Assembly: GCA_024655885.1 (NCBI GenBank)
Contig: JANLFN010000006.1
Location: forward strand, 1 to 64,000
Source of the DNA: Eubacteriales bacterium
Lineage (GTDB): Bacteria; Bacillota; Clostridia; Acetivibrionales; JANLFN01
Length of the DNA: 64,000 nucleotides
Direction of reading: 5' to 3'
Shown here: positions 1 through 64,000 of the stretch, piece by piece
Position numbering within the stretch: position 1 is the first letter of the stretch
Layout of the letters: every line of letters starts with the position of its first letter
Made by a program: the position numbers and the translations under genes
The notes under the pieces: generated by a model
The model's database searches: none
Told to the model about the DNA's origin: nothing
What the model saw: only the letters and a program-made list of their open reading frames with translations

Positions 1-495
1 AAGCCAAATATCCCCCCGCCTGGAGACCGGCTCTATTATTTCCGCGGCAGCCTTGCCGACATCAAAGTCATCTTCCTTCACCTTGTCCGATGCCGGATCC
101 CCGAACAGTTCATCAAGCTCCGCCGCGTCAAAGCCTGTCAGGGAGACATCAAAGCCGCTGCTTTCCAAGTCCTTCAACAGATCTGTCAACATCGGAACAT
201 CCCAATCGCCGCTTATTTTGTTGAGCGCCACGTTCAGCGCTTTTTCCCTCTCTTCATCCATGTCGACAACCACACAGTCAATTTCCTTAATCCCCAGGGC
301 TGTGAGCACTTTATACCGCTGATGGCCGCCGACAATGTTGCCAGTTCGCTTGTTCCATATAACCGGCTCAACATAACCGAATTCCTCAATACTCCTTTTT
401 AGCTTTTCATATTCATGAGCACCCGGTTTAAGGTCCTTGCGCGGGTTATATTTTGCCGCCTTCAGTTTTTCAGCGGGTATTTTCTGTATTTCCAA
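1..495 (-). CDS. ParB-like/DNA methyltransferase, phage, partial (C-terminus off window)
   Basis: Open to the left edge, so only about 165 N-terminal residues are visible. They form a ParB/Srx-like domain: an YNPRKDLKPG segment, then EFGYVEPVIWNKRTGN and GGHQRYKVL. This is nearly identical in layout to the N-terminus of the complete methyltransferase gene just upstream, so I infer the missing part is a DNA methylase domain. The TTG start at 495 sits about 8 nt after a GGAGG, and 4 nt beyond the stop of the upstream gene, so the two are probably translationally coupled. The gene lies in the phage packaging operon, where such enzymes are often found beside terminase genes and probably modify phage DNA. 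The methylase half is inferred, not seen. Confidence 0.75.
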   Translation of the reverse strand, partial: MEIQKIPAEKLKAAKYNPRKDLKPGAHEYEKLKRSIEEFGYVEPVIWNKRTGNIVGGHQRYKVLTALGIKEIDCVVVDMDEEREKALNVALNKISGDWDVPMLTDLLKDLESSGFDVSLTGFDAAELDELFGDPASDKVKEDDFDVGKAAAEIIEPVSRRGDIWL

Positions 496-498
496 TGC

Positions 499-1797
499 TT
501 ACACCTCCAGCTTGACAGCTCTCTTTCCCGTAAACTCCTCCCAGCGTTTAACCGCCAGGTCACAATATACCGGCGTTAATTCCATCGCATAACAGCATCT
601 CTCTGTCTGCTCTGCCGCGATAATTGTCGTGCCGCTCCCCGAAAAGGGCTCCAGCACAATACCGCCTCTATCACTGTGCATTTTAATGCACCGCCAGGGC
701 AGCTCCACCGGGAACATGGCAGGATGCTCCTTGTTGGCGCGTACCGTTGTCATTTCCCATATGCCTGCATAGCCCCATTTCTTTCGTTCCTCTTTGGTAA
801 GCCGCTTTACAAATTTGTAGCTGTGAGCGGCAAAGGCAGAAAGCCAAACATATTCCTGGTCGTTATATTCTAAAGCTTCACCGTTTCCACTGAAAGCTGA
901 GATATATTCATACTGCCGCACCGGCTTGTTGGAAACCAGGTGATAAGGCCCGACGCCGAAATTCATGCCCTGTTTCTTCCAGATGCGGATCCAAATCGGC
1001 CTGAAGCCGTTGTCTGCAAACATGTTCACACTGTATACGCTGGTCGGCTCGATAAACTGCGAGCCTGTGGCATACAGATCACCCAGGTTCCAGCAGACGA
1101 TATCCGCATGCCTGCATATGTTTTTGATTGCCGGCTTCATGGTGGCAAACCATGGCTCAATGCCCTTTTGTTCATAATCCTTGCCTACGCCATAAGGCGG
1201 GGAAGTGACACAAACCTGCGCATGCTTGCCGGCCATCAGCTTTCCGAAGTCTTCTACCGAAGTGGAATCGCCGCACATTAGCCTGTGGTTTCCCAAAAGC
1301 CAGATGTCGCCCTTTTGTGTAATGGCCCCGTCCTTTTCAATCTGCTCTTTAGCCTTGTCGGCATCAAAGCCATCCTGCACCGCCTCTTTGGAATACCACT
1401 GGTTCATAAGCTCGTCAATTTCCGCGGCGTCAAAACCAGTGAGCGATACATCAAAGGCGCTGCTGTCAAGGTCAGCCATCAAAGCAGCGAGTTTATCGGA
1501 GTCCCATTCGCCCTGAATTTTATTAAGAGCCACATTCAGCGCCTTTTCCCGCAGTTCATCCAAATCCACTACAACACAGTCAATTTCTGAAAAGCCCAAA
1601 TCAAGCAGCACCTTGAGGCGTTGATGGCCTCCCACCACATTGCCTGTCCGTTTGTTCCAGATAACCGGTTCAACATATCCAAATTCGGTAATGGAACGTT
1701 TCAATTTCTCATATTCCTTGTCACCCGGCTTCAAGTCCTTGCGCGGGTTATATTCTGCCGGGTTTAAAAACTCCACCTTTATTTTCTGTATGTCCAC
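499..1797 (-). CDS. ParB-domain DNA methyltransferase (phage)
   Basis: A 432-residue protein with a ParB/Srx-like N-terminal domain (about residues 1-110, GGHQRLKVL motif) and a C-terminal SAM-dependent DNA methylase domain. The catalytic motif TSPPYG (motif IV) precedes the SAM-binding LEPFSGSGTT (motif I), the beta-class order; SPPY favours N4-cytosine methylation but N6-adenine is not excluded. The GTG start at 1797 is preceded by GAGGTAG and lies 2 nt from the terminase small subunit stop. Its position next to terminase is typical of clostridial and bacillal phages, where the enzyme probably protects phage DNA from restriction. A second copy of its N-terminal half follows directly downstream, an unusual tandem arrangement. 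Confidence 0.88.
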   Translation of the reverse strand: MDIQKIKVEFLNPAEYNPRKDLKPGDKEYEKLKRSITEFGYVEPVIWNKRTGNVVGGHQRLKVLLDLGFSEIDCVVVDLDELREKALNVALNKIQGEWDSDKLAALMADLDSSAFDVSLTGFDAAEIDELMNQWYSKEAVQDGFDADKAKEQIEKDGAITQKGDIWLLGNHRLMCGDSTSVEDFGKLMAGKHAQVCVTSPPYGVGKDYEQKGIEPWFATMKPAIKNICRHADIVCWNLGDLYATGSQFIEPTSVYSVNMFADNGFRPIWIRIWKKQGMNFGVGPYHLVSNKPVRQYEYISAFSGNGEALEYNDQEYVWLSAFAAHSYKFVKRLTKEERKKWGYAGIWEMTTVRANKEHPAMFPVELPWRCIKMHSDRGGIVLEPFSGSGTTIIAAEQTERCCYAMELTPVYCDLAVKRWEEFTGKRAVKLEV

Positions 1798-1799
1798 TT

Positions 1800-2306
1800 T
1801 TATCTACCTCGCTTCATGGATAACAGCCACTCCATCGCATCCTCATGCGGCATGTTGTTTCTGAATTCCTGCGTGCAGTTTTCTTTGACCACCTCATAAA
1901 TCTTGCCCCATGCAGCGTCTGCCTGCTTGAGATAGGTAATGGCCATCTGCACATAAGGCGACTGCATCGGCTGTCCTGTGGTCGGATGCTTGGCCAGAAG
2001 GCCATGCTTGGCGTTCATGGCTTCACACTCCAGCCAGCGTGCCTTGCACATGGCATATTCCTCAATGTGGGCTGGCAGTATCAGCTTTAAGCAGCCTGTC
2101 TTTTGAAGCCAGGCTGCCGTAATATTAAAAATCTCCTTGCCATGCTCGGATAAATACTCCGGCGGGACAGGGAGCGTTTCTTCCTTGTCAAAATCCTTAA
2201 ATTCAAGCACCGTTAAAGGTCTTTTACCAGGATTCCCTTCCAAAATTTTGTCTACCAACGGTTTTTTTGGCCTGCCTGCACCTGTTCTCTTTCCTCCTCT
2301 CGCCAT
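1800..2306 (-). CDS. Phage terminase small subunit, P27 family
   Basis: This 168-residue protein begins MARGGKRTGAGRPKKP, a basic G/R/K-rich opening typical of P27-type small terminases, which bind phage DNA and recruit the large terminase ATPase for packaging. The middle holds a predicted helical region (EYLSEHGKEIFNITAAWL). I prefer the ATG at 2306, about 8 nt after GTGAGG, over the GTG three codons upstream. It follows an HNH endonuclease gene and precedes the ParB-methylases; HNH plus small terminase plus large terminase is the standard packaging cluster, so the large terminase is expected just beyond the left edge. Confidence 0.88.
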   Translation of the reverse strand: MARGGKRTGAGRPKKPLVDKILEGNPGKRPLTVLEFKDFDKEETLPVPPEYLSEHGKEIFNITAAWLQKTGCLKLILPAHIEEYAMCKARWLECEAMNAKHGLLAKHPTTGQPMQSPYVQMAITYLKQADAAWGKIYEVVKENCTQEFRNNMPHEDAMEWLLSMKRGR

Positions 2307-2424
2307 GTTTGTCACCTCACTTCCTTGCTGCCTATATCCCCCTTTTGAAATCGCGACTTTTCGCGCGTGACCGCGCGCCCGCTCTCGGTGCTCGCCTTGG
2401 GAGGATTTCAGCCCCCCTTGCCGT

Positions 2425-2781
2425 CTATACCATGCCTCTATCCTTCAGACCCTTGACATCATCATGATACCTGCACAAGCTCTGCAGGTTGTTTATATCC
2501 AGGGCAGCGCCGCCTTCCTTGATAGGCACAATATGGTCTACAACCGTCGCAGGCGTTACCCTGCCTTCCCTTTCACAATGTTCGCATAAGGGATTTTGGC
2601 TGAGCTTCTTCTTTCTAAGCCGCTGCCATTCGGGTGAACTATAGAACCGTTTGCTGAACTCGTCCCTTTTGAAGCGGTTATATTTTTTATATTCCTCCCT
2701 GCGGTGCCAGCTGCAATACTGTCCGTCTGTCAGTTCCGGGCATCTGGGATAGCTGCATGGTCTATCAGGCTTCCTTGGCAT
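2425..2781 (-). CDS. HNH endonuclease (phage packaging-associated)
   Basis: 118 residues. An N-terminal Cys/His cluster (CSYPRC, then YCSWH) probably binds zinc. The HNH nuclease motif covers roughly residues 78-110: LCEHCEREG, VVDHIVPI, DINNL and LCRYHDDVK give the metal-binding cysteines and the H-N-H triad. Small HNH proteins upstream of P27 terminases are required with the terminase for packaging in several siphophages (for example HK97 gp74), and that role is likely here. The start overlaps the end of the preceding 40-residue gene by 17 nt, which suggests coupled translation. Confidence 0.88.
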   Translation of the reverse strand: MPRKPDRPCSYPRCPELTDGQYCSWHRREEYKKYNRFKRDEFSKRFYSSPEWQRLRKKKLSQNPLCEHCEREGRVTPATVVDHIVPIKEGGAALDINNLQSLCRYHDDVKGLKDRGMV

Positions 2782-2887
2782 CAGGCTTCACCAGCTTATT
2801 CTTATTTTTAAAACAAACAGGGAACATGCACAACACTTTACGGTGCGTAAGCCATGTCCCCCAAATGCAGCCTTTGCACTTGCACAT
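2765..2887 (-). CDS. Small Cys-rich phage protein, unknown function
   Basis: A 40-residue ORF starting MCKCKGCIWGTW and continuing KVLCMFPVC. The two Cys clusters suggest a small zinc-binding protein. The ATG at 2887 has a clean AGGAG 8 nt upstream, which is the main reason to call it real; a longer frame upstream to 2950 lacks such a site. It overlaps the HNH gene by 17 nt. A hairpin with a T-run lies directly upstream, so it is the first gene after a terminator-like element. Short phage proteins of this type are seen in other Firmicute prophages; no function is known to me. Confidence 0.6.
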   Translation of the reverse strand: MCKCKGCIWGTWLTHRKVLCMFPVCFKNKNKLVKPDAKEA

Positions 2888-2913
2888 ATATGTATCTCCT
2901 GTTTTTTGGCAAT

Positions 2914-2942
2914 AAAAAACTCCCGGCTGAAAAACCGAGAGT
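2914..2942 (-). terminator. Rho-independent terminator-like hairpin
   Basis: On the minus strand ACTCTCGG pairs with CCGGGAGT (7 of 8 pairs) and is followed by TTTTTT. It lies just before the small Cys-rich gene, so it may act as an attenuator or antitermination site for the phage late operon, or end a short leader transcript. Confidence 0.55.
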
Positions 2943-3000
2943 CCGTACATATTTTTCTACAGTTTAAATTTTAACACACATTTCCGCTCTTGTCACTGGA

Positions 3001-3068
3001 ACACTTACTGTCCATTTTCTGAACACTTACTTACCGTTTCCTTACCACTTACTTACCCCTGACTTACC
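3001..3068. repeat. Three-copy 22-bp-period repeat plus partial unit
   Basis: ACACTTACT at 3001, ACACTTACTTACC at 3023 and CCACTTACTTACC at 3045 are spaced exactly 22 bp (two helical turns), and a further ACTTACC occurs at 3062. The array lies upstream of the minus-strand late phage genes and downstream of the AIPR gene. It may be a binding array for the late regulator; it is too short and too variable for CRISPR. The rest of 2943-3169 shows no gene. Confidence 0.6.
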
Positions 3069-3169
3069 TTAAACTGACCGTTACCTGACCACCAAGATGA
3101 TTCGGTAATACGGGTTTGCTATGGTTGTACATTTTACTGATTTTGTATAATTTAAATATAATTATCTTA

Positions 3170-4867
3170 TTATTTATCTGTTGGTTGTTTCAAATGATTA
3201 ATTAAGTCTACACCTTTAGCTACTCTACTATTCCCACCTAATTCTTTATATATTTTATAGATATCCGAAGCGGTCTGTTTTATCAATTCATAGTCTATTA
3301 AACTAGTATCTAAGTCCTTTATATCGTTAGCAGAAATAATTTTTTTGCCTATCACATCAGAAACAACCTTATACATAACATAAAATAATATATCGCCTCT
3401 TTCAACTTTTGAATATTCTGTTAATAATTTTAAACATTTTTCAACTTGTTTACCAATGACAGCTATATTATAGAAAACTGTTAAGTTGTTATTATCAATA
3501 TATAACTTTTTATAATACTCATCATCTGTAAGTAAAGTTGACGGCCTTGCACGAGCATAATCAGGCATTTGAAGCAAAATAGCTATTAAACATTGAGCTA
3601 GAAATGATATACTTATAATATCTGATGATTTTTTCCCTTGATTTTTATAATAATTTTTACGCCTATCATAATAAAGCCCTCGACTTTTAAAAAACATTTC
3701 AATTTGCCTATGTATGGTATCAGTAGCGCGTAGCGAAGATTTAGGTATAGTAGTTTGACTATTTGTAGCTAATATTATTTTATCACGAGATTCCTCGGTT
3801 TCGGGAACTATAATCCTAACCAATACGTTTCTTTTTTCGGAGTTAATTCTGTTTGGATTGCATGAAAAATAATTATATATTTCTGTAGAAGTTTGCAATC
3901 CATTAACAATTTCAGGATCAGTAATAACAAGCATTTTCGCTGTTATTGGAATTACTTCAGATGCTAAAATAGTAATTCCGTTATTTAACCACCAAAAATC
4001 CTCTAGCGTTTCATTTACCAATGTTTCATGAATTTCATTATTAACATTGGTATTTCCTTGATAATCTCTAACATTAGATTCAAATATATTTTTAACTATA
4101 AAACCATTTTCATCAATAATAAATTTATAGTATTCTACTAAGTTTACTAATGCTATATAATCTTTTCCTGAGCCAACAGTAATTGGGTTTTCTATTAGAG
4201 GCAGATTATATTTTCGTTTTTTAGGCGTACTAATTAATTCCATAAGCATATCTGCACCAATAAACTTTACAATAACATTACTATTCGGATTTGGGAACAA
4301 TTTTTTAACATTCTTCTCCAATTCTTTTGCCTGCAACGATACATTTTGATGAATATCTATTCCTTTTGAAATATAAAGATAATTAATACTAAGCTTTAAA
4401 TCTTTTCTAATCGCTTTAATGTATAAATCTCTAAAAAGCTGAAATGATGTTAACACATCTTCGTTATACCTTCCTATAAAATCTGAAATACTATTACTCA
4501 TTTGAAGCAAATTATCTGATGTCGTTTTCCATTTCATAATAACATCTTCATTAAAAGATGTTGAGTTTTTAGCCTGTAAAATGAACATATCGATCTTTAT
4601 ATCCTTTGGTAATGTAGAACTCTCATAATCATCTTTATTGATTAATATCCCATTTACAAAAATATATATACCGTCACAACCTCCATCAAGACTAGCCCCT
4701 ATGATACCAGATTCGATTTCTTCATCACTTAAGTCATAATTTTTTAAAACTTGTCCTGCTACAAAGAACTCAAAAAACTGGTCAATATTATTATATGATT
4801 CATTCTCTTTAAACTCTTGATCTATATACTCTTCGAGTAGCACTTGATTATTACTTAAATTTCTCAT
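3170..4867 (-). CDS. AIPR-family abortive infection protein
   Basis: 565 residues. The central segment DFWWLNNGITILA followed by DPEIVNGLQTSTEIY is the hallmark of the AIPR family (abortive infection phage resistance, PF10592), proteins found in phage-defence and restriction loci. The N-terminus has GGCDGIYIFVNG (D65) and IDMFILQAKNS (Q98, K100), resembling a PD-(D/E)xK nuclease core, so a DNA- or RNA-cleaving activity is plausible; this is inference. The gene is strikingly AT-rich compared with the flanking phage genes and has its own long AT-rich flanks, consistent with a recently acquired moron inside the prophage. It probably protects the lysogen from other phages. Confidence 0.82.
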   Translation of the reverse strand: MRNLSNNQVLLEEYIDQEFKENESYNNIDQFFEFFVAGQVLKNYDLSDEEIESGIIGASLDGGCDGIYIFVNGILINKDDYESSTLPKDIKIDMFILQAKNSTSFNEDVIMKWKTTSDNLLQMSNSISDFIGRYNEDVLTSFQLFRDLYIKAIRKDLKLSINYLYISKGIDIHQNVSLQAKELEKNVKKLFPNPNSNVIVKFIGADMLMELISTPKKRKYNLPLIENPITVGSGKDYIALVNLVEYYKFIIDENGFIVKNIFESNVRDYQGNTNVNNEIHETLVNETLEDFWWLNNGITILASEVIPITAKMLVITDPEIVNGLQTSTEIYNYFSCNPNRINSEKRNVLVRIIVPETEESRDKIILATNSQTTIPKSSLRATDTIHRQIEMFFKSRGLYYDRRKNYYKNQGKKSSDIISISFLAQCLIAILLQMPDYARARPSTLLTDDEYYKKLYIDNNNLTVFYNIAVIGKQVEKCLKLLTEYSKVERGDILFYVMYKVVSDVIGKKIISANDIKDLDTSLIDYELIKQTASDIYKIYKELGGNSRVAKGVDLINHLKQPTDK

Positions 4868-5022
4868 AATGAAACCCCCAATTGAATTGTATTATTAACA
4901 ACTAAGTTTAAAGTGAAGCTTAGCTTCTAATTATAGATATTAATTCCATAATTTGAGAAACACTTCACAATTATTATATACCATAAAAGTAAACCTTTGT
5001 ATAGTAAAATAAAGCCGGCTTT

Positions 5023-5502
5023 CTATATTACAGACTTTGTAAGTTCAAACATTTCAACCAGCTTGCTTACAGCTTGTCTTCGGTACTTATTCAGCGTCTT
5101 TTCGCTGATGTAATGCTTTTTGCAAACATCCGCCCAGCTCATTCCCTGCAAATATATGTCCTTTATAACTTCTGATAATTTCCCTCCGAGCCGGTGTATG
5201 CAGTATTCCAGCTTCATAAGCTCATACTCGTTGGCGGTAATCATCTTTTCAAGCTCACGCTTCGAAGTCCGGTTTATACGTTCCGTCACTTCCCGGTATA
5301 CCAGGGCAATATTGCAGGTTTTATCCGAAACCCGTCCCGGATCCACCTTTTCGCCTTGAGGGGATGTATAATTTAAAGCATCTATGACTTCTTCGGGTTC
5401 AAGTTCCTGAAGACAGTTTAATTCAAACTTTAACTGTTCGACATCTTTGCGCAGTTCATGGTAATTTTTCAAAAGATACTCTACATATTCCTGGGTCTCC
5501 AC
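5023..5502 (-). CDS. ArpU/sigma-like phage late transcription regulator
   Basis: About 159 residues. The N-terminal half is a charged coiled coil (YVEYLLKNYHELRKDVEQL) and the C-terminus is a sigma-70 region 4-like helix-turn-helix (VIKDIYLQGMSWADVCKKH, then SEKTLNKYRRQAV). Proteins of this shape (ArpU, RinA, DUF1492) activate late gene transcription in Gram-positive phages. I choose the GTG at 5502, about 7 nt after GGGTGGTGG; an ATG seven codons upstream overlaps the VRR-NUC gene. The position between replication and packaging genes fits a late activator. Confidence 0.75.
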   Translation of the reverse strand: METQEYVEYLLKNYHELRKDVEQLKFELNCLQELEPEEVIDALNYTSPQGEKVDPGRVSDKTCNIALVYREVTERINRTSKRELEKMITANEYELMKLEYCIHRLGGKLSEVIKDIYLQGMSWADVCKKHYISEKTLNKYRRQAVSKLVEMFELTKSVI

Positions 5503-5519
5503 TACTAAACCACCACCCT

Positions 5520-5810
5520 TCAAGCCAGTGTTTTGAGCCTTTCCTGTACTTCACACAAGCTATGAGCCACAACCATAATTCCGCCAGCCCTCTCTATATC
5601 CCGAATCGTTATCTCCTGAAGCTTCGTCAATTTGCCTCCGGGCTTTTTTACCTCGATTCCAATAAACCTGCCTTGTAAGCATACGATAATGTCCGGCAAT
5701 CCGGCAGTGCCATACATCCCGCCATGCTCCTTCCAGGCAAAGCACCCGTCAAGGTTTTTCAAATATGCCAGTATTTCTTTCACAATTTTGCTTTCAGGCA
5801 TCCCAATCAC
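5520..5810 (-). CDS. VRR-NUC domain nuclease (phage)
   Basis: 96 residues making up a stand-alone VRR-NUC domain: GTAGLPDIIVCLQGRFIGIE followed by VKKPGGKLTKLQ gives the PD...(E)xK catalytic pattern, and IERAGGIMVVAHS completes the fold. Small VRR-NUC nucleases next to phage primase/helicase genes are thought to resolve branched DNA during phage replication or recombination. The length matches the family. It sits after the GTAAC-repeat region and overlaps the next gene slightly. Confidence 0.9.
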   Translation of the reverse strand: MIGMPESKIVKEILAYLKNLDGCFAWKEHGGMYGTAGLPDIIVCLQGRFIGIEVKKPGGKLTKLQEITIRDIERAGGIMVVAHSLCEVQERLKTLA

Positions 5811-6107
5811 ATCTCCGTTTTCGTTTGTTACCTTTTTTGAAGTGTTTCGTTACCTTTGTTTTAAACCCGTAAACCCTTGTCTTTACTGGCCTTCAATGCT
5901 TGTTACCATTGTTACCTGTTTTTTAGACATACCCCCAAGATATATAAACATATACGCGTATACACACGCGTGCGATGCTCTCTCGCGTACCTATCTAATT
6001 TTATAGTAACAAGGTAACAAACACATTTTAAATACCTCAATTCCTTGATATTGCCGTGTTTTATCTGTTACCCTATTTTAGTAACAGAAAAGTAACAAAG
6101 GTAACAG
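5811..6107. other. Candidate phage replication origin: GTAAC repeats and alternating purine-pyrimidine tract
   Basis: This 297-bp gene-free stretch has GTTACC at 5827, 5849, 5902, 5911 and 6067 and GTAAC, the same core reversed, near 6006, 6013, 6081, 6092 and 6100. Between the two sets lies a 27-nt strictly alternating purine-pyrimidine tract (5948-5974), prone to unwinding or Z-DNA. Iterons plus an easily melted tract directly beside a primase/ATPase gene suggest an origin or an operator for the replication genes. This is inference; no initiator protein has been matched to the repeats. Confidence 0.45.
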
Positions 6108-8696
6108 CTAATCCGCGGGAACATGTCCGCCTTTAAAAAACAGCTTATCCCGCACCGATTCAATATTCCCCACATCACAGTTTTTTGCCAATGCCTCAAA
6201 GTCCAAGATATAGACCTTTTTTACGCCATCTTCAAAGCGGACGTTTTTATAATCTCTGTAATACTCGGTATGCTTGAGCTGCCGGACAAACTGCCTGTAA
6301 TCAAGGCACTCATTTGTCAGTGCATGCTCTCTGCGGTACTTCGTGTACCGGTCATAAAAGCCTTTTACATCTATTGCAATTTCAGCCCCGCCGCTTATAA
6401 ACCTGTAATCGCTTTCCCCGTCAAGCCCCATCCTGTCAAAAATCTCAAAAGTCAAATCAACCACGCTTTTGTTGTAGGTACCGCCATCCAAGAGATACTC
6501 CTTTGCTCCACACTCAAGGGCCTGTTCGGCCTGCGACATGGTCATGCCCGAGACCTCCTCAAAGGTCAGCCCCATCTCCCGGCAAACCTCCTCAAACAGC
6601 CTTAAACCAACAACACAGCAGGCGAGATTGTTTGCCACTCTTGATGGGTAATCCTCCTCAAGCCTCCGGCTTGCTTCCTCATGCACCGCTTTGATTTTCG
6701 CCATATCAAATTTAAGCGCCTGGTTTAATAAGCTCCTCCCAAGGCGGCCAAGCACGCTGCCGCTCCGGGCTATGAGTGAAAACGCCTTGCGCCTTGCGGC
6801 GTCCTTCAAATCCTTTTTGTTAAACAAAAGCTCAATGCACCTTTCCCTGATGGCAGGCTCCGTCGGCGCTCCTTCTCCCACCAATACAATGGGCGCAGAT
6901 AATTTATACTGCATAACCGACAAGTCCGGCCGGCCACGCTGGCCATCATGTCCGTCATAAGCGTCACGCAGGTGGTTATACAGTGTCTCCAGCCTGTATT
7001 TGTCCATGGTGGAAGGCTTGAATTCGTCAAAAAGCTGCGGGACCAGGTTGCTGCTGGCCGAAGCCTTCATGACGGTAAATGGCGTCACCTTGGAAGCCCC
7101 CGAAGCAATGCCTGTAGAGAATATGGGGATGATAACCCTCTCCAGCGTATTGCTTTTACCGCTGCCCTGTTCACCGGTAAGCACAAGATGAGGGAATTTG
7201 ATATGCAGTGCCCTGAGTTTTTCTTTAAGAAAACACCCTGCGCAAAAGCCGATAATTGAAACCGTCTTTGCCGGTTCGTTATATTCAAACAACGCTGTGC
7301 CAATTTTCTGTAAGTCACTCTTGTCTGCAGTCGGAAATTCCAAAAGCTGCGTTTTAATTTCCCTCGTTTTCTTTAAAGATACGATGCCTTGAACCTCATT
7401 TCCAGCAGCATCAACGCTCCGGTCCTCTCCGACAAACACCCACCTGCCCTCAAACTCAAAGCAGCCTATTCCCCTGACTCCCTTCTTCCGCTGGCATTCC
7501 TGTTTTGAAATATGATTTTTCAAGAGCTCCAGATCACTTTCGGTGCCGGTATAGCAAAGAGACAGGGTGTTCTGGTTCAACACATTTTTGAACTTCTGCA
7601 GGTTGCCAAATTCAGTAGTGAGGAAAATCCTCTTAAAGCTTTCACCTCTATCGTTGACAACCTCGGCAGATACTTGCGCTTCCTCTTCAGCCTCAATGAT
7701 TTCAATGGGCCTGATGACAAAATTCGAAATGGCAAGCACGCTGCCGTCGCCCTTCAGCTTCAGGTACCTGCCATCCTTTTCGATAATGCTGCCTTTATCC
7801 TCAACGGGAGAGTAACAGTCGGCGGTGTTTTCCGCTGCCTTGGCCAGCACCTCTTCTCCGTAAGTCCTGCCATCGGCATAGTGTGCCTTGTCCCATTTCT
7901 CCCGGTAAAGCTTTGACTGCCTGAAAAGCCTGTCCATCTGCTCCCTGTTCCGTCCCGTCCAGAAGGCCAGATGCATGCACAAGGCCAAATCGGCCTCTGA
8001 CTGGGAGGCATACCTCTCCTGCCAGTTCCCCTCCCAGAGCAAGGCAAATTCATCGCCATTCTGTGCCGCCTTCGCCTTCTGCAGCACCACCTCATCGGAC
8101 AGTGGCGCTGAGACACCCTTTTTATCCCTTACTTTTAAGCTCTTCTTACGCTGGCCAAGGATGTACTTGCTGTGCACCTCCTGCAGAGCCTCTGTCCGTT
8201 CAGCCACCTCAGAGGGTGTACCGGGAAGCTGGTTGCCTGTCATGGTGAAATATCTTCCGCTTTCATACATTTCAACGCTGGTCCTGCTGTTTTTTCGGCC
8301 CGACTTGGGAAGTTCGCCTTTTACTATGATATGGATGCCTTTTCCCGAGGGGCTGATTTCCGTATAGGAAGAAAGCTTATCAACAATGTCCTGCGCTTCA
8401 GCTGTCAGTTCTCCTGTCTCTGGATTGCGGCAGTTGTCGATGTCCACTCCCACATAGCTATTCACCTTGCTGAACACAAAACCGAGACCGGAAAATCCGA
8501 ACTTCTCCATAGCTTTGACCGCCTGCTGGAAGCTGCCCCAGGTGGCCGGATTGTTGGACATGGCCTTCCTGCCGTTTACCGGATTGTATGGAATCTTGTC
8601 AGGCTTTTCCCCTTCACCCTTTGGCTCCAGCCTCCAACAAATCCAGCACTTCTGCTCTTTAAGCTCCTGCGGAAGCCGCTCAAGTTCCAGCTTCAT
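6108..8696 (-). CDS. Phage primase-polymerase/ATPase
   Basis: 862 residues. The N-terminal 180 residues look like an archaeo-eukaryotic primase (prim-pol) domain: YVGVDIDNC (D85 and D87, metal ligands) and SPSGKGIHIIVKG (H122). The C-terminal half carries a Walker A motif, LTGEQGSGKSNT (about residue 510), within a P-loop ATPase/helicase region, then an arginine-rich segment. Such primase-helicase fusions start phage DNA replication. It overlaps the DUF4406 gene by 4 nt (ATGA) and ends with TAG beside the GTAAC-repeat region. Confidence 0.85.
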   Translation of the reverse strand: MKLELERLPQELKEQKCWICWRLEPKGEGEKPDKIPYNPVNGRKAMSNNPATWGSFQQAVKAMEKFGFSGLGFVFSKVNSYVGVDIDNCRNPETGELTAEAQDIVDKLSSYTEISPSGKGIHIIVKGELPKSGRKNSRTSVEMYESGRYFTMTGNQLPGTPSEVAERTEALQEVHSKYILGQRKKSLKVRDKKGVSAPLSDEVVLQKAKAAQNGDEFALLWEGNWQERYASQSEADLALCMHLAFWTGRNREQMDRLFRQSKLYREKWDKAHYADGRTYGEEVLAKAAENTADCYSPVEDKGSIIEKDGRYLKLKGDGSVLAISNFVIRPIEIIEAEEEAQVSAEVVNDRGESFKRIFLTTEFGNLQKFKNVLNQNTLSLCYTGTESDLELLKNHISKQECQRKKGVRGIGCFEFEGRWVFVGEDRSVDAAGNEVQGIVSLKKTREIKTQLLEFPTADKSDLQKIGTALFEYNEPAKTVSIIGFCAGCFLKEKLRALHIKFPHLVLTGEQGSGKSNTLERVIIPIFSTGIASGASKVTPFTVMKASASSNLVPQLFDEFKPSTMDKYRLETLYNHLRDAYDGHDGQRGRPDLSVMQYKLSAPIVLVGEGAPTEPAIRERCIELLFNKKDLKDAARRKAFSLIARSGSVLGRLGRSLLNQALKFDMAKIKAVHEEASRRLEEDYPSRVANNLACCVVGLRLFEEVCREMGLTFEEVSGMTMSQAEQALECGAKEYLLDGGTYNKSVVDLTFEIFDRMGLDGESDYRFISGGAEIAIDVKGFYDRYTKYRREHALTNECLDYRQFVRQLKHTEYYRDYKNVRFEDGVKKVYILDFEALAKNCDVGNIESVRDKLFFKGGHVPAD

Positions 8697-9034
8697 GCAT
8701 CCACCCCCAGGGGCTCGCAGTGGCCATTGAAACGGCGTACTGTGATACCCATGGTTTTTGCTGCGGCAATCTCAACCTCCATGCCTTCTGATATCATTTC
8801 GCCAAAAACCCAAAGTTCATCGCACTTTGCAAGCAGTTGTATTCCCATTTCAATGCCTGCATTTCGCTCCTCCAAGACATTGTCATCCAGAAACTGCGTA
8901 AATATGGCATGAGGCGCAAGAGGAATTCCACCCTGTGTAAATACAAAGCGGCTGTAGCCGGTGGCCTTCCTAATGTTCCTCTCGATATCGCCCTTAAGCG
9001 GAGAGCAGACATATATGAACGGTCTTTTGTGCAT
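8693..9034 (-). CDS. DUF4406 nucleotide-binding-like phage protein
   Basis: 113 residues starting MHKRPFIYVCSPLKGDIERN. The pattern IYVCSPLKGD, LAPHAIFTQFLDD and CDELWVFGEMISEGM matches DUF4406, a Rossmann-like family related to nucleoside 2-deoxyribosyltransferases. The chemistry is not known for the phage members; nucleotide salvage or modification is a guess. I place the start at 9034, just after GGGAGGG, and not 19 codons upstream. It is coupled to the primase by a 4-nt overlap. Confidence 0.82.
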   Translation of the reverse strand: MHKRPFIYVCSPLKGDIERNIRKATGYSRFVFTQGGIPLAPHAIFTQFLDDNVLEERNAGIEMGIQLLAKCDELWVFGEMISEGMEVEIAAAKTMGITVRRFNGHCEPLGVDA

Positions 9035-9048
9035 ACCGGACCCTCCCT

Positions 9049-9720
9049 TCAGGCGCCAATTTGTTTGACTGAGATTTTGCTGTAATACCATTCCAGCAGC
9101 ATTTTTCGCTTGCCGTAGTCCGGCTCAGCCAGCAATAGCCCGATATCCGCCCTTTGCAGCTGCTCGATGGCCGATATCTGTTCTGCAGTAAGGTACGGCC
9201 TGATGGAGGATACCTTTCCCAGCCCGTTGGTTTCCCTGAATTTTTTAGCATCCATGCCAAGCACGACCCGGTTGATAAGGTTACATTCATTAGAAAAGTG
9301 ATAATGCTTGGGTTCCTCATGCACCTGCTTGATAGCCTGGGTAAACTCCGGGAACTCCATTCTGGCTGCCGCCAGAGATTTGATATACTGTTCCATTTCA
9401 TTAAACCTTTTAATATATGCTATTTTGAACTTCATAGCTTCGGCACCTGTAAAGCCCATAGCCAAAAGAGTAAAACCGTCTTTTGTCATCAGATACTCCG
9501 GATAGCATCTGTTCCTGCTATCCATGTAGGAGCTTTGAATAAAATTCTGTTCCCATTTAATCTCCTCAATTTTGAGGAGATCACCTTTGATGTTCTCAAT
9601 ATTCCTTAAGATATTGTCATGACGCTTGTTAAAAACCTCAGCCACCTTTCGGCTGCTGACTACCGGTATGCCATTTAACTCCGTAACGCCAAGAGTTACA
9701 TCTACTTTCAATGGTTTCAT
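9049..9720 (-). CDS. Rha-family phage regulatory protein
   Basis: 223 residues. The N-terminal 100 residues match the Rha domain: VTELNGIPVVSSRKVAEVF, HDNILRNIENIK and YLMTKDGFTLLAMGFTG, then an alpha-helical stretch YIKRFNEME. Rha proteins of phages and phage-like plasmids affect lysogeny; in phi80 and P22 relatives they interfere when IHF is absent. The C-terminal domain (about 120-223) is not recognised. The gene overlaps the DNA polymerase gene by 4 nt and belongs to the same operon. Confidence 0.85.
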   Translation of the reverse strand: MKPLKVDVTLGVTELNGIPVVSSRKVAEVFNKRHDNILRNIENIKGDLLKIEEIKWEQNFIQSSYMDSRNRCYPEYLMTKDGFTLLAMGFTGAEAMKFKIAYIKRFNEMEQYIKSLAAARMEFPEFTQAIKQVHEEPKHYHFSNECNLINRVVLGMDAKKFRETNGLGKVSSIRPYLTAEQISAIEQLQRADIGLLLAEPDYGKRKMLLEWYYSKISVKQIGA

Positions 9721-11666
9721 GAAAATACCTCCATTTCTTCCAATTCTCCAAACCTTGTTCCCACTGCTCCCTCTGCCTTTATCGGCACATCAAACTCTGG
9801 AAAGGGAACTGCCTCCATACAGGCCTTAATGAACTCAGCCGCCTCTGATACCTTATCCTCCTCCACCTCAAACAAAAGCTCATCGTGTATCTGCAGCAAG
9901 GGTTTGATGTACGGCCTCTCAGGCAAACCCTCAAGTATCCTCTGAAGCGCCAGCTTCAGAATATCGGCAGCTGTCCCCTGAATCGGAGTGTTAAGCGCGC
10001 ATCTTTCCCAATAGCTTTTTACACCCCAATCTTCACAGTTGATGCCTTTCAGGTACCTCCGCCTTCCCAGAGCTGTTTCCGCATATTTCCTGAGCGCCGC
10101 TCTGCGTTTGGTTTCCGCCTGCCAGCGCATAAGGCCCGGGTAGCCGTTTTTCAAATTTCTGATTATCTGTTCACATTCCTCAAGGGAAGCCTCCAGGCCG
10201 GCCTTAAACTTCAAGGTCCGCTGCAGCCCCCTGGGGAAAAGCCCGAAGAATACGCCGAAGTTGCAGTTCTTTGCAATGGTCCGCCGCTCCTTGTACTGTG
10301 TGGCTGCCTTATCCACCGCCTGCTCAAAGGGTATTTTGTAGATAACCGAGGTAGTCTGTGAATGGATGTCCCCGCCCGTTTGATAAGCCTCCAGCATCCT
10401 TTTGTCCCTGCAAAAGTATGCTCCCACGCGAAGCTCAATCTGAGAAAAGTCGAAATCCAGGAACTTATATCTCGGTCGTGCTATAAAGAAGTTCCTGACG
10501 CCAATAGGGTCGTTGTCCTTTCTGGGTGCGTTCTGCAGGTTTGGCTTCCTTGAGGCAAAACGTCCTGTGTCCGTCCCCAGCGGGAATAAATCGGGATGAA
10601 TCCGTCCCGTCGCCTCGTTGATATGCTGCAGGTAACCATCAACATATGTGCTCTTGATTTTGCCCCATTTACGGTATTCCTGAATCAGTTCAAAGAATTG
10701 CACCAGTTCTGGATTATGTCCGGCGCACCATTCCTTCAAAAGCACCATGGCTTCATCATCTGCCGCCTCTGCAAACTTGGCAGTGGTTTTTACCACCGGC
10801 AGCTTCATCTCCTCGTAAATAAACCGCTTGAACTCATCTGTTGCCGCATTGGCGCCAATATCAAGCTCTCTTCCCGCCACATCACAAATTTGTCTTCTAA
10901 GCTCTGAAAGCTTCTGTTCAGCTTCCCGCTTTTTCTGCTCCATCAGATTTCGGTCAACAGCAACCCCGTTATATTTCATGATTCCAGTATAAACTGCGGT
11001 GGGGCTTTCGATTTCTTCACATATGAAGCGATGCTTTGGAAGAAACCGGTCAAACCACTCGTTAAACCTGTAATACAGCCTAAGAGCAAAATCTGAGTCC
11101 GCACAGGCATAACGTACTGTTTCATAATCCTCCGGATTCAGCTCATCAAAGTGCTTTCCTTCCGTAACTTCGCTGAATGTAGGAAGCTCCACATTGAAAA
11201 GCGCTGGCACCAGTGTCTTCAAGCCGCAGTCCTTAAGCTCCCTGAAGCCCATTTCTTCCTTTAGAGTAAGCTGCGCGGCCGCAATGGTATCATAGACCGG
11301 CGGCAATATCATAACTCCGTACTTATACAGAAACATCGCCTCGAAGCTCAGGTTGTGCGCCACCTTGATCATCTGCCTGTTTTGAAAGATTTCCTTTGAA
11401 AGGAAAAGCATGATGCCGCCGATATCCTCTGCGTTTTTGCTTATCTGATGAAGCAACGGAACATATATGCCTGTTTCAGGCGATATACTCAAAGAAATAC
11501 CTGTAATATCCGCCTTGTGCGGGTCAAGGGCAGCGTCCTTTACTCCACGCCATTCCTCTATGGGCGAAGTCTCAAAGTCGAATGCAACCACCTTGGTTTC
11601 TCCCTCCAGCAGAGGCTTCAGGTATTCTTTTAAGTCAGTCAACGTTGTTGCAAGCTCATACGCCAT
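9717..11666 (-). CDS. Phage family-A DNA polymerase
   Basis: 649 residues with an N-terminal 3'-5' exonuclease domain (FDFETSP, D30 and E32) and a C-terminal polymerase I domain. Polymerase motifs are all present: A, DFDFSQIELRVG (about 405); B, RRTIAKNCNFGVFFG (about 470); C, LLQIHDELLFEV (about 590). There is no 5' nuclease domain, as usual for phage versions. It replicates the phage genome. The ATG at 11666 follows AAAGGAGG. The gene is in the early operon between the Cys-cluster protein and the Rha gene. Confidence 0.95.
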   Translation of the reverse strand: MAYELATTLTDLKEYLKPLLEGETKVVAFDFETSPIEEWRGVKDAALDPHKADITGISLSISPETGIYVPLLHQISKNAEDIGGIMLFLSKEIFQNRQMIKVAHNLSFEAMFLYKYGVMILPPVYDTIAAAQLTLKEEMGFRELKDCGLKTLVPALFNVELPTFSEVTEGKHFDELNPEDYETVRYACADSDFALRLYYRFNEWFDRFLPKHRFICEEIESPTAVYTGIMKYNGVAVDRNLMEQKKREAEQKLSELRRQICDVAGRELDIGANAATDEFKRFIYEEMKLPVVKTTAKFAEAADDEAMVLLKEWCAGHNPELVQFFELIQEYRKWGKIKSTYVDGYLQHINEATGRIHPDLFPLGTDTGRFASRKPNLQNAPRKDNDPIGVRNFFIARPRYKFLDFDFSQIELRVGAYFCRDKRMLEAYQTGGDIHSQTTSVIYKIPFEQAVDKAATQYKERRTIAKNCNFGVFFGLFPRGLQRTLKFKAGLEASLEECEQIIRNLKNGYPGLMRWQAETKRRAALRKYAETALGRRRYLKGINCEDWGVKSYWERCALNTPIQGTAADILKLALQRILEGLPERPYIKPLLQIHDELLFEVEEDKVSEAAEFIKACMEAVPFPEFDVPIKAEGAVGTRFGELEEMEVFS

Positions 11667-11729
11667 TTACTGACCTCCTTTGCCGGAAGCATCCGGGGGC
11701 AGGCAACCCGCCCCCGGCAACCCTTTTAC

Positions 11730-12482
11730 TTAAAGAGGAAGCGCCTCTTCCTCAGCTTCTTTGACCTCTTCCACCGTATCCACTTCAGTAATGGCAAGCC
11801 TTCTTGTAACCGGCTTTATTCTTTCAGAGAATTCCCTCATGGCCTTAACTGCCGCAGGATCAAGGTCTGCCACAACTGCAAACTGCGCCTGGCTGTACTG
11901 GATGCCTGTACTGCTTACCGCCTTTTTAAGCGTGACCTTGGTCAGCACGCCATAGGAGCGTTTGCCCTTTGAAACCACGCGCTTGCCGAGATAATCCGCA
12001 AAGGCCTTGATGCTGGTGGGAGGCAGCGTCAGAAGAATTGGAATCAGTTCACCGCTTCTTAAGAGATATACGCGGTGCATATTTTTGCAGGCCTTGCCTG
12101 AACCGTCACCCCCGCTACCAAACTGGTTATATGGACAGGAGGAACACTTGCCGCCCGGGTTTCCCTCTCCGTTTTTTCCGTCCATGGAGGAACAATCCGG
12201 AGGGGTATTCTGTCCGTTGAACTTCTCCTGCCAGTAAGCATTCAACGCATGATGATCTGCAATAACGCCGATAATCTCCTTGAGCATATCCGGCGAGTCC
12301 GGGTCCTCACCCGGCACCTCGAAGGCAAGCCCCCCGCCTGCAGGAATCTTCGCCCTGTCAAAGGTAATTGGAAGGCCATCCATTTCGTTTTCCATCGCCT
12401 CCGCGATTTCCCCGTCAAGGTTGGGAAGCACAAAGCCTCCGTTTGCTACTGTTATTGCCTTTTCTTTTTTGTTGCTTTTCAT
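11730..12482 (-). CDS. Phage replication-module protein with four-Cys cluster, unknown
   Basis: 250 residues. The mid-region has DCSSMDGK, GKCSSCPYNQFGSG and GKACKNMHRVYLL, a four-cysteine cluster that could bind zinc or an Fe-S cluster, followed by ELIPILLTLPPTSIKAF and a mixed region. The C-terminus is acidic (DTVEEVKEAEEEALPL), reminiscent of the acidic tails of single-strand DNA-binding proteins. Its place directly upstream of the DNA polymerase suggests a role in replication, possibly ssDNA binding. I do not recognise the family with certainty. Confidence 0.6.
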   Translation of the reverse strand: MKSNKKEKAITVANGGFVLPNLDGEIAEAMENEMDGLPITFDRAKIPAGGGLAFEVPGEDPDSPDMLKEIIGVIADHHALNAYWQEKFNGQNTPPDCSSMDGKNGEGNPGGKCSSCPYNQFGSGGDGSGKACKNMHRVYLLRSGELIPILLTLPPTSIKAFADYLGKRVVSKGKRSYGVLTKVTLKKAVSSTGIQYSQAQFAVVADLDPAAVKAMREFSERIKPVTRRLAITEVDTVEEVKEAEEEALPL

Positions 12483-12503
12483 AATTAATCAAGCTCCTTT
12501 CCT

Positions 12504-12914
12504 TTATTTCGCCTTCCTCAAGGCGACTGTCGTTTTTTCAAACACATTTACCAAGCCTTTGAGCCATTCCGGCAACTCGCCGTCGTTGGCTTCTATCTGC
12601 TCCTTTGTAAAGGCAGACAGGCTGTTTGCATTGACCGTCTCATAAATCAATGAACCATATCCGTTCTGCCTCAATGCCTCATGCAGTTGTTCCCTGCTGT
12701 CCCCTACTGCCGATGCGTAGGTTTTGGTGGTCAGGTAAAACAGGGTACCCGACCGGTTGAAGGATTGCGTTTCCTCATTGACCATCAGCTCCGCAAGCTT
12801 TAGCTCCACCTGCTCAAGCTCCGCATTGATGGCCTTGAGCGCCTCCTCGGTTTCCTTCTTGCTCTCTTTAAGGCTCTTTAACCTGTCCGCCAGTTCAAAC
12901 ATCTCATTTTGCAT
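12504..12914 (-). CDS. Coiled-coil phage protein, unknown
   Basis: 136 residues. Residues 1-45 form a charged coiled coil (LKSLKESKKETEEALKAIN). The rest includes FNRSGTLFYLTTKTYASAV and YGSLIYETVNANSL. It is placed between the helicase C-terminal fragment (5 nt away) and the Cys-cluster protein, so it is an early operon gene. Similar small proteins accompany phage helicases; function not known. Confidence 0.7.
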   Translation of the reverse strand: MQNEMFELADRLKSLKESKKETEEALKAINAELEQVELKLAELMVNEETQSFNRSGTLFYLTTKTYASAVGDSREQLHEALRQNGYGSLIYETVNANSLSAFTKEQIEANDGELPEWLKGLVNVFEKTTVALRKAK

Positions 12915-12919
12915 AGCCC

Positions 12920-14209
12920 TTACCTCCTGAAAAAAGTACGCCAGTTATCAACCAGCAGCTTTGCAACATCCTCCTTGCGCTGCAGGGCTTTTAAAACCTT
13001 TTCATCAATCGTGCCCTTGGCAACCAGATGAATGTATGTGCAGGTATTTCGCTGGCCGATTCTGTGGATGCGCGCCCGGGCCTGTGAGTAATTTGCATAG
13101 TTGAAATCCAGGCTGTAAAACACCGCTGTACTGGCAGCTGTGAGTGTCAAGCCAAGCCCGGTCGTCTGTATCTGTCCCACAAACACCCTGACTTCAGGGT
13201 TTTCCTGAAACTCCCGCACCTGCTCTGACCGGTTCTTGACCTCGCCGGATATCACCGAATGCTTGATGCCCTTTCTCTCAAGTAGTTTACATATAGCCTC
13301 AATCTCAGGGACGAACCTTGCAAAAATGACCAGCTTATTGCCCTCTCCCAGCACATCCTCGATGATTTCCTCGAGAGCCACAAGCTTTGCCTTCGACACC
13401 TGCTGCACAGGTCCGCCTTCGTCATCCCGGATAAAGCCGCCCGTCACCTGCTGCAAGCGGAGCAGCTGCGTGAGGATGTTCCTCACAACCACCTCGCCCT
13501 TGAGCAGTTCCGCATAGGAGGCCGCTTCCAGACTTTCGTAAATCTTCATTCCCTGCGGGTCAAGAGTCACATACCTCGTTTCATCCACCATCTCCGGCAA
13601 ATCCAGCGCTTCCTCCTTGGTTATCCGGTAAGCCACCGAGTGCGCCTTCCGCACCAGCTCCGGCAGGTTTTTATACCCGACAATCTGATGGTTGCCATAG
13701 CCGCCCATAGTGGCATACCTGGAACGGAAAGCGTAATAGCTTGAGCCGAAGATGCTCTCGTCCAGCACCTTGTACTGGCTGAAGAAGTCAAGCGGGTTGT
13801 TCTGGATTGGCGTTCCCGTAAGAATCAGCCTGTATTTTGCTAACTTTGCCAACCGGTGCAGGGCCTTCGACTGCTTGGCGTTTGGGTTTTTGATTCGACT
13901 GGATTCATCGCAGACTATCACATCCGGCTTCCATTTCCGCAATTCCTCCTCCAGCCGCCAGGCGCTTTCGTAATTCAGCACCACCACCTGTAGACCTGTT
14001 CCCGTCATGTGCCTTAGAGTATCGGCCTTTTTACCGCTGTCTCCCTCCAGTACTGCCAATACATAGTCGAAGGCCGCGAACTTCTCGAATTCCTCTGCCC
14101 AGACATTTGCCACCGACAGCGGTGCTACAATAAGCACTCGGCGAATAAGACTATTTAAAAATGCCTTGCCAATCAAAGCGATTGTGGTAAGGGTTTTGCC
14201 GGTACCTGG
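12920..14209 (-). pseudogene. SNF2/DEAD-type phage helicase, C-terminal part of split gene
   Basis: Carries most motifs of an SF2/SNF2 ATPase: PGTGKTLTTIA (motif I, 14209-14177), VLIVAPLSVANVW (Ia), VIVCDESSRIKN (II), LILTGTPIQNN (III), FVGQIQTTGLGLTL (V) and RIHRIGQRN (VI). The first usable start codon, TTG at 14176, lies after the P-loop, and a TAG stands directly before PGTGKT, so the ATP-binding loop is not included unless a non-standard start or readthrough is used. The N-terminal portion lies at 14659-15003, separated by an HNH gene. A normal protein of this family reads ...LLMEMGTGKT...; here three codons (TAG CCA GGT) are inserted. Probably inactive as it stands, or assembled from two chains. 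Confidence 0.75.
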
Positions 14210-14662
14210 CTAACCCATCTCCATTAGCAAGGCGGCTCCCCTGCTATTAGAGCTTGGCATTGGCACCACCCCCTTTTTGAAATGCAGCTTTGCATGTTCA
14301 CTGCGGCTTAATATTTGAAGATTTAGTGGCGAATTGTCTCTTTTATTTCCATTTATGTGATGGACAATATCATTCGAAGTTAGCTCTATCCCAAAGAATT
14401 CTTCCGCCATTATTCTGTGTTCATGCCTCCCGAGAAGCTTTCTGTAAGTTACTCCTTTTCCTTTATCCCTTAGCATCAAGCTTCTGCGCAGTCTCGCTTC
14501 AATTACCCCTCCGGGTTTGTTCATGGGGTTCTGCTCTCTGTTGTAAGCACTGATTCGCTTTGAATTCCAGCGGTAAAAATGCTCTTTTGAGCAAAAATTG
14601 TTTTCAAAGAGCGGTGCTTTTTTATCAAACTCAACTCCGCAGTAACTACAAATCACCTTCAA
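14210..14662 (-). CDS. HNH homing-type endonuclease inserted in helicase gene
   Basis: 150 residues: a Cys pair CSYCGVEF, then FCSKEHFYRWNSKR (zinc), and an HNH_3-like nuclease core IVHHINGNKRDNSPLNLQIL followed by SRSEHAKLH. This is typical of free-standing or intron-encoded phage HNH homing enzymes. The TTG start overlaps the end of the helicase N-terminal fragment and uses the GGAGG in that coding sequence. The last 12 codons (SNSRGAALLMEMG) are helicase sequence, so the enzyme has been inserted into the helicase gene, and its reading frame continues into the P-loop except for one TAG. No room exists for a group I intron core. Confidence 0.8.
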   Translation of the reverse strand: MKVICSYCGVEFDKKAPLFENNFCSKEHFYRWNSKRISAYNREQNPMNKPGGVIEARLRRSLMLRDKGKGVTYRKLLGRHEHRIMAEEFFGIELTSNDIVHHINGNKRDNSPLNLQILSRSEHAKLHFKKGVVPMPSSNSRGAALLMEMG

Positions 14663-15003
14663 TCAGCACCACCTCCGGCAAACAGGCCAAGAAGGCCGCC
14701 TACAAAGTTGTATGCCTGCACCTGATGCTGATAGGGCTTAACTCTTACGGGCATCGGCTCCACGGCTTCAACAGGAATTTTCGGCTTGTCCCTGTTCCTT
14801 GTAAGACTGGAAACTATATCTATCAACACACCCTTGAACTCGCAGCCGATAACTTTAAGGGTCGAAAGATTTTCCGTATTAAAAGGCACAGTCCAGGCCT
14901 TGCGCTCCGGGTCCCAATATCGTCCCTGTATTTCCTTGATGACCTCCCGGTAAAGGTAGGCATCGTAAATTACTATCCTGCCGTTTTCATAAATTGCATG
15001 CAT
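14659..15003 (-). pseudogene. SNF2-type phage helicase, N-terminal part of split gene
   Basis: 114 residues. The N-terminus resembles a HARP-like domain (IQGRYWDPERKAWTVPFNTE), then the start of the helicase domain, KPYQHQVQAYNFVGGLLGLF (Q-motif region), ending in AGGGAD before TGA. In related phage helicases this continues into a segment like SRGAALLMEMGTGKT, which here lies 430 bp further on, behind the HNH gene. It might still be made as a separate polypeptide. The ATG at 15003 overlaps the upstream HTH gene. Confidence 0.75.
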
Positions 15004-15253
15004 GCCGCTCCACCTGCCTTACTGAAAGAACCATGTCTGTGAAGCTTTCCTGCGGAAACACCCGGAGTAATCCCGCGATGACCTTCCTGCCCGCGCCGCG
15101 TCTTCCGGAAAGCGCATTGCTCAATGTGCCCTTCGGAAGTTTCATGCGCCTTGCCAGCTCATTCTGTGACCAGCCGCTGTTTGCCGCAAGCTCGATTATG
15201 TATCCTCTGTTTAGTCGATACACGGTGTTTTCTTTTATCCCCTGGGTATTCAA
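14987..15253 (-). CDS. Small HTH (XRE-like) phage regulator
   Basis: About 88 residues with one helix-turn-helix: ELAANSGWSQNELARRMKLP then KGTLSNALSGRRGAGRKVI. It resembles the next gene upstream, suggesting an old duplication. The TTG at 15253 is preceded by GAGGTG; an ATG seven codons upstream has no clear site. It is probably a Cro-like or early regulator. It overlaps the helicase N-terminal gene by 17 nt. Confidence 0.7.
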   Translation of the reverse strand: MNTQGIKENTVYRLNRGYIIELAANSGWSQNELARRMKLPKGTLSNALSGRRGAGRKVIAGLLRVFPQESFTDMVLSVRQVERHACNL

Positions 15254-15309
15254 AATGCAGCACCTCATTTCCATTAATTAAACAAGCTTATGTAACTCAT
15301 GAGTGCCAG

Positions 15310-15513
15310 TCAGGGCAAAAAAAATAGCTTGTCAATAGGCTCATCAGGGAATGCCTTAATCAAACCACTGAAAAGCTTCCTGCCCCCTTTGCGTTTCCCG
15401 CTGATCCAGCGGCTTACCTCCGTTTTTGAAATTCCCATTCTGCGGGCCAATTCAGCCCATGACCAGTCATACTTGCATACAAGGGAAAAGATATATTCCT
15501 TGTTAGGTGTCAT
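15310..15513 (-). CDS. Small HTH (Cro-like) phage regulator
   Basis: 67 residues with an XRE-type helix-turn-helix: WSWAELARRMGISKTEVSRW followed by ISGKRKGGRKL. It is the first gene of the leftward lytic operon and faces the CI-like repressor gene across a shared promoter region, so it is best read as the Cro equivalent. The ATG at 15513 follows AAAGGAGGGTG. The closing residues (FPDEPIDKLFFLP) resemble the downstream paralogue. Confidence 0.8.
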   Translation of the reverse strand: MTPNKEYIFSLVCKYDWSWAELARRMGISKTEVSRWISGKRKGGRKLFSGLIKAFPDEPIDKLFFLP

Positions 15514-15558
15514 GCCGTCACCCTCCTTTGTGTTGTGTCACTTTTAAGTTACAATATT

Positions 15559-15587
15559 ATGCTATCAAATATGGCACTTATCGTCAA
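15559..15587 (-). promoter_or_regulatory. Lytic (leftward) sigma-A promoter
   Basis: TTGACG (15587-15582) and TAGCAT (15564-15559) on the minus strand are separated by 17 nt, and lead into the Cro-like gene. The half-site AAGTG/CACTT recurs here and at the opposing promoter and is a candidate operator. Confidence 0.65.
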
Positions 15588-15604
15588 TATATTTTATAAA
15601 AGTG

Positions 15605-15633
15605 TTGCCAATAGGTGATACTTATTGTATAAT
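15605..15633 (+). promoter_or_regulatory. Repressor (rightward) sigma-A promoter
   Basis: TTGCCA (15605-15610), 17 nt, then a perfect TATAAT (15628-15633), 20 nt before the repressor ATG. An imperfect palindrome (AATAGGTGATACTTATT) overlaps the spacer and may be an operator for autoregulation. Confidence 0.75.
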
Positions 15634-15652
15634 CAAATCAGGGGTGAGCCGT

Positions 15653-16093
15653 ATGTCAACTGAATTAGGCAGATTTATAGAAAATTTGAGAAACAGCAAA
15701 AATTTATCGCAGAGGCAGCTTGCTGAAAAAGCGGGCATAAGCCATACCGAGGTCTGGAGGTTGGAATCGGGTGAAAGGAAGAACCCTTCCCCCCCTGTTC
15801 TTAAGTCCCTGGCTCCGCATCTTGGGGTTTCCTATGAGGAATTGATGAAAAAGGCGGGGTATATTGAAGAGGTCATAGATCATTCCGGCTATACTGAGAC
15901 TGTATACAGGGGCGACAATGGCCAGGTTGTCGATATTTACAGAAGGGCCAAGGATATGTATGAGAAGGACAGCGACTGGGCTAACCTCGCCTACAGGGTA
16001 TCCGCTTCGGATCTGACCGAAGCTGAAATGGAGCTCATAAAGGCGCAAACCAAGTCCCTTCTTGAGCAGTTTCTAAAAAATAAGAAAAAATAA
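15653..16093 (+). CDS. CI-like XRE repressor
   Basis: 146 residues. An N-terminal XRE helix-turn-helix (NLSQRQLAEKAGISHTEVWR) is followed by LGVSYEELMKKAGYI, as in cI/Xre repressors of Firmicute prophages. There is no S24 peptidase domain; the C-terminus (TEAEMELIKAQTKSLLEQFL) is helical and probably oligomerises. Such repressors are inactivated by a partner ImmA protease, and one follows directly downstream. The ATG at 15653 is preceded by GGGGTGAG. It maintains lysogeny by acting on the divergent promoter region. Confidence 0.88.
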   Translation: MSTELGRFIENLRNSKNLSQRQLAEKAGISHTEVWRLESGERKNPSPPVLKSLAPHLGVSYEELMKKAGYIEEVIDHSGYTETVYRGDNGQVVDIYRRAKDMYEKDSDWANLAYRVSASDLTEAEMELIKAQTKSLLEQFLKNKKK

Positions 16094-16180
16094 AAAGTCA
16101 AGGCTTGTATTCTTTTCCAGGAGCATTTATAATTTACTTGCCGAACATTTGTTCTTTTTGTCCGGCAAGGAGGTTTGAAA

Positions 16181-17176
16181 ATGCGGGAAAGCTACATGCC
16201 CAAGTATTACACGCTTGACTATATCCCTGAATATAGAAAACAGTATATAGATATACGGCTTCAATGGTTTGTTAAAACCTATGAATTGAAAAACGGCGAC
16301 TGGCCCCTTGATTGTGTAAGTCTGCTGAAGAGAATGAAGAAAACGCAGAAGATTCCTTTTACTTACGGCTGCGTCCAACTGCCAAATAAATATGACGCTT
16401 TAACCGAGTATGTACATTCTCAAGACGTGTACATAATGCAAATCAATATTAATAAAGCCAAATATCCCTTTGAGCATTCGAAGGACCGCAGGCTTAATTT
16501 TACGGTAGCCCATGAAATCGGGCACATCGTGTTGGAACACCTTCTTATACCAAGAAGCCTAAAGAGCGGTATTGAGCTTTCCATCGAAGAACATGAGGCA
16601 AATGAGTTTGCCGGAAGATTGCTCATGCCGGAAAAAATGTTGTGCAGTTGCAATTACTATTCCATAGATACGGTGGCACAATATTTTATTGTTTCCAGGT
16701 CCGCCCTTTGGAAGCGGCTAAATAACATGAAACGCTTAGATCTACTGAATTCACGGAAGATACAAGCTTGTAGCCGGTGCGGAAATACACGTTTTTCAAT
16801 ATTTGCCAGATTTTGCGGTATTTGTGGACAACCCATCAGCAATAGATTAAGCGGCATTCGCAGGGTATATTATCCGGAAGTATATCCAATGGACCAGTGC
16901 AAACGGGTAACATCCTGCCCCAGATGCAATAATGATTTGCGGAGAAATGTCTATGATAAATGCAGCATATGCGGCACTCATATTTTCAATTTCTGCAGCA
17001 GCTTCTTTGGTGGAAACGCTGATGAATGCTCATATGCCAACCCCAGCAACTGCCGTTTCTGCGAAATGTGCGGCCGGCCGACTTATTTCTTCGAAAAAGG
17101 GCTGCTGAAGCCCTGGCAGGAGGCGGATGATTTTTGTTATGTGGCTGAAAGTAGTGAGGAATATATTGAAAATTAG
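16181..17176 (+). CDS. ImmA/IrrE metalloprotease with C-terminal zinc ribbons
   Basis: 331 residues. The N-terminal half is an ImmA/IrrE (COG2856) domain with the HExxH motif NFTVAHEIGHIVLEH and a following EEHEANEFAGRLLMP. From about residue 200 the protein has repeated Cys pairs (CSRCGN, CGICG, CPRCNN, CSICG, CEMCG), which read as two or three zinc ribbons. ImmA proteases cleave the phage repressor after DNA damage, inducing the prophage. The usual phage ImmA is about 120-180 residues, so the zinc-ribbon tail is an extra module. The ATG at 16181 follows AAGGAGG. It is in tandem with the repressor gene. Confidence 0.87.
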   Translation: MRESYMPKYYTLDYIPEYRKQYIDIRLQWFVKTYELKNGDWPLDCVSLLKRMKKTQKIPFTYGCVQLPNKYDALTEYVHSQDVYIMQININKAKYPFEHSKDRRLNFTVAHEIGHIVLEHLLIPRSLKSGIELSIEEHEANEFAGRLLMPEKMLCSCNYYSIDTVAQYFIVSRSALWKRLNNMKRLDLLNSRKIQACSRCGNTRFSIFARFCGICGQPISNRLSGIRRVYYPEVYPMDQCKRVTSCPRCNNDLRRNVYDKCSICGTHIFNFCSSFFGGNADECSYANPSNCRFCEMCGRPTYFFEKGLLKPWQEADDFCYVAESSEEYIEN

Positions 17177-17204
17177 ATTGGCTTAATTAGGTTAAAACAT
17201 TTGA

Positions 17205-17276
17205 GATGGAGAGGAATCTCTTCAAGAAGCACCTGCCGAAATAGCAGCAACTGAAGAAGATGACCTACCTTTTTAA
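17205..17276 (+). pseudogene. Relic of an SSB C-terminal tail
   Basis: Between the protease and the YjbR gene, one frame reads a short open stretch ending EIAATEEDDLPF and a stop, directly followed by the GGAGG of the next gene. The EDDLPF terminus is the classic acidic tip of bacterial single-strand DNA-binding proteins. Only about 23 codons remain after an upstream stop, and no OB fold is seen. I read it as the tail of a deleted ssb gene. Confidence 0.45.
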
Positions 17277-17287
17277 GGAGGATATGT

Positions 17288-17647
17288 ATGGACATAGAAA
17301 AACTTACGGCATACTGTTTGTCAAAACCTTGCGCTTTTATTGTTTATCCTTTCGGTCCGGAGCCCGCTGTTATAAAGGTGGGCTCCAAGATGTTTGCATT
17401 AATCTCTATGAAGAATGGAAAAGCATGTATATCATTAAAATGTGACCCCTTCATAGCACAATCGCTGCGTCAGCAGTACCAGGCAATTACCCCGGGGTAT
17501 CATCTTAATAAAGAGCATTGGAATACAGTTATCGTTGACGGTTCAGTTCCCAATGATGAGCTTATTTGGATGATAGACCATTCATATGAACTGGTTTATA
17601 AATCTCTTTCAAAAGCCGAGAGGAAAGGGTTGTATAATGCTGAATAA
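17288..17647 (+). CDS. MmcQ/YjbR family protein
   Basis: 119 residues: a full-length MmcQ/YjbR domain (DUF419). Diagnostic parts are YPFGPEPAVIKVGSKMFALI, ISLKCDP, LRQQYQAITPGYHLNKEHW and MIDHSYELVYKSL. The fold resembles a DNA-binding CyaY-like fold, but the cellular role is unproven. The ATG at 17288 has an ideal AAGGAGG, which directly follows the SSB-tail relic, so it was probably once the gene downstream of ssb. It ends before a bidirectional terminator. Confidence 0.9.
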   Translation: MDIEKLTAYCLSKPCAFIVYPFGPEPAVIKVGSKMFALISMKNGKACISLKCDPFIAQSLRQQYQAITPGYHLNKEHWNTVIVDGSVPNDELIWMIDHSYELVYKSLSKAERKGLYNAE

Positions 17648-17688
17648 AAATGGAACACCCGACTTTATCAGTAAGGTGCTCCATTTTT
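17646..17688. terminator. Bidirectional terminator
   Basis: AAAAATGGAACACC (17646-17659) pairs with GGTGCTCCATTTTT (17675-17688). Flanking A and T runs allow it to end the YjbR gene on plus and the convergent unknown gene on minus. Confidence 0.85.
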
Positions 17689-17705
17689 AATGTCCACGAT
17701 AGCCT

Positions 17706-18056
17706 CTATTTCACACGTTTAATCTTAAGCCGCCTTCTTTTATGTTCGAGCATTTCAATATTCATATCAAGAAGAGGATTTATAAATTTCCTGTTTCTCT
17801 CCTCAAGGAATCTTTCCCGCTGCTCGGGTGTCATATCCTTTATGGCTTCCTTAAATAATACCGCCTTTATGCCCTGTTTTCGAAGTTCTTCAATTTCCCT
17901 CTTCATTATTACATCGGTTTCTTTGTCCATTGCTTCAAGCATCGCGCCAATAGCATCATCGAAGTTATCATGTTCTGAAAGGATCATAACCGCCCGGTAT
18001 CTTCCATTATCCAGCGGAACGATTGTATATCTGTGTCCTATAGGTTTAATTTCCAC
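17706..18056 (-). CDS. Unknown 116-residue protein controlled by a SAM riboswitch
   Basis: Not recognised. The GTG start at 18056 follows GGAGG by 8 nt. The first 35 residues (IKPIGHRYTIVPLDNGRYRA) look like a small beta domain; the rest is charged and helical (EMDKETD-like acidic stretch, then EEIEELRKQG and MTPEQRERFLEERNRKF) and ends very basic (HKRRRLKIKRVK). No signal peptide or membrane segment. Its 5' leader is an S-box aptamer with terminator, so it should be made when S-adenosylmethionine is low, yet it does not resemble any methionine biosynthesis or transport protein. Confidence 0.7.
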   Translation of the reverse strand: MEIKPIGHRYTIVPLDNGRYRAVMILSEHDNFDDAIGAMLEAMDKETDVIMKREIEELRKQGIKAVLFKEAIKDMTPEQRERFLEERNRKFINPLLDMNIEMLEHKRRRLKIKRVK

Positions 18057-18098
18057 GCAATCTACCTCCAATCATTCAGTTTTTGATATAAAACCATC

Positions 18099-18134
18099 AA
18101 AAAAGCCTTCCTGCCGTAATCTGACAAGAAGGCT
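18099..18134 (-). terminator. Riboswitch terminator
   Basis: On the minus strand AGCCTTCTTG pairs with CAGGAAGGCT and is followed by TTTTTT. It is the expression platform of the S-box leader, about 45 nt before the start codon. Confidence 0.85.
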
Positions 18135-18142
18135 ATAATTCA

Positions 18143-18252
18143 ACCATTATGACCACCTCCTCATCGGTGCTGGCTTTACCACCTTGCAGTTTCACCACAG
18201 GTTGGTGTAGGGTCATCGAGCCAACTCTCTACCCTGACTCTTGATAAGTCGG
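18143..18252 (-). ncRNA. SAM-I (S-box) riboswitch aptamer
   Basis: Reading the minus strand, the conserved S-box blocks occur in order: CTTATCAAGAG (P1/J1-2), AGGGT...GAGTTGGCTC...GATGACCCT (P2 with its loop), CACCAACC, a short P3 (TGTGG with CTGCA), AAGGTGGTAAAGCCAGC (J3/4) and a P4 hairpin CCAGCACC...GGTGG. The match to the known B. subtilis S-box pattern is close throughout; P1 is weaker, with bulges. A terminator follows immediately. SAM binding would favour termination. Confidence 0.8.
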
Positions 18253-18361
18253 TTAAATTTGCAAACTAATTTTACAATATTTTAACATTTTATGCAATTA
18301 AAATTTAATGTCCGTATATTGAATTGATAACATAAATTAGAGTTTTATTCTAACTAAAAGC

Positions 18362-18574
18362 TCACTCCCACAATGAGTCCATCATTTTTTTTATTCTGTC
18401 TTTTCGCTTCTCTGTTTCATTATGGTCTATTTCAATTTTATCACCCTGAATTATTAGTACAGATCCCTCTTTGGTTTGCTTTGGCAGCTTTGCCTTTTCA
18501 ATGTTAATCATTTTTCTGTTTTCATCTTCACAAACCGCAAAAGCCCCTTCAAATCTATCAATTATTACCCGCAT
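18362..18574 (-). CDS. DUF3006 protein
   Basis: 70 residues: MRVIIDRFEGAFAVCEDEN, then INIEKAKLP and GSVLIIQGDKIEID. This matches DUF3006, a small beta-rich family almost always encoded beside secreted ComEC-like metallo-beta-lactamase proteins, as here. Its ATG at 18574 follows GGAGGG and overlaps the end of the upstream gene by 13 nt or less, so the two are coupled. The role is not known; it may be a partner or immunity-like protein of the hydrolase. Confidence 0.85.
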   Translation of the reverse strand: MRVIIDRFEGAFAVCEDENRKMINIEKAKLPKQTKEGSVLIIQGDKIEIDHNETEKRKDRIKKMMDSLWE

Positions 18575-18585
18575 TCCGAACCCTC

Positions 18586-20022
18586 CTATGGCTTGCATAT
18601 TTTACAAGTTACATAACCTCCACTAACAGCCTCTTCTCTCGTTTTAAAATATACCCTGTTTTGTTCTGCCGGCAATGAACCGCAAGTAGGCAAATGAAAC
18701 TTCTTCGAGTTCTTGTTTCCAATATAACTATACTCAGGTGATTTCGCTTCCTGCTTTGATTCTCCTTTATCCACCGTTACTGTTTGCGGCGGTGCTTGCG
18801 CTTTAACCGGAGAGGCTTTTTTATCTATTTTTATCGTATCTCCATCACTTGTGGCAATGATGGTTCCTGGCTCATCCGTCCTGTAAAGTCGAATTCCTGC
18901 GTCTAATATCTTCTTTATTGTTTCCTCGGCCGGATGTCCATAAGAGTTATCCTTTCCAACTGATATTACAGCAAATTGGGGGCTGACAGCTTTCAAAAAA
19001 TCTGTTGAGGTTGAATAACGGCTGCCATGGTGACCAACTTTTAATAGGTCTGCTTTCAAATCAAAACCCTTTGATATCATTTCTCCTTCAGATTGAACAC
19101 CGGCATCTCCCGTCAACAAAAATGAGGTATTCTCAAATTGTAGTTTGACAACTACAGAATAATCATTGACATCCTCATAGCCGGAACCATTAGGGGCAAG
19201 TATTGTAAACTCAGCTTCTCCGAGTGAATACTTCGTTCCCGGTACTGGTGAAGTTATCTTCAGCCCTTTGTTCGAAATAGCCTTAAGCAAGTCTTCAAAG
19301 GTTTTTGTATTGCTTTGTACTTTTGGTAAAATAACCTTTCCTATACCAAAGGAATTAACTACTACGTCCATGCCTCCTATGTGGTCTTCATGGGGATGGG
19401 TACCGATAATATAATCAAGCGTTTTTATTCCCTGCTCCTTTATGTAATTGACAACGCTGCCTGCGTCTGCATTATTCCCGGCGTCAATTAACATTGCAAC
19501 TGAACCGGTATTGATTAAAATACTGTCGGCCTGCCCAACATCAATAAAATGAACTGTTAATAAACCTGAAACATCCTTTGTTTCTGTTGGCTGCTCTTGA
19601 TTTTGCTGATCTGAAATCTCTTCTATTTTATTTCCAGCTTTAAATTCTACGCTTGTTTCCTTGTTATTTAATTGGCTATCAGAATTTTTATTAGTTACTT
19701 TATTAGCAATATTTGTCGGTACAGTAGTTGCTTGAGTATGCTTTGTTTGAGCTATTGTATTACTTTTTTCAGCAGGCTTCTCCACAGGTTTTGCAACCAT
19801 ACCAAAAACAATAAACAAGGCAAGCATTACAAGTCCTTTCATCCACCACTTCGGATTAAAACCAAAGCGCTGGCCGACAACTCCCGTAAGTGGAGGTAAT
19901 AAAACTACGCCCATTAATATTATAACTAGTCCCGCTGCTGGATCATTGAATAGCCCAATAAAGCCGGTTAATAGAAATAAAACTGAAAAAATCCATGCTG
20001 CAATTTGGGTTCCCTTTTTCAA
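18586..20022 (-). CDS. ComEC-like metallo-beta-lactamase-fold hydrolase, membrane-anchored
   Basis: 478 residues. Two N-terminal hydrophobic segments (about 8-27 and 32-48) and a third (62-76) precede a Ser/Thr/Gln-rich linker. The catalytic domain (about 150-395) starts LTVHFIDVGQADSILI and has the zinc motif IGTHPHEDHIGG, then FLLTGDAG and LKVGHHGSRYST, as in the nuclease-like domain of ComEC/Rec2. The C-terminus (YSYIGNKNSKKFHLPTC ... VTCKICKP) is an Ada-type Cys motif seen in secreted nucleases. An extracellular nuclease or phosphodiesterase is the likely role. The ATG at 20022 has a GGAGG-like site (GAAGGAGGGATTCCGC). Confidence 0.88.
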   Translation of the reverse strand: MKKGTQIAAWIFSVLFLLTGFIGLFNDPAAGLVIILMGVVLLPPLTGVVGQRFGFNPKWWMKGLVMLALFIVFGMVAKPVEKPAEKSNTIAQTKHTQATTVPTNIANKVTNKNSDSQLNNKETSVEFKAGNKIEEISDQQNQEQPTETKDVSGLLTVHFIDVGQADSILINTGSVAMLIDAGNNADAGSVVNYIKEQGIKTLDYIIGTHPHEDHIGGMDVVVNSFGIGKVILPKVQSNTKTFEDLLKAISNKGLKITSPVPGTKYSLGEAEFTILAPNGSGYEDVNDYSVVVKLQFENTSFLLTGDAGVQSEGEMISKGFDLKADLLKVGHHGSRYSTSTDFLKAVSPQFAVISVGKDNSYGHPAEETIKKILDAGIRLYRTDEPGTIIATSDGDTIKIDKKASPVKAQAPPQTVTVDKGESKQEAKSPEYSYIGNKNSKKFHLPTCGSLPAEQNRVYFKTREEAVSGGYVTCKICKP

Positions 20023-20192
20023 AGCGGAATCCCTCCTTCTACTTAACTAGTTATTTCGGAAACTCAAAACCCTATTAAATCAATACATTCCCGAGAGAAC
20101 ACTTTTTCTTTCACCCCCGGAATTGTAAGATTCATAACAAATATTTTTTCCAGCAGTTTTCCACATGGTACCATATATGGAACGCATCTGCC

Positions 20193-21769
20193 TTGACTTT
20201 TCCACAACACCCCCAAAATCGAAGTGGATGGTATTTTTTTGCCATACTACTTGTTTGCGAGGTGTTGCAAATGCTTGGTTATTGGCGTCCACATATTGAT
20301 TATCAATCTTTTCTGGTCGAAAAACTCACTCCCATCTTTTTATCCGACAGACCTTTTGTTGAACAATACGAAAAAGCTCTATCAAAACTCTATTCTCTTG
20401 ACCTGGATCCCCTAAAACCTATCATTGCAGGGCGCTACTCCCATACCGGTGCCCCTGCTATCAATCAGCCCGAGCTCTTCCGCTCCTTTATCCTTATGTC
20501 AGAACTCAAAATTCATAGCATCCCCAAGTGGGTTCAGATGCTAAGAAATAATCGTATCCTCTCTTACATGATCGGCCTTGAACCTTCACAAGTACCCGGC
20601 GTTGGATCTCATTATGACCTGGTGAACCGGTTATGGCTTGAAAATCCGGATGTGGAATATGAATCACTACATTCACTCCACAGTTTTTCTCGCAAGCCCC
20701 ACAAAAAGCTAAAGAAAAACCAGAAACAGCCTCCCCAGCACCCAGGTATCATACAAAAACTTGTTGACCTGGCTCTTCAAGGCGCAAGCTTCGACTCCAG
20801 ACCTGAATTGCTCATGCAACAAATTTTTGCCAAGATTGGTGTTGAACCTTCTGCAAAAGCCGGCATATTGGGTAATGTAAAAAAACTATCCATTTCAGGA
20901 GATGGTACCTGCATCAATTCCGGTGGCTCCAGTTACGGTATAAAAGTCTGCAATTGCAACCAAAAAGGCATTTACAATTGTGACTGCAAGCGCAGGTTCT
21001 CCGACCCCGGCGCCCGCTGGGGTTGGGACAGCTACCATGAATGCTGGTTCTATGGCTATACAGAGTATATTCTCTCTGCCTATAACAAGGACTTGAAGTG
21101 TGAACTCGTCTGGTTCAAGCTCCCCGCTTCGATGGCGTATCTGCTGTTGTAGCACTTACCGAAGCACAGCTGCTTTACGATGAATATCTCTTTGACAGCT
21201 TTCACGGTGATGGTGCCCATGACAATTATGCCATGTACCAATTTCTTGACGAGTGCAGCATCAAAGTGTTTATCCCATTAAACCAAACCAACAAAGGCAA
21301 CTTCAAGCACCCTCCACACATCCGGGTTGATGAAAACGGAGTGCCTATCTGCATGGCCGGACATAAGGCTGTATTCTGGGGCTTTAACAAGGACCGCTGC
21401 AGACTCAAATACCGTTGTCCCCTTGCTACTGGGAAAATTTCTTCTTGTCCCATGAAGGAACGGTGTTCCAACTCCAAATATGGCAGATGCTTTTACGTCA
21501 AGCCATCCTGGGATCTGCGTCTATTTACCAAAGTCCCTCGTGGTTCCGATGAATGGAATCAGGAGATGAACTCCAGGACATCCTCTGAACGTGTCAACAA
21601 GCGTCTCTTGAATGATTATGGGCTTGAATCGTCCAGAACCAGGGGAAAGAAGCGCATTTTCTGGTGGAGCATTGCTCATTCATTGAACATACACCTTGAT
21701 GCAAGGCTTAAAGCATCCGGTTTCAGCTTCATCAAATTTCTTGAAGGCTTGTTGGCAACTGCAGCGTAA
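20193..21769 (+). pseudogene. Frameshifted DDE-type transposase
   Basis: Two frames encode one transposase. The first (to 21152) reads SLDLDPLKPIIAGRYSHTG and LSISGDGTCINSGGSSYG, with CNCNQKGIYNCDCKRRFSDP and WGWDSYHECWFYGYTEYIL; the second continues LTEAQLLYDEYLFDSFHGDG (second acidic region) to SERVNKRLLNDYGLES and FWWSIAHSLNIHLDARL near the end. They join by a -1 shift in the CCCC run near 21123. It is probably inactivated by a one-base deletion; a programmed frameshift is less likely because the site is a simple C run. No terminal inverted repeats could be fixed, so element ends are unknown. I place it near IS1182-like elements only tentatively. Confidence 0.75.
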
Positions 21770-21910
21770 TCTATTTTTCTGTAGCCTCTGGTAGCTAACA
21801 ATTCATCTGCTTTTAGACCTTACCCACATAAGGCCAGCTTTGCTATTCACTTTTCTAGGTTCAGTACTGCTCATCTATCTGCATCAATGCGCTTAATGAC
21901 ATGTTTCGTG

Positions 21911-22171
21911 TTACTTGCAAACAATATATTCCAGAATCTCATTTACTCTAGCTGCTGAAAACCAGTTTCCGAATTCACTCTTAACTACTTTTAATACCTC
22001 TAAAGCCATAATTCTTATATGCTCCTTAATATCAGGATTTGTTTTTATTTCCTCTTCTGAAAACCAGTGAAGTGGTAATTCGCCCGGAAGCATATACCTA
22101 CCTATTGGAAATAGCGATTTATAATTTTTATGCATATGTAATAATACTTTGTGATTGCAAACAACATACAC
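21911..22171 (-). pseudogene. Nudix hydrolase remnant lacking the Nudix box
   Basis: An 86-residue frame reads VVCNHKVLLHMHKNYKSLF, then PIGRYMLPGELP, which is the stretch leading into a Nudix box, but it jumps straight to LHWFSEEEIKTNPDIKEHIR, which is typical of the C-terminal part of the same family. The catalytic GX5EX7REUXEEXGU segment is missing. I infer an internal in-frame deletion of about 60 codons. The protein, if made, cannot be an active Nudix enzyme. Confidence 0.6.
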
Positions 22172-22242
22172 GGTTCATGTTAAGTTTCTCACCAATTCCA
22201 TTTATTTCTAGTCCCCCATTCTAAAAGATACAGGTGATTAAT

Positions 22243-22569
22243 CTACTTTACCGGAAACCTTTTTTCATTCTTTTGCATTTTATCCTCAATGGCCTCCGAA
22301 ATATCAATACCGAGTTGGTTAGCAAGGGAAAAGCAATATATTAATACATCAGCCAATTCTTCTTTCAAGTGTGTAAATTCTTCTATTTTATTAACATTCC
22401 ATGCTTCTTCCATTGAAACCCACTGAAATATTTCCATAAGTTCAGCAGCTTCAATTGATATACACATAGAAAGATTTTTCGGGTTATGATCTTTCGTCCA
22501 TTTACGAACATCAACAAACTCCTTTACTTTTTTCTTTATGTGAGCTATAGTGGTTAAATTATCGTTCAT
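22243..22569 (-). CDS. MazG-like nucleotide pyrophosphohydrolase
   Basis: 108 residues with the MazG/RS21-C6 signature: SIEAAELMEIFQW and LKEELADVLIYCFSLANQL, supplying the EExxE and ExxD metal-binding residues. Such enzymes hydrolyse (d)NTPs, often damaged ones. I prefer the ATG at 22569 (AGGCGATTAAAA in front) over one 20 codons upstream. It sits beside a broken Nudix gene and the restriction cassette; MazG homologues are common in mobile and defence islands, but a housekeeping role is equally possible. Confidence 0.88.
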   Translation of the reverse strand: MNDNLTTIAHIKKKVKEFVDVRKWTKDHNPKNLSMCISIEAAELMEIFQWVSMEEAWNVNKIEEFTHLKEELADVLIYCFSLANQLGIDISEAIEDKMQKNEKRFPVK

Positions 22570-22701
22570 TTTTAATCGCCTCACAACATTTAATTGATGA
22601 ATTCCTATATTCCGTAAAAACACATTCAATGGTATAATAAAAACACAGCTTTTTCAATACTGTGTTTTTATCTTTTATCTTTTATTAGTAAAGGTGGTAT
22701 T

Positions 22702-23820
22702 ATGGCAGATATAAAAACACATTTGAGAGAATTAAGTGTTGCGGTAGGCATCGGCATTAAAAAAAATCGAGATCTTCCGAATAACTTGGCCTTAACAAAA
22801 CCTAAAGATTTTTTTAATTTAGCTTATCTTATTGTAAATAATGATATTTCATCTGCACGCAATATATTAGAAATTCCAGTTTTTACCCCAGAACACCATC
22901 AGATAATTAAGAACGGTTTAAAACTAGCTGATATAATTGTAAAAATTTTTAATGTAGGCCCATCAGACAGAATTATTTGGCTAGGCTCAGATACACAAAA
23001 AAATGATCCTATTGACCTTATTGTAGGCAATATAGGTTTTTCCCTTAAAGAAGAGAGTTACATATTGGAAAATATGGGCCTTTATAAATATCTTAACTTA
23101 ATGACTGGCAGTTCTTTTTCAAGGGGGCTTCATGTTTTTGAGTATTTTTCACCTCAAGAATATAATAATTGGTTTCAATATACCTGGAACCGATTATTGA
23201 ATATTCCAGGTGGCTATTGGGAGACAAATAATGGCAGATATCATTCATCTATTCATGTCACTGACAATAAAGTAACACTCAATTATAATAACACCGATAT
23301 TAAGATTTTACCCACAAGCCCTATAACTATCGCCGACTTTCAGCAGAGTACTAATTCTGTTGTGAGAGAAAAAGTGTTCTCAAAATGGATTAATGAAACA
23401 TTAAGAACTGACACCGCTTATCTGAGTGTGAAAAATCAGTGTTCGATCGTTGCTGGAGAGAATCTTTGCAGATATGTTATTGATAATCTTAACCCTATGA
23501 ATCTGGCAAGATTGCTTCAAATTTATGAAATAGAGTATTACTATGCAAAATCGACATCAAATGAACTTAAAATACTTAAAGTACCCCGCAGGGATGATTT
23601 CTCAAATGAAATTGAGGTAGCGAATGTTGAGTATAGTGTTCCTTCGTCACAGTTAAATATCTTAACAACAATAAGGAATAAGCAGACAGGACGTTACTTA
23701 ACTATTAGGAATGAGTGTAGATTTAGCCACGGACAATTTAACGGAACTCCTGAAGCAAAAATGTACTATGAACATGGGAATGACTTATCTGTTATATATA
23801 CCCCGATATACGAAAAATGA
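22702..23820 (+). CDS. Type II restriction endonuclease (candidate)
   Basis: 372 residues, AT-rich gene. It lies tail-to-tail with a C5 cytosine methyltransferase, the usual R-M layout. D105 in DPIDLIVGN and K116 in GFSLKEESY form a PD-(D/E)xK-like pair (D-x10-SLK). The C-terminal RNECRFSHGQFNGTPEAKMY is a conserved-looking motif I associate with HaeIII-like (GGCC-cutting) enzymes, though I cannot confirm family or specificity. The ATG at 22702 follows AAAGGTGG. Cutting unmodified foreign DNA would be its role. Confidence 0.72.
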   Translation: MADIKTHLRELSVAVGIGIKKNRDLPNNLALTKPKDFFNLAYLIVNNDISSARNILEIPVFTPEHHQIIKNGLKLADIIVKIFNVGPSDRIIWLGSDTQKNDPIDLIVGNIGFSLKEESYILENMGLYKYLNLMTGSSFSRGLHVFEYFSPQEYNNWFQYTWNRLLNIPGGYWETNNGRYHSSIHVTDNKVTLNYNNTDIKILPTSPITIADFQQSTNSVVREKVFSKWINETLRTDTAYLSVKNQCSIVAGENLCRYVIDNLNPMNLARLLQIYEIEYYYAKSTSNELKILKVPRRDDFSNEIEVANVEYSVPSSQLNILTTIRNKQTGRYLTIRNECRFSHGQFNGTPEAKMYYEHGNDLSVIYTPIYEK

Positions 23821-23838
23821 GATAAAACACTTAACCAA

Positions 23839-24978
23839 TTACTCGGCTATCGTGTTTTCACTTTCAATAAGCGCTATGTAAACAGCTCTCGCAATATACC
23901 ACGCCAACACTGGCGGTACTGCATTCCCAACTTGCTTATAAGCATAAGTAGCAGCTCCCTTGAAAACAAAATCATCTGGGAATGTTTGAAGTCTTGCGCA
24001 CTCCCTAACGGATAGCCTTCTCCATCCACTGACATCGTTCGGATTATCGGGGTTGGCTGTCCTGTAATGTCCCTCTATATTGCCATGGTGTTCAGCTCTT
24101 ATAGTAACAGAAGGCTTATCACCAGCAATCAGGCAATTTCCCTGTAGCCGTTTACCCTTATAGAATTTCGCCTTAGAGATATCTTTATTTGTATGGTTAT
24201 ATATACCAGGTTCATCAACCTTATCCCATAAATCATCTATTGCATCTTTTGCAGTCATCCACGGATTTGTTTGGGAAAATTGGTCTCTAACAGGCTTTGG
24301 AAAATAAATATTCGCCTTAATGTCTTTTCGTATACCCACAATAAAAACCCTTTTTCTAATCTGCGGAACTCCGTAATCGGCAGCGTTGAACAAATGATAA
24401 GTAACGTTATAACCACAACTTTTAAAATCTTCTTTTATTTTCTCAACGGTTTTATTGCCCTCTAAATTAGTTAAACCTTCGACATTTTCAGCAATGAAAG
24501 CTAAAGGTTCGCAATGCTCTATTACTAGCTTCATCTGTAAATATAGTTGCCCTCTCTCAGAACTTAAGCCCCTTCGTTTACCAGCAACACTAAAATCTTG
24601 ACATGGAAATCCACCTATGACTATGTCTGCTTTGGGTATAGAATTTAAATCAACGTTTTTTATATCGTCACATACTATATCATGTTTGAAATAACTCCTA
24701 TATGTTTCACAGGCGTACTTATCGATATCGTTGGCCCAAACAATTTCAAAATTGTTCTTCTCATAATATCTATCTTTAAATTTAAAGCCGCCAATTACAC
24801 CAAGATCTTTTCCACCACACCCACTAAAAAGCGAAACAACTGTAAATTTTTTCTTTGAGGTAATCGGTTTTTCGACATCTATAAATTTAACAACCAGCTC
24901 ATGTTGAACATAAGCTTTATAATCACCACTAATAAACTCATCCAATGAAACTTGTTTTTCTACCTCACATAAGCGCAC
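23839..24978 (-). CDS. C5 cytosine-specific DNA methyltransferase
   Basis: 379 residues with every main motif: I, VVSLFSGCGGKDLG; IV, IGGFPCQDFSVAGKRRG with catalytic C126; VI, IAENVEGL; VIII, GVPQIRKRVFIVGIR; and IX-X, SVRECARLQTFPDDF and YKQVGNAVPP. The GTG start at 24978 has AGGATGATG upstream. The target-recognition region is about 220-300. It pairs with the convergent endonuclease to form a type II system, and the Vsr gene next door repairs the T:G mismatches produced when 5-methylcytosine deaminates. The locus is AT-rich relative to its surroundings. Confidence 0.93.
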   Translation of the reverse strand: MRLCEVEKQVSLDEFISGDYKAYVQHELVVKFIDVEKPITSKKKFTVVSLFSGCGGKDLGVIGGFKFKDRYYEKNNFEIVWANDIDKYACETYRSYFKHDIVCDDIKNVDLNSIPKADIVIGGFPCQDFSVAGKRRGLSSERGQLYLQMKLVIEHCEPLAFIAENVEGLTNLEGNKTVEKIKEDFKSCGYNVTYHLFNAADYGVPQIRKRVFIVGIRKDIKANIYFPKPVRDQFSQTNPWMTAKDAIDDLWDKVDEPGIYNHTNKDISKAKFYKGKRLQGNCLIAGDKPSVTIRAEHHGNIEGHYRTANPDNPNDVSGWRRLSVRECARLQTFPDDFVFKGAATYAYKQVGNAVPPVLAWYIARAVYIALIESENTIAE

Positions 24979-25079
24979 ATTTCATCATCCTTTGCCTTTG
25001 CAATCTGAAACCATTTTAAACTACAAAAGCCTATTTGTAAAGCATTAACCATTATTATAAAAAAGAACTTATGTCCTAC

Positions 25080-25547
25080 TCAGGAGTTTCTACGGATTAT
25101 GCTACTTCTTTTACTCTGTTGTAACTTTTTTTGGTAATAAACACGCTTTATTCTCTCTACACAGTCTTGAAGTGAAGTCTTTAAATCACTTTCCCATATT
25201 CTTATAACTGTCCAGCCCTCATCTTCAAGTATTTTATTTACTTTTTTATCTCTTTGAATATTCTTTAAAATCTTATCTTTCCAAAACATTGAGTATCTTG
25301 ATAATTCTTCTTCCAAGCTACCAAGACCTCTTATCTTCCAATTATTCCCATGCCAAAAATCTCCATCGCAAAAAATGGCTATTTTTAACTTAACAAAAAC
25401 AAAATCAGGCTTACCAAGTATATTATAGTGTTTCCTATACCTCAAACCATTATGCCATAGTTCTTTTCCCAAAAGCCGTTCAGGCGAAGTGTTCTTTGAT
25501 TTTATTGCGGACATGATTTTGTGTGTTATCTTTTTATCTCTTGCCAC
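25080..25547 (-). CDS. vsr: Very short patch repair endonuclease (Vsr)
   Basis: 155 residues matching Vsr/DUF559-like mismatch nucleases: HKIMSAIKSKNTSPERLLG, GLRYRKHYNILGKPDFVF and AIFCDGDFWHGNNW. The D-x-F and FWHG residues form the nuclease site. Vsr nicks 5' of the T in T:G mismatches arising at methylated cytosines. It lies upstream of, and in the same direction as, the C5 methyltransferase, so the two are likely one acquired cassette. The start is a GTG at 25547 with GGGAG about 11 nt upstream. Confidence 0.92.
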   Translation of the reverse strand: MARDKKITHKIMSAIKSKNTSPERLLGKELWHNGLRYRKHYNILGKPDFVFVKLKIAIFCDGDFWHGNNWKIRGLGSLEEELSRYSMFWKDKILKNIQRDKKVNKILEDEGWTVIRIWESDLKTSLQDCVERIKRVYYQKKLQQSKRSSIIRRNS

Positions 25548-26320
25548 AACTTCATCAACTCCCTTAATAAACTCTCATTTTTTTAAATATCTTCATTTTT
25601 CATAGTTTTTCGTTTTGCTCAGGTTGAGCCATCTCTTCGGATATTGCATAAAAGCTGATCGCTGTGTAGTTCCAGGCAGATAAAATAAAACCGCATGTGT
25701 TTTTAATATTTTGGCCATCAGGATTCCACATCAACTCCAAACAGCAAACCTCCCATGTCATCCGGCATCATTGTGCCTAATTCCTTCGTCCTGCTTATCC
25801 TGGAGGTGGAACGCCAATCATGCTCTTTAAATAATTTTATCATAGATTAATACGTTGCACTAGGTTCTTTTTTACTCAATGGGTGAGTTTACTCAATGGG
25901 ATCATGTCAAGTTGCTGCAGGACCAATATAATAAATATTTTCCCAACCATCTTTCCGATAAGAATTTATAGAATATACCCATTGTGCCGGACTGTTCTCA
26001 AGCACCGAAATAAAGAGTCAGTCTTACCATTTTTAACAATGCAATGTTATTCAGTTTCACTATGCTAAAGACCTTAAATACCCCTGCTACCTTCTCCAAC
26101 ATCTTGTTATCAGTAACCCCCACAAAGAACTTCATTTCAAAGTTCTCTCCCCTTCAAAAATTTATCTGCATTCTCGTTGAGGTTTTATAACCTTTTTCTA
26201 TATTGATAGATATATTCTACATTAGTAGCCATCTCATTACAATAAGGTGTTTTCTCCCCTCGTCCGCGGGAACATACCCATATCCCGCCAAAGACCCTCC
26301 ATCCCTTGCCACAAGCGGCC
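25548..26320. other. Gene-free stretch with decayed coding relics
   Basis: No intact gene was found. Two minus-strand fragments can be read: MKFFVGVTDNKMLEK at 26135-25998 with a GGGGAG site, and a 34-codon frame ending NSYRKDGWENIYYIGPAAT at 26011-25907. They are in different frames about the same point and look like one frameshifted, shortened gene, unidentified. A 13-bp direct repeat TTTACTCAATGGG occurs at 25871 and 25888. I see no promoter or terminator of note. Confidence 0.4.
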
Positions 26321-27748
26321 TCAATCACTGTGTTTTCTTTTGATGGAAACCACGCACTCAACGTGATACGTATGGGGAAACATATCCACGGGCTGTACTT
26401 CCACAGCCCTGAAGCCGTTCTCCACAAGGTAGCCCAGGTCCCGGGCAAGGGTGGATGGATTGCACGAGATGTACACAATCCTCTCAGGCGCCATGCTTAC
26501 CAGGGTTTTTAAAAGTCCTTCGTCGCAGCCCTTTCTCGGCGGGTCTACCACTACCACATCGGCGCGGACGCCTCTGGAGTGCATCTCCGGTATAACCTTC
26601 TCAGCTTCTCCCACAATAAATTCAACATTCTCCACTTGATTGAGCTTCTTATTTTTTACCGCATCCTCAACAGCGTCTTCTACAGACTCCACCCCATACA
26701 CTTTTTTTGCCCTGTCGGATAGAAACAGGGATATGGTGCCTATGCCGCAGTAGAGGTCGAATACGGTTTCATTACCTTTTAAATCCGCATACTCCAAAGC
26801 CTTTTCATATAATATCTCGGTTTGAACAGGGTTAACCTGAAAGAACGACAGCGGGGATATGGTAAACTTGAACCTGCCTATAAAATCGGTAATGGTATCG
26901 CTTCCGAATATTTTTATATTGGTTTCCCCGAGGATGATGTTGGTATTCTTTGTATTGACATTTAAAATAATACTTTTAACGGAAGGAACCCGGGATATCA
27001 GCATATTCACCAATTTTTCCTTTTGAGGAAGGTCTTTCCCGTTAATAACGATTACAACCATCACTTCCCCCGTTTTATAGCCCACCCTTGTCATTACATG
27101 CCTTACAAGGCCTTCCCTGCTGGTCTCGTCATATACGCTTACTCCGTTTTCCACAATATATTCCCTGACGATATTTCTCACCCTGTCGCTAACCTGATGC
27201 TGTATTGCACATGCCGGACTGGGAACAATGTCATGGGACCTGCTTGCATAGAAACCCAATGTGGGCTGGCCTTGGTACAGCCCTGCGGGAAACTGGGCTT
27301 TGTTCCTGTAGTAAAAAGCATTTTCCATCCCAAGGGTCTCATGAATTTGAACATCCTTCAATTTTCCAATTCTTTTTATGCTCTCTCTTACCAAATCGGT
27401 CTTGAAGCTCAGCTGTGCTTTATAGCTCATATGCTGAAGGTGGCAGCCCCCACACCTTGGAAAACTGCCGCAAAACGGCGGAACCCGGTGGGGTGACTGT
27501 TTTGTAATGCTTATAAGCTTTCCTACGGCATAGCTTTTGGCCTTTTTAATAATTTTTATTTCGACAGTCTCTCCGGGAATTGTTCCATCCACAAAAACGG
27601 CAAAGCTGCCTATACGGCCCACTCCCTGGCCTTCATGGGTCATCCCTGTAATTTCCAAAGTATAGATTTCATTCTTTTTTATCTCCATCGATGCGGTTCT
27701 ACTTCCCTCCATGCAGTTTATGTCCATATTTCTTCCCGAATTCTTCAT
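26321..27748 (-). CDS. rlmD: 23S rRNA (uracil-5-)-methyltransferase, RlmD/TrmA family
   Basis: About 455-475 residues. An N-terminal TRAM RNA-binding domain (GMTHEGQGVGRIGSFAVFV) precedes an Fe-S site, FCGSFPRCGGCHLQHM, and the methyltransferase domain: FDLYCGIGTISLFL (SAM binding), VVVDPPRKGCDEGL and VYISCNPSTLARDL with the catalytic cysteine. It makes 5-methyluridine in 23S rRNA (U1939 or U747 family; exact site unknown). The start is uncertain: ATGs at 27748, 27727 and 27688 are all in frame, the last giving the standard family N-terminus. A terminator-like hairpin sits just upstream. Confidence 0.92.
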   Translation of the reverse strand: MKNSGRNMDINCMEGSRTASMEIKKNEIYTLEITGMTHEGQGVGRIGSFAVFVDGTIPGETVEIKIIKKAKSYAVGKLISITKQSPHRVPPFCGSFPRCGGCHLQHMSYKAQLSFKTDLVRESIKRIGKLKDVQIHETLGMENAFYYRNKAQFPAGLYQGQPTLGFYASRSHDIVPSPACAIQHQVSDRVRNIVREYIVENGVSVYDETSREGLVRHVMTRVGYKTGEVMVVIVINGKDLPQKEKLVNMLISRVPSVKSIILNVNTKNTNIILGETNIKIFGSDTITDFIGRFKFTISPLSFFQVNPVQTEILYEKALEYADLKGNETVFDLYCGIGTISLFLSDRAKKVYGVESVEDAVEDAVKNKKLNQVENVEFIVGEAEKVIPEMHSRGVRADVVVVDPPRKGCDEGLLKTLVSMAPERIVYISCNPSTLARDLGYLVENGFRAVEVQPVDMFPHTYHVECVVSIKRKHSD

Positions 27749-27751
27749 ACA

Positions 27752-27782
27752 AAAAAAGAAGTCCCCTTTGGGACAAAAAACA
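27752..27782 (-). terminator. Hairpin with T-run immediately before rlmD
   Basis: On the minus strand GTCCC AAAG GGGAC is followed by TTCTTTTTTT, within 35 nt of the rlmD start. No minus-strand gene precedes it, so it may attenuate rlmD. The rest of 27783-28082 is AT-rich and shows no gene. Confidence 0.5.
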
Positions 27783-28082
27783 TATAGAGTGAATCAGTAT
27801 GCCATTACTGGAATTATTTAATCATTTTTCCTTAATTATACATTCAAGCTGTTCCCCGGCTGTTCTTTATCCCTAAAGTTATTTTATTCTCTTTCTTTCC
27901 TCAAATTCCTCCTTAATCCTTCTATTCTAAGGCACCAATTTTTATAAAGAGATAAGGTGTAAAAAGTTAATTTTATTTACCAAAAAGGATTTTTGAAAAT
28001 TGTGTAGAATTAATATTATCATTAAATGTTTACATATGTTGTATTATGCATCCAAAGCCAACATTAAAATGGGATTTTTAAT

Positions 28083-29048
28083 ATGAAACTAGCAGCCTAT
28101 AAATTGCATACAAATAACAGTAAAACTGAAAAAGGGAAAAGGAAAAAGGAAAAAAAATATTTTTCCATTGTACTGGTTCCTCACTCGTCGGGCAAGGTTT
28201 ATAAAATTTCGGGTTTGTACAGCAAGTGCCTGTTTTTTTGTGCGGTATGTGCCGCCGTTTTAATAAGCCTTACCGTGTTAACCGTACATACGCTCTTGGA
28301 AAACAGCAGACTCAAGTCCGACAACATGGTACTCACAAGCACCAGCAGCGAGCAAAACAGGCTGCTGAATCAAAAGTCCGAGGAAATCGGCCAATTAAAG
28401 GAAAAGCAGACAAACCTGAGCAGCAAAATCAATGATTTTACCGATATGTACAGAGAACTTGCCGAAAAATACATCAATAACAAGAGCGACGGTGTAAAAA
28501 CCAGTAGAGCGGGAGAACGAAACGACCGTACATTTGTGAGGGATATTAACGAACTGAAGGCCCTGCTAAATGAGCTGGACGAGTTAAACGGCTCTGGCAG
28601 CAGTGTTTCGGGCGATATGACCGAAACGGAAAATACACTGAAAGAATTCATGGATACGGTACCTACCCTTTTTCCCACTCCGGGAAAAATCAGCTCGGGT
28701 TTCGGAGAGAGGACGGATCCCTTCCGATTCAACTCCAGGTTCCATACCGGAATCGATATTGCCGCTCCCCAAGGCCAGGAAATAAGGGCATCGGCGAAAG
28801 GCACAGTGACTCTGGCTTCCCGTACCAGTGTATACGGTAATACGGTGATCATTGACCACGGTCACGGTATAACAACCATGTACGGTCATGCTTCCAGGTT
28901 ATTGGTCAAAAAGGGGCAGAAAGTGAACAAGAGTGACGTTATCGCCAAGGTGGGCAGCAGCGGGCGCAGCACCGGGTCGCACTTACATTTCGAAGTCCGT
29001 ATAAACGGCACACCCACAGACCCGCTCAAATATGTGAGCAACAAATAA
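28083..29048 (+). CDS. M23-family peptidoglycan endopeptidase, membrane-anchored
   Basis: 321 residues. A basic N-terminus (KGKRKKEKK) and one transmembrane segment (about 48-70) anchor it with the bulk outside the cell. A coiled coil (about 75-145) follows, then an M23/LytM domain at about 205-318: FHTGIDIAAPQG, VIIDHGHGITTMYGHAS and GSHLHFEVRING supply the zinc ligands H, D and HxH. It should cleave peptidoglycan cross-bridges, with coiled-coil control as in EnvC-like or SpoIIQ-like proteins. It is followed by bactofilin, a known partner of M23 enzymes. Confidence 0.93.
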   Translation: MKLAAYKLHTNNSKTEKGKRKKEKKYFSIVLVPHSSGKVYKISGLYSKCLFFCAVCAAVLISLTVLTVHTLLENSRLKSDNMVLTSTSSEQNRLLNQKSEEIGQLKEKQTNLSSKINDFTDMYRELAEKYINNKSDGVKTSRAGERNDRTFVRDINELKALLNELDELNGSGSSVSGDMTETENTLKEFMDTVPTLFPTPGKISSGFGERTDPFRFNSRFHTGIDIAAPQGQEIRASAKGTVTLASRTSVYGNTVIIDHGHGITTMYGHASRLLVKKGQKVNKSDVIAKVGSSGRSTGSHLHFEVRINGTPTDPLKYVSNK

Positions 29049-29201
29049 GCTTTCATATACCGCATGCACAGGTAAAAACAAGGACTTAAAGCTTTCCATA
29101 CGGCTTTTAACCGTCTATAGAGTGCTTGAATCCCTTGTTAAGGATAACTGTAACCAAATATTGATATTGATGCAAATACAAATTTGAAAAGGGGGCATCC
29201 T

Positions 29202-29672
29202 ATGTTTAAAAAGAAGGATATAATGGGTCCGGAGGTTTTTGATACGCTGGTGGGAGTGAATACGGTCTTTGACGGCAACATTGAATCAGACGGTACCATT
29301 CGGGTCGATGGAAAAGTAAACGGAGACTTAAGGGTTAAAGGAGATGTATATATCGGGAACAACGCAGAAATTAAAGGGAACATTTTTGCCAAAAATGTCC
29401 ACCTTTCCGGAATCTTAGAAGGGAATATCTACTCGGAAGGCCTTTTGAAACTGTCAGCAACGGGAAAGCTTTACGGAGACATCCAGATACACAGCTTTGT
29501 AGCGGATGAAGGGGGCATATTCCATGGAAAATGCAGCATGATAGACGCTCCTGTCCCGGAACCCTCCGTCAAAAAAGCGGTACCCCCAAAAAACTATAAT
29601 GGTAGGGATTATAAAAAGAGTTCGGTTCTGGAACAGGTAGATGATGAAAAGGAAGAAGCTTCAGAAGCTTAA
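29202..29672 (+). CDS. Bactofilin (polymer-forming cytoskeletal protein)
   Basis: 156 residues. The central beta-helix repeats are clear: VNTVFDGNIESDGTIRVDG, KVNGDLRVKGDVYIG, AEIKGNIFAKNVHLSG and LEGNIYSEGLLKL, each about 17-19 residues. Bactofilins form filaments at the membrane and position cell-wall enzymes; the M23 peptidase gene immediately upstream is the classic partner. I use ATG 29202, which follows AAGGGGG, not the TTG at 29184. The C-terminus is charged and disordered. Confidence 0.92.
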   Translation: MFKKKDIMGPEVFDTLVGVNTVFDGNIESDGTIRVDGKVNGDLRVKGDVYIGNNAEIKGNIFAKNVHLSGILEGNIYSEGLLKLSATGKLYGDIQIHSFVADEGGIFHGKCSMIDAPVPEPSVKKAVPPKNYNGRDYKKSSVLEQVDDEKEEASEA

Positions 29673-29683
29673 ATGAAAATGAT

Positions 29684-29713
29684 CCATGACGGAGATCCCG
29701 TTCCGCCATTTTT
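29684..29713 (+). terminator. Terminator after bactofilin
   Basis: ATGACGGA pairs with TCCGCCAT (one mismatch) and a T-run follows. It separates bactofilin from the convergent yunB. Confidence 0.6.
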
Positions 29714-29720
29714 AAATTCC

Positions 29721-30380
29721 TTATACACCTTTATCCTGGACATCCGTGGGGGCATTACCCACAAAAACCGTTTCGGCAAAGGGGATATCGGATATAACTT
29801 CTATTTTCCTTTCATTTAAAGGAATTAAAATCTTAAATGTGGTTTTTACCTGCAAATATATTGTATGCTTTATCCGGCCGGTACCTGTACCCGAAAGCTG
29901 AGATTTGAACCGGGCTTCCACTCCCCCGCAAAGCGACACTTTTATGGGCAAAGAGCCTTTTAATGCCGGTCTTTCAAGCAGTATGCCCAATGGAACCTCA
30001 ATGGTTTCATTCCCCAGGTCTAAAAAACGGTTTCGGATTTTATCGGCGATTGTGGAGGAAAGTCCGTCCAGTGCAACCATATTCGTTTGAATGGAAGTTA
30101 TTTCACCTTTTTCGTCCTTTTTCAAAAAAGAAAAGTCTTCATACACGTTTTGGCCTTTAAATTCTTCATACACCGTTTTCCGGGACACATCCTCAGCGAA
30201 AGCGCCTGTCCTGGATTCCACATTCTCCAAAAGGCGAGGTATAAAAAATACTTGGGCATAATAAAGCAGCGCAGTGAGTATAATCAGAACGGCAAAGAGG
30301 CATGAGTAAACTTTCAGCCTCTTAATGTTTCTCTTTTTTACATACCAAAGGCGATGATACAAAAGAGTATTCCTAATCAT
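29721..30380 (-). CDS. yunB: Sporulation protein YunB
   Basis: 219 residues with one N-terminal transmembrane segment (about 24-45) followed by an extracytoplasmic domain: NMVALDGLSSTIADKIR, IEVPLGILLERPALKGSLP, TIYLQVKTTFKILIPL and DIPFAETVFVGNAPTDV. This matches YunB, a sigma-E-controlled protein of Bacillus and Clostridium needed for normal sporulation or spore morphology. The ATG at 30380 follows GAGAGGGGG. It converges on bactofilin and is evidence that the host is an endospore former or descends from one. Confidence 0.9.
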   Translation of the reverse strand: MIRNTLLYHRLWYVKKRNIKRLKVYSCLFAVLIILTALLYYAQVFFIPRLLENVESRTGAFAEDVSRKTVYEEFKGQNVYEDFSFLKKDEKGEITSIQTNMVALDGLSSTIADKIRNRFLDLGNETIEVPLGILLERPALKGSLPIKVSLCGGVEARFKSQLSGTGTGRIKHTIYLQVKTTFKILIPLNERKIEVISDIPFAETVFVGNAPTDVQDKGV

Positions 30381-30899
30381 AAAACCCCCTCTCTCATTGT
30401 ATGGAACAGTGGAATTTATGGTGCATGTTTTGACTATATGTTTTGAAATTATTTCAAAATCCTATACCCTCATAAGACGGTTTCCAAATAGGTGCATGCA
30501 TCCTCTAAGGCCTTATGATTTCTCTCCTTGGCAAGAACAAGTTTAAGCCGTGTGGAATTTTCAAATTCAGGTTGGCATTGGTGCTCTTCGGTCTCAACAG
30601 CATATTCCGTCCAGCATCAAACTCCCTGCCGGTATGCAGAAAACATCAAGGGAACTTATCCTGTGAAGGAACGTCAGTATACGGTATAGAAACAGCCGGA
30701 TTTCCTGGGGATGAGGGAGGATCCATGGATTTTTTGCTAAACACTGGGACCACTTTATGTTATAATAAACCTACGAACCATATTTACAAACAAAAATGCA
30801 GGTTTATTGAAACACGCTTTACGGAAAATGTGGAATTAAGGAAAACGCTATTTTCCTGCGTGTTATAATAAGCCTAATAATCGTAACAAGGAGGAAAAC
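30381..30899. other. Gene-free region upstream of the PBP1A gene
   Basis: About 520 bp between divergent yunB and the PBP1A gene. Two TGTTATAATAA-like -10 elements occur near 30760 and 30863, candidates for PBP1A promoters. One plus frame (30515-30868) is open but has no plausible protein features. Nothing else seen. Confidence 0.45.
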
Positions 30900-33494
30900 A
30901 TGAATCCTAAAGCAAAAGCTTCAGGGGGAAGCAGCCCCAAGAAAAAAAAGCAGCGCTCCCCTAGGGCGGAATTCATCATTACAGTGTTGAAAATCCTTGC
31001 CGTTTTCTTCATAGTGATCACTTGTGCTGCTGCGGGTATTCTAGGAGGGGCAATATACGGGTACATAAAGACAACTCCTCCTTTAACCGATGAGCAGCTC
31101 CAGATAAAGAACTTTACCACCGTTGTATACGACTCCAAAGGGAATGAGATTACACAACTGGACGGAAGCGAAAACAGGGTATGGGTCTATGACAAGGATA
31201 TCCCCCAGAACCTCAAGGATGCTTTTGTAGCCCTTGAAGATGAACGTTTTTATGAACATAATGGAATCGACCCGAAGAGAATCATCAGTGTTACCTTAAG
31301 CCTTATAAGACACGGCAAGGTCCAGGGCGGAGCAAGCACCATAACTCAGCAGGTTGTAAAAAATCTGACAAATGAAAAACAGATAACGCTGCAGCGAAAG
31401 GTGCAGGAGCAGTGGAGGGCCTTGCAGCTTGAAAACAAGCTGGAAAAATGGCAGATCCTTGAGCTGTACATGAACCTCATCTACATGGGGTATAATTGCT
31501 ATGGGGTCCAGACTGCTTCCAAGCTCTACTTCGACAAAGACGTGAAAGACCTGGATCTTGCGGAATGCGCCAGTCTTGCAGGTATAACCAATGGTCCCGC
31601 TCTTTATGACCCGTTCACAGAGAAGGGAAGGGAGAACAATAAGAAACGTCAGGCGGCTTGCCTTAAGCTGATGCTGGAGCAGCATTACATCACCCAGGAG
31701 GAATACGACCAGGCGATAAATGAAGAGTTGAAATTTAAGCAGGGCAACATTTCAGAACTGAATAAGGCAAGCAGCCAGTCCTATTTCGTCGATCAGGTGG
31801 TACTTGAAGTGAAGAAAGACCTGAAAGAAAAATACAACATGACGGACCAGATTGCATTAAAATCCATATACAACAACGGCTATAAGATTTACACCACCAT
31901 GGACAGCGATGTTCAAAAAGCCATGGACGACACCTTCAAGGATGAAAAGCTTTTTCCCAAGGCGAATATCAATGCAATCATCGCAGGCAATAAAGGCGCA
32001 TACAAGCAAAGCGAAATCGAAGGGTTTAAAAAAGTTATAAATTCCGAACACCCCCAGGCCGCCATGGTAATTATCGATCCGAAAACAGGACAGGTCAAGG
32101 CCCTGTACGGCGGATTCGGAGAGAAAAAGGGGAGCGGATTGAACAGGGCAACCCAGATCAGCAGGCAGGTGGGCTCCAGCATGAAACCCCTGGCCGTATA
32201 TGGCCCTGCAATAGACCAGAGGCTTATAACCCCTGCAACCATTGTGGATGACGCACCCGTGCACCTGGATGCCCAGCACCCGGATTTACTGTATCCCCAA
32301 AACTTTACAAGAACATATAACGGCCTTACCGACATCCGCGACGCCATTGCCAATTCTGTAAATGTTGTGGCGGCAAAGGTTTACCTGATGAATCCCGACC
32401 TGCCCTATTCTTATCTCAGTAAGGTGGGGATTGACAGGGAAAATGAGCGCAGCGTTTCCTTTGCACTGGGAGGACTCCAGGTGGGCCTGAGTCCCTACAG
32501 AATGACTGCCGCCTATGTCCCCTTCGCCAATAGGGGCATGTTTACCGAACCTTACACTTATACAAAAGTGGTGGATAAAGACAACAATGTCATATTGGAA
32601 AAGAAGGTGAGCCCCACCATCGTATACAGTGAGGCCGCGGCGTACGTAATGACCGATATGCTCAAAAGCGTTTGCACCTACGGGACCGCCTACCCCAACG
32701 GCATAATAAAAAATTCAAAGGGCGAAGTCATTCCCACCGCGGGGAAAACCGGCACCACAAGCTCAGATAAGGACAGATGGTTTGTGGGCTATTCGCCCTA
32801 TTATGTCTCAGCCGTGTGGTACGGTTATGACACCCCCGTCCCCCTGGATGGGCTGACAAGCAATCCGTCGCTGAAGCTGTGGCACGAGGTCATGCAAAAA
32901 ATACATAAGGACCTGCCTCCTGTTGATTTCCAGCAACCGTCGGATATTGTGAGAAAATCCGTCTGCATATACTCAGGTAAGATTCCTACGGACCTGTGCA
33001 GCCAGGACCCGAGAAATGCAAGCAGGAGCAGTATAAGGTATAATGAGGTGTTTATCAAGGGCACCGAACCGAAGGATACCGAAACATGCGATGTCCACGT
33101 TGCAGCCAAAGTAGACATTTCCAGCAAGGATGCCTACGGCAGGAATCTCCTTGCCGGTCCCTATTGTCCGCTTTCCCTGATAGAAGAACGTGTATTCATA
33201 CAGCGCCGAGAGGAATACAAACCGCAAAGACCCGGAGACCCATACCCCCTTGACTGGATATACGAGCTTCCGGGAGGGGAATACTGCAATGTTCACGGAG
33301 TCCCGGCCACGGGCGCTTCAGGTGCTGCGGATACCGGAGGCCCCGCCAATACCCCCACACCTTTTGAAACGACACAGACCCTGGACGGCACAAATAGTAC
33401 CGATACAACAGGCGAAACAAAACCGCCGGATGGAGGCACTGAAAATCCGAACGGCGCCACAACTCCGGAAGCATCCCAGCCCAATGGGAATTGA
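30900..33494 (+). CDS. Class A penicillin-binding protein (PBP1A type)
   Basis: 864 residues. A basic cytoplasmic tail and one transmembrane segment (about 27-50) lead to a GT51 glycosyltransferase domain (VALEDERFYEHNGIDPKRI, GGASTITQQVVKNL). The transpeptidase domain has SxxK in QVGSSMKPLAVYGPAI, SxN in ANSVNVVA and KTG in AGKTGTTSSDKDRW. It polymerises and cross-links peptidoglycan outside the membrane. The last 60 residues are Pro/Thr/Gly-rich and disordered. The ATG follows AAGGAGG. It converges on the PBP2 gene, with a strong terminator between. Confidence 0.95.
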   Translation: MNPKAKASGGSSPKKKKQRSPRAEFIITVLKILAVFFIVITCAAAGILGGAIYGYIKTTPPLTDEQLQIKNFTTVVYDSKGNEITQLDGSENRVWVYDKDIPQNLKDAFVALEDERFYEHNGIDPKRIISVTLSLIRHGKVQGGASTITQQVVKNLTNEKQITLQRKVQEQWRALQLENKLEKWQILELYMNLIYMGYNCYGVQTASKLYFDKDVKDLDLAECASLAGITNGPALYDPFTEKGRENNKKRQAACLKLMLEQHYITQEEYDQAINEELKFKQGNISELNKASSQSYFVDQVVLEVKKDLKEKYNMTDQIALKSIYNNGYKIYTTMDSDVQKAMDDTFKDEKLFPKANINAIIAGNKGAYKQSEIEGFKKVINSEHPQAAMVIIDPKTGQVKALYGGFGEKKGSGLNRATQISRQVGSSMKPLAVYGPAIDQRLITPATIVDDAPVHLDAQHPDLLYPQNFTRTYNGLTDIRDAIANSVNVVAAKVYLMNPDLPYSYLSKVGIDRENERSVSFALGGLQVGLSPYRMTAAYVPFANRGMFTEPYTYTKVVDKDNNVILEKKVSPTIVYSEAAAYVMTDMLKSVCTYGTAYPNGIIKNSKGEVIPTAGKTGTTSSDKDRWFVGYSPYYVSAVWYGYDTPVPLDGLTSNPSLKLWHEVMQKIHKDLPPVDFQQPSDIVRKSVCIYSGKIPTDLCSQDPRNASRSSIRYNEVFIKGTEPKDTETCDVHVAAKVDISSKDAYGRNLLAGPYCPLSLIEERVFIQRREEYKPQRPGDPYPLDWIYELPGGEYCNVHGVPATGASGAADTGGPANTPTPFETTQTLDGTNSTDTTGETKPPDGGTENPNGATTPEASQPNGN

Positions 33495-33504
33495 CACAGA
33501 TAGT

Positions 33505-33532
33505 AAAGCACCTGAAAAATCAGGTGCTTTTT
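33505..33532 (+). terminator. Terminator after PBP1A gene
   Basis: AAAGCACCTG pairs with CAGGTGCTTT and is followed by TTTTT; a strong intrinsic terminator. Confidence 0.9.
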
Positions 33533-33582
33533 ACTTAAGGGCAGATTTCTATGTTTGCCTATGTTTTCTTCCCACTGTTCAA

Positions 33583-35715
33583 TCACCGCGTGAATACCGC
33601 CTCATCCGGTTTTACGGTGTCCTCGGTGCCGCCGGTGCCATTCAACCCGAAGTACTCCGCCATAATGTCCTTTGCAACCGGTGCGGCCAGATAGCCGAAA
33701 ACACCTCTTTCAATTACAACCGCTATGGCGATCTTAGGGTCATTGGCCGGGGCGTAGCAGATAAAAACCCCATTATTGGAGTGATGGATATCTCCCGTTT
33801 CCGCAGTACCGGTTTTACCGGCCACCTGGAACGGAAAATCGTGGAAGACGCTGACCGCCGTACCGTCTTCCGCATTCGTAACCGCGACCATTCCTTTCTT
33901 TACGGCATCTATGGTCTCCTTTTTAATAGGCACCTGTTCATATTGGGGTTTTTCTTCCCTCACTACAGAGCCGTCCGAGCTGCTTATAACCCTTTTTATT
34001 AAATGAGGCTTGAAGCGCTTGCCGCCGTTGGCAAGGGTACTTACATAATTCGCCATCTCAATGGGGGTAAAAGCGTTATACAGCTGACCTATGGCCGCCT
34101 GGGCCGTATCCGCCCTTCTCCACTCATCGTTGTACACCTTCTTTTTATATTCCTTACCCGCCAGAATGCCCTTGGCTTCATTGGGGATGTCTATACCGGT
34201 CACATCACCCAATCCGAAATATCTTGCCCATTTGTCTATATTGTCAATCCCCATCATGACACCCAGCTTGTGGAAATATATGTTGCAGGAGGTGGCCAGC
34301 GCCCTGTCCAGTTTCAGGTCGCCATGTGCAGGCTGGCCGTTCCTGTATTCCATGCAGGTAAACCTCATGCCGTCTACATCATATACACCGGGGTCGTTGA
34401 TAATGGTGTCCGGGGTGATATAGCCCTCTTCAAGTCCCGCAATACCCACAAGGGGTTTAAAGGTGGAGCCGGGAGCATACCTGCCGGATATGGCCCTGTT
34501 AAAAGCCGGCTTGCCTTCATTATTAGGATCAAAAAGCTCTGTTATGATTTTCTGGGCTTCCTTGTTATCCGCACCCTCCAGGAAAACCGAGGGGTCGTAG
34601 CTGGGATAGTTGCCCAGGACTAAAACCTCGCCGTTGTTTACATCCATGGCCACAACTGATCCTGCCACGGCATCCCCCATGTTGTTTTTAACGTTGGCCG
34701 CCCCCTGCTTGTTTCTTATCATTTCAATATTTTTTTTAAGGGAATCCATGGCCACTTTCTGCAGCTTCAAATCCAGGGTGAGAACAACATCATTGCCGGG
34801 CTGGGCAGGCTTTTGGTCTATCTCCTCCGTCAGTCTTCCCCCGGTGTCCACTTCAATCCTCTTCTGCCCGTCCTTTCCCTTAAGGTCCTGCTCTGCTTGC
34901 AGCTCGATACCCGACTTCCCTATAATGTCATTCATCTCATATCCGCTGTCTTTCAGGCGCTCATACTCACTCTGGTCCAGCCCTCTGACATAACCTACCA
35001 CATGGGCGGTGGTTTCCGCATCGATATATTTTCTTTTGGGCTCCACATCCGTCGTCACTCCGGGGAACTCGTTGTGGCGTTCCTCCACTTCGGCCACAGT
35101 CTCTTCGCTTACATCGCTGGCAAGTACGATGGGGCTGGTGGAACTGTAACCCCTTATCAGGGTTTCATACCTCATGGTCATAATTTTATACGCTTCTTCG
35201 TCGGTATACTTGTTGTCGATTTTAAATTTCACCGTTCTCAAATACCTGAAAACCTCTTCTGGGGTATTCATCAGTTCAACATCTTTCGCCTTGACGGCCA
35301 TCTCTTTTTTCCACTTGTCCAGCTTGCTCTCGGACTGGTTTACAGCCGATCCGAAAGCAAAGGGATTTATGGTCAGGTACTTGCTCAGGCTCTTATAATA
35401 GGTGTCGTTATTTTTCTCAAATATGTTGACCAGCCTTAAAAGCATTTCATTGAGTGAAGCCGTATCCGTTTTGGTCTTAATCATCTGGACGACAAAACCC
35501 AAACGGTTGACTGCAATAGGTATCCCATTTCTGTCTACAATATTCCCCCTGGGTGCAACAATCTGGACATTATTTAAAAGTCTGCGCTGGGATTGGGTGT
35601 CATAGTATTCACCTTTGACAATCTGCAAATTAACCAGCTGCCCGGTGATGACCACTCCCATCAGCACCAGAAAAGCCCCAAACATGAAAAACCGGTCCTT
35701 TAATCTTTCCTTCAT
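33583..35715 (-). CDS. mrdA: Class B penicillin-binding protein 2 (MrdA type)
   Basis: 710 residues. One N-terminal transmembrane helix (about 9-28), a dimerisation domain with LLNNVQIVAPRGNIVDRNG, and a transpeptidase domain with SxxK in YAPGSTFKPLVGIAG, SxN in ATSCNIYFHKLG and KTG in VAGKTGTAETG. It cross-links peptidoglycan during elongation as the partner of RodA; length and N-terminus fit MrdA/SpoVD-like proteins. No PASTA domains, which argues against SpoVD. I use the ATG at 35715 after GGTGG. It is not beside rodA here. Confidence 0.93.
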   Translation of the reverse strand: MKERLKDRFFMFGAFLVLMGVVITGQLVNLQIVKGEYYDTQSQRRLLNNVQIVAPRGNIVDRNGIPIAVNRLGFVVQMIKTKTDTASLNEMLLRLVNIFEKNNDTYYKSLSKYLTINPFAFGSAVNQSESKLDKWKKEMAVKAKDVELMNTPEEVFRYLRTVKFKIDNKYTDEEAYKIMTMRYETLIRGYSSTSPIVLASDVSEETVAEVEERHNEFPGVTTDVEPKRKYIDAETTAHVVGYVRGLDQSEYERLKDSGYEMNDIIGKSGIELQAEQDLKGKDGQKRIEVDTGGRLTEEIDQKPAQPGNDVVLTLDLKLQKVAMDSLKKNIEMIRNKQGAANVKNNMGDAVAGSVVAMDVNNGEVLVLGNYPSYDPSVFLEGADNKEAQKIITELFDPNNEGKPAFNRAISGRYAPGSTFKPLVGIAGLEEGYITPDTIINDPGVYDVDGMRFTCMEYRNGQPAHGDLKLDRALATSCNIYFHKLGVMMGIDNIDKWARYFGLGDVTGIDIPNEAKGILAGKEYKKKVYNDEWRRADTAQAAIGQLYNAFTPIEMANYVSTLANGGKRFKPHLIKRVISSSDGSVVREEKPQYEQVPIKKETIDAVKKGMVAVTNAEDGTAVSVFHDFPFQVAGKTGTAETGDIHHSNNGVFICYAPANDPKIAIAVVIERGVFGYLAAPVAKDIMAEYFGLNGTGGTEDTVKPDEAVFTR

Positions 35716-35869
35716 CAGCAATCCACCTTACAGGTTTACGAGTATTCGCTAAAAGTCAGCATTTGTGCTGTCTTAAAACAAGTATAAACCATGTAAATTG
35801 ACATTTCAATGTAATATGCACACTTTTTCTTGGGAATAAGCCGCATAAAAATATAAAATTTGTTCACTT

Positions 35870-35899
35870 TTGACACTGCTAAAAACTATATGGTATAAT
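35870..35899 (+). promoter_or_regulatory. Sigma-A promoter of the M1-like peptidase gene
   Basis: TTGACA (35870-35875), 18 nt, then TATAAT (35894-35899). A TTG that could be mistaken for the start codon of the next gene is in fact this -35 box. Confidence 0.8.
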
Positions 35900-35927
35900 T
35901 ACAGCAGTAGCGGGGGTAACTTTCCTG

Positions 35928-37198
35928 ATGAAAAAAAAAATTACTTTTTATTGGGTTTCATCATAGCAGGTGAATTAGCCGCTGTTTTATGTATTCTTAT
36001 TTATATCGTATGCTTCCTGCCGGATACCGGCTATGTTTCCGGCGCAGGACAAAACTCCCCGGGGAAAGGCACTGAAGCCGTCCAGCTGTCCGACCCCGGT
36101 ATAAATGCGGACATCCAGGTTTCAGGCAATGTTGTCAGTGTGAAGGAAGAAATAACATTTGCGAATGCGCAAAAGGAAATATTTGCATATATTCCTTCCG
36201 CCAATTTGTCAAAGACAACGATAAAGCAGATTTCTGTAAACGGCGATTTTGAAAAGGAAATTGTGGACGGGACCAATTTGGTCGTTAAATGTGAAAGGCC
36301 CCAGGATAAAATAGGGGTGCAGTACGAGATGGTTTTGGACAGCAGGCAAACCACACTGTCCTATTCCGGCAGCTGCATACTGTTGACCAATTTCCTGATT
36401 ACACCGGCCGTTTACCGGAACAATGCACCCATAATGACCTATAAATGGTATTTTGGAGATCCTTACATATATGGCATGCACAATTACAGCATTACGTTTA
36501 AAATAGACAAAAGCTACAGCATCTTCGCTCCCGGGCAAAAACAGGACATTGTCCGCGGAGGAACCAGGATTGCGGCATTTGAAGCGGACAACCTGCGGGA
36601 TTTCCCCGCCGTTTTATTTGAGAGCGCCGAGGTTCGAACCCAGAAAACCGGCGGCACCACGCTTTATTACGTTAATTCGAGTGCTTCAATGGAGCATGTG
36701 AATTATGCTTTCAGCTACGCTCAAAAAATAATAGGGCCTTATCCCTATAAAGAGCTCTTTATTGTGAAAGCACCAATTTTAAACGAGGGAATGGAGTTTT
36801 CCAATATGATATTCCTCTCCGACAAAAGCTTCAGCAATAGTGAAACGCTCAAAAGAGTGTCATACCATGAGGTCCTCCACCAGTGGTTTTATGGGATCAT
36901 TGGTACTGACCAGATCAATGAGCCATTTTTGGATGAGGGCATAGTCAACTACCTTGCCATGCGGCTCTGTAACGACAGCTTCAGTGAAAACTACAACGGA
37001 AATTTATTTAATTTGCACTTAAAGGATTATTCCACCCGTGAAGAATATTATGAGCTGGCCTATAACAGCTCAACCCTGTACTTTTATTCGTTGAATAAAA
37101 AACTGGGAGACAGGTTTTTTAAAAATCTAGGAAAGATCTATGAGTCAAAAAAATATAAAATACTGTATTATGACGATTTTATCAAATTAATGAATTAA
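35928..37198 (+). CDS. M1-like membrane metallopeptidase (start needs a shift in an A10 run)
   Basis: About 423 residues. One transmembrane segment (GFIIAGELAAVLCILIYIVC) and an outside gluzincin-like domain with the zinc motif SYHEVLHQWFYG and, 18 residues on, EPFLDEGIVNY, as in M1 aminopeptidases. Substrate unknown. The only ATG with a ribosome site (GGGGG at 35912) is at 35928, but in its own frame it stops after 12 codons; the long frame is entered only if the A10 run at 35931-35940 is read as 11. It could be slippage or a sequencing error. It lies just upstream of the FemX-like gene. Confidence 0.75.
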
Positions 37199-37258
37199 AG
37201 ATAGCATACCATAAGCCGTCCTATCTTAAACGGAAAATCAAAATGAGGAGGAAATTTT

Positions 37259-38335
37259 TTGAGTTCTATTCCTGATCAAAATGTGGACAAGTATACCGAA
37301 TTTGTAATGACACATCCAAAGGGACACTTCATGCAGTCTCCCGAATGGGCAAAAGTCAAATCAAACTGGAAAAATGAAATCATTACGGTGGAGGATGAAA
37401 ATGGAAATATCAAGGGTTCTATGAGTGTGCTTATAAGAAAATTGCCCCTGCTAAACTATACAATGATGTATTCGCCTCGTGGTCCTGTATGTGACGTCCA
37501 CGATGAAGATACCCTTCAAAGGCTTTTGGACAAGACAAAGCTGCTCGCCAAAAAATACAGGAGCTATGTGCTGAAAATAGACCCGGATGTAGAAATAGAA
37601 GACAGGGAATTCGGGCAGATTATGAGCAAGCTGGGATTTAAAATAGCAAACGCTTCCAAAAATTTTGAGGGCATACAGCCCAGGTTTGTGTTCAGGCTTA
37701 ATATAAAGGATAAATCCGAAGAAGAGCTCCTGCAGATATTTCATCAGAAGGTGCGCTACAATATAAGGCTTGCCATAAAAAAGGGCGTAACGGTAAAAAT
37801 AGGATCAAGAAAGGATATCCCGGATTTCCACAGGGTCATGGTGGAAACCGGCTTAAGAGATAAATTCGTGGTCAGAAGCGCCCAGTATTTCGAAAAGATG
37901 TACGACTGTCTCGGTCCCGAGCACTTAAGGCTGTACCTTGCCTATTATGAAGACAAAATTATTGCGGGGACCATCGCCGTCCTGTACGGAAATAAATGCT
38001 GGTATCTCTACGGGGCCAGCAGCAACAAGTACAGAAACGTGATGCCCAATTACCTGCTGCAGTGGGAAATGATCCGGTGGGCCCTGGAAAAGCATTGTGA
38101 CCTGTATGATTTTCGCGGCGTATCGGGAGACCTGGATGAAAAAAATCCCCTTTACGGGCTGTATAAGTTCAAGAAGGGATTCAACGGAAAGTTTACCGAG
38201 TTTATAGGAGAAATGGATTACATATTTAACCCATTCATCCACTTTGCGGTGGAGAAAGGTGAAAAAATATTCAGAGAGGCCAGGAGAAAACTTTTCACAT
38301 TAAAGAGAAACAATCCCTCCGGGCAAGAGGCGTAG
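37259..38335 (+). CDS. FemX/FemA-like aminoacyltransferase
   Basis: 358 residues with two GNAT-like halves, typical of the FemABX family: GHFMQSPEWAKVKSNW near the start, VRYNIRLAIKKGVTVKIG in the middle, and YLYGASSNKYRNVMPNYLLQ and YDFRGVSGDLDEKNPLYGLY near the end. These enzymes use aminoacyl-tRNA to add the first or further residues of peptidoglycan interpeptide bridges. The TTG start at 37259 follows GAGGAGG. It neighbours an alanine-racemase-like gene, fitting cell-wall precursor synthesis. Confidence 0.92.
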   Translation: MSSIPDQNVDKYTEFVMTHPKGHFMQSPEWAKVKSNWKNEIITVEDENGNIKGSMSVLIRKLPLLNYTMMYSPRGPVCDVHDEDTLQRLLDKTKLLAKKYRSYVLKIDPDVEIEDREFGQIMSKLGFKIANASKNFEGIQPRFVFRLNIKDKSEEELLQIFHQKVRYNIRLAIKKGVTVKIGSRKDIPDFHRVMVETGLRDKFVVRSAQYFEKMYDCLGPEHLRLYLAYYEDKIIAGTIAVLYGNKCWYLYGASSNKYRNVMPNYLLQWEMIRWALEKHCDLYDFRGVSGDLDEKNPLYGLYKFKKGFNGKFTEFIGEMDYIFNPFIHFAVEKGEKIFREARRKLFTLKRNNPSGQEA

Positions 38336-38386
38336 GGCTTAGCCCGTTTTAAAACCGATCCCGGGGGATGGATGACGAGGTTCCCT

Positions 38387-39475
38387 ATGAGAAAACTGGT
38401 GATTGAAAAAGCCAAGCTTCAAAACAACATTGATATCATAAAAAAAATGACAAGCTCCACCATCATCGCCGTTTTGAAAGGAAACGGCTATGGTTTGGGC
38501 CTGGTTGAATTTGCGCGTCTGCTTCAGGAAAACTCCATCGATTATTTCGCCGTCTCCACCCTGGAGGAGGCTTTGACTTTAAGGCAGAACGGCATGGACG
38601 GCAGGATACTCCTGCTGGCTCCTCCCGGCAGCCCCGAGGAGGCGGAAATTATTGTAAATTATAACATTATGCCTACCATCGGGTCAATCCACTCGGCATC
38701 CCTAATGGAAGAGGCAGGCTTAAAGGCGGGAAAATCCGTAGACCTCCACCTGAAAATTGATACCGGTTTCGGCAGATTTGGATTTTTGTGGAATGAGACG
38801 GACAGATATTCCACAGGCCTGAAATCCTTGAGCTGTCTAAATATCGTGGGGACCTATACCCACCTATCCTATTCCTTTGAAAAAAAAGCCCGGAGTATAC
38901 ACCTGCAGTTCGAGCGGTTCCTGAAAAGTGTGGAGAGTCTCAAGGCCGCCGGTATTCCCACGGGGATGCTGCACATCGCCAATTCCTGCGCATTTTTGAG
39001 ATTTCCGGCCATGCACCTGGATGCCGTGAGGATAGGCTCCGCTTTTCTTGGGAGGATTCCCATAGAAAATCCCTACGGTCTTGAAAAAATAGGCTTTTTA
39101 AAATCGCGCATCATTGATGTCAAAACTCTTCCCAAAGGTTATTCCATAGGGTATGCAAACACCTACCGGACCAAAAAGGAGACCCGCATCGGTATTGTTC
39201 CCATAGGCTATAAAGATGGCTTCGGTATTGAAAAATCGAAGGACACCTTCAGGTTTATCGATATTTTAAGATATATATACCATGATATCAAGCTTCTTAA
39301 CAAGCACCTGTTTGCAAGGCTGGGAGACCAATCCAAAGTGAGGATTCTGGGAAGAGTAAGCATGTTTAATATCGTACTGGATTTGACAGGTACCGGTGCG
39401 GATATAGGGGACGAAGTTATTCTAGAAGTAAACCCTGTTTTGGTGGAAGGCTCCGTAGAAAGGGAATATATATAG
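38387..39475 (+). CDS. alr: Alanine-racemase-family PLP enzyme
   Basis: 362 residues. The N-terminal barrel begins MRKLVIEKAKLQNNI, with the PLP lysine in AVLKGNGYGLG. Later motifs are HLKIDTGFGRFGF, RIGSAFLGRIP and IGYKDGFG. All are aligned with alanine racemase but several differ from the consensus (VKANAYG gives LKGNGYG), so a racemase for another amino acid is possible. D-alanine supply for peptidoglycan is the default function. I prefer the ATG at 38387 (GAGG 6 nt upstream) to one 5 codons earlier. A terminator follows. Confidence 0.82.
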   Translation: MRKLVIEKAKLQNNIDIIKKMTSSTIIAVLKGNGYGLGLVEFARLLQENSIDYFAVSTLEEALTLRQNGMDGRILLLAPPGSPEEAEIIVNYNIMPTIGSIHSASLMEEAGLKAGKSVDLHLKIDTGFGRFGFLWNETDRYSTGLKSLSCLNIVGTYTHLSYSFEKKARSIHLQFERFLKSVESLKAAGIPTGMLHIANSCAFLRFPAMHLDAVRIGSAFLGRIPIENPYGLEKIGFLKSRIIDVKTLPKGYSIGYANTYRTKKETRIGIVPIGYKDGFGIEKSKDTFRFIDILRYIYHDIKLLNKHLFARLGDQSKVRILGRVSMFNIVLDLTGTGADIGDEVILEVNPVLVEGSVEREYI

Positions 39476-39510
39476 AATCCGCACCCGCTTCTCTATAAAA
39501 AAGAGGACAA

Positions 39511-39540
39511 GCCCCGGCAACGGCGGGGCTATATTTTTTT
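39511..39540 (+). terminator. Terminator after alr
   Basis: AGCCCCG and CGGGGCT form a GC-rich hairpin followed by ATATTTTTTT. The same bases contain the end of the convergent 48-residue gene. Confidence 0.85.
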
Positions 39541-39675
39541 GCCGTAATTTTCCATTAATTCCCTGACCAGCTGCCTGTACGCCTCTATTTCTTCTCTCAA
39601 TTCCCTAATCAGCGAATCCTTTATCCTGATCACCTCCATAAGTTCTTCTCTGGTCATGTTTTCCACGCTTTTCAT
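39529..39675 (-). CDS. Short 48-residue coiled-coil protein, unknown
   Basis: A frame too short for ordinary gene finding reads MKSVENMTREELMEVIRIKD, then LIRELREEIEAYRQLVREL and ends NYGKKI. It is strongly heptad-like and its ATG follows AAGGAGATGCGGC, a good ribosome site. It converges on alr and its stop lies inside the alr terminator. Nothing is known of its function; it may act as a small coiled-coil adapter. Confidence 0.6.
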   Translation of the reverse strand: MKSVENMTREELMEVIRIKDSLIRELREEIEAYRQLVRELMENYGKKI

Positions 39676-39824
39676 GCCGCATCTCCTTCAATTTTTTCCG
39701 TTATCTGGTGTTCAACGCCCCTAAGGCGGAATTTCTTGCCGGGGTATAGAATTATATTTATATTAACATACTATTAAAAAGAACGCACTTTAAACTTTGT
39801 AGCAACCGGAAGGAGGCGGACTCA

Positions 39825-40061
39825 ATGATTACGGCGGAAGTTGCCATCTATCCTCTGAAAACCAATGACGCCGCATCGGTCATTAACAGTTCCATTGATG
39901 TCCTGCAGCAAAGTAACGCCAATTTTGACGTTAACTCCATGAATACCCGCATCAAAGGAACAAAAGCCGAAGTCTTCACCAGCCTGGAAACCATGTTTTC
40001 GGAAGCGGAGAACAAGGGCGGAGAGGTCAGCATGGTGGTGACAATCACAAATGCCACCTAA
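39825..40061 (+). CDS. Thiamine-binding-like protein (MTH1187/YkoF family)
   Basis: 78 residues: ITAEVAIYPLKTNDAASVIN at the start, then QQSNANFDVNSMNTRIKGT and VSMVVTITNAT. This matches PF01910, small ferredoxin-like-fold proteins, some of which bind thiamine or hydroxymethylpyrimidine. The ATG follows GGAGG. No thiamine genes are nearby, so a transport or sensing role is only a guess. Confidence 0.82.
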   Translation: MITAEVAIYPLKTNDAASVINSSIDVLQQSNANFDVNSMNTRIKGTKAEVFTSLETMFSEAENKGGEVSMVVTITNAT

Positions 40062-40112
40062 AGGCCCTGCGGGCAAATTCCCCACACCCCTATTTTTATG
40101 GAGGAAGCCGGC

Positions 40113-40325
40113 ATGAAAAAGTTTCACGGTACCGCAAGCGTAGGCCTGAGAGAAAAGTCTACAGGCAAACTGGTGGCCGCCTATCCCTATCCTGTGTCGG
40201 GAAAGGATACCGAAATAGAGCAAAAGGTCAGGTTCTGGTATTACCAGCAGAGCTGTTCGGCGGAGGAGGAATTGCGGGACTGCTATGTGGATCTTCTGAC
40301 CGAGAAAGAGCTGAAGGATAAATAG
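40113..40325 (+). CDS. Unknown small protein
   Basis: 70 residues: MKKFHGTASVGLREKSTGKL, then AAYPYPVSGKDTEIEQKVR and a charged, helical end. Not recognised. The ATG at 40113 is preceded by GGAGG at 8 nt spacing, better than the upstream ATG. It is a soluble protein with no signal or membrane segment, between two other small genes on the same strand. Confidence 0.65.
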   Translation: MKKFHGTASVGLREKSTGKLVAAYPYPVSGKDTEIEQKVRFWYYQQSCSAEEELRDCYVDLLTEKELKDK

Positions 40326-40442
40326 TAATTTTATCTATGGCGTAAATTTTCATTTCACTGTATAATGAGAGAGGAAGCCCGGCAACTAGGAACATGGTTG
40401 CCGGACATGAATGTATTCTCTAAAAGCAGGGGTTATGTGGCT

Positions 40443-40661
40443 ATGGAAAAAAAAGAGTACTGCTATAATTGTGACGAGGACACCGAGTACATAATTGAAA
40501 AAGAGATAATAAACCTTGAACTGGAAGGTGTAAAGTTCTCCTATGAAGCATTGGTCCCTTACTGCGTGAAATGCAAAAAAGAGGTTTCGATCCCCGAAAT
40601 AAACGACTTAAATATTATAAGAGCCTATAAGGCACACAAGGAAGCGCTGGACAAGTCTTGA
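40443..40661 (+). CDS. MqsA/YgiT-type zinc-finger protein
   Basis: 72 residues with two CxxC pairs: EYCYNCDEDT and PYCVKCKKEV, giving a C4 zinc finger like the N-terminal domain of MqsA/YgiT antitoxins. There is no C-terminal helix-turn-helix and no toxin partner beside it, so a toxin-antitoxin role is doubtful. The ATG at 40443 follows AGGGG by about 10 nt. It may be a stand-alone zinc-binding protein. Confidence 0.65.
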   Translation: MEKKEYCYNCDEDTEYIIEKEIINLELEGVKFSYEALVPYCVKCKKEVSIPEINDLNIIRAYKAHKEALDKS

Positions 40662-40666
40662 ACTTT

Positions 40667-41320
40667 TCAATCATTGGTACTCATTCTTCCCAAAGGACTG
40701 TCTTCCCTGATTATGTCCTCAATATCGTAGACGGAAATAGGAAACATGGGAAAGCCGAAAACATAAGCCGTCAGCTGGTACAGCTGAAAATATACCACCA
40801 GGCATTTGTCCGCAATATAGTAATCCTGTTCCGGCTCAATACCGTTCAAATCGTTTAACAGCACAATCTTGCGCTCTCTAATCTGTTCCTTAATTTGGTC
40901 CGAAAGTACTTTGATATAGTCGCTGCCCTGCTTGAACTGTTCGCTTAACAGGTAGGACTTTCCCGTATTCGTGTCGAATGTCAGGGACCGGATCATGGTT
41001 AACCCGTGGGCTGCAGGGTAAGCAAAAGTATAATTTCCTATGGTCAAGCTCAAAACGTCTCTTTCGTTTGTCTTAAGCTCATAAAAGCCGCTGACGGATA
41101 AATGCAGCTCCTTGTATCCCTGCTGGATCAGTCTGTCCACCTGTTCAGCCATCACCCTGTTGACCAGGGTGACTATCTGCGTGTTGATCTTTTGTTGGAC
41201 AATAAAATTGGCCATACCCACAACCACCGGATAGCTTATGTCCGCCTCTTGGTTGGGTATGACCATTTTCCGGGTTATCACAACGACAGGATTTCTGGAA
41301 ATCCAACTCATTTCAACCAT
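40667..41320 (-). CDS. DUF3298 (RsiV/PdaC-like) protein without signal peptide
   Basis: 217 residues. The C-terminal half matches DUF3298: YTFAYPAAHGLTMIRSLTFD, KSYLLSEQFKQGSDYI and DYYIADKCLVVYF, and the N-terminal half resembles DUF4163. In other Firmicutes these domains bind peptidoglycan or lysozyme, in RsiV and PdaC. I see no signal peptide or membrane segment here, so its location is unclear. An alternative start is the ATG at 41311. The next gene upstream, on the same strand, is far off. Confidence 0.82.
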   Translation of the reverse strand: MVEMSWISRNPVVVITRKMVIPNQEADISYPVVVGMANFIVQQKINTQIVTLVNRVMAEQVDRLIQQGYKELHLSVSGFYELKTNERDVLSLTIGNYTFAYPAAHGLTMIRSLTFDTNTGKSYLLSEQFKQGSDYIKVLSDQIKEQIRERKIVLLNDLNGIEPEQDYYIADKCLVVYFQLYQLTAYVFGFPMFPISVYDIEDIIREDSPLGRMSTND

Positions 41321-41390
41321 CCCATAAAGTATCGGTTACAGTAATATAGTATTCAAGCCAAGCCGGAATGGTTAATACCACCGGAGGAAT

Positions 41391-42638
41391 TTACCGGATC
41401 TGTCCGTTCCCGTAAATGATATATTTTATTGTAGTCAATTCCTTCAACCCTACAGGACCTCTTGCATGCAGCTTCTGATTGCTTATACCGATCTCCGCGC
41501 CGAAGCCGAACTCACCGCCGTCGGTAAACCGGGTGGACGCGTTTACATAGACGGCGGCGGCGTCTATCTCCTGCAAAAACCTCTGGGCCTTGGTGTAATT
41601 TGTAGTCACAATGGCCTCCGAATGCCTCGTCCCATATCGATTGATATGTTCTATCGCCTCATCGATGCCCCTGACTACCTTAACGGCCAGAATATAATCA
41701 AGGTATTCGGTATACCAGTCCTCTTCGGTGGCCGGTCGGGCATTTTTAAAGATCTCCCTGGTTCTCTCGCAGCCTCGGATCTCTACATTCAAGTCCTCTA
41801 AAGCCTTTAACGCCTTAGGCAGGAATTTTTCCGCCACAGCCTCATCCACCAGCAGGGTTTCTGCCGCATTGCAGACCGCCGGCCTGCTGGTCTTGGCATT
41901 GATAATGATGCTTTCGCCCATTTCCAGGTCTGCATCGCCGTCGATATACACATGGCAGTTGCCCGTACCGGTTTCGATTACGGGAACGGTGGAATTCTTC
42001 ACAACAGTTTGAATTAATCCCGCCCCTCCCCTGGGGATAAGCACATCGATATACCGGTTCAGCTTCATCATCTCTACGGCTGTTTCCCGGCCCGTATCCT
42101 CAATAAGCTGTACGGCATCCTCAGGAATTCCGGCCTCACGGAGCCCTGCTTTTATGGCGGCGGCAATCGCTTTATTGGAATTGATCGCCTCGCTCCCACC
42201 CCTCAGTATAACCGCATTGCCGGATTTGAGGCACAGGCCGGCCGCATCCACCGTTACATTGGGCCGCGCTTCATATATCATGCCGATGACGCCTATAGGA
42301 ACCCTCTGCTGGCCGATCATCAAGCCGTTGGGCCTTTTCCACATGGATATTACCTCGCCCACAGGGTCGGGAAGAGACATAACCTGCAGCAAGCCTTCGG
42401 CCATAGAGGCTATCCTTTTGCTGTTCAAAGCCAGACGGTCGATCAGGGCACTGCCGGCACCCTTATTCCGGGCATTTTCCACATCTGTGGAATTTGCATC
42501 TAAGATGCTGCTTTCATTCCGGACCAGCTCCTCCGCTATTTTTTTCAGCCCCTCGTTTTTAACGGCGGCCGAAAACCCAGAAAGTTTATACGAAGCCTTT
42601 TTCGCTTTTTCAGCCTTTATCAGCAACTCACTGTCCAC
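41391..42638 (-). CDS. proA: Gamma-glutamyl phosphate reductase
   Basis: 415 residues, the usual ProA length. Motifs include the AGLCLKSGNAVILRGGSEA cofactor region, the PRGGAGLIQTVVKNSTVP loop and VCNAAETLLVDEAVA containing the active-site cysteine. ProA reduces gamma-glutamyl phosphate to glutamate semialdehyde with NADPH, the second step of proline synthesis. A GTG at 42638 after GGAGTGGGAG is preferred over upstream starts; the gene then overlaps proB by 11 nt, showing translational coupling. Confidence 0.95.
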   Translation of the reverse strand: MDSELLIKAEKAKKASYKLSGFSAAVKNEGLKKIAEELVRNESSILDANSTDVENARNKGAGSALIDRLALNSKRIASMAEGLLQVMSLPDPVGEVISMWKRPNGLMIGQQRVPIGVIGMIYEARPNVTVDAAGLCLKSGNAVILRGGSEAINSNKAIAAAIKAGLREAGIPEDAVQLIEDTGRETAVEMMKLNRYIDVLIPRGGAGLIQTVVKNSTVPVIETGTGNCHVYIDGDADLEMGESIIINAKTSRPAVCNAAETLLVDEAVAEKFLPKALKALEDLNVEIRGCERTREIFKNARPATEEDWYTEYLDYILAVKVVRGIDEAIEHINRYGTRHSEAIVTTNYTKAQRFLQEIDAAAVYVNASTRFTDGGEFGFGAEIGISNQKLHARGPVGLKELTTIKYIIYGNGQIR

Positions 42639-43449
42639 TGCTCCCACTCCTTTTATTTGATACGAAAAGCGTCCCCACATCCTTGCCTTCCATAATATCC
42701 ATGATTACTTCAGGATTGATTCCATTTGAAATCACCATATCCACACCCGCCGCCGTGGCGATTTTAGCCGCTAAAAGCTTGGTAGCCATCCCACCCGTGC
42801 CTCTCTTGGTCCCCGGTCCTCCTGCATATTTCTCAAGGGCGGGCGTTATCTGCTCTATTACCGATATAAGCTTTAAGCCCGTATTTTTTTTAGGATCACC
42901 GTTATAAAAACCGTCAATATCGGAGAGTATAATCAGCAAATCCGCACCAACCAGCTGGGCTACTATAGCCGACAGGGTATCATTATCGCCAAACTCAATC
43001 TCTTCAACCGCCACCGAGTCATTCTCGTTGACTATCGGTATTATACCCCGCTCCAGCAGGTTCTCGAAGGTGTTAATGACGTTTTTCCTTCTTATATCGT
43101 CTTCAACCACATCCCGGGTTAAAAGAATCTGGCCTACAATGCGCCCATAATCTGAGAAAAACTTACTGTACATATGCATGAGCTCACACTGTCCTACTGC
43201 CGCAATGGCCTGCTTTTCACGCACTGTTTTTGGCTTCCCCTTCAGCTTCAGCTTTCCCACCCCCACTCCGATAGCTCCGGACGAAACCAGCACAACATCC
43301 TTCCCCTGGTTTGCGAGGTCGGACATGACTCTTGCAAGTTTATCTATCCTTGTAAAGTTAATCTTGCCCGTATCATATGTCAATGTGGAGGTTCCCACTT
43401 TTATTACTATCCTTTTGGCATTGCGCAGATTATCACGTATATTACACAT
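42628..43449 (-). CDS. proB: Glutamate 5-kinase, PUA-less
   Basis: 273 residues: RIVIKVGTSTLTY, VLVSSGAIGVGVG, IPIVNENDSVAVEEI and RGTGGMATKLLAAKIAT define the amino-acid-kinase fold of glutamate 5-kinase. The common C-terminal PUA domain (giving about 370 residues) is absent, as in several clostridial enzymes. It phosphorylates glutamate at the start of proline synthesis and is probably feedback-inhibited by proline. The ATG follows GAGGG. It forms an operon with proA. Confidence 0.95.
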   Translation of the reverse strand: MCNIRDNLRNAKRIVIKVGTSTLTYDTGKINFTRIDKLARVMSDLANQGKDVVLVSSGAIGVGVGKLKLKGKPKTVREKQAIAAVGQCELMHMYSKFFSDYGRIVGQILLTRDVVEDDIRRKNVINTFENLLERGIIPIVNENDSVAVEEIEFGDNDTLSAIVAQLVGADLLIILSDIDGFYNGDPKKNTGLKLISVIEQITPALEKYAGGPGTKRGTGGMATKLLAAKIATAAGVDMVISNGINPEVIMDIMEGKDVGTLFVSNKRSGSSGQ

Positions 43450-43599
43450 TTTGAACCCTCTTTAGCCTATTTTATTCTTAAGATATGTTTCTCATTTGAG
43501 CTTAAGCTTAATGCGGCGAAGCCCCGACCGCAGTCCGCAGAACCTTAACCTTTAATATTATATATTAATTAAATTCCGTTTTCTACAAATACAGAAATA

Positions 43600-44205
43600 T
43601 CAGAACCCGGATTTTTCATTTTTTTCGGTATAGGTAAGCCATTTTTCGCTGAGTTCCACAGGTTCATAGGAATCAATGTACTCCAAGGCAGCGGATATTC
43701 CGGAGGTCACATGGTAAAGCTTTTTACATTCGGGCTTGGCGAACTGCCGGTCCATTATTTCCTGAAACTGCTCCAGGAGCTTATCGTAAAAGTGGTTGAT
43801 ATTCAGTATAACAATAGGCTTGTTATGGTACTTCAACTGTTTCAGGGTGATAATTTCCAGTAATTCCTCCAGGGTCCCATATCCTCCCGGCAGGGCTATA
43901 AACGCATGGGACCTGGAATCCATAACCGATTTTCTTTCACGCATGCCTTCGGTAACAATCAATTCATCGCATGTATTATAAACCACGCCCTCAATGTTAA
44001 GAGCTTTGGGTATTACTCCGATCACTTTTCCGCCGCAGGAGTGCACAGCTCTGGCTGTAGCGCCCATAAGGCCCAATAAGCCTCCACCGTAAAGTAAAAT
44101 GTCTTTTCTTAAAGCAATTTGTTTTCCCAATTCTGCCGCTACATCAAAATAAATGGTGTCAATGTTTGTGCTGGATGCGCTGTATACACAAATGACCTTG
44201 TTCAT
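43600..44205 (-). CDS. LOG family phosphoribohydrolase-like protein
   Basis: 201 residues with the LOG signature: LYGGGLLGLMGATARAVHS, ERKSVMDSRSHAFIALPGGY and GTLEELLEI (PGGxGTxxE motif). Members act as cytokinin riboside 5'-monophosphate phosphoribohydrolases or nucleotide-5'-monophosphate nucleosidases, releasing the base from AMP-like nucleotides. The ATG at 44205 follows GGAGTGAG. It is a single gene next to the proBA operon. Confidence 0.92.
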   Translation of the reverse strand: MNKVICVYSASSTNIDTIYFDVAAELGKQIALRKDILLYGGGLLGLMGATARAVHSCGGKVIGVIPKALNIEGVVYNTCDELIVTEGMRERKSVMDSRSHAFIALPGGYGTLEELLEIITLKQLKYHNKPIVILNINHFYDKLLEQFQEIMDRQFAKPECKKLYHVTSGISAALEYIDSYEPVELSEKWLTYTEKNEKSGF

Positions 44206-44395
44206 TCATTCTCACTCCTGTATAAATCTATAATTACCAGCGTTTTTTAACATTATAATACACCGGGCAGGCTGTTACAAGCAAAAAAACTTCCGGATAA
44301 AAGCCTGCGGCATCAAGCCGTTAAAAATAATGTCACGTAAAAAAAAGTTTTACATAATATAACATTAGAAAACACCTTTGGGAGTGTGCATATTT

Positions 44396-44782
44396 ATGGA
44401 GAAAAACCGTACTTTGGATTATTTGGCCAAAGGGTTTACCGCAGCCCACAGAATCCGGCAGGCATCGCAGAAAAGCCTGCGCAGCGATGAAAACCGATCC
44501 GTTCAGCCCAGCAACCTGCATAAAATGGGCGAGATAATGCAAATATTGGCCGAATACTCCCCCGACAGGCATAAGGACAATTTAAGCGCAGCCATCGAAA
44601 AAAGTATGATGTACAGCAATACATACAGGAATTTAAAGCAGCATCTTCGAGAGGCAAGAGGGAAAAAAATGGATGTCCCCACCGTTCTAAAAGCACTGGA
44701 AATGTTAAAGCCTGCGCTGGGCAACAACCATAACATCCTGATCGATAAAATGGTCAAAATATATGAGATTTTGCGTTCATGA
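44396..44782 (+). CDS. Unknown 128-residue protein
   Basis: Not recognised. It begins MEKNRTLDYLAKGFTAAHRI, is soluble and mostly helical, with repeated basic stretches (YRNLKQHLREARGKK) and MKALEMLKPALGNN-like region near the end (APALGNN not repeated). The ATG at 44396 follows GGGAG at about 11 nt. It is likely a clostridial lineage-specific protein; the location beside LOG and the hydrogenase-like receptor gives no clear clue. Confidence 0.6.
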   Translation: MEKNRTLDYLAKGFTAAHRIRQASQKSLRSDENRSVQPSNLHKMGEIMQILAEYSPDRHKDNLSAAIEKSMMYSNTYRNLKQHLREARGKKMDVPTVLKALEMLKPALGNNHNILIDKMVKIYEILRS

Positions 44783-44868
44783 GGTTAAAATGCAACTTTA
44801 TATTCTTACCCTCCGGGTTATGGAAATGGTCACTTAAAGCATTCTGTCTCAATTGCGCCATCCTTCGA

Positions 44869-46764
44869 TTAATTTTGCTCCTTGAGCATTAAATAGGCGG
44901 TGGATACCATTTCCTGGCTTTTCCCTGTTATTTTCTCATTAACGGCAGATATGTTTTCAATGTCATGATTCAGAAGGCCTGCCCTGGCCTCCAATTCACC
45001 GGCTATTTTTATCACTTCTTCAATATTGTTCAGCAGTTCCAGTTCATCCTTTTTTGTGGACTGGGCCGTCACCTTGGACTGTTCGGCCAGTTTCTTCACC
45101 TCGTCCGCCACCACCGAGAAGCCCCGTCCGCTCTCACCGGCACGTGCCGCCTCTATGGCTGCGTTCAGCGACAAAAGGTTGGTCTGGTCGGAGATGCTCA
45201 CGATTTCGCCGGTCACCCTGTTATAGTTTTTAACGCTCTGCTGGATGGCATCGATTCTCTCCTTCAAGCTGGAAGATATTTTAGCCAGTACGTCCGCAGC
45301 CCGGCTTACGCTGACGGCATTGTTGGCGTTTTGGGCTATCCCCGCCGCAACCTCCTCGATGGCCCCGGTTATTTCGGATATCCTCTTTTTCAAAAGCTCC
45401 AGCTTCTTTTCCTTGTCGTTGCTCATTTTTTCCACTTCTTCCAGCAGCTTTGACACTTCGCTGTTTTTTACCTCAAGAATGTCTCTTTCTGCCGAAAGCT
45501 TCGAATTATAATCAATGCAGTTTTCAATGTGGTTTATCCCATTAAATATGGATTTGGCCATAAGCCTGCATGTGGTGTATCCGCAGGCATGGCAGTTCCT
45601 CTTCCTGGATTCTTCGGTGTCCTTGTGCATGCGGATGAAAATGCGGTCTAATTCCTCCTGGGACGGCTCTTTAAACTCCTCAACCTTCTCTGCCGTATAC
45701 TCCCTTAAAAAATCCTTCAGGGAAAGGGTCTTGTCAAAGAATTTCAGCAGCTTTTCGGGTTTCGATTTAAGCTTGCCGGTCTGCCTGTTTCGAAAGCTGT
45801 ATGTCTGGTACTCAATATCGGTAATGTCCGCATTCTTGCACGTGGCCGAGCCGTAATTGCACCCGTGTTCACAGCTTAAAATATCCACCAGCAAAGGCAG
45901 GGGTTTGCCTTCTTCCTTTCGCCTGCTGTACTCATTAAGATATTCATAGGCCAGTTTGGTCCCTTCAGTCTGCTTTACCCAAGCGGACTTGTGATAATGA
46001 TATACATTTTCCTTAAGTCCGCCGGGCAGGCTGTATATGTCGCCCAACCCGCAGGATATCACCTTAAAGTCGGCTTCGCCGTATGAGTCAAGGTCTATTC
46101 CACCGGCATCAATATACTCCATCAGTTTCTTGAAAGTCACATTGTAGCTTACCAATCCCGAAGTATTCGTGTCGTTTATTTCGGATATTTTGGCAATACA
46201 GGGGGAAAGAAAGCAAATTTCATCCGTATTGTTCAAATACTTTTTAATATATATTGCCATACACATCATAGGGCTGTGGACAGGTGACAGATTGGGCAAG
46301 ATCTCGTGCCGGTATTTTTGCACATAATTTACTATGGCCGGGCAGGGCTGCGCAATCACCGAATCCAGGCCGTATTCCCTGATTGCCTTTAAATAGGCCC
46401 AGGTAGTTATATCCGCCCCGTATGAAACATCATAGATTTCAGTGACCCCCATGTGTTTTAACAGTCCCAATATTTTCTTATAATTTGGAAAGTTGGTTTT
46501 AAAAGCAGGGCCCGCAATAATAGATATTTTCACGCCATTTTTTATATCCTGAAAAAACCTTCCGGTATCATCCATAAAGTCACGGGCGCCGTGGTCGCAC
46601 ACCTCCAAGCATCTGCCGCACATAATACATTTTTTCGGATCCACCTGCGTTTTACTTCTGCCGTTCTCAACATAGGATACATTCGCATCCACGATAGGAC
46701 AGTCATATATGCACTTGTTGCAGCCTACACAAATCTCTTTTTTAGTAAATACAACCGAATCCAT
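44869..46764 (-). CDS. [FeFe]-hydrogenase-like sensor fused to a methyl-accepting signalling domain
   Basis: 631 residues, no membrane segment. Two [4Fe-4S] ferredoxin motifs (C12-C22, C46-C56) precede an [FeFe]-hydrogenase H-domain. All four H-cluster cysteines can be placed: C141 (QPCPAI), C189 (LSPCIAK), C298 and C302 (LSCEHGC). The proton-shuttle cysteine of TSCCP is proline here, and a further Fe-S domain (C391, C394, C399, C416) follows. The C-terminus is an MCP hairpin ([20 protein letters not shown]). I infer a soluble chemoreceptor that senses hydrogen or redox state. The ATG at 46764 follows GGGGG. Family members lacking that cysteine have low activity. Confidence 0.85.
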
Positions 46765-47047
46765 GTCAATCGTCCCCCTTCCTTCAAAAAGCAATAGATC
46801 ATCCGGCCGCTTCAACCCCAGCGCCGGAATGAAATGAATATTTTGTCTAAAAATGAAATTCTATGTATTTATTCTAACACATTCAGTCATATGCCGCAAT
46901 GAAAAATTGACCGCATAAAAAGCATTATTTTGAGTTGCATGTCCTTAAACCGGAATAAAAATTAAATATATTTGAGGCTGATTATGTATGAATTTTGAAA
47001 CAATAAATGAGTGGCCAGGAAAATAAAATCCAAAGGAAAACTCAAGA

Positions 47048-47087
47048 GGCGGTTTCCTTGACTTTCCTGGAAGTCATGGAAACCGCC
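47048..47087 (-). terminator. Long hairpin terminator after pyk
   Basis: GGCGGTTTCC (47048-47057) pairs with GGAAACCGCC (47078-47087), and TGACTT with AAGTCA inside, giving about 16 base pairs with one interruption. It lies just after the pyk stop. Confidence 0.75.
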
Positions 47088-47109
47088 CCCCAAATCACTT
47101 TTCTATAGT

Positions 47110-48861
47110 CTATACCCTTGTAGCCCCGTAATACACAATCCCCCTGTCGGCGTCAATGGTGACCACCGTGCCGCTTTTTAAAATCTGCATGGCGTTTTCC
47201 GCACCGACGATTACAGGGATTTCTAGTGCCAGGCCTACGATGGCGGCATGGTTCCCTATGCCCCCTTCTTCTACAATCAGGGCGGACGCCCGTTTTATAT
47301 AAGGAAGCATGTCGTTGTCGGTATGGGGTGCCACCAGGATGTTATTTTCCTCAAATTTCAATTTGGCTTCCTCCGGTGAACTTACAACACACAGCTCTCC
47401 CGTTACCGAACCGGTGCCGATACCTGTCCCGCGCACAAGCACTTTTCCCACCACATGAACCTTCAAGATATTTGTGGTGCCGCTGATGCCTATGGGCACC
47501 CCTGCCGTGATAACCACCAGATCCCCGTTTTTGACAAGTCCCGTTTCAAGCGCCTTTTCCACACCCATGTCAAACATTTCATCAGTAGTGGACACTTCCT
47601 TAACAAGAAAGGGCAGCACTCCCCAGGACAGAAATAATTGACGTTGAACCCTGGGATCGACGGTTGTCGCAATGATGGGGCAGGCGGGCCTGAACCTGGA
47701 AATCATCCGTGCCGTATGCCCGGACTGGGTTACGGTTATTATGGCGGAAGCGTTCAGGTCAAGGGCTGTGGTGCAGGTGGCATGGCTGATGGCATTGGTA
47801 ACGCTGGGTATCATATCGAACTTCATGCTGGAAAACTCTTTCCAGTAATCAATGGAATTCTCCGCCTTCTCCGCGATCTTGGCCATAGTCTCCAGGCTTT
47901 CCACAGGATATTTGCCCGCAGCCGTCTCACCGGACAGCATAATTGCGCTGGTGCCGTCATAGATTGCATTGGCGACATCACTGGCCTCAGCCCTGGTTGG
48001 CCTGGGGTTCCTGATCATGGAATCCAGCATCTGAGTGGCTGTTATCACGGGTTTGCCTCCCCTGAAGCACTTTTGTATAATGTTTTTCTGCACAACGGGA
48101 ACTTCTTCTACCGGGATCTCCACCCCCAGATCTCCCCGCGCCACCATGATTCCATCCGCCACCTTGATGATTTCATCAAAGTTTTGAATTCCTTCCCTGT
48201 TTTCGATTTTCGCAATCACCTTGATTCCCTGACCGCCGTAATTTTCAAGTATCTTTTTGATCTCCATCACATCGGCGGCCTTTCTCACAAAGGAAGCGGC
48301 AATCAGGTCAAACTCGTTTTCTATGCCGAATTGAATATCCTCAATATCCTTTTCGGTCAGCGAAGGCAGGTGTATTTCCGCTCCCGGCACATTAATGCCC
48401 TTGTTGTCTCCTATGACTCCCCCGTTCAAAACGGTACAGTCTATATCCCTATCCTTTATTTCATTTACAACAAGCTCCACCAGCCCGTCATTAATCAGAA
48501 TCCTGCTTCCCACCCTCACATCCTTGTATAAATTCTTGTACGTCACCGACACGATTTTGTCATTGCCCAGCAAGTCCCTGCAGCTCAGAGTAAAGCTTTC
48601 ACCCTGCCTAAGCTCCACCTGGTGGGTTTCGAATTTCCCTGTGCGGATCTCCGGGCCTCTGGTGTCAAGAAGGAGAGGGACGGGGCGCCCTACCCTGTCT
48701 CTTACTTTTTTAAAGGCGTCAACCCTCCGTTTATGTTCTTCATGGCTTCCGTGGGAAAAGTTGATGCGTGCTACGTCCATTCCTTTTTGGAACAGCTTTG
48801 CCAATATATTTTCATCATCCACTGCCGGGCCCAGTGTGCAGACGATTTTTGTTTTTCTCAT
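47110..48861 (-). CDS. pyk: Pyruvate kinase with C-terminal PEP-utiliser-like domain
   Basis: 583 residues. The A/B domains carry RKTKIVCTLGPAV, ARINFSHGSHEEH, LLLDTRGPEIRTG and the MVARGDLGVEIP active-site stretch; the C domain follows, then an extra ~100-residue domain (SVTGELCVVSSPEEA, EEGGIGNHAAIVGLALEIP) related to the mobile phosphohistidine domain of PEP-utilising enzymes. That extra domain is typical of Bacillus and Clostridium enzymes; its histidine is retained (GNHA). It makes pyruvate and ATP from PEP and ADP in glycolysis. The gene is not with pfk here. Confidence 0.97.
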   Translation of the reverse strand: MRKTKIVCTLGPAVDDENILAKLFQKGMDVARINFSHGSHEEHKRRVDAFKKVRDRVGRPVPLLLDTRGPEIRTGKFETHQVELRQGESFTLSCRDLLGNDKIVSVTYKNLYKDVRVGSRILINDGLVELVVNEIKDRDIDCTVLNGGVIGDNKGINVPGAEIHLPSLTEKDIEDIQFGIENEFDLIAASFVRKAADVMEIKKILENYGGQGIKVIAKIENREGIQNFDEIIKVADGIMVARGDLGVEIPVEEVPVVQKNIIQKCFRGGKPVITATQMLDSMIRNPRPTRAEASDVANAIYDGTSAIMLSGETAAGKYPVESLETMAKIAEKAENSIDYWKEFSSMKFDMIPSVTNAISHATCTTALDLNASAIITVTQSGHTARMISRFRPACPIIATTVDPRVQRQLFLSWGVLPFLVKEVSTTDEMFDMGVEKALETGLVKNGDLVVITAGVPIGISGTTNILKVHVVGKVLVRGTGIGTGSVTGELCVVSSPEEAKLKFEENNILVAPHTDNDMLPYIKRASALIVEEGGIGNHAAIVGLALEIPVIVGAENAMQILKSGTVVTIDADRGIVYYGATRV

Positions 48862-49206
48862 TATCTATGCCTCCACAAGTCATCAAATACAACCAAAAGG
48901 CGCAAAGCATCCATATGCTCCACGCCCCTTTGCCTGCGCAAATACGGTTACGTATACATATTTTGTTACGATTATAACATTTTTATCACCCCTATTCAAC
49001 AAAAAAACTCCTTGATTTTTACAGGCAGGTAAAATATATGTTAATTTTCTTGTTTTCTAATGGATCATGTTTTAATAGAAATGCATATTAAGAAAAAAAT
49101 ATGAACCAGCATTCAATACGGACAATTTATTACAATTTTTATAAAGTTTTTAATAGACCCCGGACAAGCAATGATATAAAATGACTGTACTAAAACAAGT
49201 GCAAAT
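48862..49206. other. Gene-free region between pyk and the THF riboswitch
   Basis: AT-rich. It probably carries the divergent pyk and folT promoters; a TATAAA element near 49176 could serve folT, but no -35 at proper spacing is clear. No gene seen. Confidence 0.4.
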
Positions 49207-49308
49207 GGCAGAGTAGGTAATTGTGCGTTAAGTGATAGACGGACGGGAAGTTGCCGCTGTACGAAAAATCTTTTCAGATTTGCGGTGCAATTGCTGCATT
49301 CCGCTGCC
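49207..49308 (+). ncRNA. THF (folT) riboswitch
   Basis: The sequence reads GGCAGAGTAGGTAATTGTGC, then GTTAAGTG, GACGGACGGGAAGTTGCCGC, ACGAA, GCGGTGCAATTGCTGCATTC and CGCTGCC, the order and wording of the tetrahydrofolate riboswitch. The ends GGCAG and CTGCC form P1. It lies directly upstream of folT. A second hairpin (TCTCTTTAA with TTAAAGAGA, 49331-49361) ends right before the GGAGG, so control is probably by masking the ribosome site. Confidence 0.88.
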
Positions 49309-49369
49309 ACTAAAGGGTATCTTTTCTCTTTAAGTGGCCTATTTGCCATTAAAGAGAGGAGGTGTTAAC

Positions 49370-49885
49370 ATGAAAAATACACGTGTTTTAGTATTTATGG
49401 CGCTGTTCATCGCCATGGATGTTATTCTCACTCGTTTTTTATCCATCCAGACTCCCATCATAAGAATCGGTTTCGGTTTTATCCCGGTTGCACTGGCAGG
49501 TATGATGTTTGGACCGGCCATAGGCGGTGTGACGGCTGCATTGGGTGACATCATAGGGATGATCGTTTTCCCTAAAGGCGCATATTTCCCCGGCTTTACG
49601 TTGAGCGCCTTTTTAACGGGAGCCACGTACGGGCTGGTGCTTTATAAGAAGCCCAAGTCCATTCTAAGGATTTTTCTGGCCGTGGCTGTCGTTGTCCTGT
49701 TCATCGATATCGGCCTTACCACCGTATGGGTCTCTATGACGACAAGTACTGCGTATAAGGCCCTCCTTTTCACACGGGTCACCAAACTGGCCATGATTCC
49801 TGTTGAAGTCGCTGTAAACTATGCTTTATGGAAATGCATTGCCCTGACCGGGTCCAGCTTCCTGCAGAAAATTGAAGCGGCCTGA
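49370..49885 (+). CDS. folT: Folate ECF transporter substrate-binding subunit
   Basis: 171 residues with about five to six hydrophobic helices (VLVFMALFIAMDVILTRFL, GFGFIPVALAGMMFGPAI, and others to the end). LGDIIGMIVFPKGAYFPGF is the typical S-component loop of the FolT/ThiW group. The upstream THF riboswitch points to folate as substrate. S components work with a shared energising module (EcfA, EcfA', EcfT), not encoded here. The ATG at 49370 follows GAGGAGG, inside the switch's regulatory hairpin region. Confidence 0.93.
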   Translation: MKNTRVLVFMALFIAMDVILTRFLSIQTPIIRIGFGFIPVALAGMMFGPAIGGVTAALGDIIGMIVFPKGAYFPGFTLSAFLTGATYGLVLYKKPKSILRIFLAVAVVVLFIDIGLTTVWVSMTTSTAYKALLFTRVTKLAMIPVEVAVNYALWKCIALTGSSFLQKIEAA

Positions 49886-49912
49886 AACAGTTTATGCAAT
49901 GCCAAAGGTTTG

Positions 49913-49942
49913 AAAAGGCTTAAATGGTTTTTAAGCCTTTTT
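49913..49942 (+). terminator. Terminator after folT
   Basis: AAGGCTTAAA pairs with TTTAAGCCTT, loop of 4-6 nt, followed by TTTTTT. Confidence 0.9.
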
Positions 49943-49998
49943 TCTTTTTGACCCCGTTCTTTTCCGGATTCGCAAAGTACATAGAATGAAGTGCACTT

Positions 49999-51219
49999 TT
50001 ACCTCCTTTGAGCCGCCGCTTTCCTTTTCAGCCTGTCAAGCCTCTTTTTCAGTTCCTCGCGGTAAATACTGTTCCCCAGTCCCAGGTGCATGCTTTTTTG
50101 AAGGGCATATTCCACCACCTTCACTGCCCTTTTTATGTCCTTGGCCCTATGCTCATAGTACTTTGCCAGTTCAATCATAAGGGGTACGGCATTGGTGTCC
50201 GAAGCCGAAAGCATCTGTTCACAGTGCTCCACCATCTTCCCGTAGTCCCTCCTTTTTTTATATGCACTCACAAGCCTCTGGGAAGCGGTTTGCCTGACAG
50301 CGTAGTCTCCGGACTGCAGACAGTTTTCATAGCATTCGATCATCATACCGTTTTCCCCGCTGTTCTCAAAAATTCTTCCCACCCCCAGCAGCTCGTATTT
50401 CCCATCGGTTTCTGAAACGGGGTTTTGGAGCATGGAGACTATTTTTACCAGCAGGCTGACCATGGACAGTATATCCTTTTCATTGTGCTCCAGAACCTTT
50501 ACCACCGGTGCTGCATTCCTGTCTTCCAGATACTTAAAATATACTTGCGGTATAAGGGCTCCCGGTATGTCGTCCCCCCTGTATTCCCCCAGTATGTTCT
50601 CCTCCAGCGATCCAAGCCTGCAGCTCTCCAGTGACAGCTTCCATATCCGTCTCGAAGGGAAAAGGAGGTCCAGATGCACGGGATTTCTAAGGGACAGCCT
50701 CATGCGGTTAAAAGTGAACCTGGACTGAAGGAGATTCCAGTCGAAGGCTTTCCCGTTAAAGGTCACCAGCCCTTTGCAGCCACCTAAAAGCCCGTTTAAT
50801 TCACTTAAAAGGGCGGGCTCCTCGTCATAGTCCCTCATGAAGTACTGCCGCAGCACAAACTCATCTCCGCAGAAGCATCCTGTTCCCACCAGAAAAGCGA
50901 CGGTACCGGCTCCTCCGGACAGGCCGGTGGTCTCTGTGTCAAGGAACAAAAAATCGGATATGGTCAAATCCGGACCGGATTCCCTGCAAAGCTTCCTTAA
51001 AAAAGCCCCATCCACTTCCAGGGCACTTCTTATTGAGCAGCCGCCGCGGATATAGGAGAGGGGATACCTCTTTTCAATTAAAAAGCAGGAACCCTGATCG
51101 TTGCTGCAAACAACCCCTTCCAAAACCTGGTGTATGTCAAGGCCGGACCCTGCCCTTTCAGTCCTTTTTTCCTTCCCCTCTCGTTTATACATATTCAGCT
51201 TGCTTCTCAAATCGTAATC
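49999..51219 (-). CDS. mrfB: MrfB (YprB)-type exonuclease with TPR-like tail
   Basis: 406 residues. An RNase H-like/DnaQ-type exonuclease domain (about 90-265) has FLFLDTETTGLSGGAG, LVTFNGKAFDWNLL and HNEKDILSMVSLL, giving the DEDD residues. The C-terminal part has repeats of helical pairs (YAVRQTASQRLVSAYKKR) like TPRs. It matches B. subtilis YprB/MrfB, which with the MrfA helicase repairs mitomycin C damage without UvrABC. The helicase gene lies directly upstream on the same strand. The ATG at 51219 follows GGAGG. Confidence 0.9.
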   Translation of the reverse strand, partial: DYDLRSKLNMYKREGKEKRTERAGSGLDIHQVLEGVVCSNDQGSCFLIEKRYPLSYIRGGCSIRSALEVDGAFLRKLCRESGPDLTISDFLFLDTETTGLSGGAGTVAFLVGTGCFCGDEFVLRQYFMRDYDEEPALLSELNGLLGGCKGLVTFNGKAFDWNLLQSRFTFNRMRLSLRNPVHLDLLFPSRRIWKLSLESCRLGSLEENILGEYRGDDIPGALIPQVYFKYLEDRNAAPVVKVLEHNEKDILSMVSLLVKIVSMLQNPVSETDGKYELLGVGRIFENSGENGMMIECYENCLQSGDYAVRQTASQRLVSAYKKRRDYGKMVEHCEQMLSASDTNAVPLMIELAKYYEHRAKDIKRAVKVVEYALQKSMHLGLGNSIYREELKKRLDRLKRKAAAQRR

Positions 51220-51394
51220 CATACTGCCTCCATCTTTGAACAGCCGCGCTATTCGCAGTATTGACAAGTTAAAGGTTAGAGCGAAGTCCATAGGAAGAAT
51301 AAGGTCAAAAGAGGGATCAAAGACTTAACCTCGAGCCGCCCAAAAGCATTTCTTCAATCTCAGCCTTGAGCCGCCCTATAATTTTGCTTCAACC

Positions 51395-53674
51395 TTATAA
51401 GTCATTTTCCGCAAGGACCATGTCTATCAACCTCAAGGTGGCTTCCTTGGGATTCGCCTTTTCCGAGAACTCATTCAGCGGACCTACACAGGAAGGGCAG
51501 CCCTCCTCGCAAGTACAGTGCAGGATCATTTCCCTGGAGGTTTTAAAAAGCTCCCTATGCAGTTCGAACAGCTTGTCGCTGAAGCCCACCCCGCCCGGAA
51601 AATTGTCGTAAATGTAAAGAGTAGGCCTTTGGGTAAAGGGGGACTTCACCTGGTAAACAACCCTTATGTCCCTGGGACTGCACATCAGATAGATGGGCGC
51701 CGCGTTGGAAACAATGTTGGAAAGTCCCAGAAGACCGTTCTGAAGTTCAGTCTGGGGAACGTTTCCCGGGAAGTCCGCGGGAAAGCTCACCCAATAGGAA
51801 GTTGTGTGCATTTCGGTTTCAGGCAGGTGCACGGGGCCTGATCCTATATTCTCATGGGTGTACAGTTTTATCTTTTTAAACATGGTAACCAGGGCACTAA
51901 CCATGACCTCCCCGCTGGCCTTCTGTATTTTCTCTCCGCATTTTTCCCTGAAAACATCCATTACCTTCAGCTCCACAGCCAGGTTTGCATCAGTGTAGTA
52001 ATCCACGTCCACCTTCCTTACATAGGCCTTTTTATCGTCAAAATCCAGTTTTTCAACCTGGTACTGCTGTCCCTCCTGCATGTAGATGGCTTCCTCGTGC
52101 AGCAGCATAGGAGCGCTGAAGCTGTCCATTTCGCCGATCACCCTGTGTTGGGGCAAGGATATGTCTATAATGATAAAATTCTCGTTTGATGCGCTTCTCA
52201 AGCTGATTGCGTCCGAAGGAAACGCCTCCGAGGACCAGTGCCAGCGGTTCCCCACGTGCCTTACAATCCTTGCCTCCTCCATATAGGCGAGCATCTCCTG
52301 GGTGGTTTCCACCCCGAATTTTTCGCCGTCCTCAAAAGGCAGTTCAAAAGCGGCGCATTTCATATGGCTGTAAAGGATCACAAGGTTATCGGGGTTTATG
52401 AGCCCGTTTTCAGGACTGTTGCCCAGAAAATACGAGGGGTTGTTGATGATGTACTGGTCAAGGGGGCTGCTGTTGGCGATCAGGAAAGTGGCAGATACAC
52501 CGTTTCTTCTTCCCGCTCTTCCCGCCTGCTGCCATGTACTGGCTATAGTTCCCGGGTATCCGCAGATAATGCAGGCTTCCAGGTTTCCAATATCGACCCC
52601 CAGCTCCAGTGCATTGGTGCTGACTACCCCTGTCACTGTGCCGTTTCTCAGACCTCTTTCAATTTCACGCCTTAACCCGGGCAGATAGCCTCCCCTGTAG
52701 CCCCTCACCATGTCCCCTCCGTCCGTGCTGCCGCGGAACACATCCTTCAGGTAAGTAACCAGCACCTCCACGTTCAGCCGGCTCCTGGTAAATACAATGG
52801 TCTGGACGCCGTTTTTTATGAGGGATTCGGCCAGGGCTTTCGCTTCCAGCATACTGCTTCTTCTTATTCCCAGTTCCTTGTTGACCAGGGGAGGGTTATA
52901 GAATATCAAATGCTTTCTCCCGGACGGAGATCCGTCATTGTCGATGAGCTCCACCTCCCTGGCGGTTATTCTGGAGGCCAGCTCCGCAGGATTTGCGATG
53001 GTAGCGGAGCAGCATATGAACTGGGGATGGGAGCCGTAGAAGTCGCAGATGCGTTTAAGCCTTCTCAGCACATTGGCCAGGTGGCTTCCGAAAACACCCC
53101 TGTAGTGGTGAATTTCATCAATCACAATGTATTTCAGGTTTTCAAAAAGCTTCGTCCACTTGGTATGGTGGGGCAGGATACCGCTGTGCAGCATGTCGGG
53201 ATTGGTGACGACGATGTGTCCCGCCTGCCTTATGGCCCTTCTTGCCGATTGGGGAGTATCCCCGTCATAGGTATAGGTCTTTATGTCAATACCCGCATCC
53301 GTGATGATTTCATGCAGCTCAGCCGTCTGGTCCTGTGACAGCGCCTTGGTGGGGAAAAGGAAAATGGCCCTGGACTCTTGGTCCTTCAAAATCGCATTCA
53401 GCACAGGAATATTATAGCACAGGGTCTTTCCCGAGGCAGTGGGGGTTACCACCACCACGTCCTTTCCTTCATCCACCGCTTTTATGGCCGAAGCCTGGTG
53501 GGAATACAGCCTGTGGATGCCCCTGCGTTTTAAGGCTTCCTTGATCCTGGGATCCACACAGCGGGGAAAATCCTCGTACCGCGCTTCTCTAGGGGGTATC
53601 TCCACCCAGCTGGTGATATTTGCCATGATCCGGTCTGAGGCTTTATAATAGTCCAGGATTTGTTCAAGATTCAT
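51395..53674 (-). CDS. mrfA: MrfA (YprA)-type DNA helicase
   Basis: 759 residues. SF2 helicase motifs: VVVTPTASGKTLCYNIP (I), YIVIDEIHHYRG (II), SATIANP (III), GVVSTNALELGVDIG (V) and QQAGRAGRRNG (VI). The C-terminal DUF1998 region has the cysteines LHCTCEEGCPSCVGP, which bind zinc and are needed for MrfA activity. In B. subtilis MrfA is a 3'-5' helicase that repairs mitomycin-type lesions with MrfB. The ATG follows GAGGAG. It is about 175 nt upstream of mrfB, so the pair is transcribed together or from near promoters. Confidence 0.92.
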   Translation of the reverse strand: MNLEQILDYYKASDRIMANITSWVEIPPREARYEDFPRCVDPRIKEALKRRGIHRLYSHQASAIKAVDEGKDVVVVTPTASGKTLCYNIPVLNAILKDQESRAIFLFPTKALSQDQTAELHEIITDAGIDIKTYTYDGDTPQSARRAIRQAGHIVVTNPDMLHSGILPHHTKWTKLFENLKYIVIDEIHHYRGVFGSHLANVLRRLKRICDFYGSHPQFICCSATIANPAELASRITAREVELIDNDGSPSGRKHLIFYNPPLVNKELGIRRSSMLEAKALAESLIKNGVQTIVFTRSRLNVEVLVTYLKDVFRGSTDGGDMVRGYRGGYLPGLRREIERGLRNGTVTGVVSTNALELGVDIGNLEACIICGYPGTIASTWQQAGRAGRRNGVSATFLIANSSPLDQYIINNPSYFLGNSPENGLINPDNLVILYSHMKCAAFELPFEDGEKFGVETTQEMLAYMEEARIVRHVGNRWHWSSEAFPSDAISLRSASNENFIIIDISLPQHRVIGEMDSFSAPMLLHEEAIYMQEGQQYQVEKLDFDDKKAYVRKVDVDYYTDANLAVELKVMDVFREKCGEKIQKASGEVMVSALVTMFKKIKLYTHENIGSGPVHLPETEMHTTSYWVSFPADFPGNVPQTELQNGLLGLSNIVSNAAPIYLMCSPRDIRVVYQVKSPFTQRPTLYIYDNFPGGVGFSDKLFELHRELFKTSREMILHCTCEEGCPSCVGPLNEFSEKANPKEATLRLIDMVLAENDL

Positions 53675-53787
53675 CTTTTAATTCTCCTCGCCAAGCATTT
53701 CGATGTCCCATCTTTCCCATGGGCCTGCTTGAACATATGTTCTGGGTTATATTGTATAATAAAGAGCGGTAAAAGTAAAGAGAGTGG

Positions 53788-53847
53788 AAGAAGACATAAG
53801 GGGTGGTTTTTTCGAAAAGGCCGGAAAGCCATCCCTTATGCCTTCTT
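53788..53847. terminator. Long inverted repeat between liaF-like and mrfA genes
   Basis: AAGAAGACATAAGGGGTGG (53788-53806) and CCATCCCTTATGCCTTCTT (53829-53847) match in 17 of 19 positions. It lies after the liaF-like stop and is probably a bidirectional transcription barrier. Loop contains a T-run and an A-run. Confidence 0.65.
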
Positions 53848-53863
53848 ATTTTCTGTTTTTTCA

Positions 53864-54757
53864 TTATTTCCCCGTTACATTGACCTTGAAGCTTCCAACG
53901 CCCATATCCACATCCATCTGGATTTTACCGGCCGCACCGTTGTAATTGGGAGAGACATAATAATCTCCCTCCTTGACCCAGCCAAGCTCCTTTAAGTTTG
54001 TACTGTTCAGAGCCCCGCCTATTTTAATTTTCACCCCTGCGTCTTCCGGAACATTCACATCAATAGAGGAAGCCCCCGCACCGATTTTAACCATGGTGGA
54101 CTCGTAATTGCCGCCCAATGTCAAGTCCAGTTTCGCCGCCCCCACATTAAGGTTCAGGCTTCGAACCTTCAATCTGGACAAATCCAGACCGCCCTTCACC
54201 GCACCGGTTTTTACCACCATGTCCCAGGGGATGCCGTCGTTTAAGTCCAGCCGGCAGCTGCTGTTTACACTTTCGTGGCTGACCACCGAAACCCTGGTCT
54301 TATCAATATTGACTACGGCGGTTTCCTTGCCGTTTTCATAGGTCACCGAATGCTTGATGTCAGGATCCGAAATAGCGGCATCCACAAGTTTTTCACCTGT
54401 GGAGCCCATCTCAACGGTAGCGCCCCCCAACTCCAGATTTAACTTTGCACTCCTTGTTTCAGCCGGTTTCTCAATCGAAATGTTTCCTCCCCGGTCGGGG
54501 GGGCTCATATGCCCGGTGCTGCCGCCCGCGAAATAGCCGTATAGGATTATGGCGGCAAGAAAAGCCAGCCACACCACTGTTTTAATGACGGCATTGTTTT
54601 TGAAAATAATATTTATGCCAATGACAACAAAAATTAAAGGCCACAGTTTAAAGGCGGCATCAAAAATGGGCCAGGTCAGGATGCCGAAATTCATCAAAAT
54701 CCACAGCAGGCCTATTGTCAATAAAAAGATGCCGAACCCTATATGCCTGTCTTTCAT
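53864..54757 (-). CDS. LiaF-like cell-envelope stress membrane protein
   Basis: 297 residues. N-terminal hydrophobic helices (GFGIFLLTIGLLWILMNFGI, WPLIFVVIGINII, VVWLAFLAAIILYGYF) are followed by a beta-rich domain of adhesin-like repeats (LRSLNLNVGAAKLDLTL-type, KIGAGASSIDVNVPEDAG). This matches the LiaF/YvqF family, with the N-terminal LiaI-like transmembrane part and a C-terminal 'toastrack' domain. LiaF inhibits the LiaRS system in Bacillus. No liaRS genes are adjacent; the partner is the PspC gene upstream, overlapping by 4 nt. Confidence 0.85.
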   Translation of the reverse strand: MKDRHIGFGIFLLTIGLLWILMNFGILTWPIFDAAFKLWPLIFVVIGINIIFKNNAVIKTVVWLAFLAAIILYGYFAGGSTGHMSPPDRGGNISIEKPAETRSAKLNLELGGATVEMGSTGEKLVDAAISDPDIKHSVTYENGKETAVVNIDKTRVSVVSHESVNSSCRLDLNDGIPWDMVVKTGAVKGGLDLSRLKVRSLNLNVGAAKLDLTLGGNYESTMVKIGAGASSIDVNVPEDAGVKIKIGGALNSTNLKELGWVKEGDYYVSPNYNGAAGKIQMDVDMGVGSFKVNVTGK

Positions 54758-55218
54758 ATCCTGTTCCTCCCGCCCTTAAAAATAATAACCAGACCGATGG
54801 CTATCAAAACAACAGGCAAAAAATACTTCATGTCAATCCAGTGAAAAAACTGCTTGGCAAAAAACATCACTCCGAAAATAATGAGGGCCACTCCAATGAC
54901 AACCTTGCTTTTTTCAGGGTCAATGCCGGCAGCCGGCTCTTTGAAATCGTTTACAACGCTTCCGAAATCGTCCTCCGGGTTGTCCTCCCTGTCCTGCTTG
55001 AAGTCCTGCTTGAAGTCCGGGTTAAAACCCCCCTGCCTCTCAGGCATTATTATGGCAGCGGCTATATAGATAATAATTCCTGTGCCTGCCATGGCCAGGC
55101 TGATGATAACCCATGCAATCCTTATAATTATGGGGTCTATACTGAAATACTCCCCCATCCCCCCGCATACACCAGCGATCACTTTATTTGCCCTGGAACG
55201 GTATAACTTTTTTTCCAT
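54754..55218 (-). CDS. PspC-domain membrane protein
   Basis: 154 residues. The PspC domain begins KLYRSRANKVIAGVCGGMGE and continues YFSIDPIIIRIAWVIISLAM with transmembrane helices; a charged linker, then DUF5668-like helices (VIGVALIIFGVMFFAKQFF, PVVLIAIGLVIIF). PspC proteins take part in envelope-stress (phage-shock-like) responses. It overlaps the liaF-like gene by ATGA, so the two are co-expressed. The ATG follows GGAGAATC. Confidence 0.9.
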   Translation of the reverse strand: MEKKLYRSRANKVIAGVCGGMGEYFSIDPIIIRIAWVIISLAMAGTGIIIYIAAAIIMPERQGGFNPDFKQDFKQDREDNPEDDFGSVVNDFKEPAAGIDPEKSKVVIGVALIIFGVMFFAKQFFHWIDMKYFLPVVLIAIGLVIIFKGGRNRI

Positions 55219-55591
55219 GTCTTGATTCTCCTCTTTAAAAAATATTGGGTTTCAAACCCGGTATGAAAAAGCTGCAGCTTCTTTCCCTATCAAGCTCTAT
55301 AAAACCAGCTTATTTTTTCTTTCATTAAATCATACGAATTCTTTTAAATTATGTCTCAAGATTTTTGTAAAAATATTCGATTGAAATAGAGTGGGAAAAA
55401 ATATGCGGAGCACAAAATGAATGGGCGGCAAAAGGGTACGGGACAGGAAAACTTGATACCTGCCGGTTTAAAAATTTACATATAAAAATTTGTAATCTTT
55501 TGTACAAGAATATATAATTAAGGAAAGGTTTGAATTACCCACGCAGTTCCCATCAGCAGCAAGAATTCATAATAGTACAGGTGATGTTTAG
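55219..55591. other. Gene-free region with a promoter for the cNMP-binding gene
   Basis: Divergent gene spacer. TTGTAA (55490-55495), 17 nt, then TATAAT (55513-55518) is a good sigma-A promoter on plus, about 70 nt before the gene. Other parts are AT-rich without features. Confidence 0.6.
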
Positions 55592-56833
55592 ATGTCTGAC
55601 ATTGAAAAATTGAGAAAGATAGGCAGGATGAGGAAGTACTCGGAAAATGAGTTGATTTTCAAACAGGGCGATTCGGGCAGTGAAATGTTTATCATATTGT
55701 CCGGCAGAGTCGGGGTTTATAGCAATTCCCCCGGCGATTCTCCCTTAAAGGTATCCGAAATGGGGCCCGGTGAATTTTTCGGCGAAATGTCCGTATTTGA
55801 AAACCAGCCGCGCAGCGCCACGGCAGTGACCCTGCAGGAAGCCGTGGTGCTTTCCATAGAAAGGGACAACTTCCTGGAATTTATTGCACAGCAGCCTTCC
55901 ATGGCCTATAAGATCATGAAAAGCCTAAGCAGCCGGATCAGGAATCTTAATGAAGAACTTTTGAGGCTCAATCCCGAAAAGGGCGGACCAGAACCTGCGG
56001 ATGTTCCCTCCGCCCCAAAGGATGAGGGAAAAAAGGATACGGCCGAGGTTTCTCCCGCCAATACGGCTGCCCCCAATGTGGATGCGCTCAAAGATATTTT
56101 ATTTCTGCCGGGACATAAGGCATACGGCCTTGTTGCGCCTGAATCTTACGGCACCTATATTTTCAGCAAGCAGGTCAGATGCCCCGTATGCAACAAAAAT
56201 TTCAATGTAAAAATGCCCAAGAACTCAAAGCTGAAACTGGACAGGGTAGACTACGATTTCCGCAAGAGGTATGTGGATTTTGAACCCCTGTGGTATTCCA
56301 TATGGGTGTGTCCCGAATGCTATTACAGCAACTTTATTGCGGACTATGAAAAAATCCCCTTTAAATCCATCAAGCCGTTGCGTGAAAAAACCGGGGAACT
56401 GAAAGACAAAATATCTGTGGAATTTACCGAGCCCCGGAACATTGACCAGGTATTCACCGCCTATTATCTATCCATATTCTGTGCGAACATTTACAATGCC
56501 GCCCCCCAGAAGATGGGCAAACTGTGGATACAGCTGTCCTGGCTTTACAAGGATGTAAATGACGAGGAGATGTTTAAAAAAACATCTTCCCTGGCGCTGG
56601 AAAACTATTACAATGCCTTTTATAAATCCAAGCTGAATATTAGTGCTGAGCAGGAGCAGCAGTACTACCTGATCCTGGGTGAATTGTTCCTGCTTAAAGG
56701 AGATGAAAAGGAAGCTCAAAAGCATTTTTACTCTGCTATAAAGAGAAATTCAGGCAGCCAGCTGTTAAACCAGCAGGCCCAGGACAGGCTTCAGGAAGTG
56801 AAGAATAGAGGCTATGCTGGTGAAAGCGAGTAA
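55592..56833 (+). CDS. Cyclic-nucleotide-binding domain fused to DUF2225
   Basis: 413 residues. An N-terminal CRP-type cNMP-binding domain (ELIFKQGDSGSEMFIILSGR, PGEFFGEMSVFENQPRSATA, 5-120), a disordered acidic linker, then DUF2225 (about 165-400) with CPVCNKNFNVKMPKNSKLK and VCPECYYSNF as a zinc-like Cys site, and a helical end. There is no HTH, so it is not a transcription factor. DUF2225 in Firmicutes is of unknown function. The linkage of ligand sensing to a Cys-containing domain suggests a signalling role. Confidence 0.88.
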   Translation: MSDIEKLRKIGRMRKYSENELIFKQGDSGSEMFIILSGRVGVYSNSPGDSPLKVSEMGPGEFFGEMSVFENQPRSATAVTLQEAVVLSIERDNFLEFIAQQPSMAYKIMKSLSSRIRNLNEELLRLNPEKGGPEPADVPSAPKDEGKKDTAEVSPANTAAPNVDALKDILFLPGHKAYGLVAPESYGTYIFSKQVRCPVCNKNFNVKMPKNSKLKLDRVDYDFRKRYVDFEPLWYSIWVCPECYYSNFIADYEKIPFKSIKPLREKTGELKDKISVEFTEPRNIDQVFTAYYLSIFCANIYNAAPQKMGKLWIQLSWLYKDVNDEEMFKKTSSLALENYYNAFYKSKLNISAEQEQQYYLILGELFLLKGDEKEAQKHFYSAIKRNSGSQLLNQQAQDRLQEVKNRGYAGESE

Positions 56834-56961
56834 AGCGCCTGGTGCGGAAGACTATTAACGTAATATTTAAATAAAACCTGTAAATTTTTCTTTATAATTA
56901 AAGTAATAAAATAAATATGCCTGTATCCAAAAAACTAAGTGGAATTTTGCCGTTACACGGG

Positions 56962-56976
56962 TTATAATAATTATGC
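56962..56976 (+). promoter_or_regulatory. Per-box-like operator
   Basis: TTATAATAATTATGC matches the PerR box (TTATAATNATTATAA) at 13 of 15 positions. It overlaps the -10 region of the following Fur-family gene, so autoregulation is likely. Confidence 0.75.
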
Positions 56977-57015
56977 GGAATTAAAAAAGTCCATTTTAGT
57001 AGTAGAGGTATAGGT

Positions 57016-57462
57016 ATGAAGGATAGCACAATAAAACTGAAAGACCAGCTCAAAGAAAAGGGCTATAAGCTCACCTCCCAGAGGAAGGTGGTGCTCGATG
57101 TGATCATGGACCATGAAAATGAGCATTTAAGTACCGAAGAGATCTATGGCTATGTAAAGGAAAGGCACCCCGAAATAGGCCTGGCAACCATCTATAGGAC
57201 TCTTCTGATCCTGGATGAGTTGGGTATCGTAAGCAAGCTGGACCTGGACGAAGAATTCAACCGGTATGAATTGAATAAAGATTCGGAGGATCACAGGCAC
57301 CACCACTTGATATGTACCAAGTGCGGCTCTGTTACCGGTGTGGAGGAAGACCTCCTTGACCCCCTGGAACAGCAAATACAAAAGAAATACGGTTTTTACG
57401 TGAACAACCACAGGGTGAAATTTTACGGTATATGCAAAGAATGCTCTGATAATAAGCACTAG
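57016..57462 (+). CDS. perR: Fur-family regulator, PerR type
   Basis: 148 residues. The winged helix (SQRKVVLDVIMDHENEHLST, GLATIYRTLLILDELGIVSK) is followed by DHRHHHLICTKCGSV with CxxC and a second CxxC-like pair, GICKECSD, for structural zinc. The Per-box upstream points to PerR, a peroxide sensor that represses oxidative-stress genes. At the position of the metal-ligand Asp/Glu five residues after the first CxxC the sequence has Gly, then VEE, so the metal site may be shifted. The ATG at 57016 lies about 40 nt after the box. Confidence 0.88.
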   Translation: MKDSTIKLKDQLKEKGYKLTSQRKVVLDVIMDHENEHLSTEEIYGYVKERHPEIGLATIYRTLLILDELGIVSKLDLDEEFNRYELNKDSEDHRHHHLICTKCGSVTGVEEDLLDPLEQQIQKKYGFYVNNHRVKFYGICKECSDNKH

Positions 57463-57520
57463 TGCCGAAACTCGTAATATTTACAATAAATGAAATGCCG
57501 TAAATATTGAGTTTCAGCAC
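57462..57520. repeat. Near-perfect 21-bp stem between perR and the sirtuin gene
   Basis: GTGCCGAAACTC followed by GTAATATTTAC (57462-57484) is complementary to GTAAATATT followed by GAGTTTCAGCAC (57500-57520), save a 2-nt bulge and one wobble. It spans the perR stop codon. There is no T-run, so it may act as a bidirectional barrier or be a small mobile repeat. Confidence 0.6.
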
Positions 57521-57540
57521 TGACGGCAAAACGGTATAGC

Positions 57541-58281
57541 TTATAGAGGCATTTGATCCAAAATCCCCCCCAGCACCTTTCCGATGCTGTCGTTTATAAC
57601 AAGGTTCGCTTTACTGTCGTAAGATGTGGGGGATTTGTTTATGAGTACCAGCTTGTTCCCCCGGTAGTACTGCACCAGTCCGGCCGCCGGGTAGACTACC
57701 AGGGAGGTACCTCCGATGATCAAAACATCTGCATTGGAAATATATTTTACAGCACTGCTGATAGCTTTGGAATCAAGTTCTTCCTCATACAAAACCACAT
57801 CCGGCTTTACGATGCCTCCGCAGCTGTCGCACACCGGCACTGTTTGGTTGCTGTTCATGACATAATCCAGGTCAAAGCTTTTTTTGCACTTCATGCAGTA
57901 GTTTCTTTGTACCGAGCCGTGAAGCTCTATAACGTTTTTTGACCCGGCCTGTTGATGCAGGGAGTCGATATTCTGCGTGATAACCGCTTTCAGCTTTCCT
58001 CTTTTCTCAAGCTCTGCAAGAGCTAAATGAGCGGCATTGGGTTTTGCAGCAGTGTATATCATCTTGGCTTTGTAAAAATCATAGAAATCCTCGGTGTGCT
58101 GCATAAAAAAGCTGTGGCTCAGCATCACCTCCGGCGGGTAGGAATAGTTGTTTTTTGTACGGTATATCCCGTTTTCGGTTCTGAAATCCGGTATCCCGCT
58201 TTCGGTAGACACACCTGCTCCTCCGAAAAATACGATATTGTCGGAAGAGGCCACCATTTCCTTTAATTTTTCAAAACTCAT
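57541..58281 (-). CDS. NAD-dependent protein deacylase (sirtuin)
   Basis: 246 residues. NAD-binding FFGGAGVSTESGIPDFR, catalytic TQNIDSLHQQAG followed by ELHGSVQRNYC, a zinc site formed by C-x2-C (CMKCKKSF) and CDSCGGIVKPD, and IIGGTSLVVYPAAGL. All hallmarks of a bacterial Sir2. It removes acyl groups from lysines using NAD. The ATG follows GGAGATG. It converges on perR. Confidence 0.95.
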   Translation of the reverse strand: MSFEKLKEMVASSDNIVFFGGAGVSTESGIPDFRTENGIYRTKNNYSYPPEVMLSHSFFMQHTEDFYDFYKAKMIYTAAKPNAAHLALAELEKRGKLKAVITQNIDSLHQQAGSKNVIELHGSVQRNYCMKCKKSFDLDYVMNSNQTVPVCDSCGGIVKPDVVLYEEELDSKAISSAVKYISNADVLIIGGTSLVVYPAAGLVQYYRGNKLVLINKSPTSYDSKANLVINDSIGKVLGGILDQMPL

Positions 58282-58324
58282 GAAATCATCTCCAAAAATA
58301 CTTTTTATTGCTTCAAAGCCTTTC

Positions 58325-59974
58325 CTAAATTTGTTTCATAGCCTCTATACCTTTGAAGTATACCATTTTCGACGCGTCCAGTCCACATTCGATGATCCCT
58401 GGACTCCCCAGTTTCGATATACCAACAAATTTGTATAATGAACCGTCCAGTCCCCTGAATTTCGCTTTTTGGTTAACCCTGACGGACGGATCCTCCAGAA
58501 TGGGAAGAAAATCTTTTACATGGGTTGCTTTTTCAAGCCTGAACTCATATCCTAAAAGTTTTTCGTCGGTGCTGAGCTGTATTCTTCCATTTTCATCTGT
58601 CACATGGATCTCGCTCAGGCCCGTGTCTTCCGCTATTTTACGCAAATCCTCATTGGTAAGCTGCTTATCCCGGAGCATGACTGCAACAGCATCCGCAACA
58701 CCAAGCATCTGTTCTCCGATGATTCCGTCAAATTTCTCCATCACGTTTTCAAGATTCTGGGAAAGGGTAAGCAGGTTATTGGAAAATTCGGTATTTTTCC
58801 TGATACTTTCCAGCTGCTGCTCCATCACGGCCGCCACCTCCTGCAGAGCGGAGCTGCTGGCCTGTCCTTTGCCGGCCACCTCTGAAGTGTTATTGGAAAT
58901 GATCCCTGTGATCTTCGACTGTCTGTTGACATCTTCCGAAATGCCCGCCATAATATCAACCACAGATTGGACCATGGGAATGATCTTTCCCAGGCATTCT
59001 CCCGCCTTGGCCGCCACTTCTGCGCCCACGCCCACCTCGTTATTTACCTTTCTCATTACAATAACCGCACTCTGCGTCTCATCCTGCACCGATTGGATGA
59101 GTTCTTTGATCTTTCCGGCCGCTTGATTGGTCTCATCCGCAAGTTTTCTGACCTGATCCGCCACCACCGCAAAACCTCTTCCGTGCTCGCCTGCCCGTGC
59201 AGATTCTATGGCCGCATTCAGCGCCAGCAGGTTGGTTTGCTCCGATATGGCCGAGATGGTACTGGCAATATAGCCTATCTCATTGGATACCGTCTCAAGC
59301 TTTTCCATCACTTTTGACGATTCCGCAACATCGTTCTCAATCTGTCTCATGGATTCAGTGACCCGGTTTACCGCATCCCCTCCCTCCTGTATCATACTGC
59401 TGGTTTCATTCACCTTTTGGGAGGCTTTTGAGCTGCTGTCGGCAATGGACCGGCTGTCCTGGGTAAGCTGCTTCGTTTCATCGGCAACCTCCATAAACTT
59501 TGCGGTTGTCTCTTCTATAAACTGCTTGATATTGCCCAAATTCCCCGTCAATTCCACCATTCCGTCCTCTGCTTTCTTGGAGGATTTGCTGATGCGCCTC
59601 GAAGAGGTTTTAATGGAAACCGACGACCGCAGCAGTTCATAAATCCAGTCATTAATCATATTCCGGAGTGCCTCGAAATATTCCTTTATCTCTTTCACAT
59701 ACCCGTTTTTTACCGTGGGGTTGAACTCTGCAATAAAATTTCCCCTGCTAAATTCCCACAGGTTCCTCTTTATTTCTTCAATCAACTTTATATAGCTCCT
59801 GAAGACCATAAAAATTGAAACACCTATCATCACCAGGAATAAAGCCGAAAAAAGCACAAGAGCTAATGCCGTATTCCATTTCACCGTTGATGAGAAAAAA
59901 TAAAATGCGAATAGCAAGCACATACTTTCTAAATAAATAAAAACAGTGAGCCCCGCTATTATAGATTTTTTCAT
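58325..59974 (-). CDS. Methyl-accepting chemotaxis protein with C-terminal sensor-like domain
   Basis: 549 residues. Two close N-terminal transmembrane helices (about 8-25 and 31-50) leave almost no outside loop, so there is no external sensor. A HAMP-like stretch and a coiled coil follow; the signalling hairpin is [20 protein letters not shown]. After it, about residues 430-549, comes an extra domain ([38 protein letters not shown]) that resembles a small ligand-sensing fold. So sensing is probably cytoplasmic and after the hairpin. The ATG at 59974 follows GGAGGAG. Confidence 0.9.
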
Positions 59975-60238
59975 AACAACTCCTCCACTCAATTTAATCT
60001 ATAAAGATTTTTATTTCAGCCATAAAGGAATCTATGGGTAATCAGTCAGGAGCTAAGCATAAAACGATTGTTGTCGGTAAAGTTTGCTTTTGCACAAACT
60101 TTTTAAGGACAATCAATATTTTACCACTTACTTTATAATAAATTATTTTAGCGGCCTGATTTTTTTATTATATTCGAGTGTATATCACTTATTTGTATTT
60201 TATTTTTAAGTAAGAAAGGTGCCCAATATACTTAGATA

Positions 60239-60736
60239 TCAATTGCTTCCGCAGCATTTTTTGTACTTTTTGCCGCTTCCGCAGGGACAGGGGTCATTCC
60301 GGCCTACCTTGGTGCTTACGGCAATCCTGGACTTGTTGTACCCCTTGGTGATTTCCGTCCTCTTTTCCTGTGGCAATACCGAATCCCACTGGGGCAGGTT
60401 ATAAAGCCATTCCGCTTTAGCCTTCAGCATATTGAAATACAGCTTTTCAAAATCAATTTCAAGATTGATTTCGGAATCTTCGTGCAGGGCATCAAGGTCA
60501 ATGGGGTGTATAAGGCTTGTGTTTATGCCGTCAAGGAAACCTGCGAAAAATATGGGATCCATTCCAAAGCCTTCCGCAATTTGATTCAGCTTTCCGCAAA
60601 CGGTATTTTCTTTTTTTTCGAGAATACTCTCATAATTTTTCTTTTCCTTTTCCAGATAGTCATCCCAGAATTTGTTATATTCCTCCTGGGTTCTGTGTTT
60701 CTCAGCCAGTTCTTTCCATTCCTTAAACAAACTCAT
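60239..60736 (-). CDS. SEC-C motif protein
   Basis: 165 residues; helical N-terminal region ([19 protein letters not shown]) and the C-terminal SEC-C zinc motif [20 protein letters not shown], as in SecA. The start is uncertain: the ATG at 60736 (GGAG 11 nt upstream) is preferred to one at 60895, whose N-terminal extension contains TATAAT-like promoter sequence. Proteins of this kind may dock onto ribosomes or SecB-like partners. Confidence 0.82.
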
Positions 60737-61070
60737 ACGATCTTTTGCTCCTTTATATAGAATCACCCATATTATAACACAGTTCTGTGCATTTTTGCAC
60801 AAATTTACATAAAAAACCTCTATTTTTTTTGGCATGCCCGCTTTATCCGCCCAAAAATGCATTGGACTTCCGCAAGCAGAGCAAAATACCCACATTGAAG
60901 TGAAAAAGGCAAAATAGATCTTTACCGTTGAACACCGCAGGTTTATAATTCATAAATGTGATAAAATTCTAGTTTGAAGTTGTTGCCGTATTGAAAACAA
61001 TGTAATATACTTTTAGCGTGCGCTGTATTAAAAAGCACCGGTAATCCGCTGGTTTTAGGGGGAAATGCGT
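60737..61070. other. Gene-free region with the arginase promoter
   Basis: TTGCCG (60983-60988), 17 nt, TATACT (61006-61011) is a good sigma-A promoter on plus for arginase, about 60 nt before its start. On minus, TATAAT near 60775 could serve the SEC-C gene. Nothing else recognised. Confidence 0.6.
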
Positions 61071-61985
61071 ATGGCAGCCAATATAGACATCATCGGCGTT
61101 CCCATAGACCTTGGCGCGAACCGCAGGGGTGTTGACATGGGCCCCAGCGCCATAAGGTACGCGGGTCTTAAAAAGGCCGTAACCAGGCTCAATATAAACT
61201 GCAGGGACCTGGGCAACATCAATGTTCCCGTGCCCGAAAACTCCGATGAAAATGCGGACATAAAGATGAAATATATAGAGGAAATAACCGAGGTTAACAG
61301 GATCCTGGCAGGGAAGGTCAGCCAGAGCCTGATGGGCGGCAGCATGCCTGTGGTGCTTGGGGGCGATCACAGTATTGCCGTAGGAACCATCCTGGGTACC
61401 CAGCACATATTAAAGAACATTGGAGTTATATGGATGGATGCCCATGGGGATTTCAACACCGAGCACACCACTCTCACAGGCAACCTGCACGGCATGTCCC
61501 TGGCGGCGTCTACCGGATGTGGGGCTCTGGCAATGGCCAGCTTTAAACCTGAGGATACCAATTATATTAATCCGGAAAAGGTTGTTTTAATCGGGGTAAG
61601 AAGCCTTGACGACGAAGAGGCGGTACTGGTCAAAAAGTCCGGCGTAACCGTGTTTACCATGGCCGACATCGATATGTACGGAATGAAAGAAATAATGAAA
61701 AGGGCTCTGGATATTGTAGAAAACGGTACCGAAGGATTTCATCTCAGTTACGACATGGACGTGGTGAGCCCCAATGAAGCCCCCGGTGTGGGAACCCCGG
61801 TAAAAGGGGGCTTAACATACAGGGAAGCTCATCTTGCCGCTGAAATGATCTCAGACAGCCGGAAGCTTTGCTCCATGGAATTTGTGGAAGTAAATCCCAT
61901 CATGGACCATGTAAACCAGACGGGTGAACTGGCCGTATCCCTCATATGTTCGGTTCTTGGGAAAAAAATAATATGCGACAGGTAA
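61071..61985 (+). CDS. rocF: Arginase
   Basis: 304 residues with ureohydrolase metal motifs: VVLGGDHSIAVGT, WMDAHGDFNTEHTT and LSYDMDVVSPNEAPGVGTP, which carry the His and Asp ligands of the Mn pair. SLDDEEAVLVKKSGVTVFTM and FVEVNPIMDHVNQT complete the arginase family pattern (not agmatinase). It splits arginine into ornithine and urea. I use the second ATG (61071) with GGGGG 8 nt upstream. A long inverted repeat follows it. Confidence 0.93.
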   Translation: MAANIDIIGVPIDLGANRRGVDMGPSAIRYAGLKKAVTRLNINCRDLGNINVPVPENSDENADIKMKYIEEITEVNRILAGKVSQSLMGGSMPVVLGGDHSIAVGTILGTQHILKNIGVIWMDAHGDFNTEHTTLTGNLHGMSLAASTGCGALAMASFKPEDTNYINPEKVVLIGVRSLDDEEAVLVKKSGVTVFTMADIDMYGMKEIMKRALDIVENGTEGFHLSYDMDVVSPNEAPGVGTPVKGGLTYREAHLAAEMISDSRKLCSMEFVEVNPIMDHVNQTGELAVSLICSVLGKKIICDR

Positions 61986-61988
61986 ATG

Positions 61989-62042
61989 CAAAAGCAGGGA
62001 CGGTTCTTCACTTTGCATAATAAAGAGCCATCCCCGCCTTTG
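61989..62042. terminator. Inverted repeat between arginase and glycosidase-like gene
   Basis: CAAAAGCAGGGACGGTTCTT (61989-62008) and AAGAGCCATCCCCGCCTTTG (62023-62042) pair in 16 of 20 positions; wobble pairs make the minus-strand RNA more stable than the plus. A barrier for both genes. Confidence 0.6.
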
Positions 62043-62049
62043 TTTATCC

Positions 62050-62213
62050 CTATCTAAATTCATAGCACCCTTTCCATTGGATGCATTCACCGCGGCTCAA
62101 TTTTTTCCCGGGACCCCCGATCAGGTTGAAATAGGTTTTTCCATAGGCCTCGGTAAATACGGTAGGCTGGTTCGGACCAATGCTTTCAAATCTTCCAACC
62201 GTCCCTGAATTTA
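62050..62213 (-). pseudogene. Out-of-frame C-terminal continuation of the glycosidase-like gene
   Basis: In the -1 frame relative to the upstream gene, the minus strand has an open run: DGLKIVNSGTVGRFESIG, then PNQPTVFTEAYGKTYFNLIG and GGPGKKLSRGECIQWKGCYE, ending FR and TAG. It is protein-like and joins the glycosidase-like reading frame if one base is missing near 62225. It is therefore either a frameshifted C-terminal domain (about 58 residues) or an overlapping gene without a good start. Confidence 0.55.
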
Positions 62214-63041
62214 CAATTTTGAGGCCATCTTTATGATGAGGCTGGCGGCAAATTCCCCCTTTACCGTGCCTGAAGGCCCTGCATTTTGAAGCCAGTATTC
62301 GGGGCTCTCGATGATCCCTTTTTCATGCAGCAGCTTTACGGCATCTTCCAGATTTTTATAGTAATTTTCCCGTATGGCAGCCAGCTGCACGCTGTTTGAC
62401 CCCTGGTAGCTCCAATAGCTGAAAACAGGGGTTCTTGCGGCCCGGCACATGGCGTTAAAATCCTGTATCTCTTGGGGTGTGGCGTCTCCTGATATTTGCC
62501 CGATAGGGTAAATGGGAATTTTATACTGGCTGTACTGCTGTATGGACGTATTGAAGGCCTTCTCCAGGGGCCAGCGCATATAAGACCAGTAAATCTGGGG
62601 CATTGCAAATTTGCTGTATTTTGAGAAAATATCGTAGGGCAGAGGATGGTAATTGGGTATGGCAAAGGACGTATAGCCGATGGGTACGCTGCTGTCCTTG
62701 ATCCCAAGCATCAATTTTTCTGCTGCATCCCTCATGTTCCTGTTCTCAAATTCCACCTCCACATCAGCCACATAGAAATCCGCCCCGTTGGAAATGGACT
62801 CCCTTATAGCTGCAATCTCCCCGTTTATATTTTTTCCGTAACAGTATCCCCACGCTCCGCATTTCAAGCCGTAAGTCTTGATATTTTTGATCATTTGTGC
62901 CTGCTGCCATACACTTGTGCCATCATGGGTTTTTATAATATAGCCTGCCAGACCTAATTCCTTCGCTTTGTGTGCTAGCTTGCTTATATCCCCGTTTTCG
63001 CTGTATTTTATCTCGCATATCCAAACATATTTGCCTTGCAT
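62211..63041 (-). CDS. TIM-barrel glycosidase-like protein
   Basis: About 276 residues. Features resemble a GH25-like (lysozyme-type) barrel: GKYVWICEIKYSENGDIS, YIIKTHDGTSVWQQAQMIK, GADFYVADVEVEF (acidic pair at the strand end), KFAMPQIYWSYMRWP and TPVFSYWSYQGSNS. No signal peptide is seen. The barrel and its DVEVE motif support hydrolysis of a polysaccharide or peptidoglycan, but the family is not certain. The start is either ATG 63041 or TTG 63053, after GGAGGGG. A C-terminal domain may be lost by frameshift (see next to it). Confidence 0.65.
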   Translation of the reverse strand: MQGKYVWICEIKYSENGDISKLAHKAKELGLAGYIIKTHDGTSVWQQAQMIKNIKTYGLKCGAWGYCYGKNINGEIAAIRESISNGADFYVADVEVEFENRNMRDAAEKLMLGIKDSSVPIGYTSFAIPNYHPLPYDIFSKYSKFAMPQIYWSYMRWPLEKAFNTSIQQYSQYKIPIYPIGQISGDATPQEIQDFNAMCRAARTPVFSYWSYQGSNSVQLAAIRENYYKNLEDAVKLLHEKGIIESPEYWLQNAGPSGTVKGEFAASLIIKMASKL

Positions 63042-63176
63042 AGAATTCAACAACCCCTCCCAAAATTAATACGGTGTTATTTAATAATACGCCGCATCCC
63101 TATCCAATATGAAAACAATCAAACCTGTTTCAAATTATATGTTTTGCGGTAAAACCGCGCTGCCCTTTAAACCGCT

Positions 63177-64000
63177 TTATTCCTCTTTCCCCATGACCAC
63201 CTGGATAACATGCTTTACGCCATCCCTGGCAAGACTTATGGGGTCATTTCTCCCAACGGCCCTTCCATCCACAGTGATGCTTCTTACCCCCCTGTTCACT
63301 CCTTCCGGGTTGCTGAAGTTTATTTCATAAGTGGTACCGTTCATTTGGTATTTCACCCTGTATTCCTTCCAGCCTGCGGGTATGCAGGGGTCAATCTTTA
63401 TTCCGCCTTCCGACCTCTTGATGCCCAGGATATACTCTACCCCTACCCTGTACATCCAACCCGCGGCCCCCGTATACCAGGTCCATCCGCCCCTTCCGGT
63501 GTGAGGCTGGACCGCCAGTACGTCCGCCGCCATAACATAGGGTTCTACCTTGTACCTGGACACCTCGATGGGAGTCCGGGCATGGTTTATGGGATTGATC
63601 AAATGGTACAGCTCCCACGCCTTATCGCCTTTGCCCAGTGCGGCAAAGGCAAGTATTACCCAGGCTGCCGCATGGGTGTACTGTCCTCCGTTCTCCCTCA
63701 CTCCCGGCACATAGCCCTTGATGTACCCCGGATTCAGCCTCCCTTCGTCGAAAGGGGGCTCCAGAAGCTTAATGATCCCTTCCCCGGTGTCTACCAGGTA
63801 TTTCTCTACGGCGTTCATGGCCTCTTCCGCACGCCGGGGTCTGGCTGCGCCCGAGATGGCCGACCAGGACTGGGAAATGGAGTCTATCATGCATTCCTCA
63901 TTCTGTACCGAGCCCAGGGGAGTTCCGTCATCAAAATACGCCCTGCGGTACCAGCTTCCGTCCCAGGCGTTCGCTTCAATGGCATTTAAAATTTCCGCGG
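63177..64000 (-). CDS. GH94-family enzyme, C-terminal part (5' end off window)
   Basis: Open to the right edge; 274 residues are visible. They match the C-terminal part of GH94 phosphorylases and the GH94 domain of cyclic beta-1,2-glucan synthase: DGSWYRRAYFDDGTPLGS, NEECMIDSISQSWSAISG, GYVPGVRENGGQYTHAAAW and GRGGWTWYTGAAGWMYR. Such enzymes cleave or build beta-glucans using phosphate; the substrate cannot be told from this part. The general acid lies upstream, outside the window or in the first visible residues (DDG). Confidence 0.9.
   Translation of the reverse strand, partial: AEILNAIEANAWDGSWYRRAYFDDGTPLGSVQNEECMIDSISQSWSAISGAARPRRAEEAMNAVEKYLVDTGEGIIKLLEPPFDEGRLNPGYIKGYVPGVRENGGQYTHAAAWVILAFAALGKGDKAWELYHLINPINHARTPIEVSRYKVEPYVMAADVLAVQPHTGRGGWTWYTGAAGWMYRVGVEYILGIKRSEGGIKIDPCIPAGWKEYRVKYQMNGTTYEINFSNPEGVNRGVRSITVDGRAVGRNDPISLARDGVKHVIQVVMGKEE

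Follow-up and report, generated by a model that had tools for sequence, protein, structure and literature searches.

Can a hydrogenase-like protein that carries the signaling domain of a chemoreceptor report H2, or the redox state of the cell, to the chemotaxis machinery? This question is raised by a gene on the reverse strand (44869..46764) of the 64,000-nucleotide stretch of DNA that we analyzed (the window; Eubacteriales bacterium assembly GCA_024655885.1, contig JANLFN010000006.1), for which an earlier note had proposed a soluble receptor built on an [FeFe] hydrogenase domain.

Domain organization and genomic setting of the receptor

The open reading frame extends from an ATG at 46764 to a stop codon ending at 44869, and encodes 631 residues plus the stop; a TTG at 46815, 5′ of this ATG, is also open, and the starts of relatives align with the ATG at 46764. 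The receptor matches, in order, Fer4_10 (residues 8–56), Fe_hyd_lg_C (PF02906; residues 94–305; 108.7 bits, E 5e-31, cut-off 22.1), PF04060 (residues 388–417), and MCPsignal (PF00015; residues 502–604; 93.6 bits, cut-off 34.6), with all Pfam matches exceeding the curated cut-offs. Ferredoxin clusters, H-domain, extra Fe-S domain, and MCP (methyl-accepting chemotaxis protein) signaling hairpin are therefore all found in one chain, as the earlier note had described. NCBIfam hydrogenase models match with scores well under the cut-offs, as would be expected of a relative that has diverged. The highest Kyte-Doolittle mean in any 19-residue window is only 1.1, which indicates that the receptor has no transmembrane segment and confirms the reading of a protein without membrane segments.

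Two [4Fe-4S] ferredoxin sites occupy residues 8–60 (C12, C15, C18, C22 and C46, C49, C52, C56; 46585..46743, reverse strand; PF13237/PF12838); seven of these eight cysteines are invariant among 36 aligned relatives, and C18 is nearly so. The [FeFe] hydrogenase H-domain covers residues about 77–311 (45832..46536, reverse strand) and is followed by a C-terminal four-cysteine FeS domain (C391-x2-C394-x4-C399-x16-C416; 45514..45603, reverse strand; PF04060), with spacing equal to that of the Cx2Cx4Cx16C motif of group C/D sensory hydrogenases (PMC8163306); this motif is present in all 39 MCP-bearing relatives tested. The anatomy, backed by sequence and by a structural model, supports a soluble, cytoplasmic chemoreceptor of the kind that HydDB calls group C2.

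The gene is flanked by pyk (47110–48861, upstream), proA/proB, and small open reading frames, and is not part of a hydrogenase operon. A strong hairpin plus T-rich tail follows pyk (47036..47087, reverse strand; read by eye, the loop being too long for the terminator scan), which makes a separate transcript for the receptor gene probable. Consensus promoters show no excess over shuffled sequences. There is no shared gene neighborhood, as the flanks differ among all genomes examined. Elsewhere in the window, a run at 499–14176 (reverse strand) contains phage- or element-like replication genes, judged by eye from their translations: a ParB-like methyltransferase, a primase-like ATPase, a family A DNA polymerase, and a SNF2-type helicase.

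The H-cluster pocket

In a phmmer search of PDB sequences, residues 44–273 align with HydA1 of 8a6t (E 4e-17) with the L1 and L2 motifs in register. The AlphaFold2 model of the receptor has a mean pLDDT of 87.4, with most of the sensor half above 90, and its top Foldseek matches are all [FeFe] hydrogenases, the first being CbA5H (8zqd; E 5e-18, 433 columns). These matches locate the receptor cysteines where the H-cluster would be, and so a placement outside the H-cluster, which the earlier note had named as grounds for rejecting its proposal, is not what we find. As that note also stated, all four H-cluster cysteines are kept: C141, C189, C298, and C302, which correspond to C300, C355, C499, and C503 in CpI numbering and are invariant in the alignment of 36 relatives. 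They are evidence for a [4Fe-4S] cubane site rather than for a loaded diiron site, which corrects the weight given to them. Since the four cysteines alone indicate just the cubane, as in apo-hydrogenases, diiron loading of the receptor is something that we infer. Sequence and model together support binding of at least the [4Fe-4S] cubane by the H-domain.

The residues around the cubane follow a fixed pattern in the 45 relatives that share the L1 motif. In L1 (Q139-P140-C141; 46342..46350, reverse strand), Pro occupies the position of the proton-transfer cysteine C299 and is followed by the cubane ligand C300; Pro and Cys are present in 45/45 and Gln in 44/45 sequences, which bears out the claim that the proton-transfer cysteine is replaced by Pro. 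In L2 (S187-P-C189-I-A-K192-I-S-E195; 46180..46206, reverse strand), M353 is replaced by Ser (44/45), and C355, K358 (44/45), and E361 (45/45) are kept; the count of 45/45 for C355 reflects a residue that was part of the search pattern, although this cysteine is independently invariant in the 36-relative alignment. In L3 (L296-S-C298-E-H-G-C302-N-Y-G305; 45850..45879, reverse strand), M497 is replaced by Leu, and this Leu and both cysteines occur in 45/45. Glu is absent at the positions of E279 and E282 in the clade members displayed, and S319 is kept. Judged from these alignments, the group A proton path (C299, E279, E282) is lost in the clade, and the invariant Pro after Gln at L1 is specific to it. 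The constancy of the pocket residues over 45 relatives argues that the pocket is maintained rather than decaying.

The comparison drawn in the earlier note with low-activity sensory hydrogenases holds in that characterized sensory enzymes also do without Cys299, but not for the residue that replaces it, as TmHydS has Ala rather than Pro (PMC10055695). TmHydS of T. maritima (group C, M2f) resembles the receptor in its two [4Fe-4S] clusters, H-domain, Cx2Cx4Cx16C motif, and loss of the proton-transfer cysteine (PMC8163306, PMC10055695), but has a PAS rather than an MCP output, with Ala at C299, Gly at M353, and Ser at M497. TamHydS of T. mathranii (group D, M2e) shares the cluster layout, the replacement of M353 by Ser and of M497 by Leu, and the loss of the proton path (PMC8163306); unlike the receptor it has no MCP or PAS domain, and it is reported to be encoded upstream of a bifurcating hydrogenase, whereas the receptor gene stands alone. 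TamHydS is active with H2 in vitro (PMC8163306). A different L1 was observed in five group A hydrogenases (L001–L004 and L130), which have TSCSPGW, with Ser at the cubane ligand C300 and the proton-transfer cysteine kept; the one paper checked gives no explanation of this motif.

Relatives, outputs, and coupling to the hairpin

A paralog in the same genome (C57:150218-152107) is 60% identical to the receptor. Further relatives come from named genome contigs (13, from Lachnospiraceae and Eubacterium-like Clostridia), from ten genomes of the order, and from 18 of the 391 class-level genomes; in plasmid records there is one distant match only, inside a chromosome-sized record. In a maximum likelihood tree of the H-domain (unrooted, with group labels that we assigned from architecture), the 45 sequences with the L1 motif form a single branch with 100/100 support, apart from the group A, group B, PAS-type (TmHydS type), and C3-type members of the same genomes. 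The sensor-half architecture and a Q/P-P-C motif are common to all 45. Many genomes contain this fusion, which was seen in 39 MCP members in all; a chance fusion or an assembly artifact is thereby ruled out.

The outputs of the clade are mostly MCP domains, with histidine kinases in four members (L071, L074, L084, L093) and a GGDEF-EAL fusion of 871 residues in Roseburia sp. 1XD42-69 (L162; G431:C237), possibly a redox or H2 input to cyclic-di-GMP. These outputs within one clade indicate that output has been swapped several times on one sensor. HydDB has listed [FeFe] group C2 as ‘Chemotactic (putative)’ since 2016, with the role given as ‘undetermined’ and H2 sensing via MCPs proposed (PMC5037454); rumen data place C2 genes in Clostridia (PMC10811737), and such genes have been counted in surveys (PMC11406978, PMC10811737) and discarded from curated sets (PMC9431212). 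Like group C2, the receptor connects a group C-like H-domain with an MCP output. Group C2 is described as an MCP association, whereas in the receptor the MCP is fused, and we infer its identity with the C2 reference set; the fused kinase and GGDEF-EAL outputs cut across this output-based naming. Two further domain combinations were seen. L154 (911 residues; G207:C8:620000-627000) joins a hydrogenase-like sensor to PAS, a sigma-54 activator, and a DNA-binding domain, and is a candidate one-component H2/redox transcription regulator. A 654-residue protein (L022/L026; G000:C62, about 259150-261120) has two MCP signaling domains in tandem and adjoins a 497-residue open frame with three tandem CheW domains.

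The signaling helix and MCP hairpin of the receptor comprise residues 417–631 (44872..45516, reverse strand; PF00015). In the model, one long helix (residues 417–630 by DSSP) is predicted to begin immediately past the last cluster cysteine, C416; as the MCP part is modeled as a single continuous helix, the hairpin assignment rests on homology. The hairpin tip, which is the region of CheA/CheW contact (45118..45183, reverse strand; near-invariant columns T528–F549), is intact, and its CheA/CheW binding is predicted to be normal. The hairpin extends 87 residues past the tip (short class; an arm of about 12 heptads), compared with about 154–200 residues (about 22 heptads) in the longer MCPs of this genome. 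Methylation-like decamers lie at residues 466 and 613, about 73 residues before and after the tip, and are absent from many relatives. The last cluster cysteine and the tip Glu lie 87, 122, 126, 128, 129, or 178 residues apart in the 39 MCP members, and 87, 122, 129, and 178, which account for 27 of the 39 proteins, all leave a remainder of 3 modulo 7; the receptor, at 128, falls in a subgroup that departs from this majority heptad phase by one residue. The shared phase may reflect heptad-phased coupling, with common ancestry reducing the counts to a handful of independent events. A second MCP in the window (58325–59992, reverse strand; 555 residues) has an extra domain of about 120 residues C-terminal of its hairpin, an unusual position for a possible sensor.

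Maturation, candidate mechanism, and competing explanations

The genome encodes all three maturases, HydG (C39:165930), HydE (C39:167390), and HydF (C23:39555), so that the absence of HydEFG, also named in the earlier note as evidence that would count against it, does not apply; it further encodes four group A hydrogenases and one C3-like protein. The che genes that were to be looked for are present as complete sets: CheA, CheW, CheB, CheC, CheD, and CheR are encoded over three chemosensory clusters, one of which (CheA, CheW, CheB, CheC, CheD) is beside flagellar-type genes. CheW domains occur in 25/25 genomes with the sensor.

In a HydEFG-positive cell, a diiron site would be loaded into the H-domain, which would react slowly with intracellular H2 given the loss of the usual proton path. 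The sensor half would then change in redox state or conformation in response to H2 or reduced ferredoxin, and its state would be passed on at the junction of C416 and the helix by rotating a dimeric coiled coil or altering its stability. Because the C-terminal cluster of TamHydS gave no response to H2 (PMC13104023), a conformational signal is a better guess than an electron relay. The change in the coiled coil would in turn alter the activity of CheA within a short array that is probably cytoplasmic, and movement would be biased by the cell's own level of H2 or reductant. We consider the chances evenly balanced that this mechanism, taken as a whole, describes an H2- or redox-sensing receptor acting through the chemotaxis machinery. 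The internal H2 or redox receptor feeding into chemotaxis that the earlier note suggested thus stands in part: domains and fold make the protein soluble, receptor-like, and hydrogenase-derived, H2 sensing is no more than plausible, and the output would be to flagellar taxis or to one of the other two chemosensory systems. Still more tentative, and in our view unlikely in its full form, is a dedicated cytoplasmic H2-taxis receptor that is loaded with the H-cluster, lacks the conventional proton path, is heptad-registered to a short array, and represents a module swapped onto MCP, histidine kinase, and cyclic-di-GMP outputs; such a receptor would allow clostridia to navigate by H2 of their own making.

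The receptor might instead bind a [4Fe-4S] cluster without diiron and read ferredoxin or the cytoplasmic redox poise rather than H2. The cubane itself requires all four cysteines, so that their retention does not by itself indicate diiron, and the Q-P-C of the clade is unlike L1 in the characterized sensory enzymes covered by the literature found. HydG is also not enriched with the sensor across the class (11 of 18 carriers, compared with 241 of 391 genomes overall), and five genomes that are at least 99% complete (G223, G251, G362, G407, G423) have the sensor but no HydG match over the cut-off. However, these same five genomes encode ordinary group A/B [FeFe] hydrogenases, in which CO/CN may be supplied in another way or a divergent maturase may act; all 18 of the 18 sensor-bearing genomes checked (a count of carriers only) have a group A or B hydrogenase, including those without HydG. 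Acetogens are likewise known that have hydrogenases yet no recognizable HydG (PMC9431212). HydG co-occurrence therefore fails as a proxy for the diiron site, and the HydG counts are silent on it. The diiron pocket (K358, E361, the Pro231 region, Ser353), fixed in 45/45 or 44/45 relatives, argues for more than a cubane, and we regard the cubane-only receptor as somewhat improbable. A further alternative is a slow metabolic hydrogenase with an incidental coiled-coil tail, which would account for a fold and accessory clusters that are those of hydrogenases; given the lost proton path, the MCP tip intact across the family, the regulatory outputs of the members examined, and a gene outside any hydrogenase operon, we consider this very improbable.

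A different question is whether the same sensor, through its short hairpin, serves another chemosensory system that controls a process other than swimming. Array height is usually matched among member receptors, and the hairpin is roughly half as long as those of the longer MCPs; there are two CheA clusters besides the flagellar-type one, and the fusion of the sensor to kinases and GGDEF-EAL elsewhere indicates an input that is not tied to taxis. Against this, the genome encodes at least four other short soluble MCPs of equal hairpin length, three of which (285–293 residues) differ from the receptor in having a small N-terminal sensor domain without cysteine clusters; in one genome (G049) about 5 kb separate the sensor gene from a CheA-CheW-CheC-CheD-sigma cluster; and the hairpin tip is intact. 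We hold a non-flagellar output to be doubtful.

The class to which the receptor belongs is widespread and already has a name, given on the basis of sequence; in the literature searched, we found no experimental study of any group C2 protein and no report of hydrogen taxis via hydrogenase-domain receptors. Nor did we find in that literature a description of the invariant Q-P-C pocket, of several kinds of output in one clade, or of the phased linker. The fixed pocket and phased helix provide a concrete, testable handle, and natural output swapping makes chimeric reporters practical. We regard the receptor as a good candidate for sensing hydrogen or redox state inside the cell and directing swimming accordingly; if it does sense H2, it would explain how fermenting clostridia move according to internal H2 or reductant pressure, and would bear on their syntrophy with H2-consuming partners.
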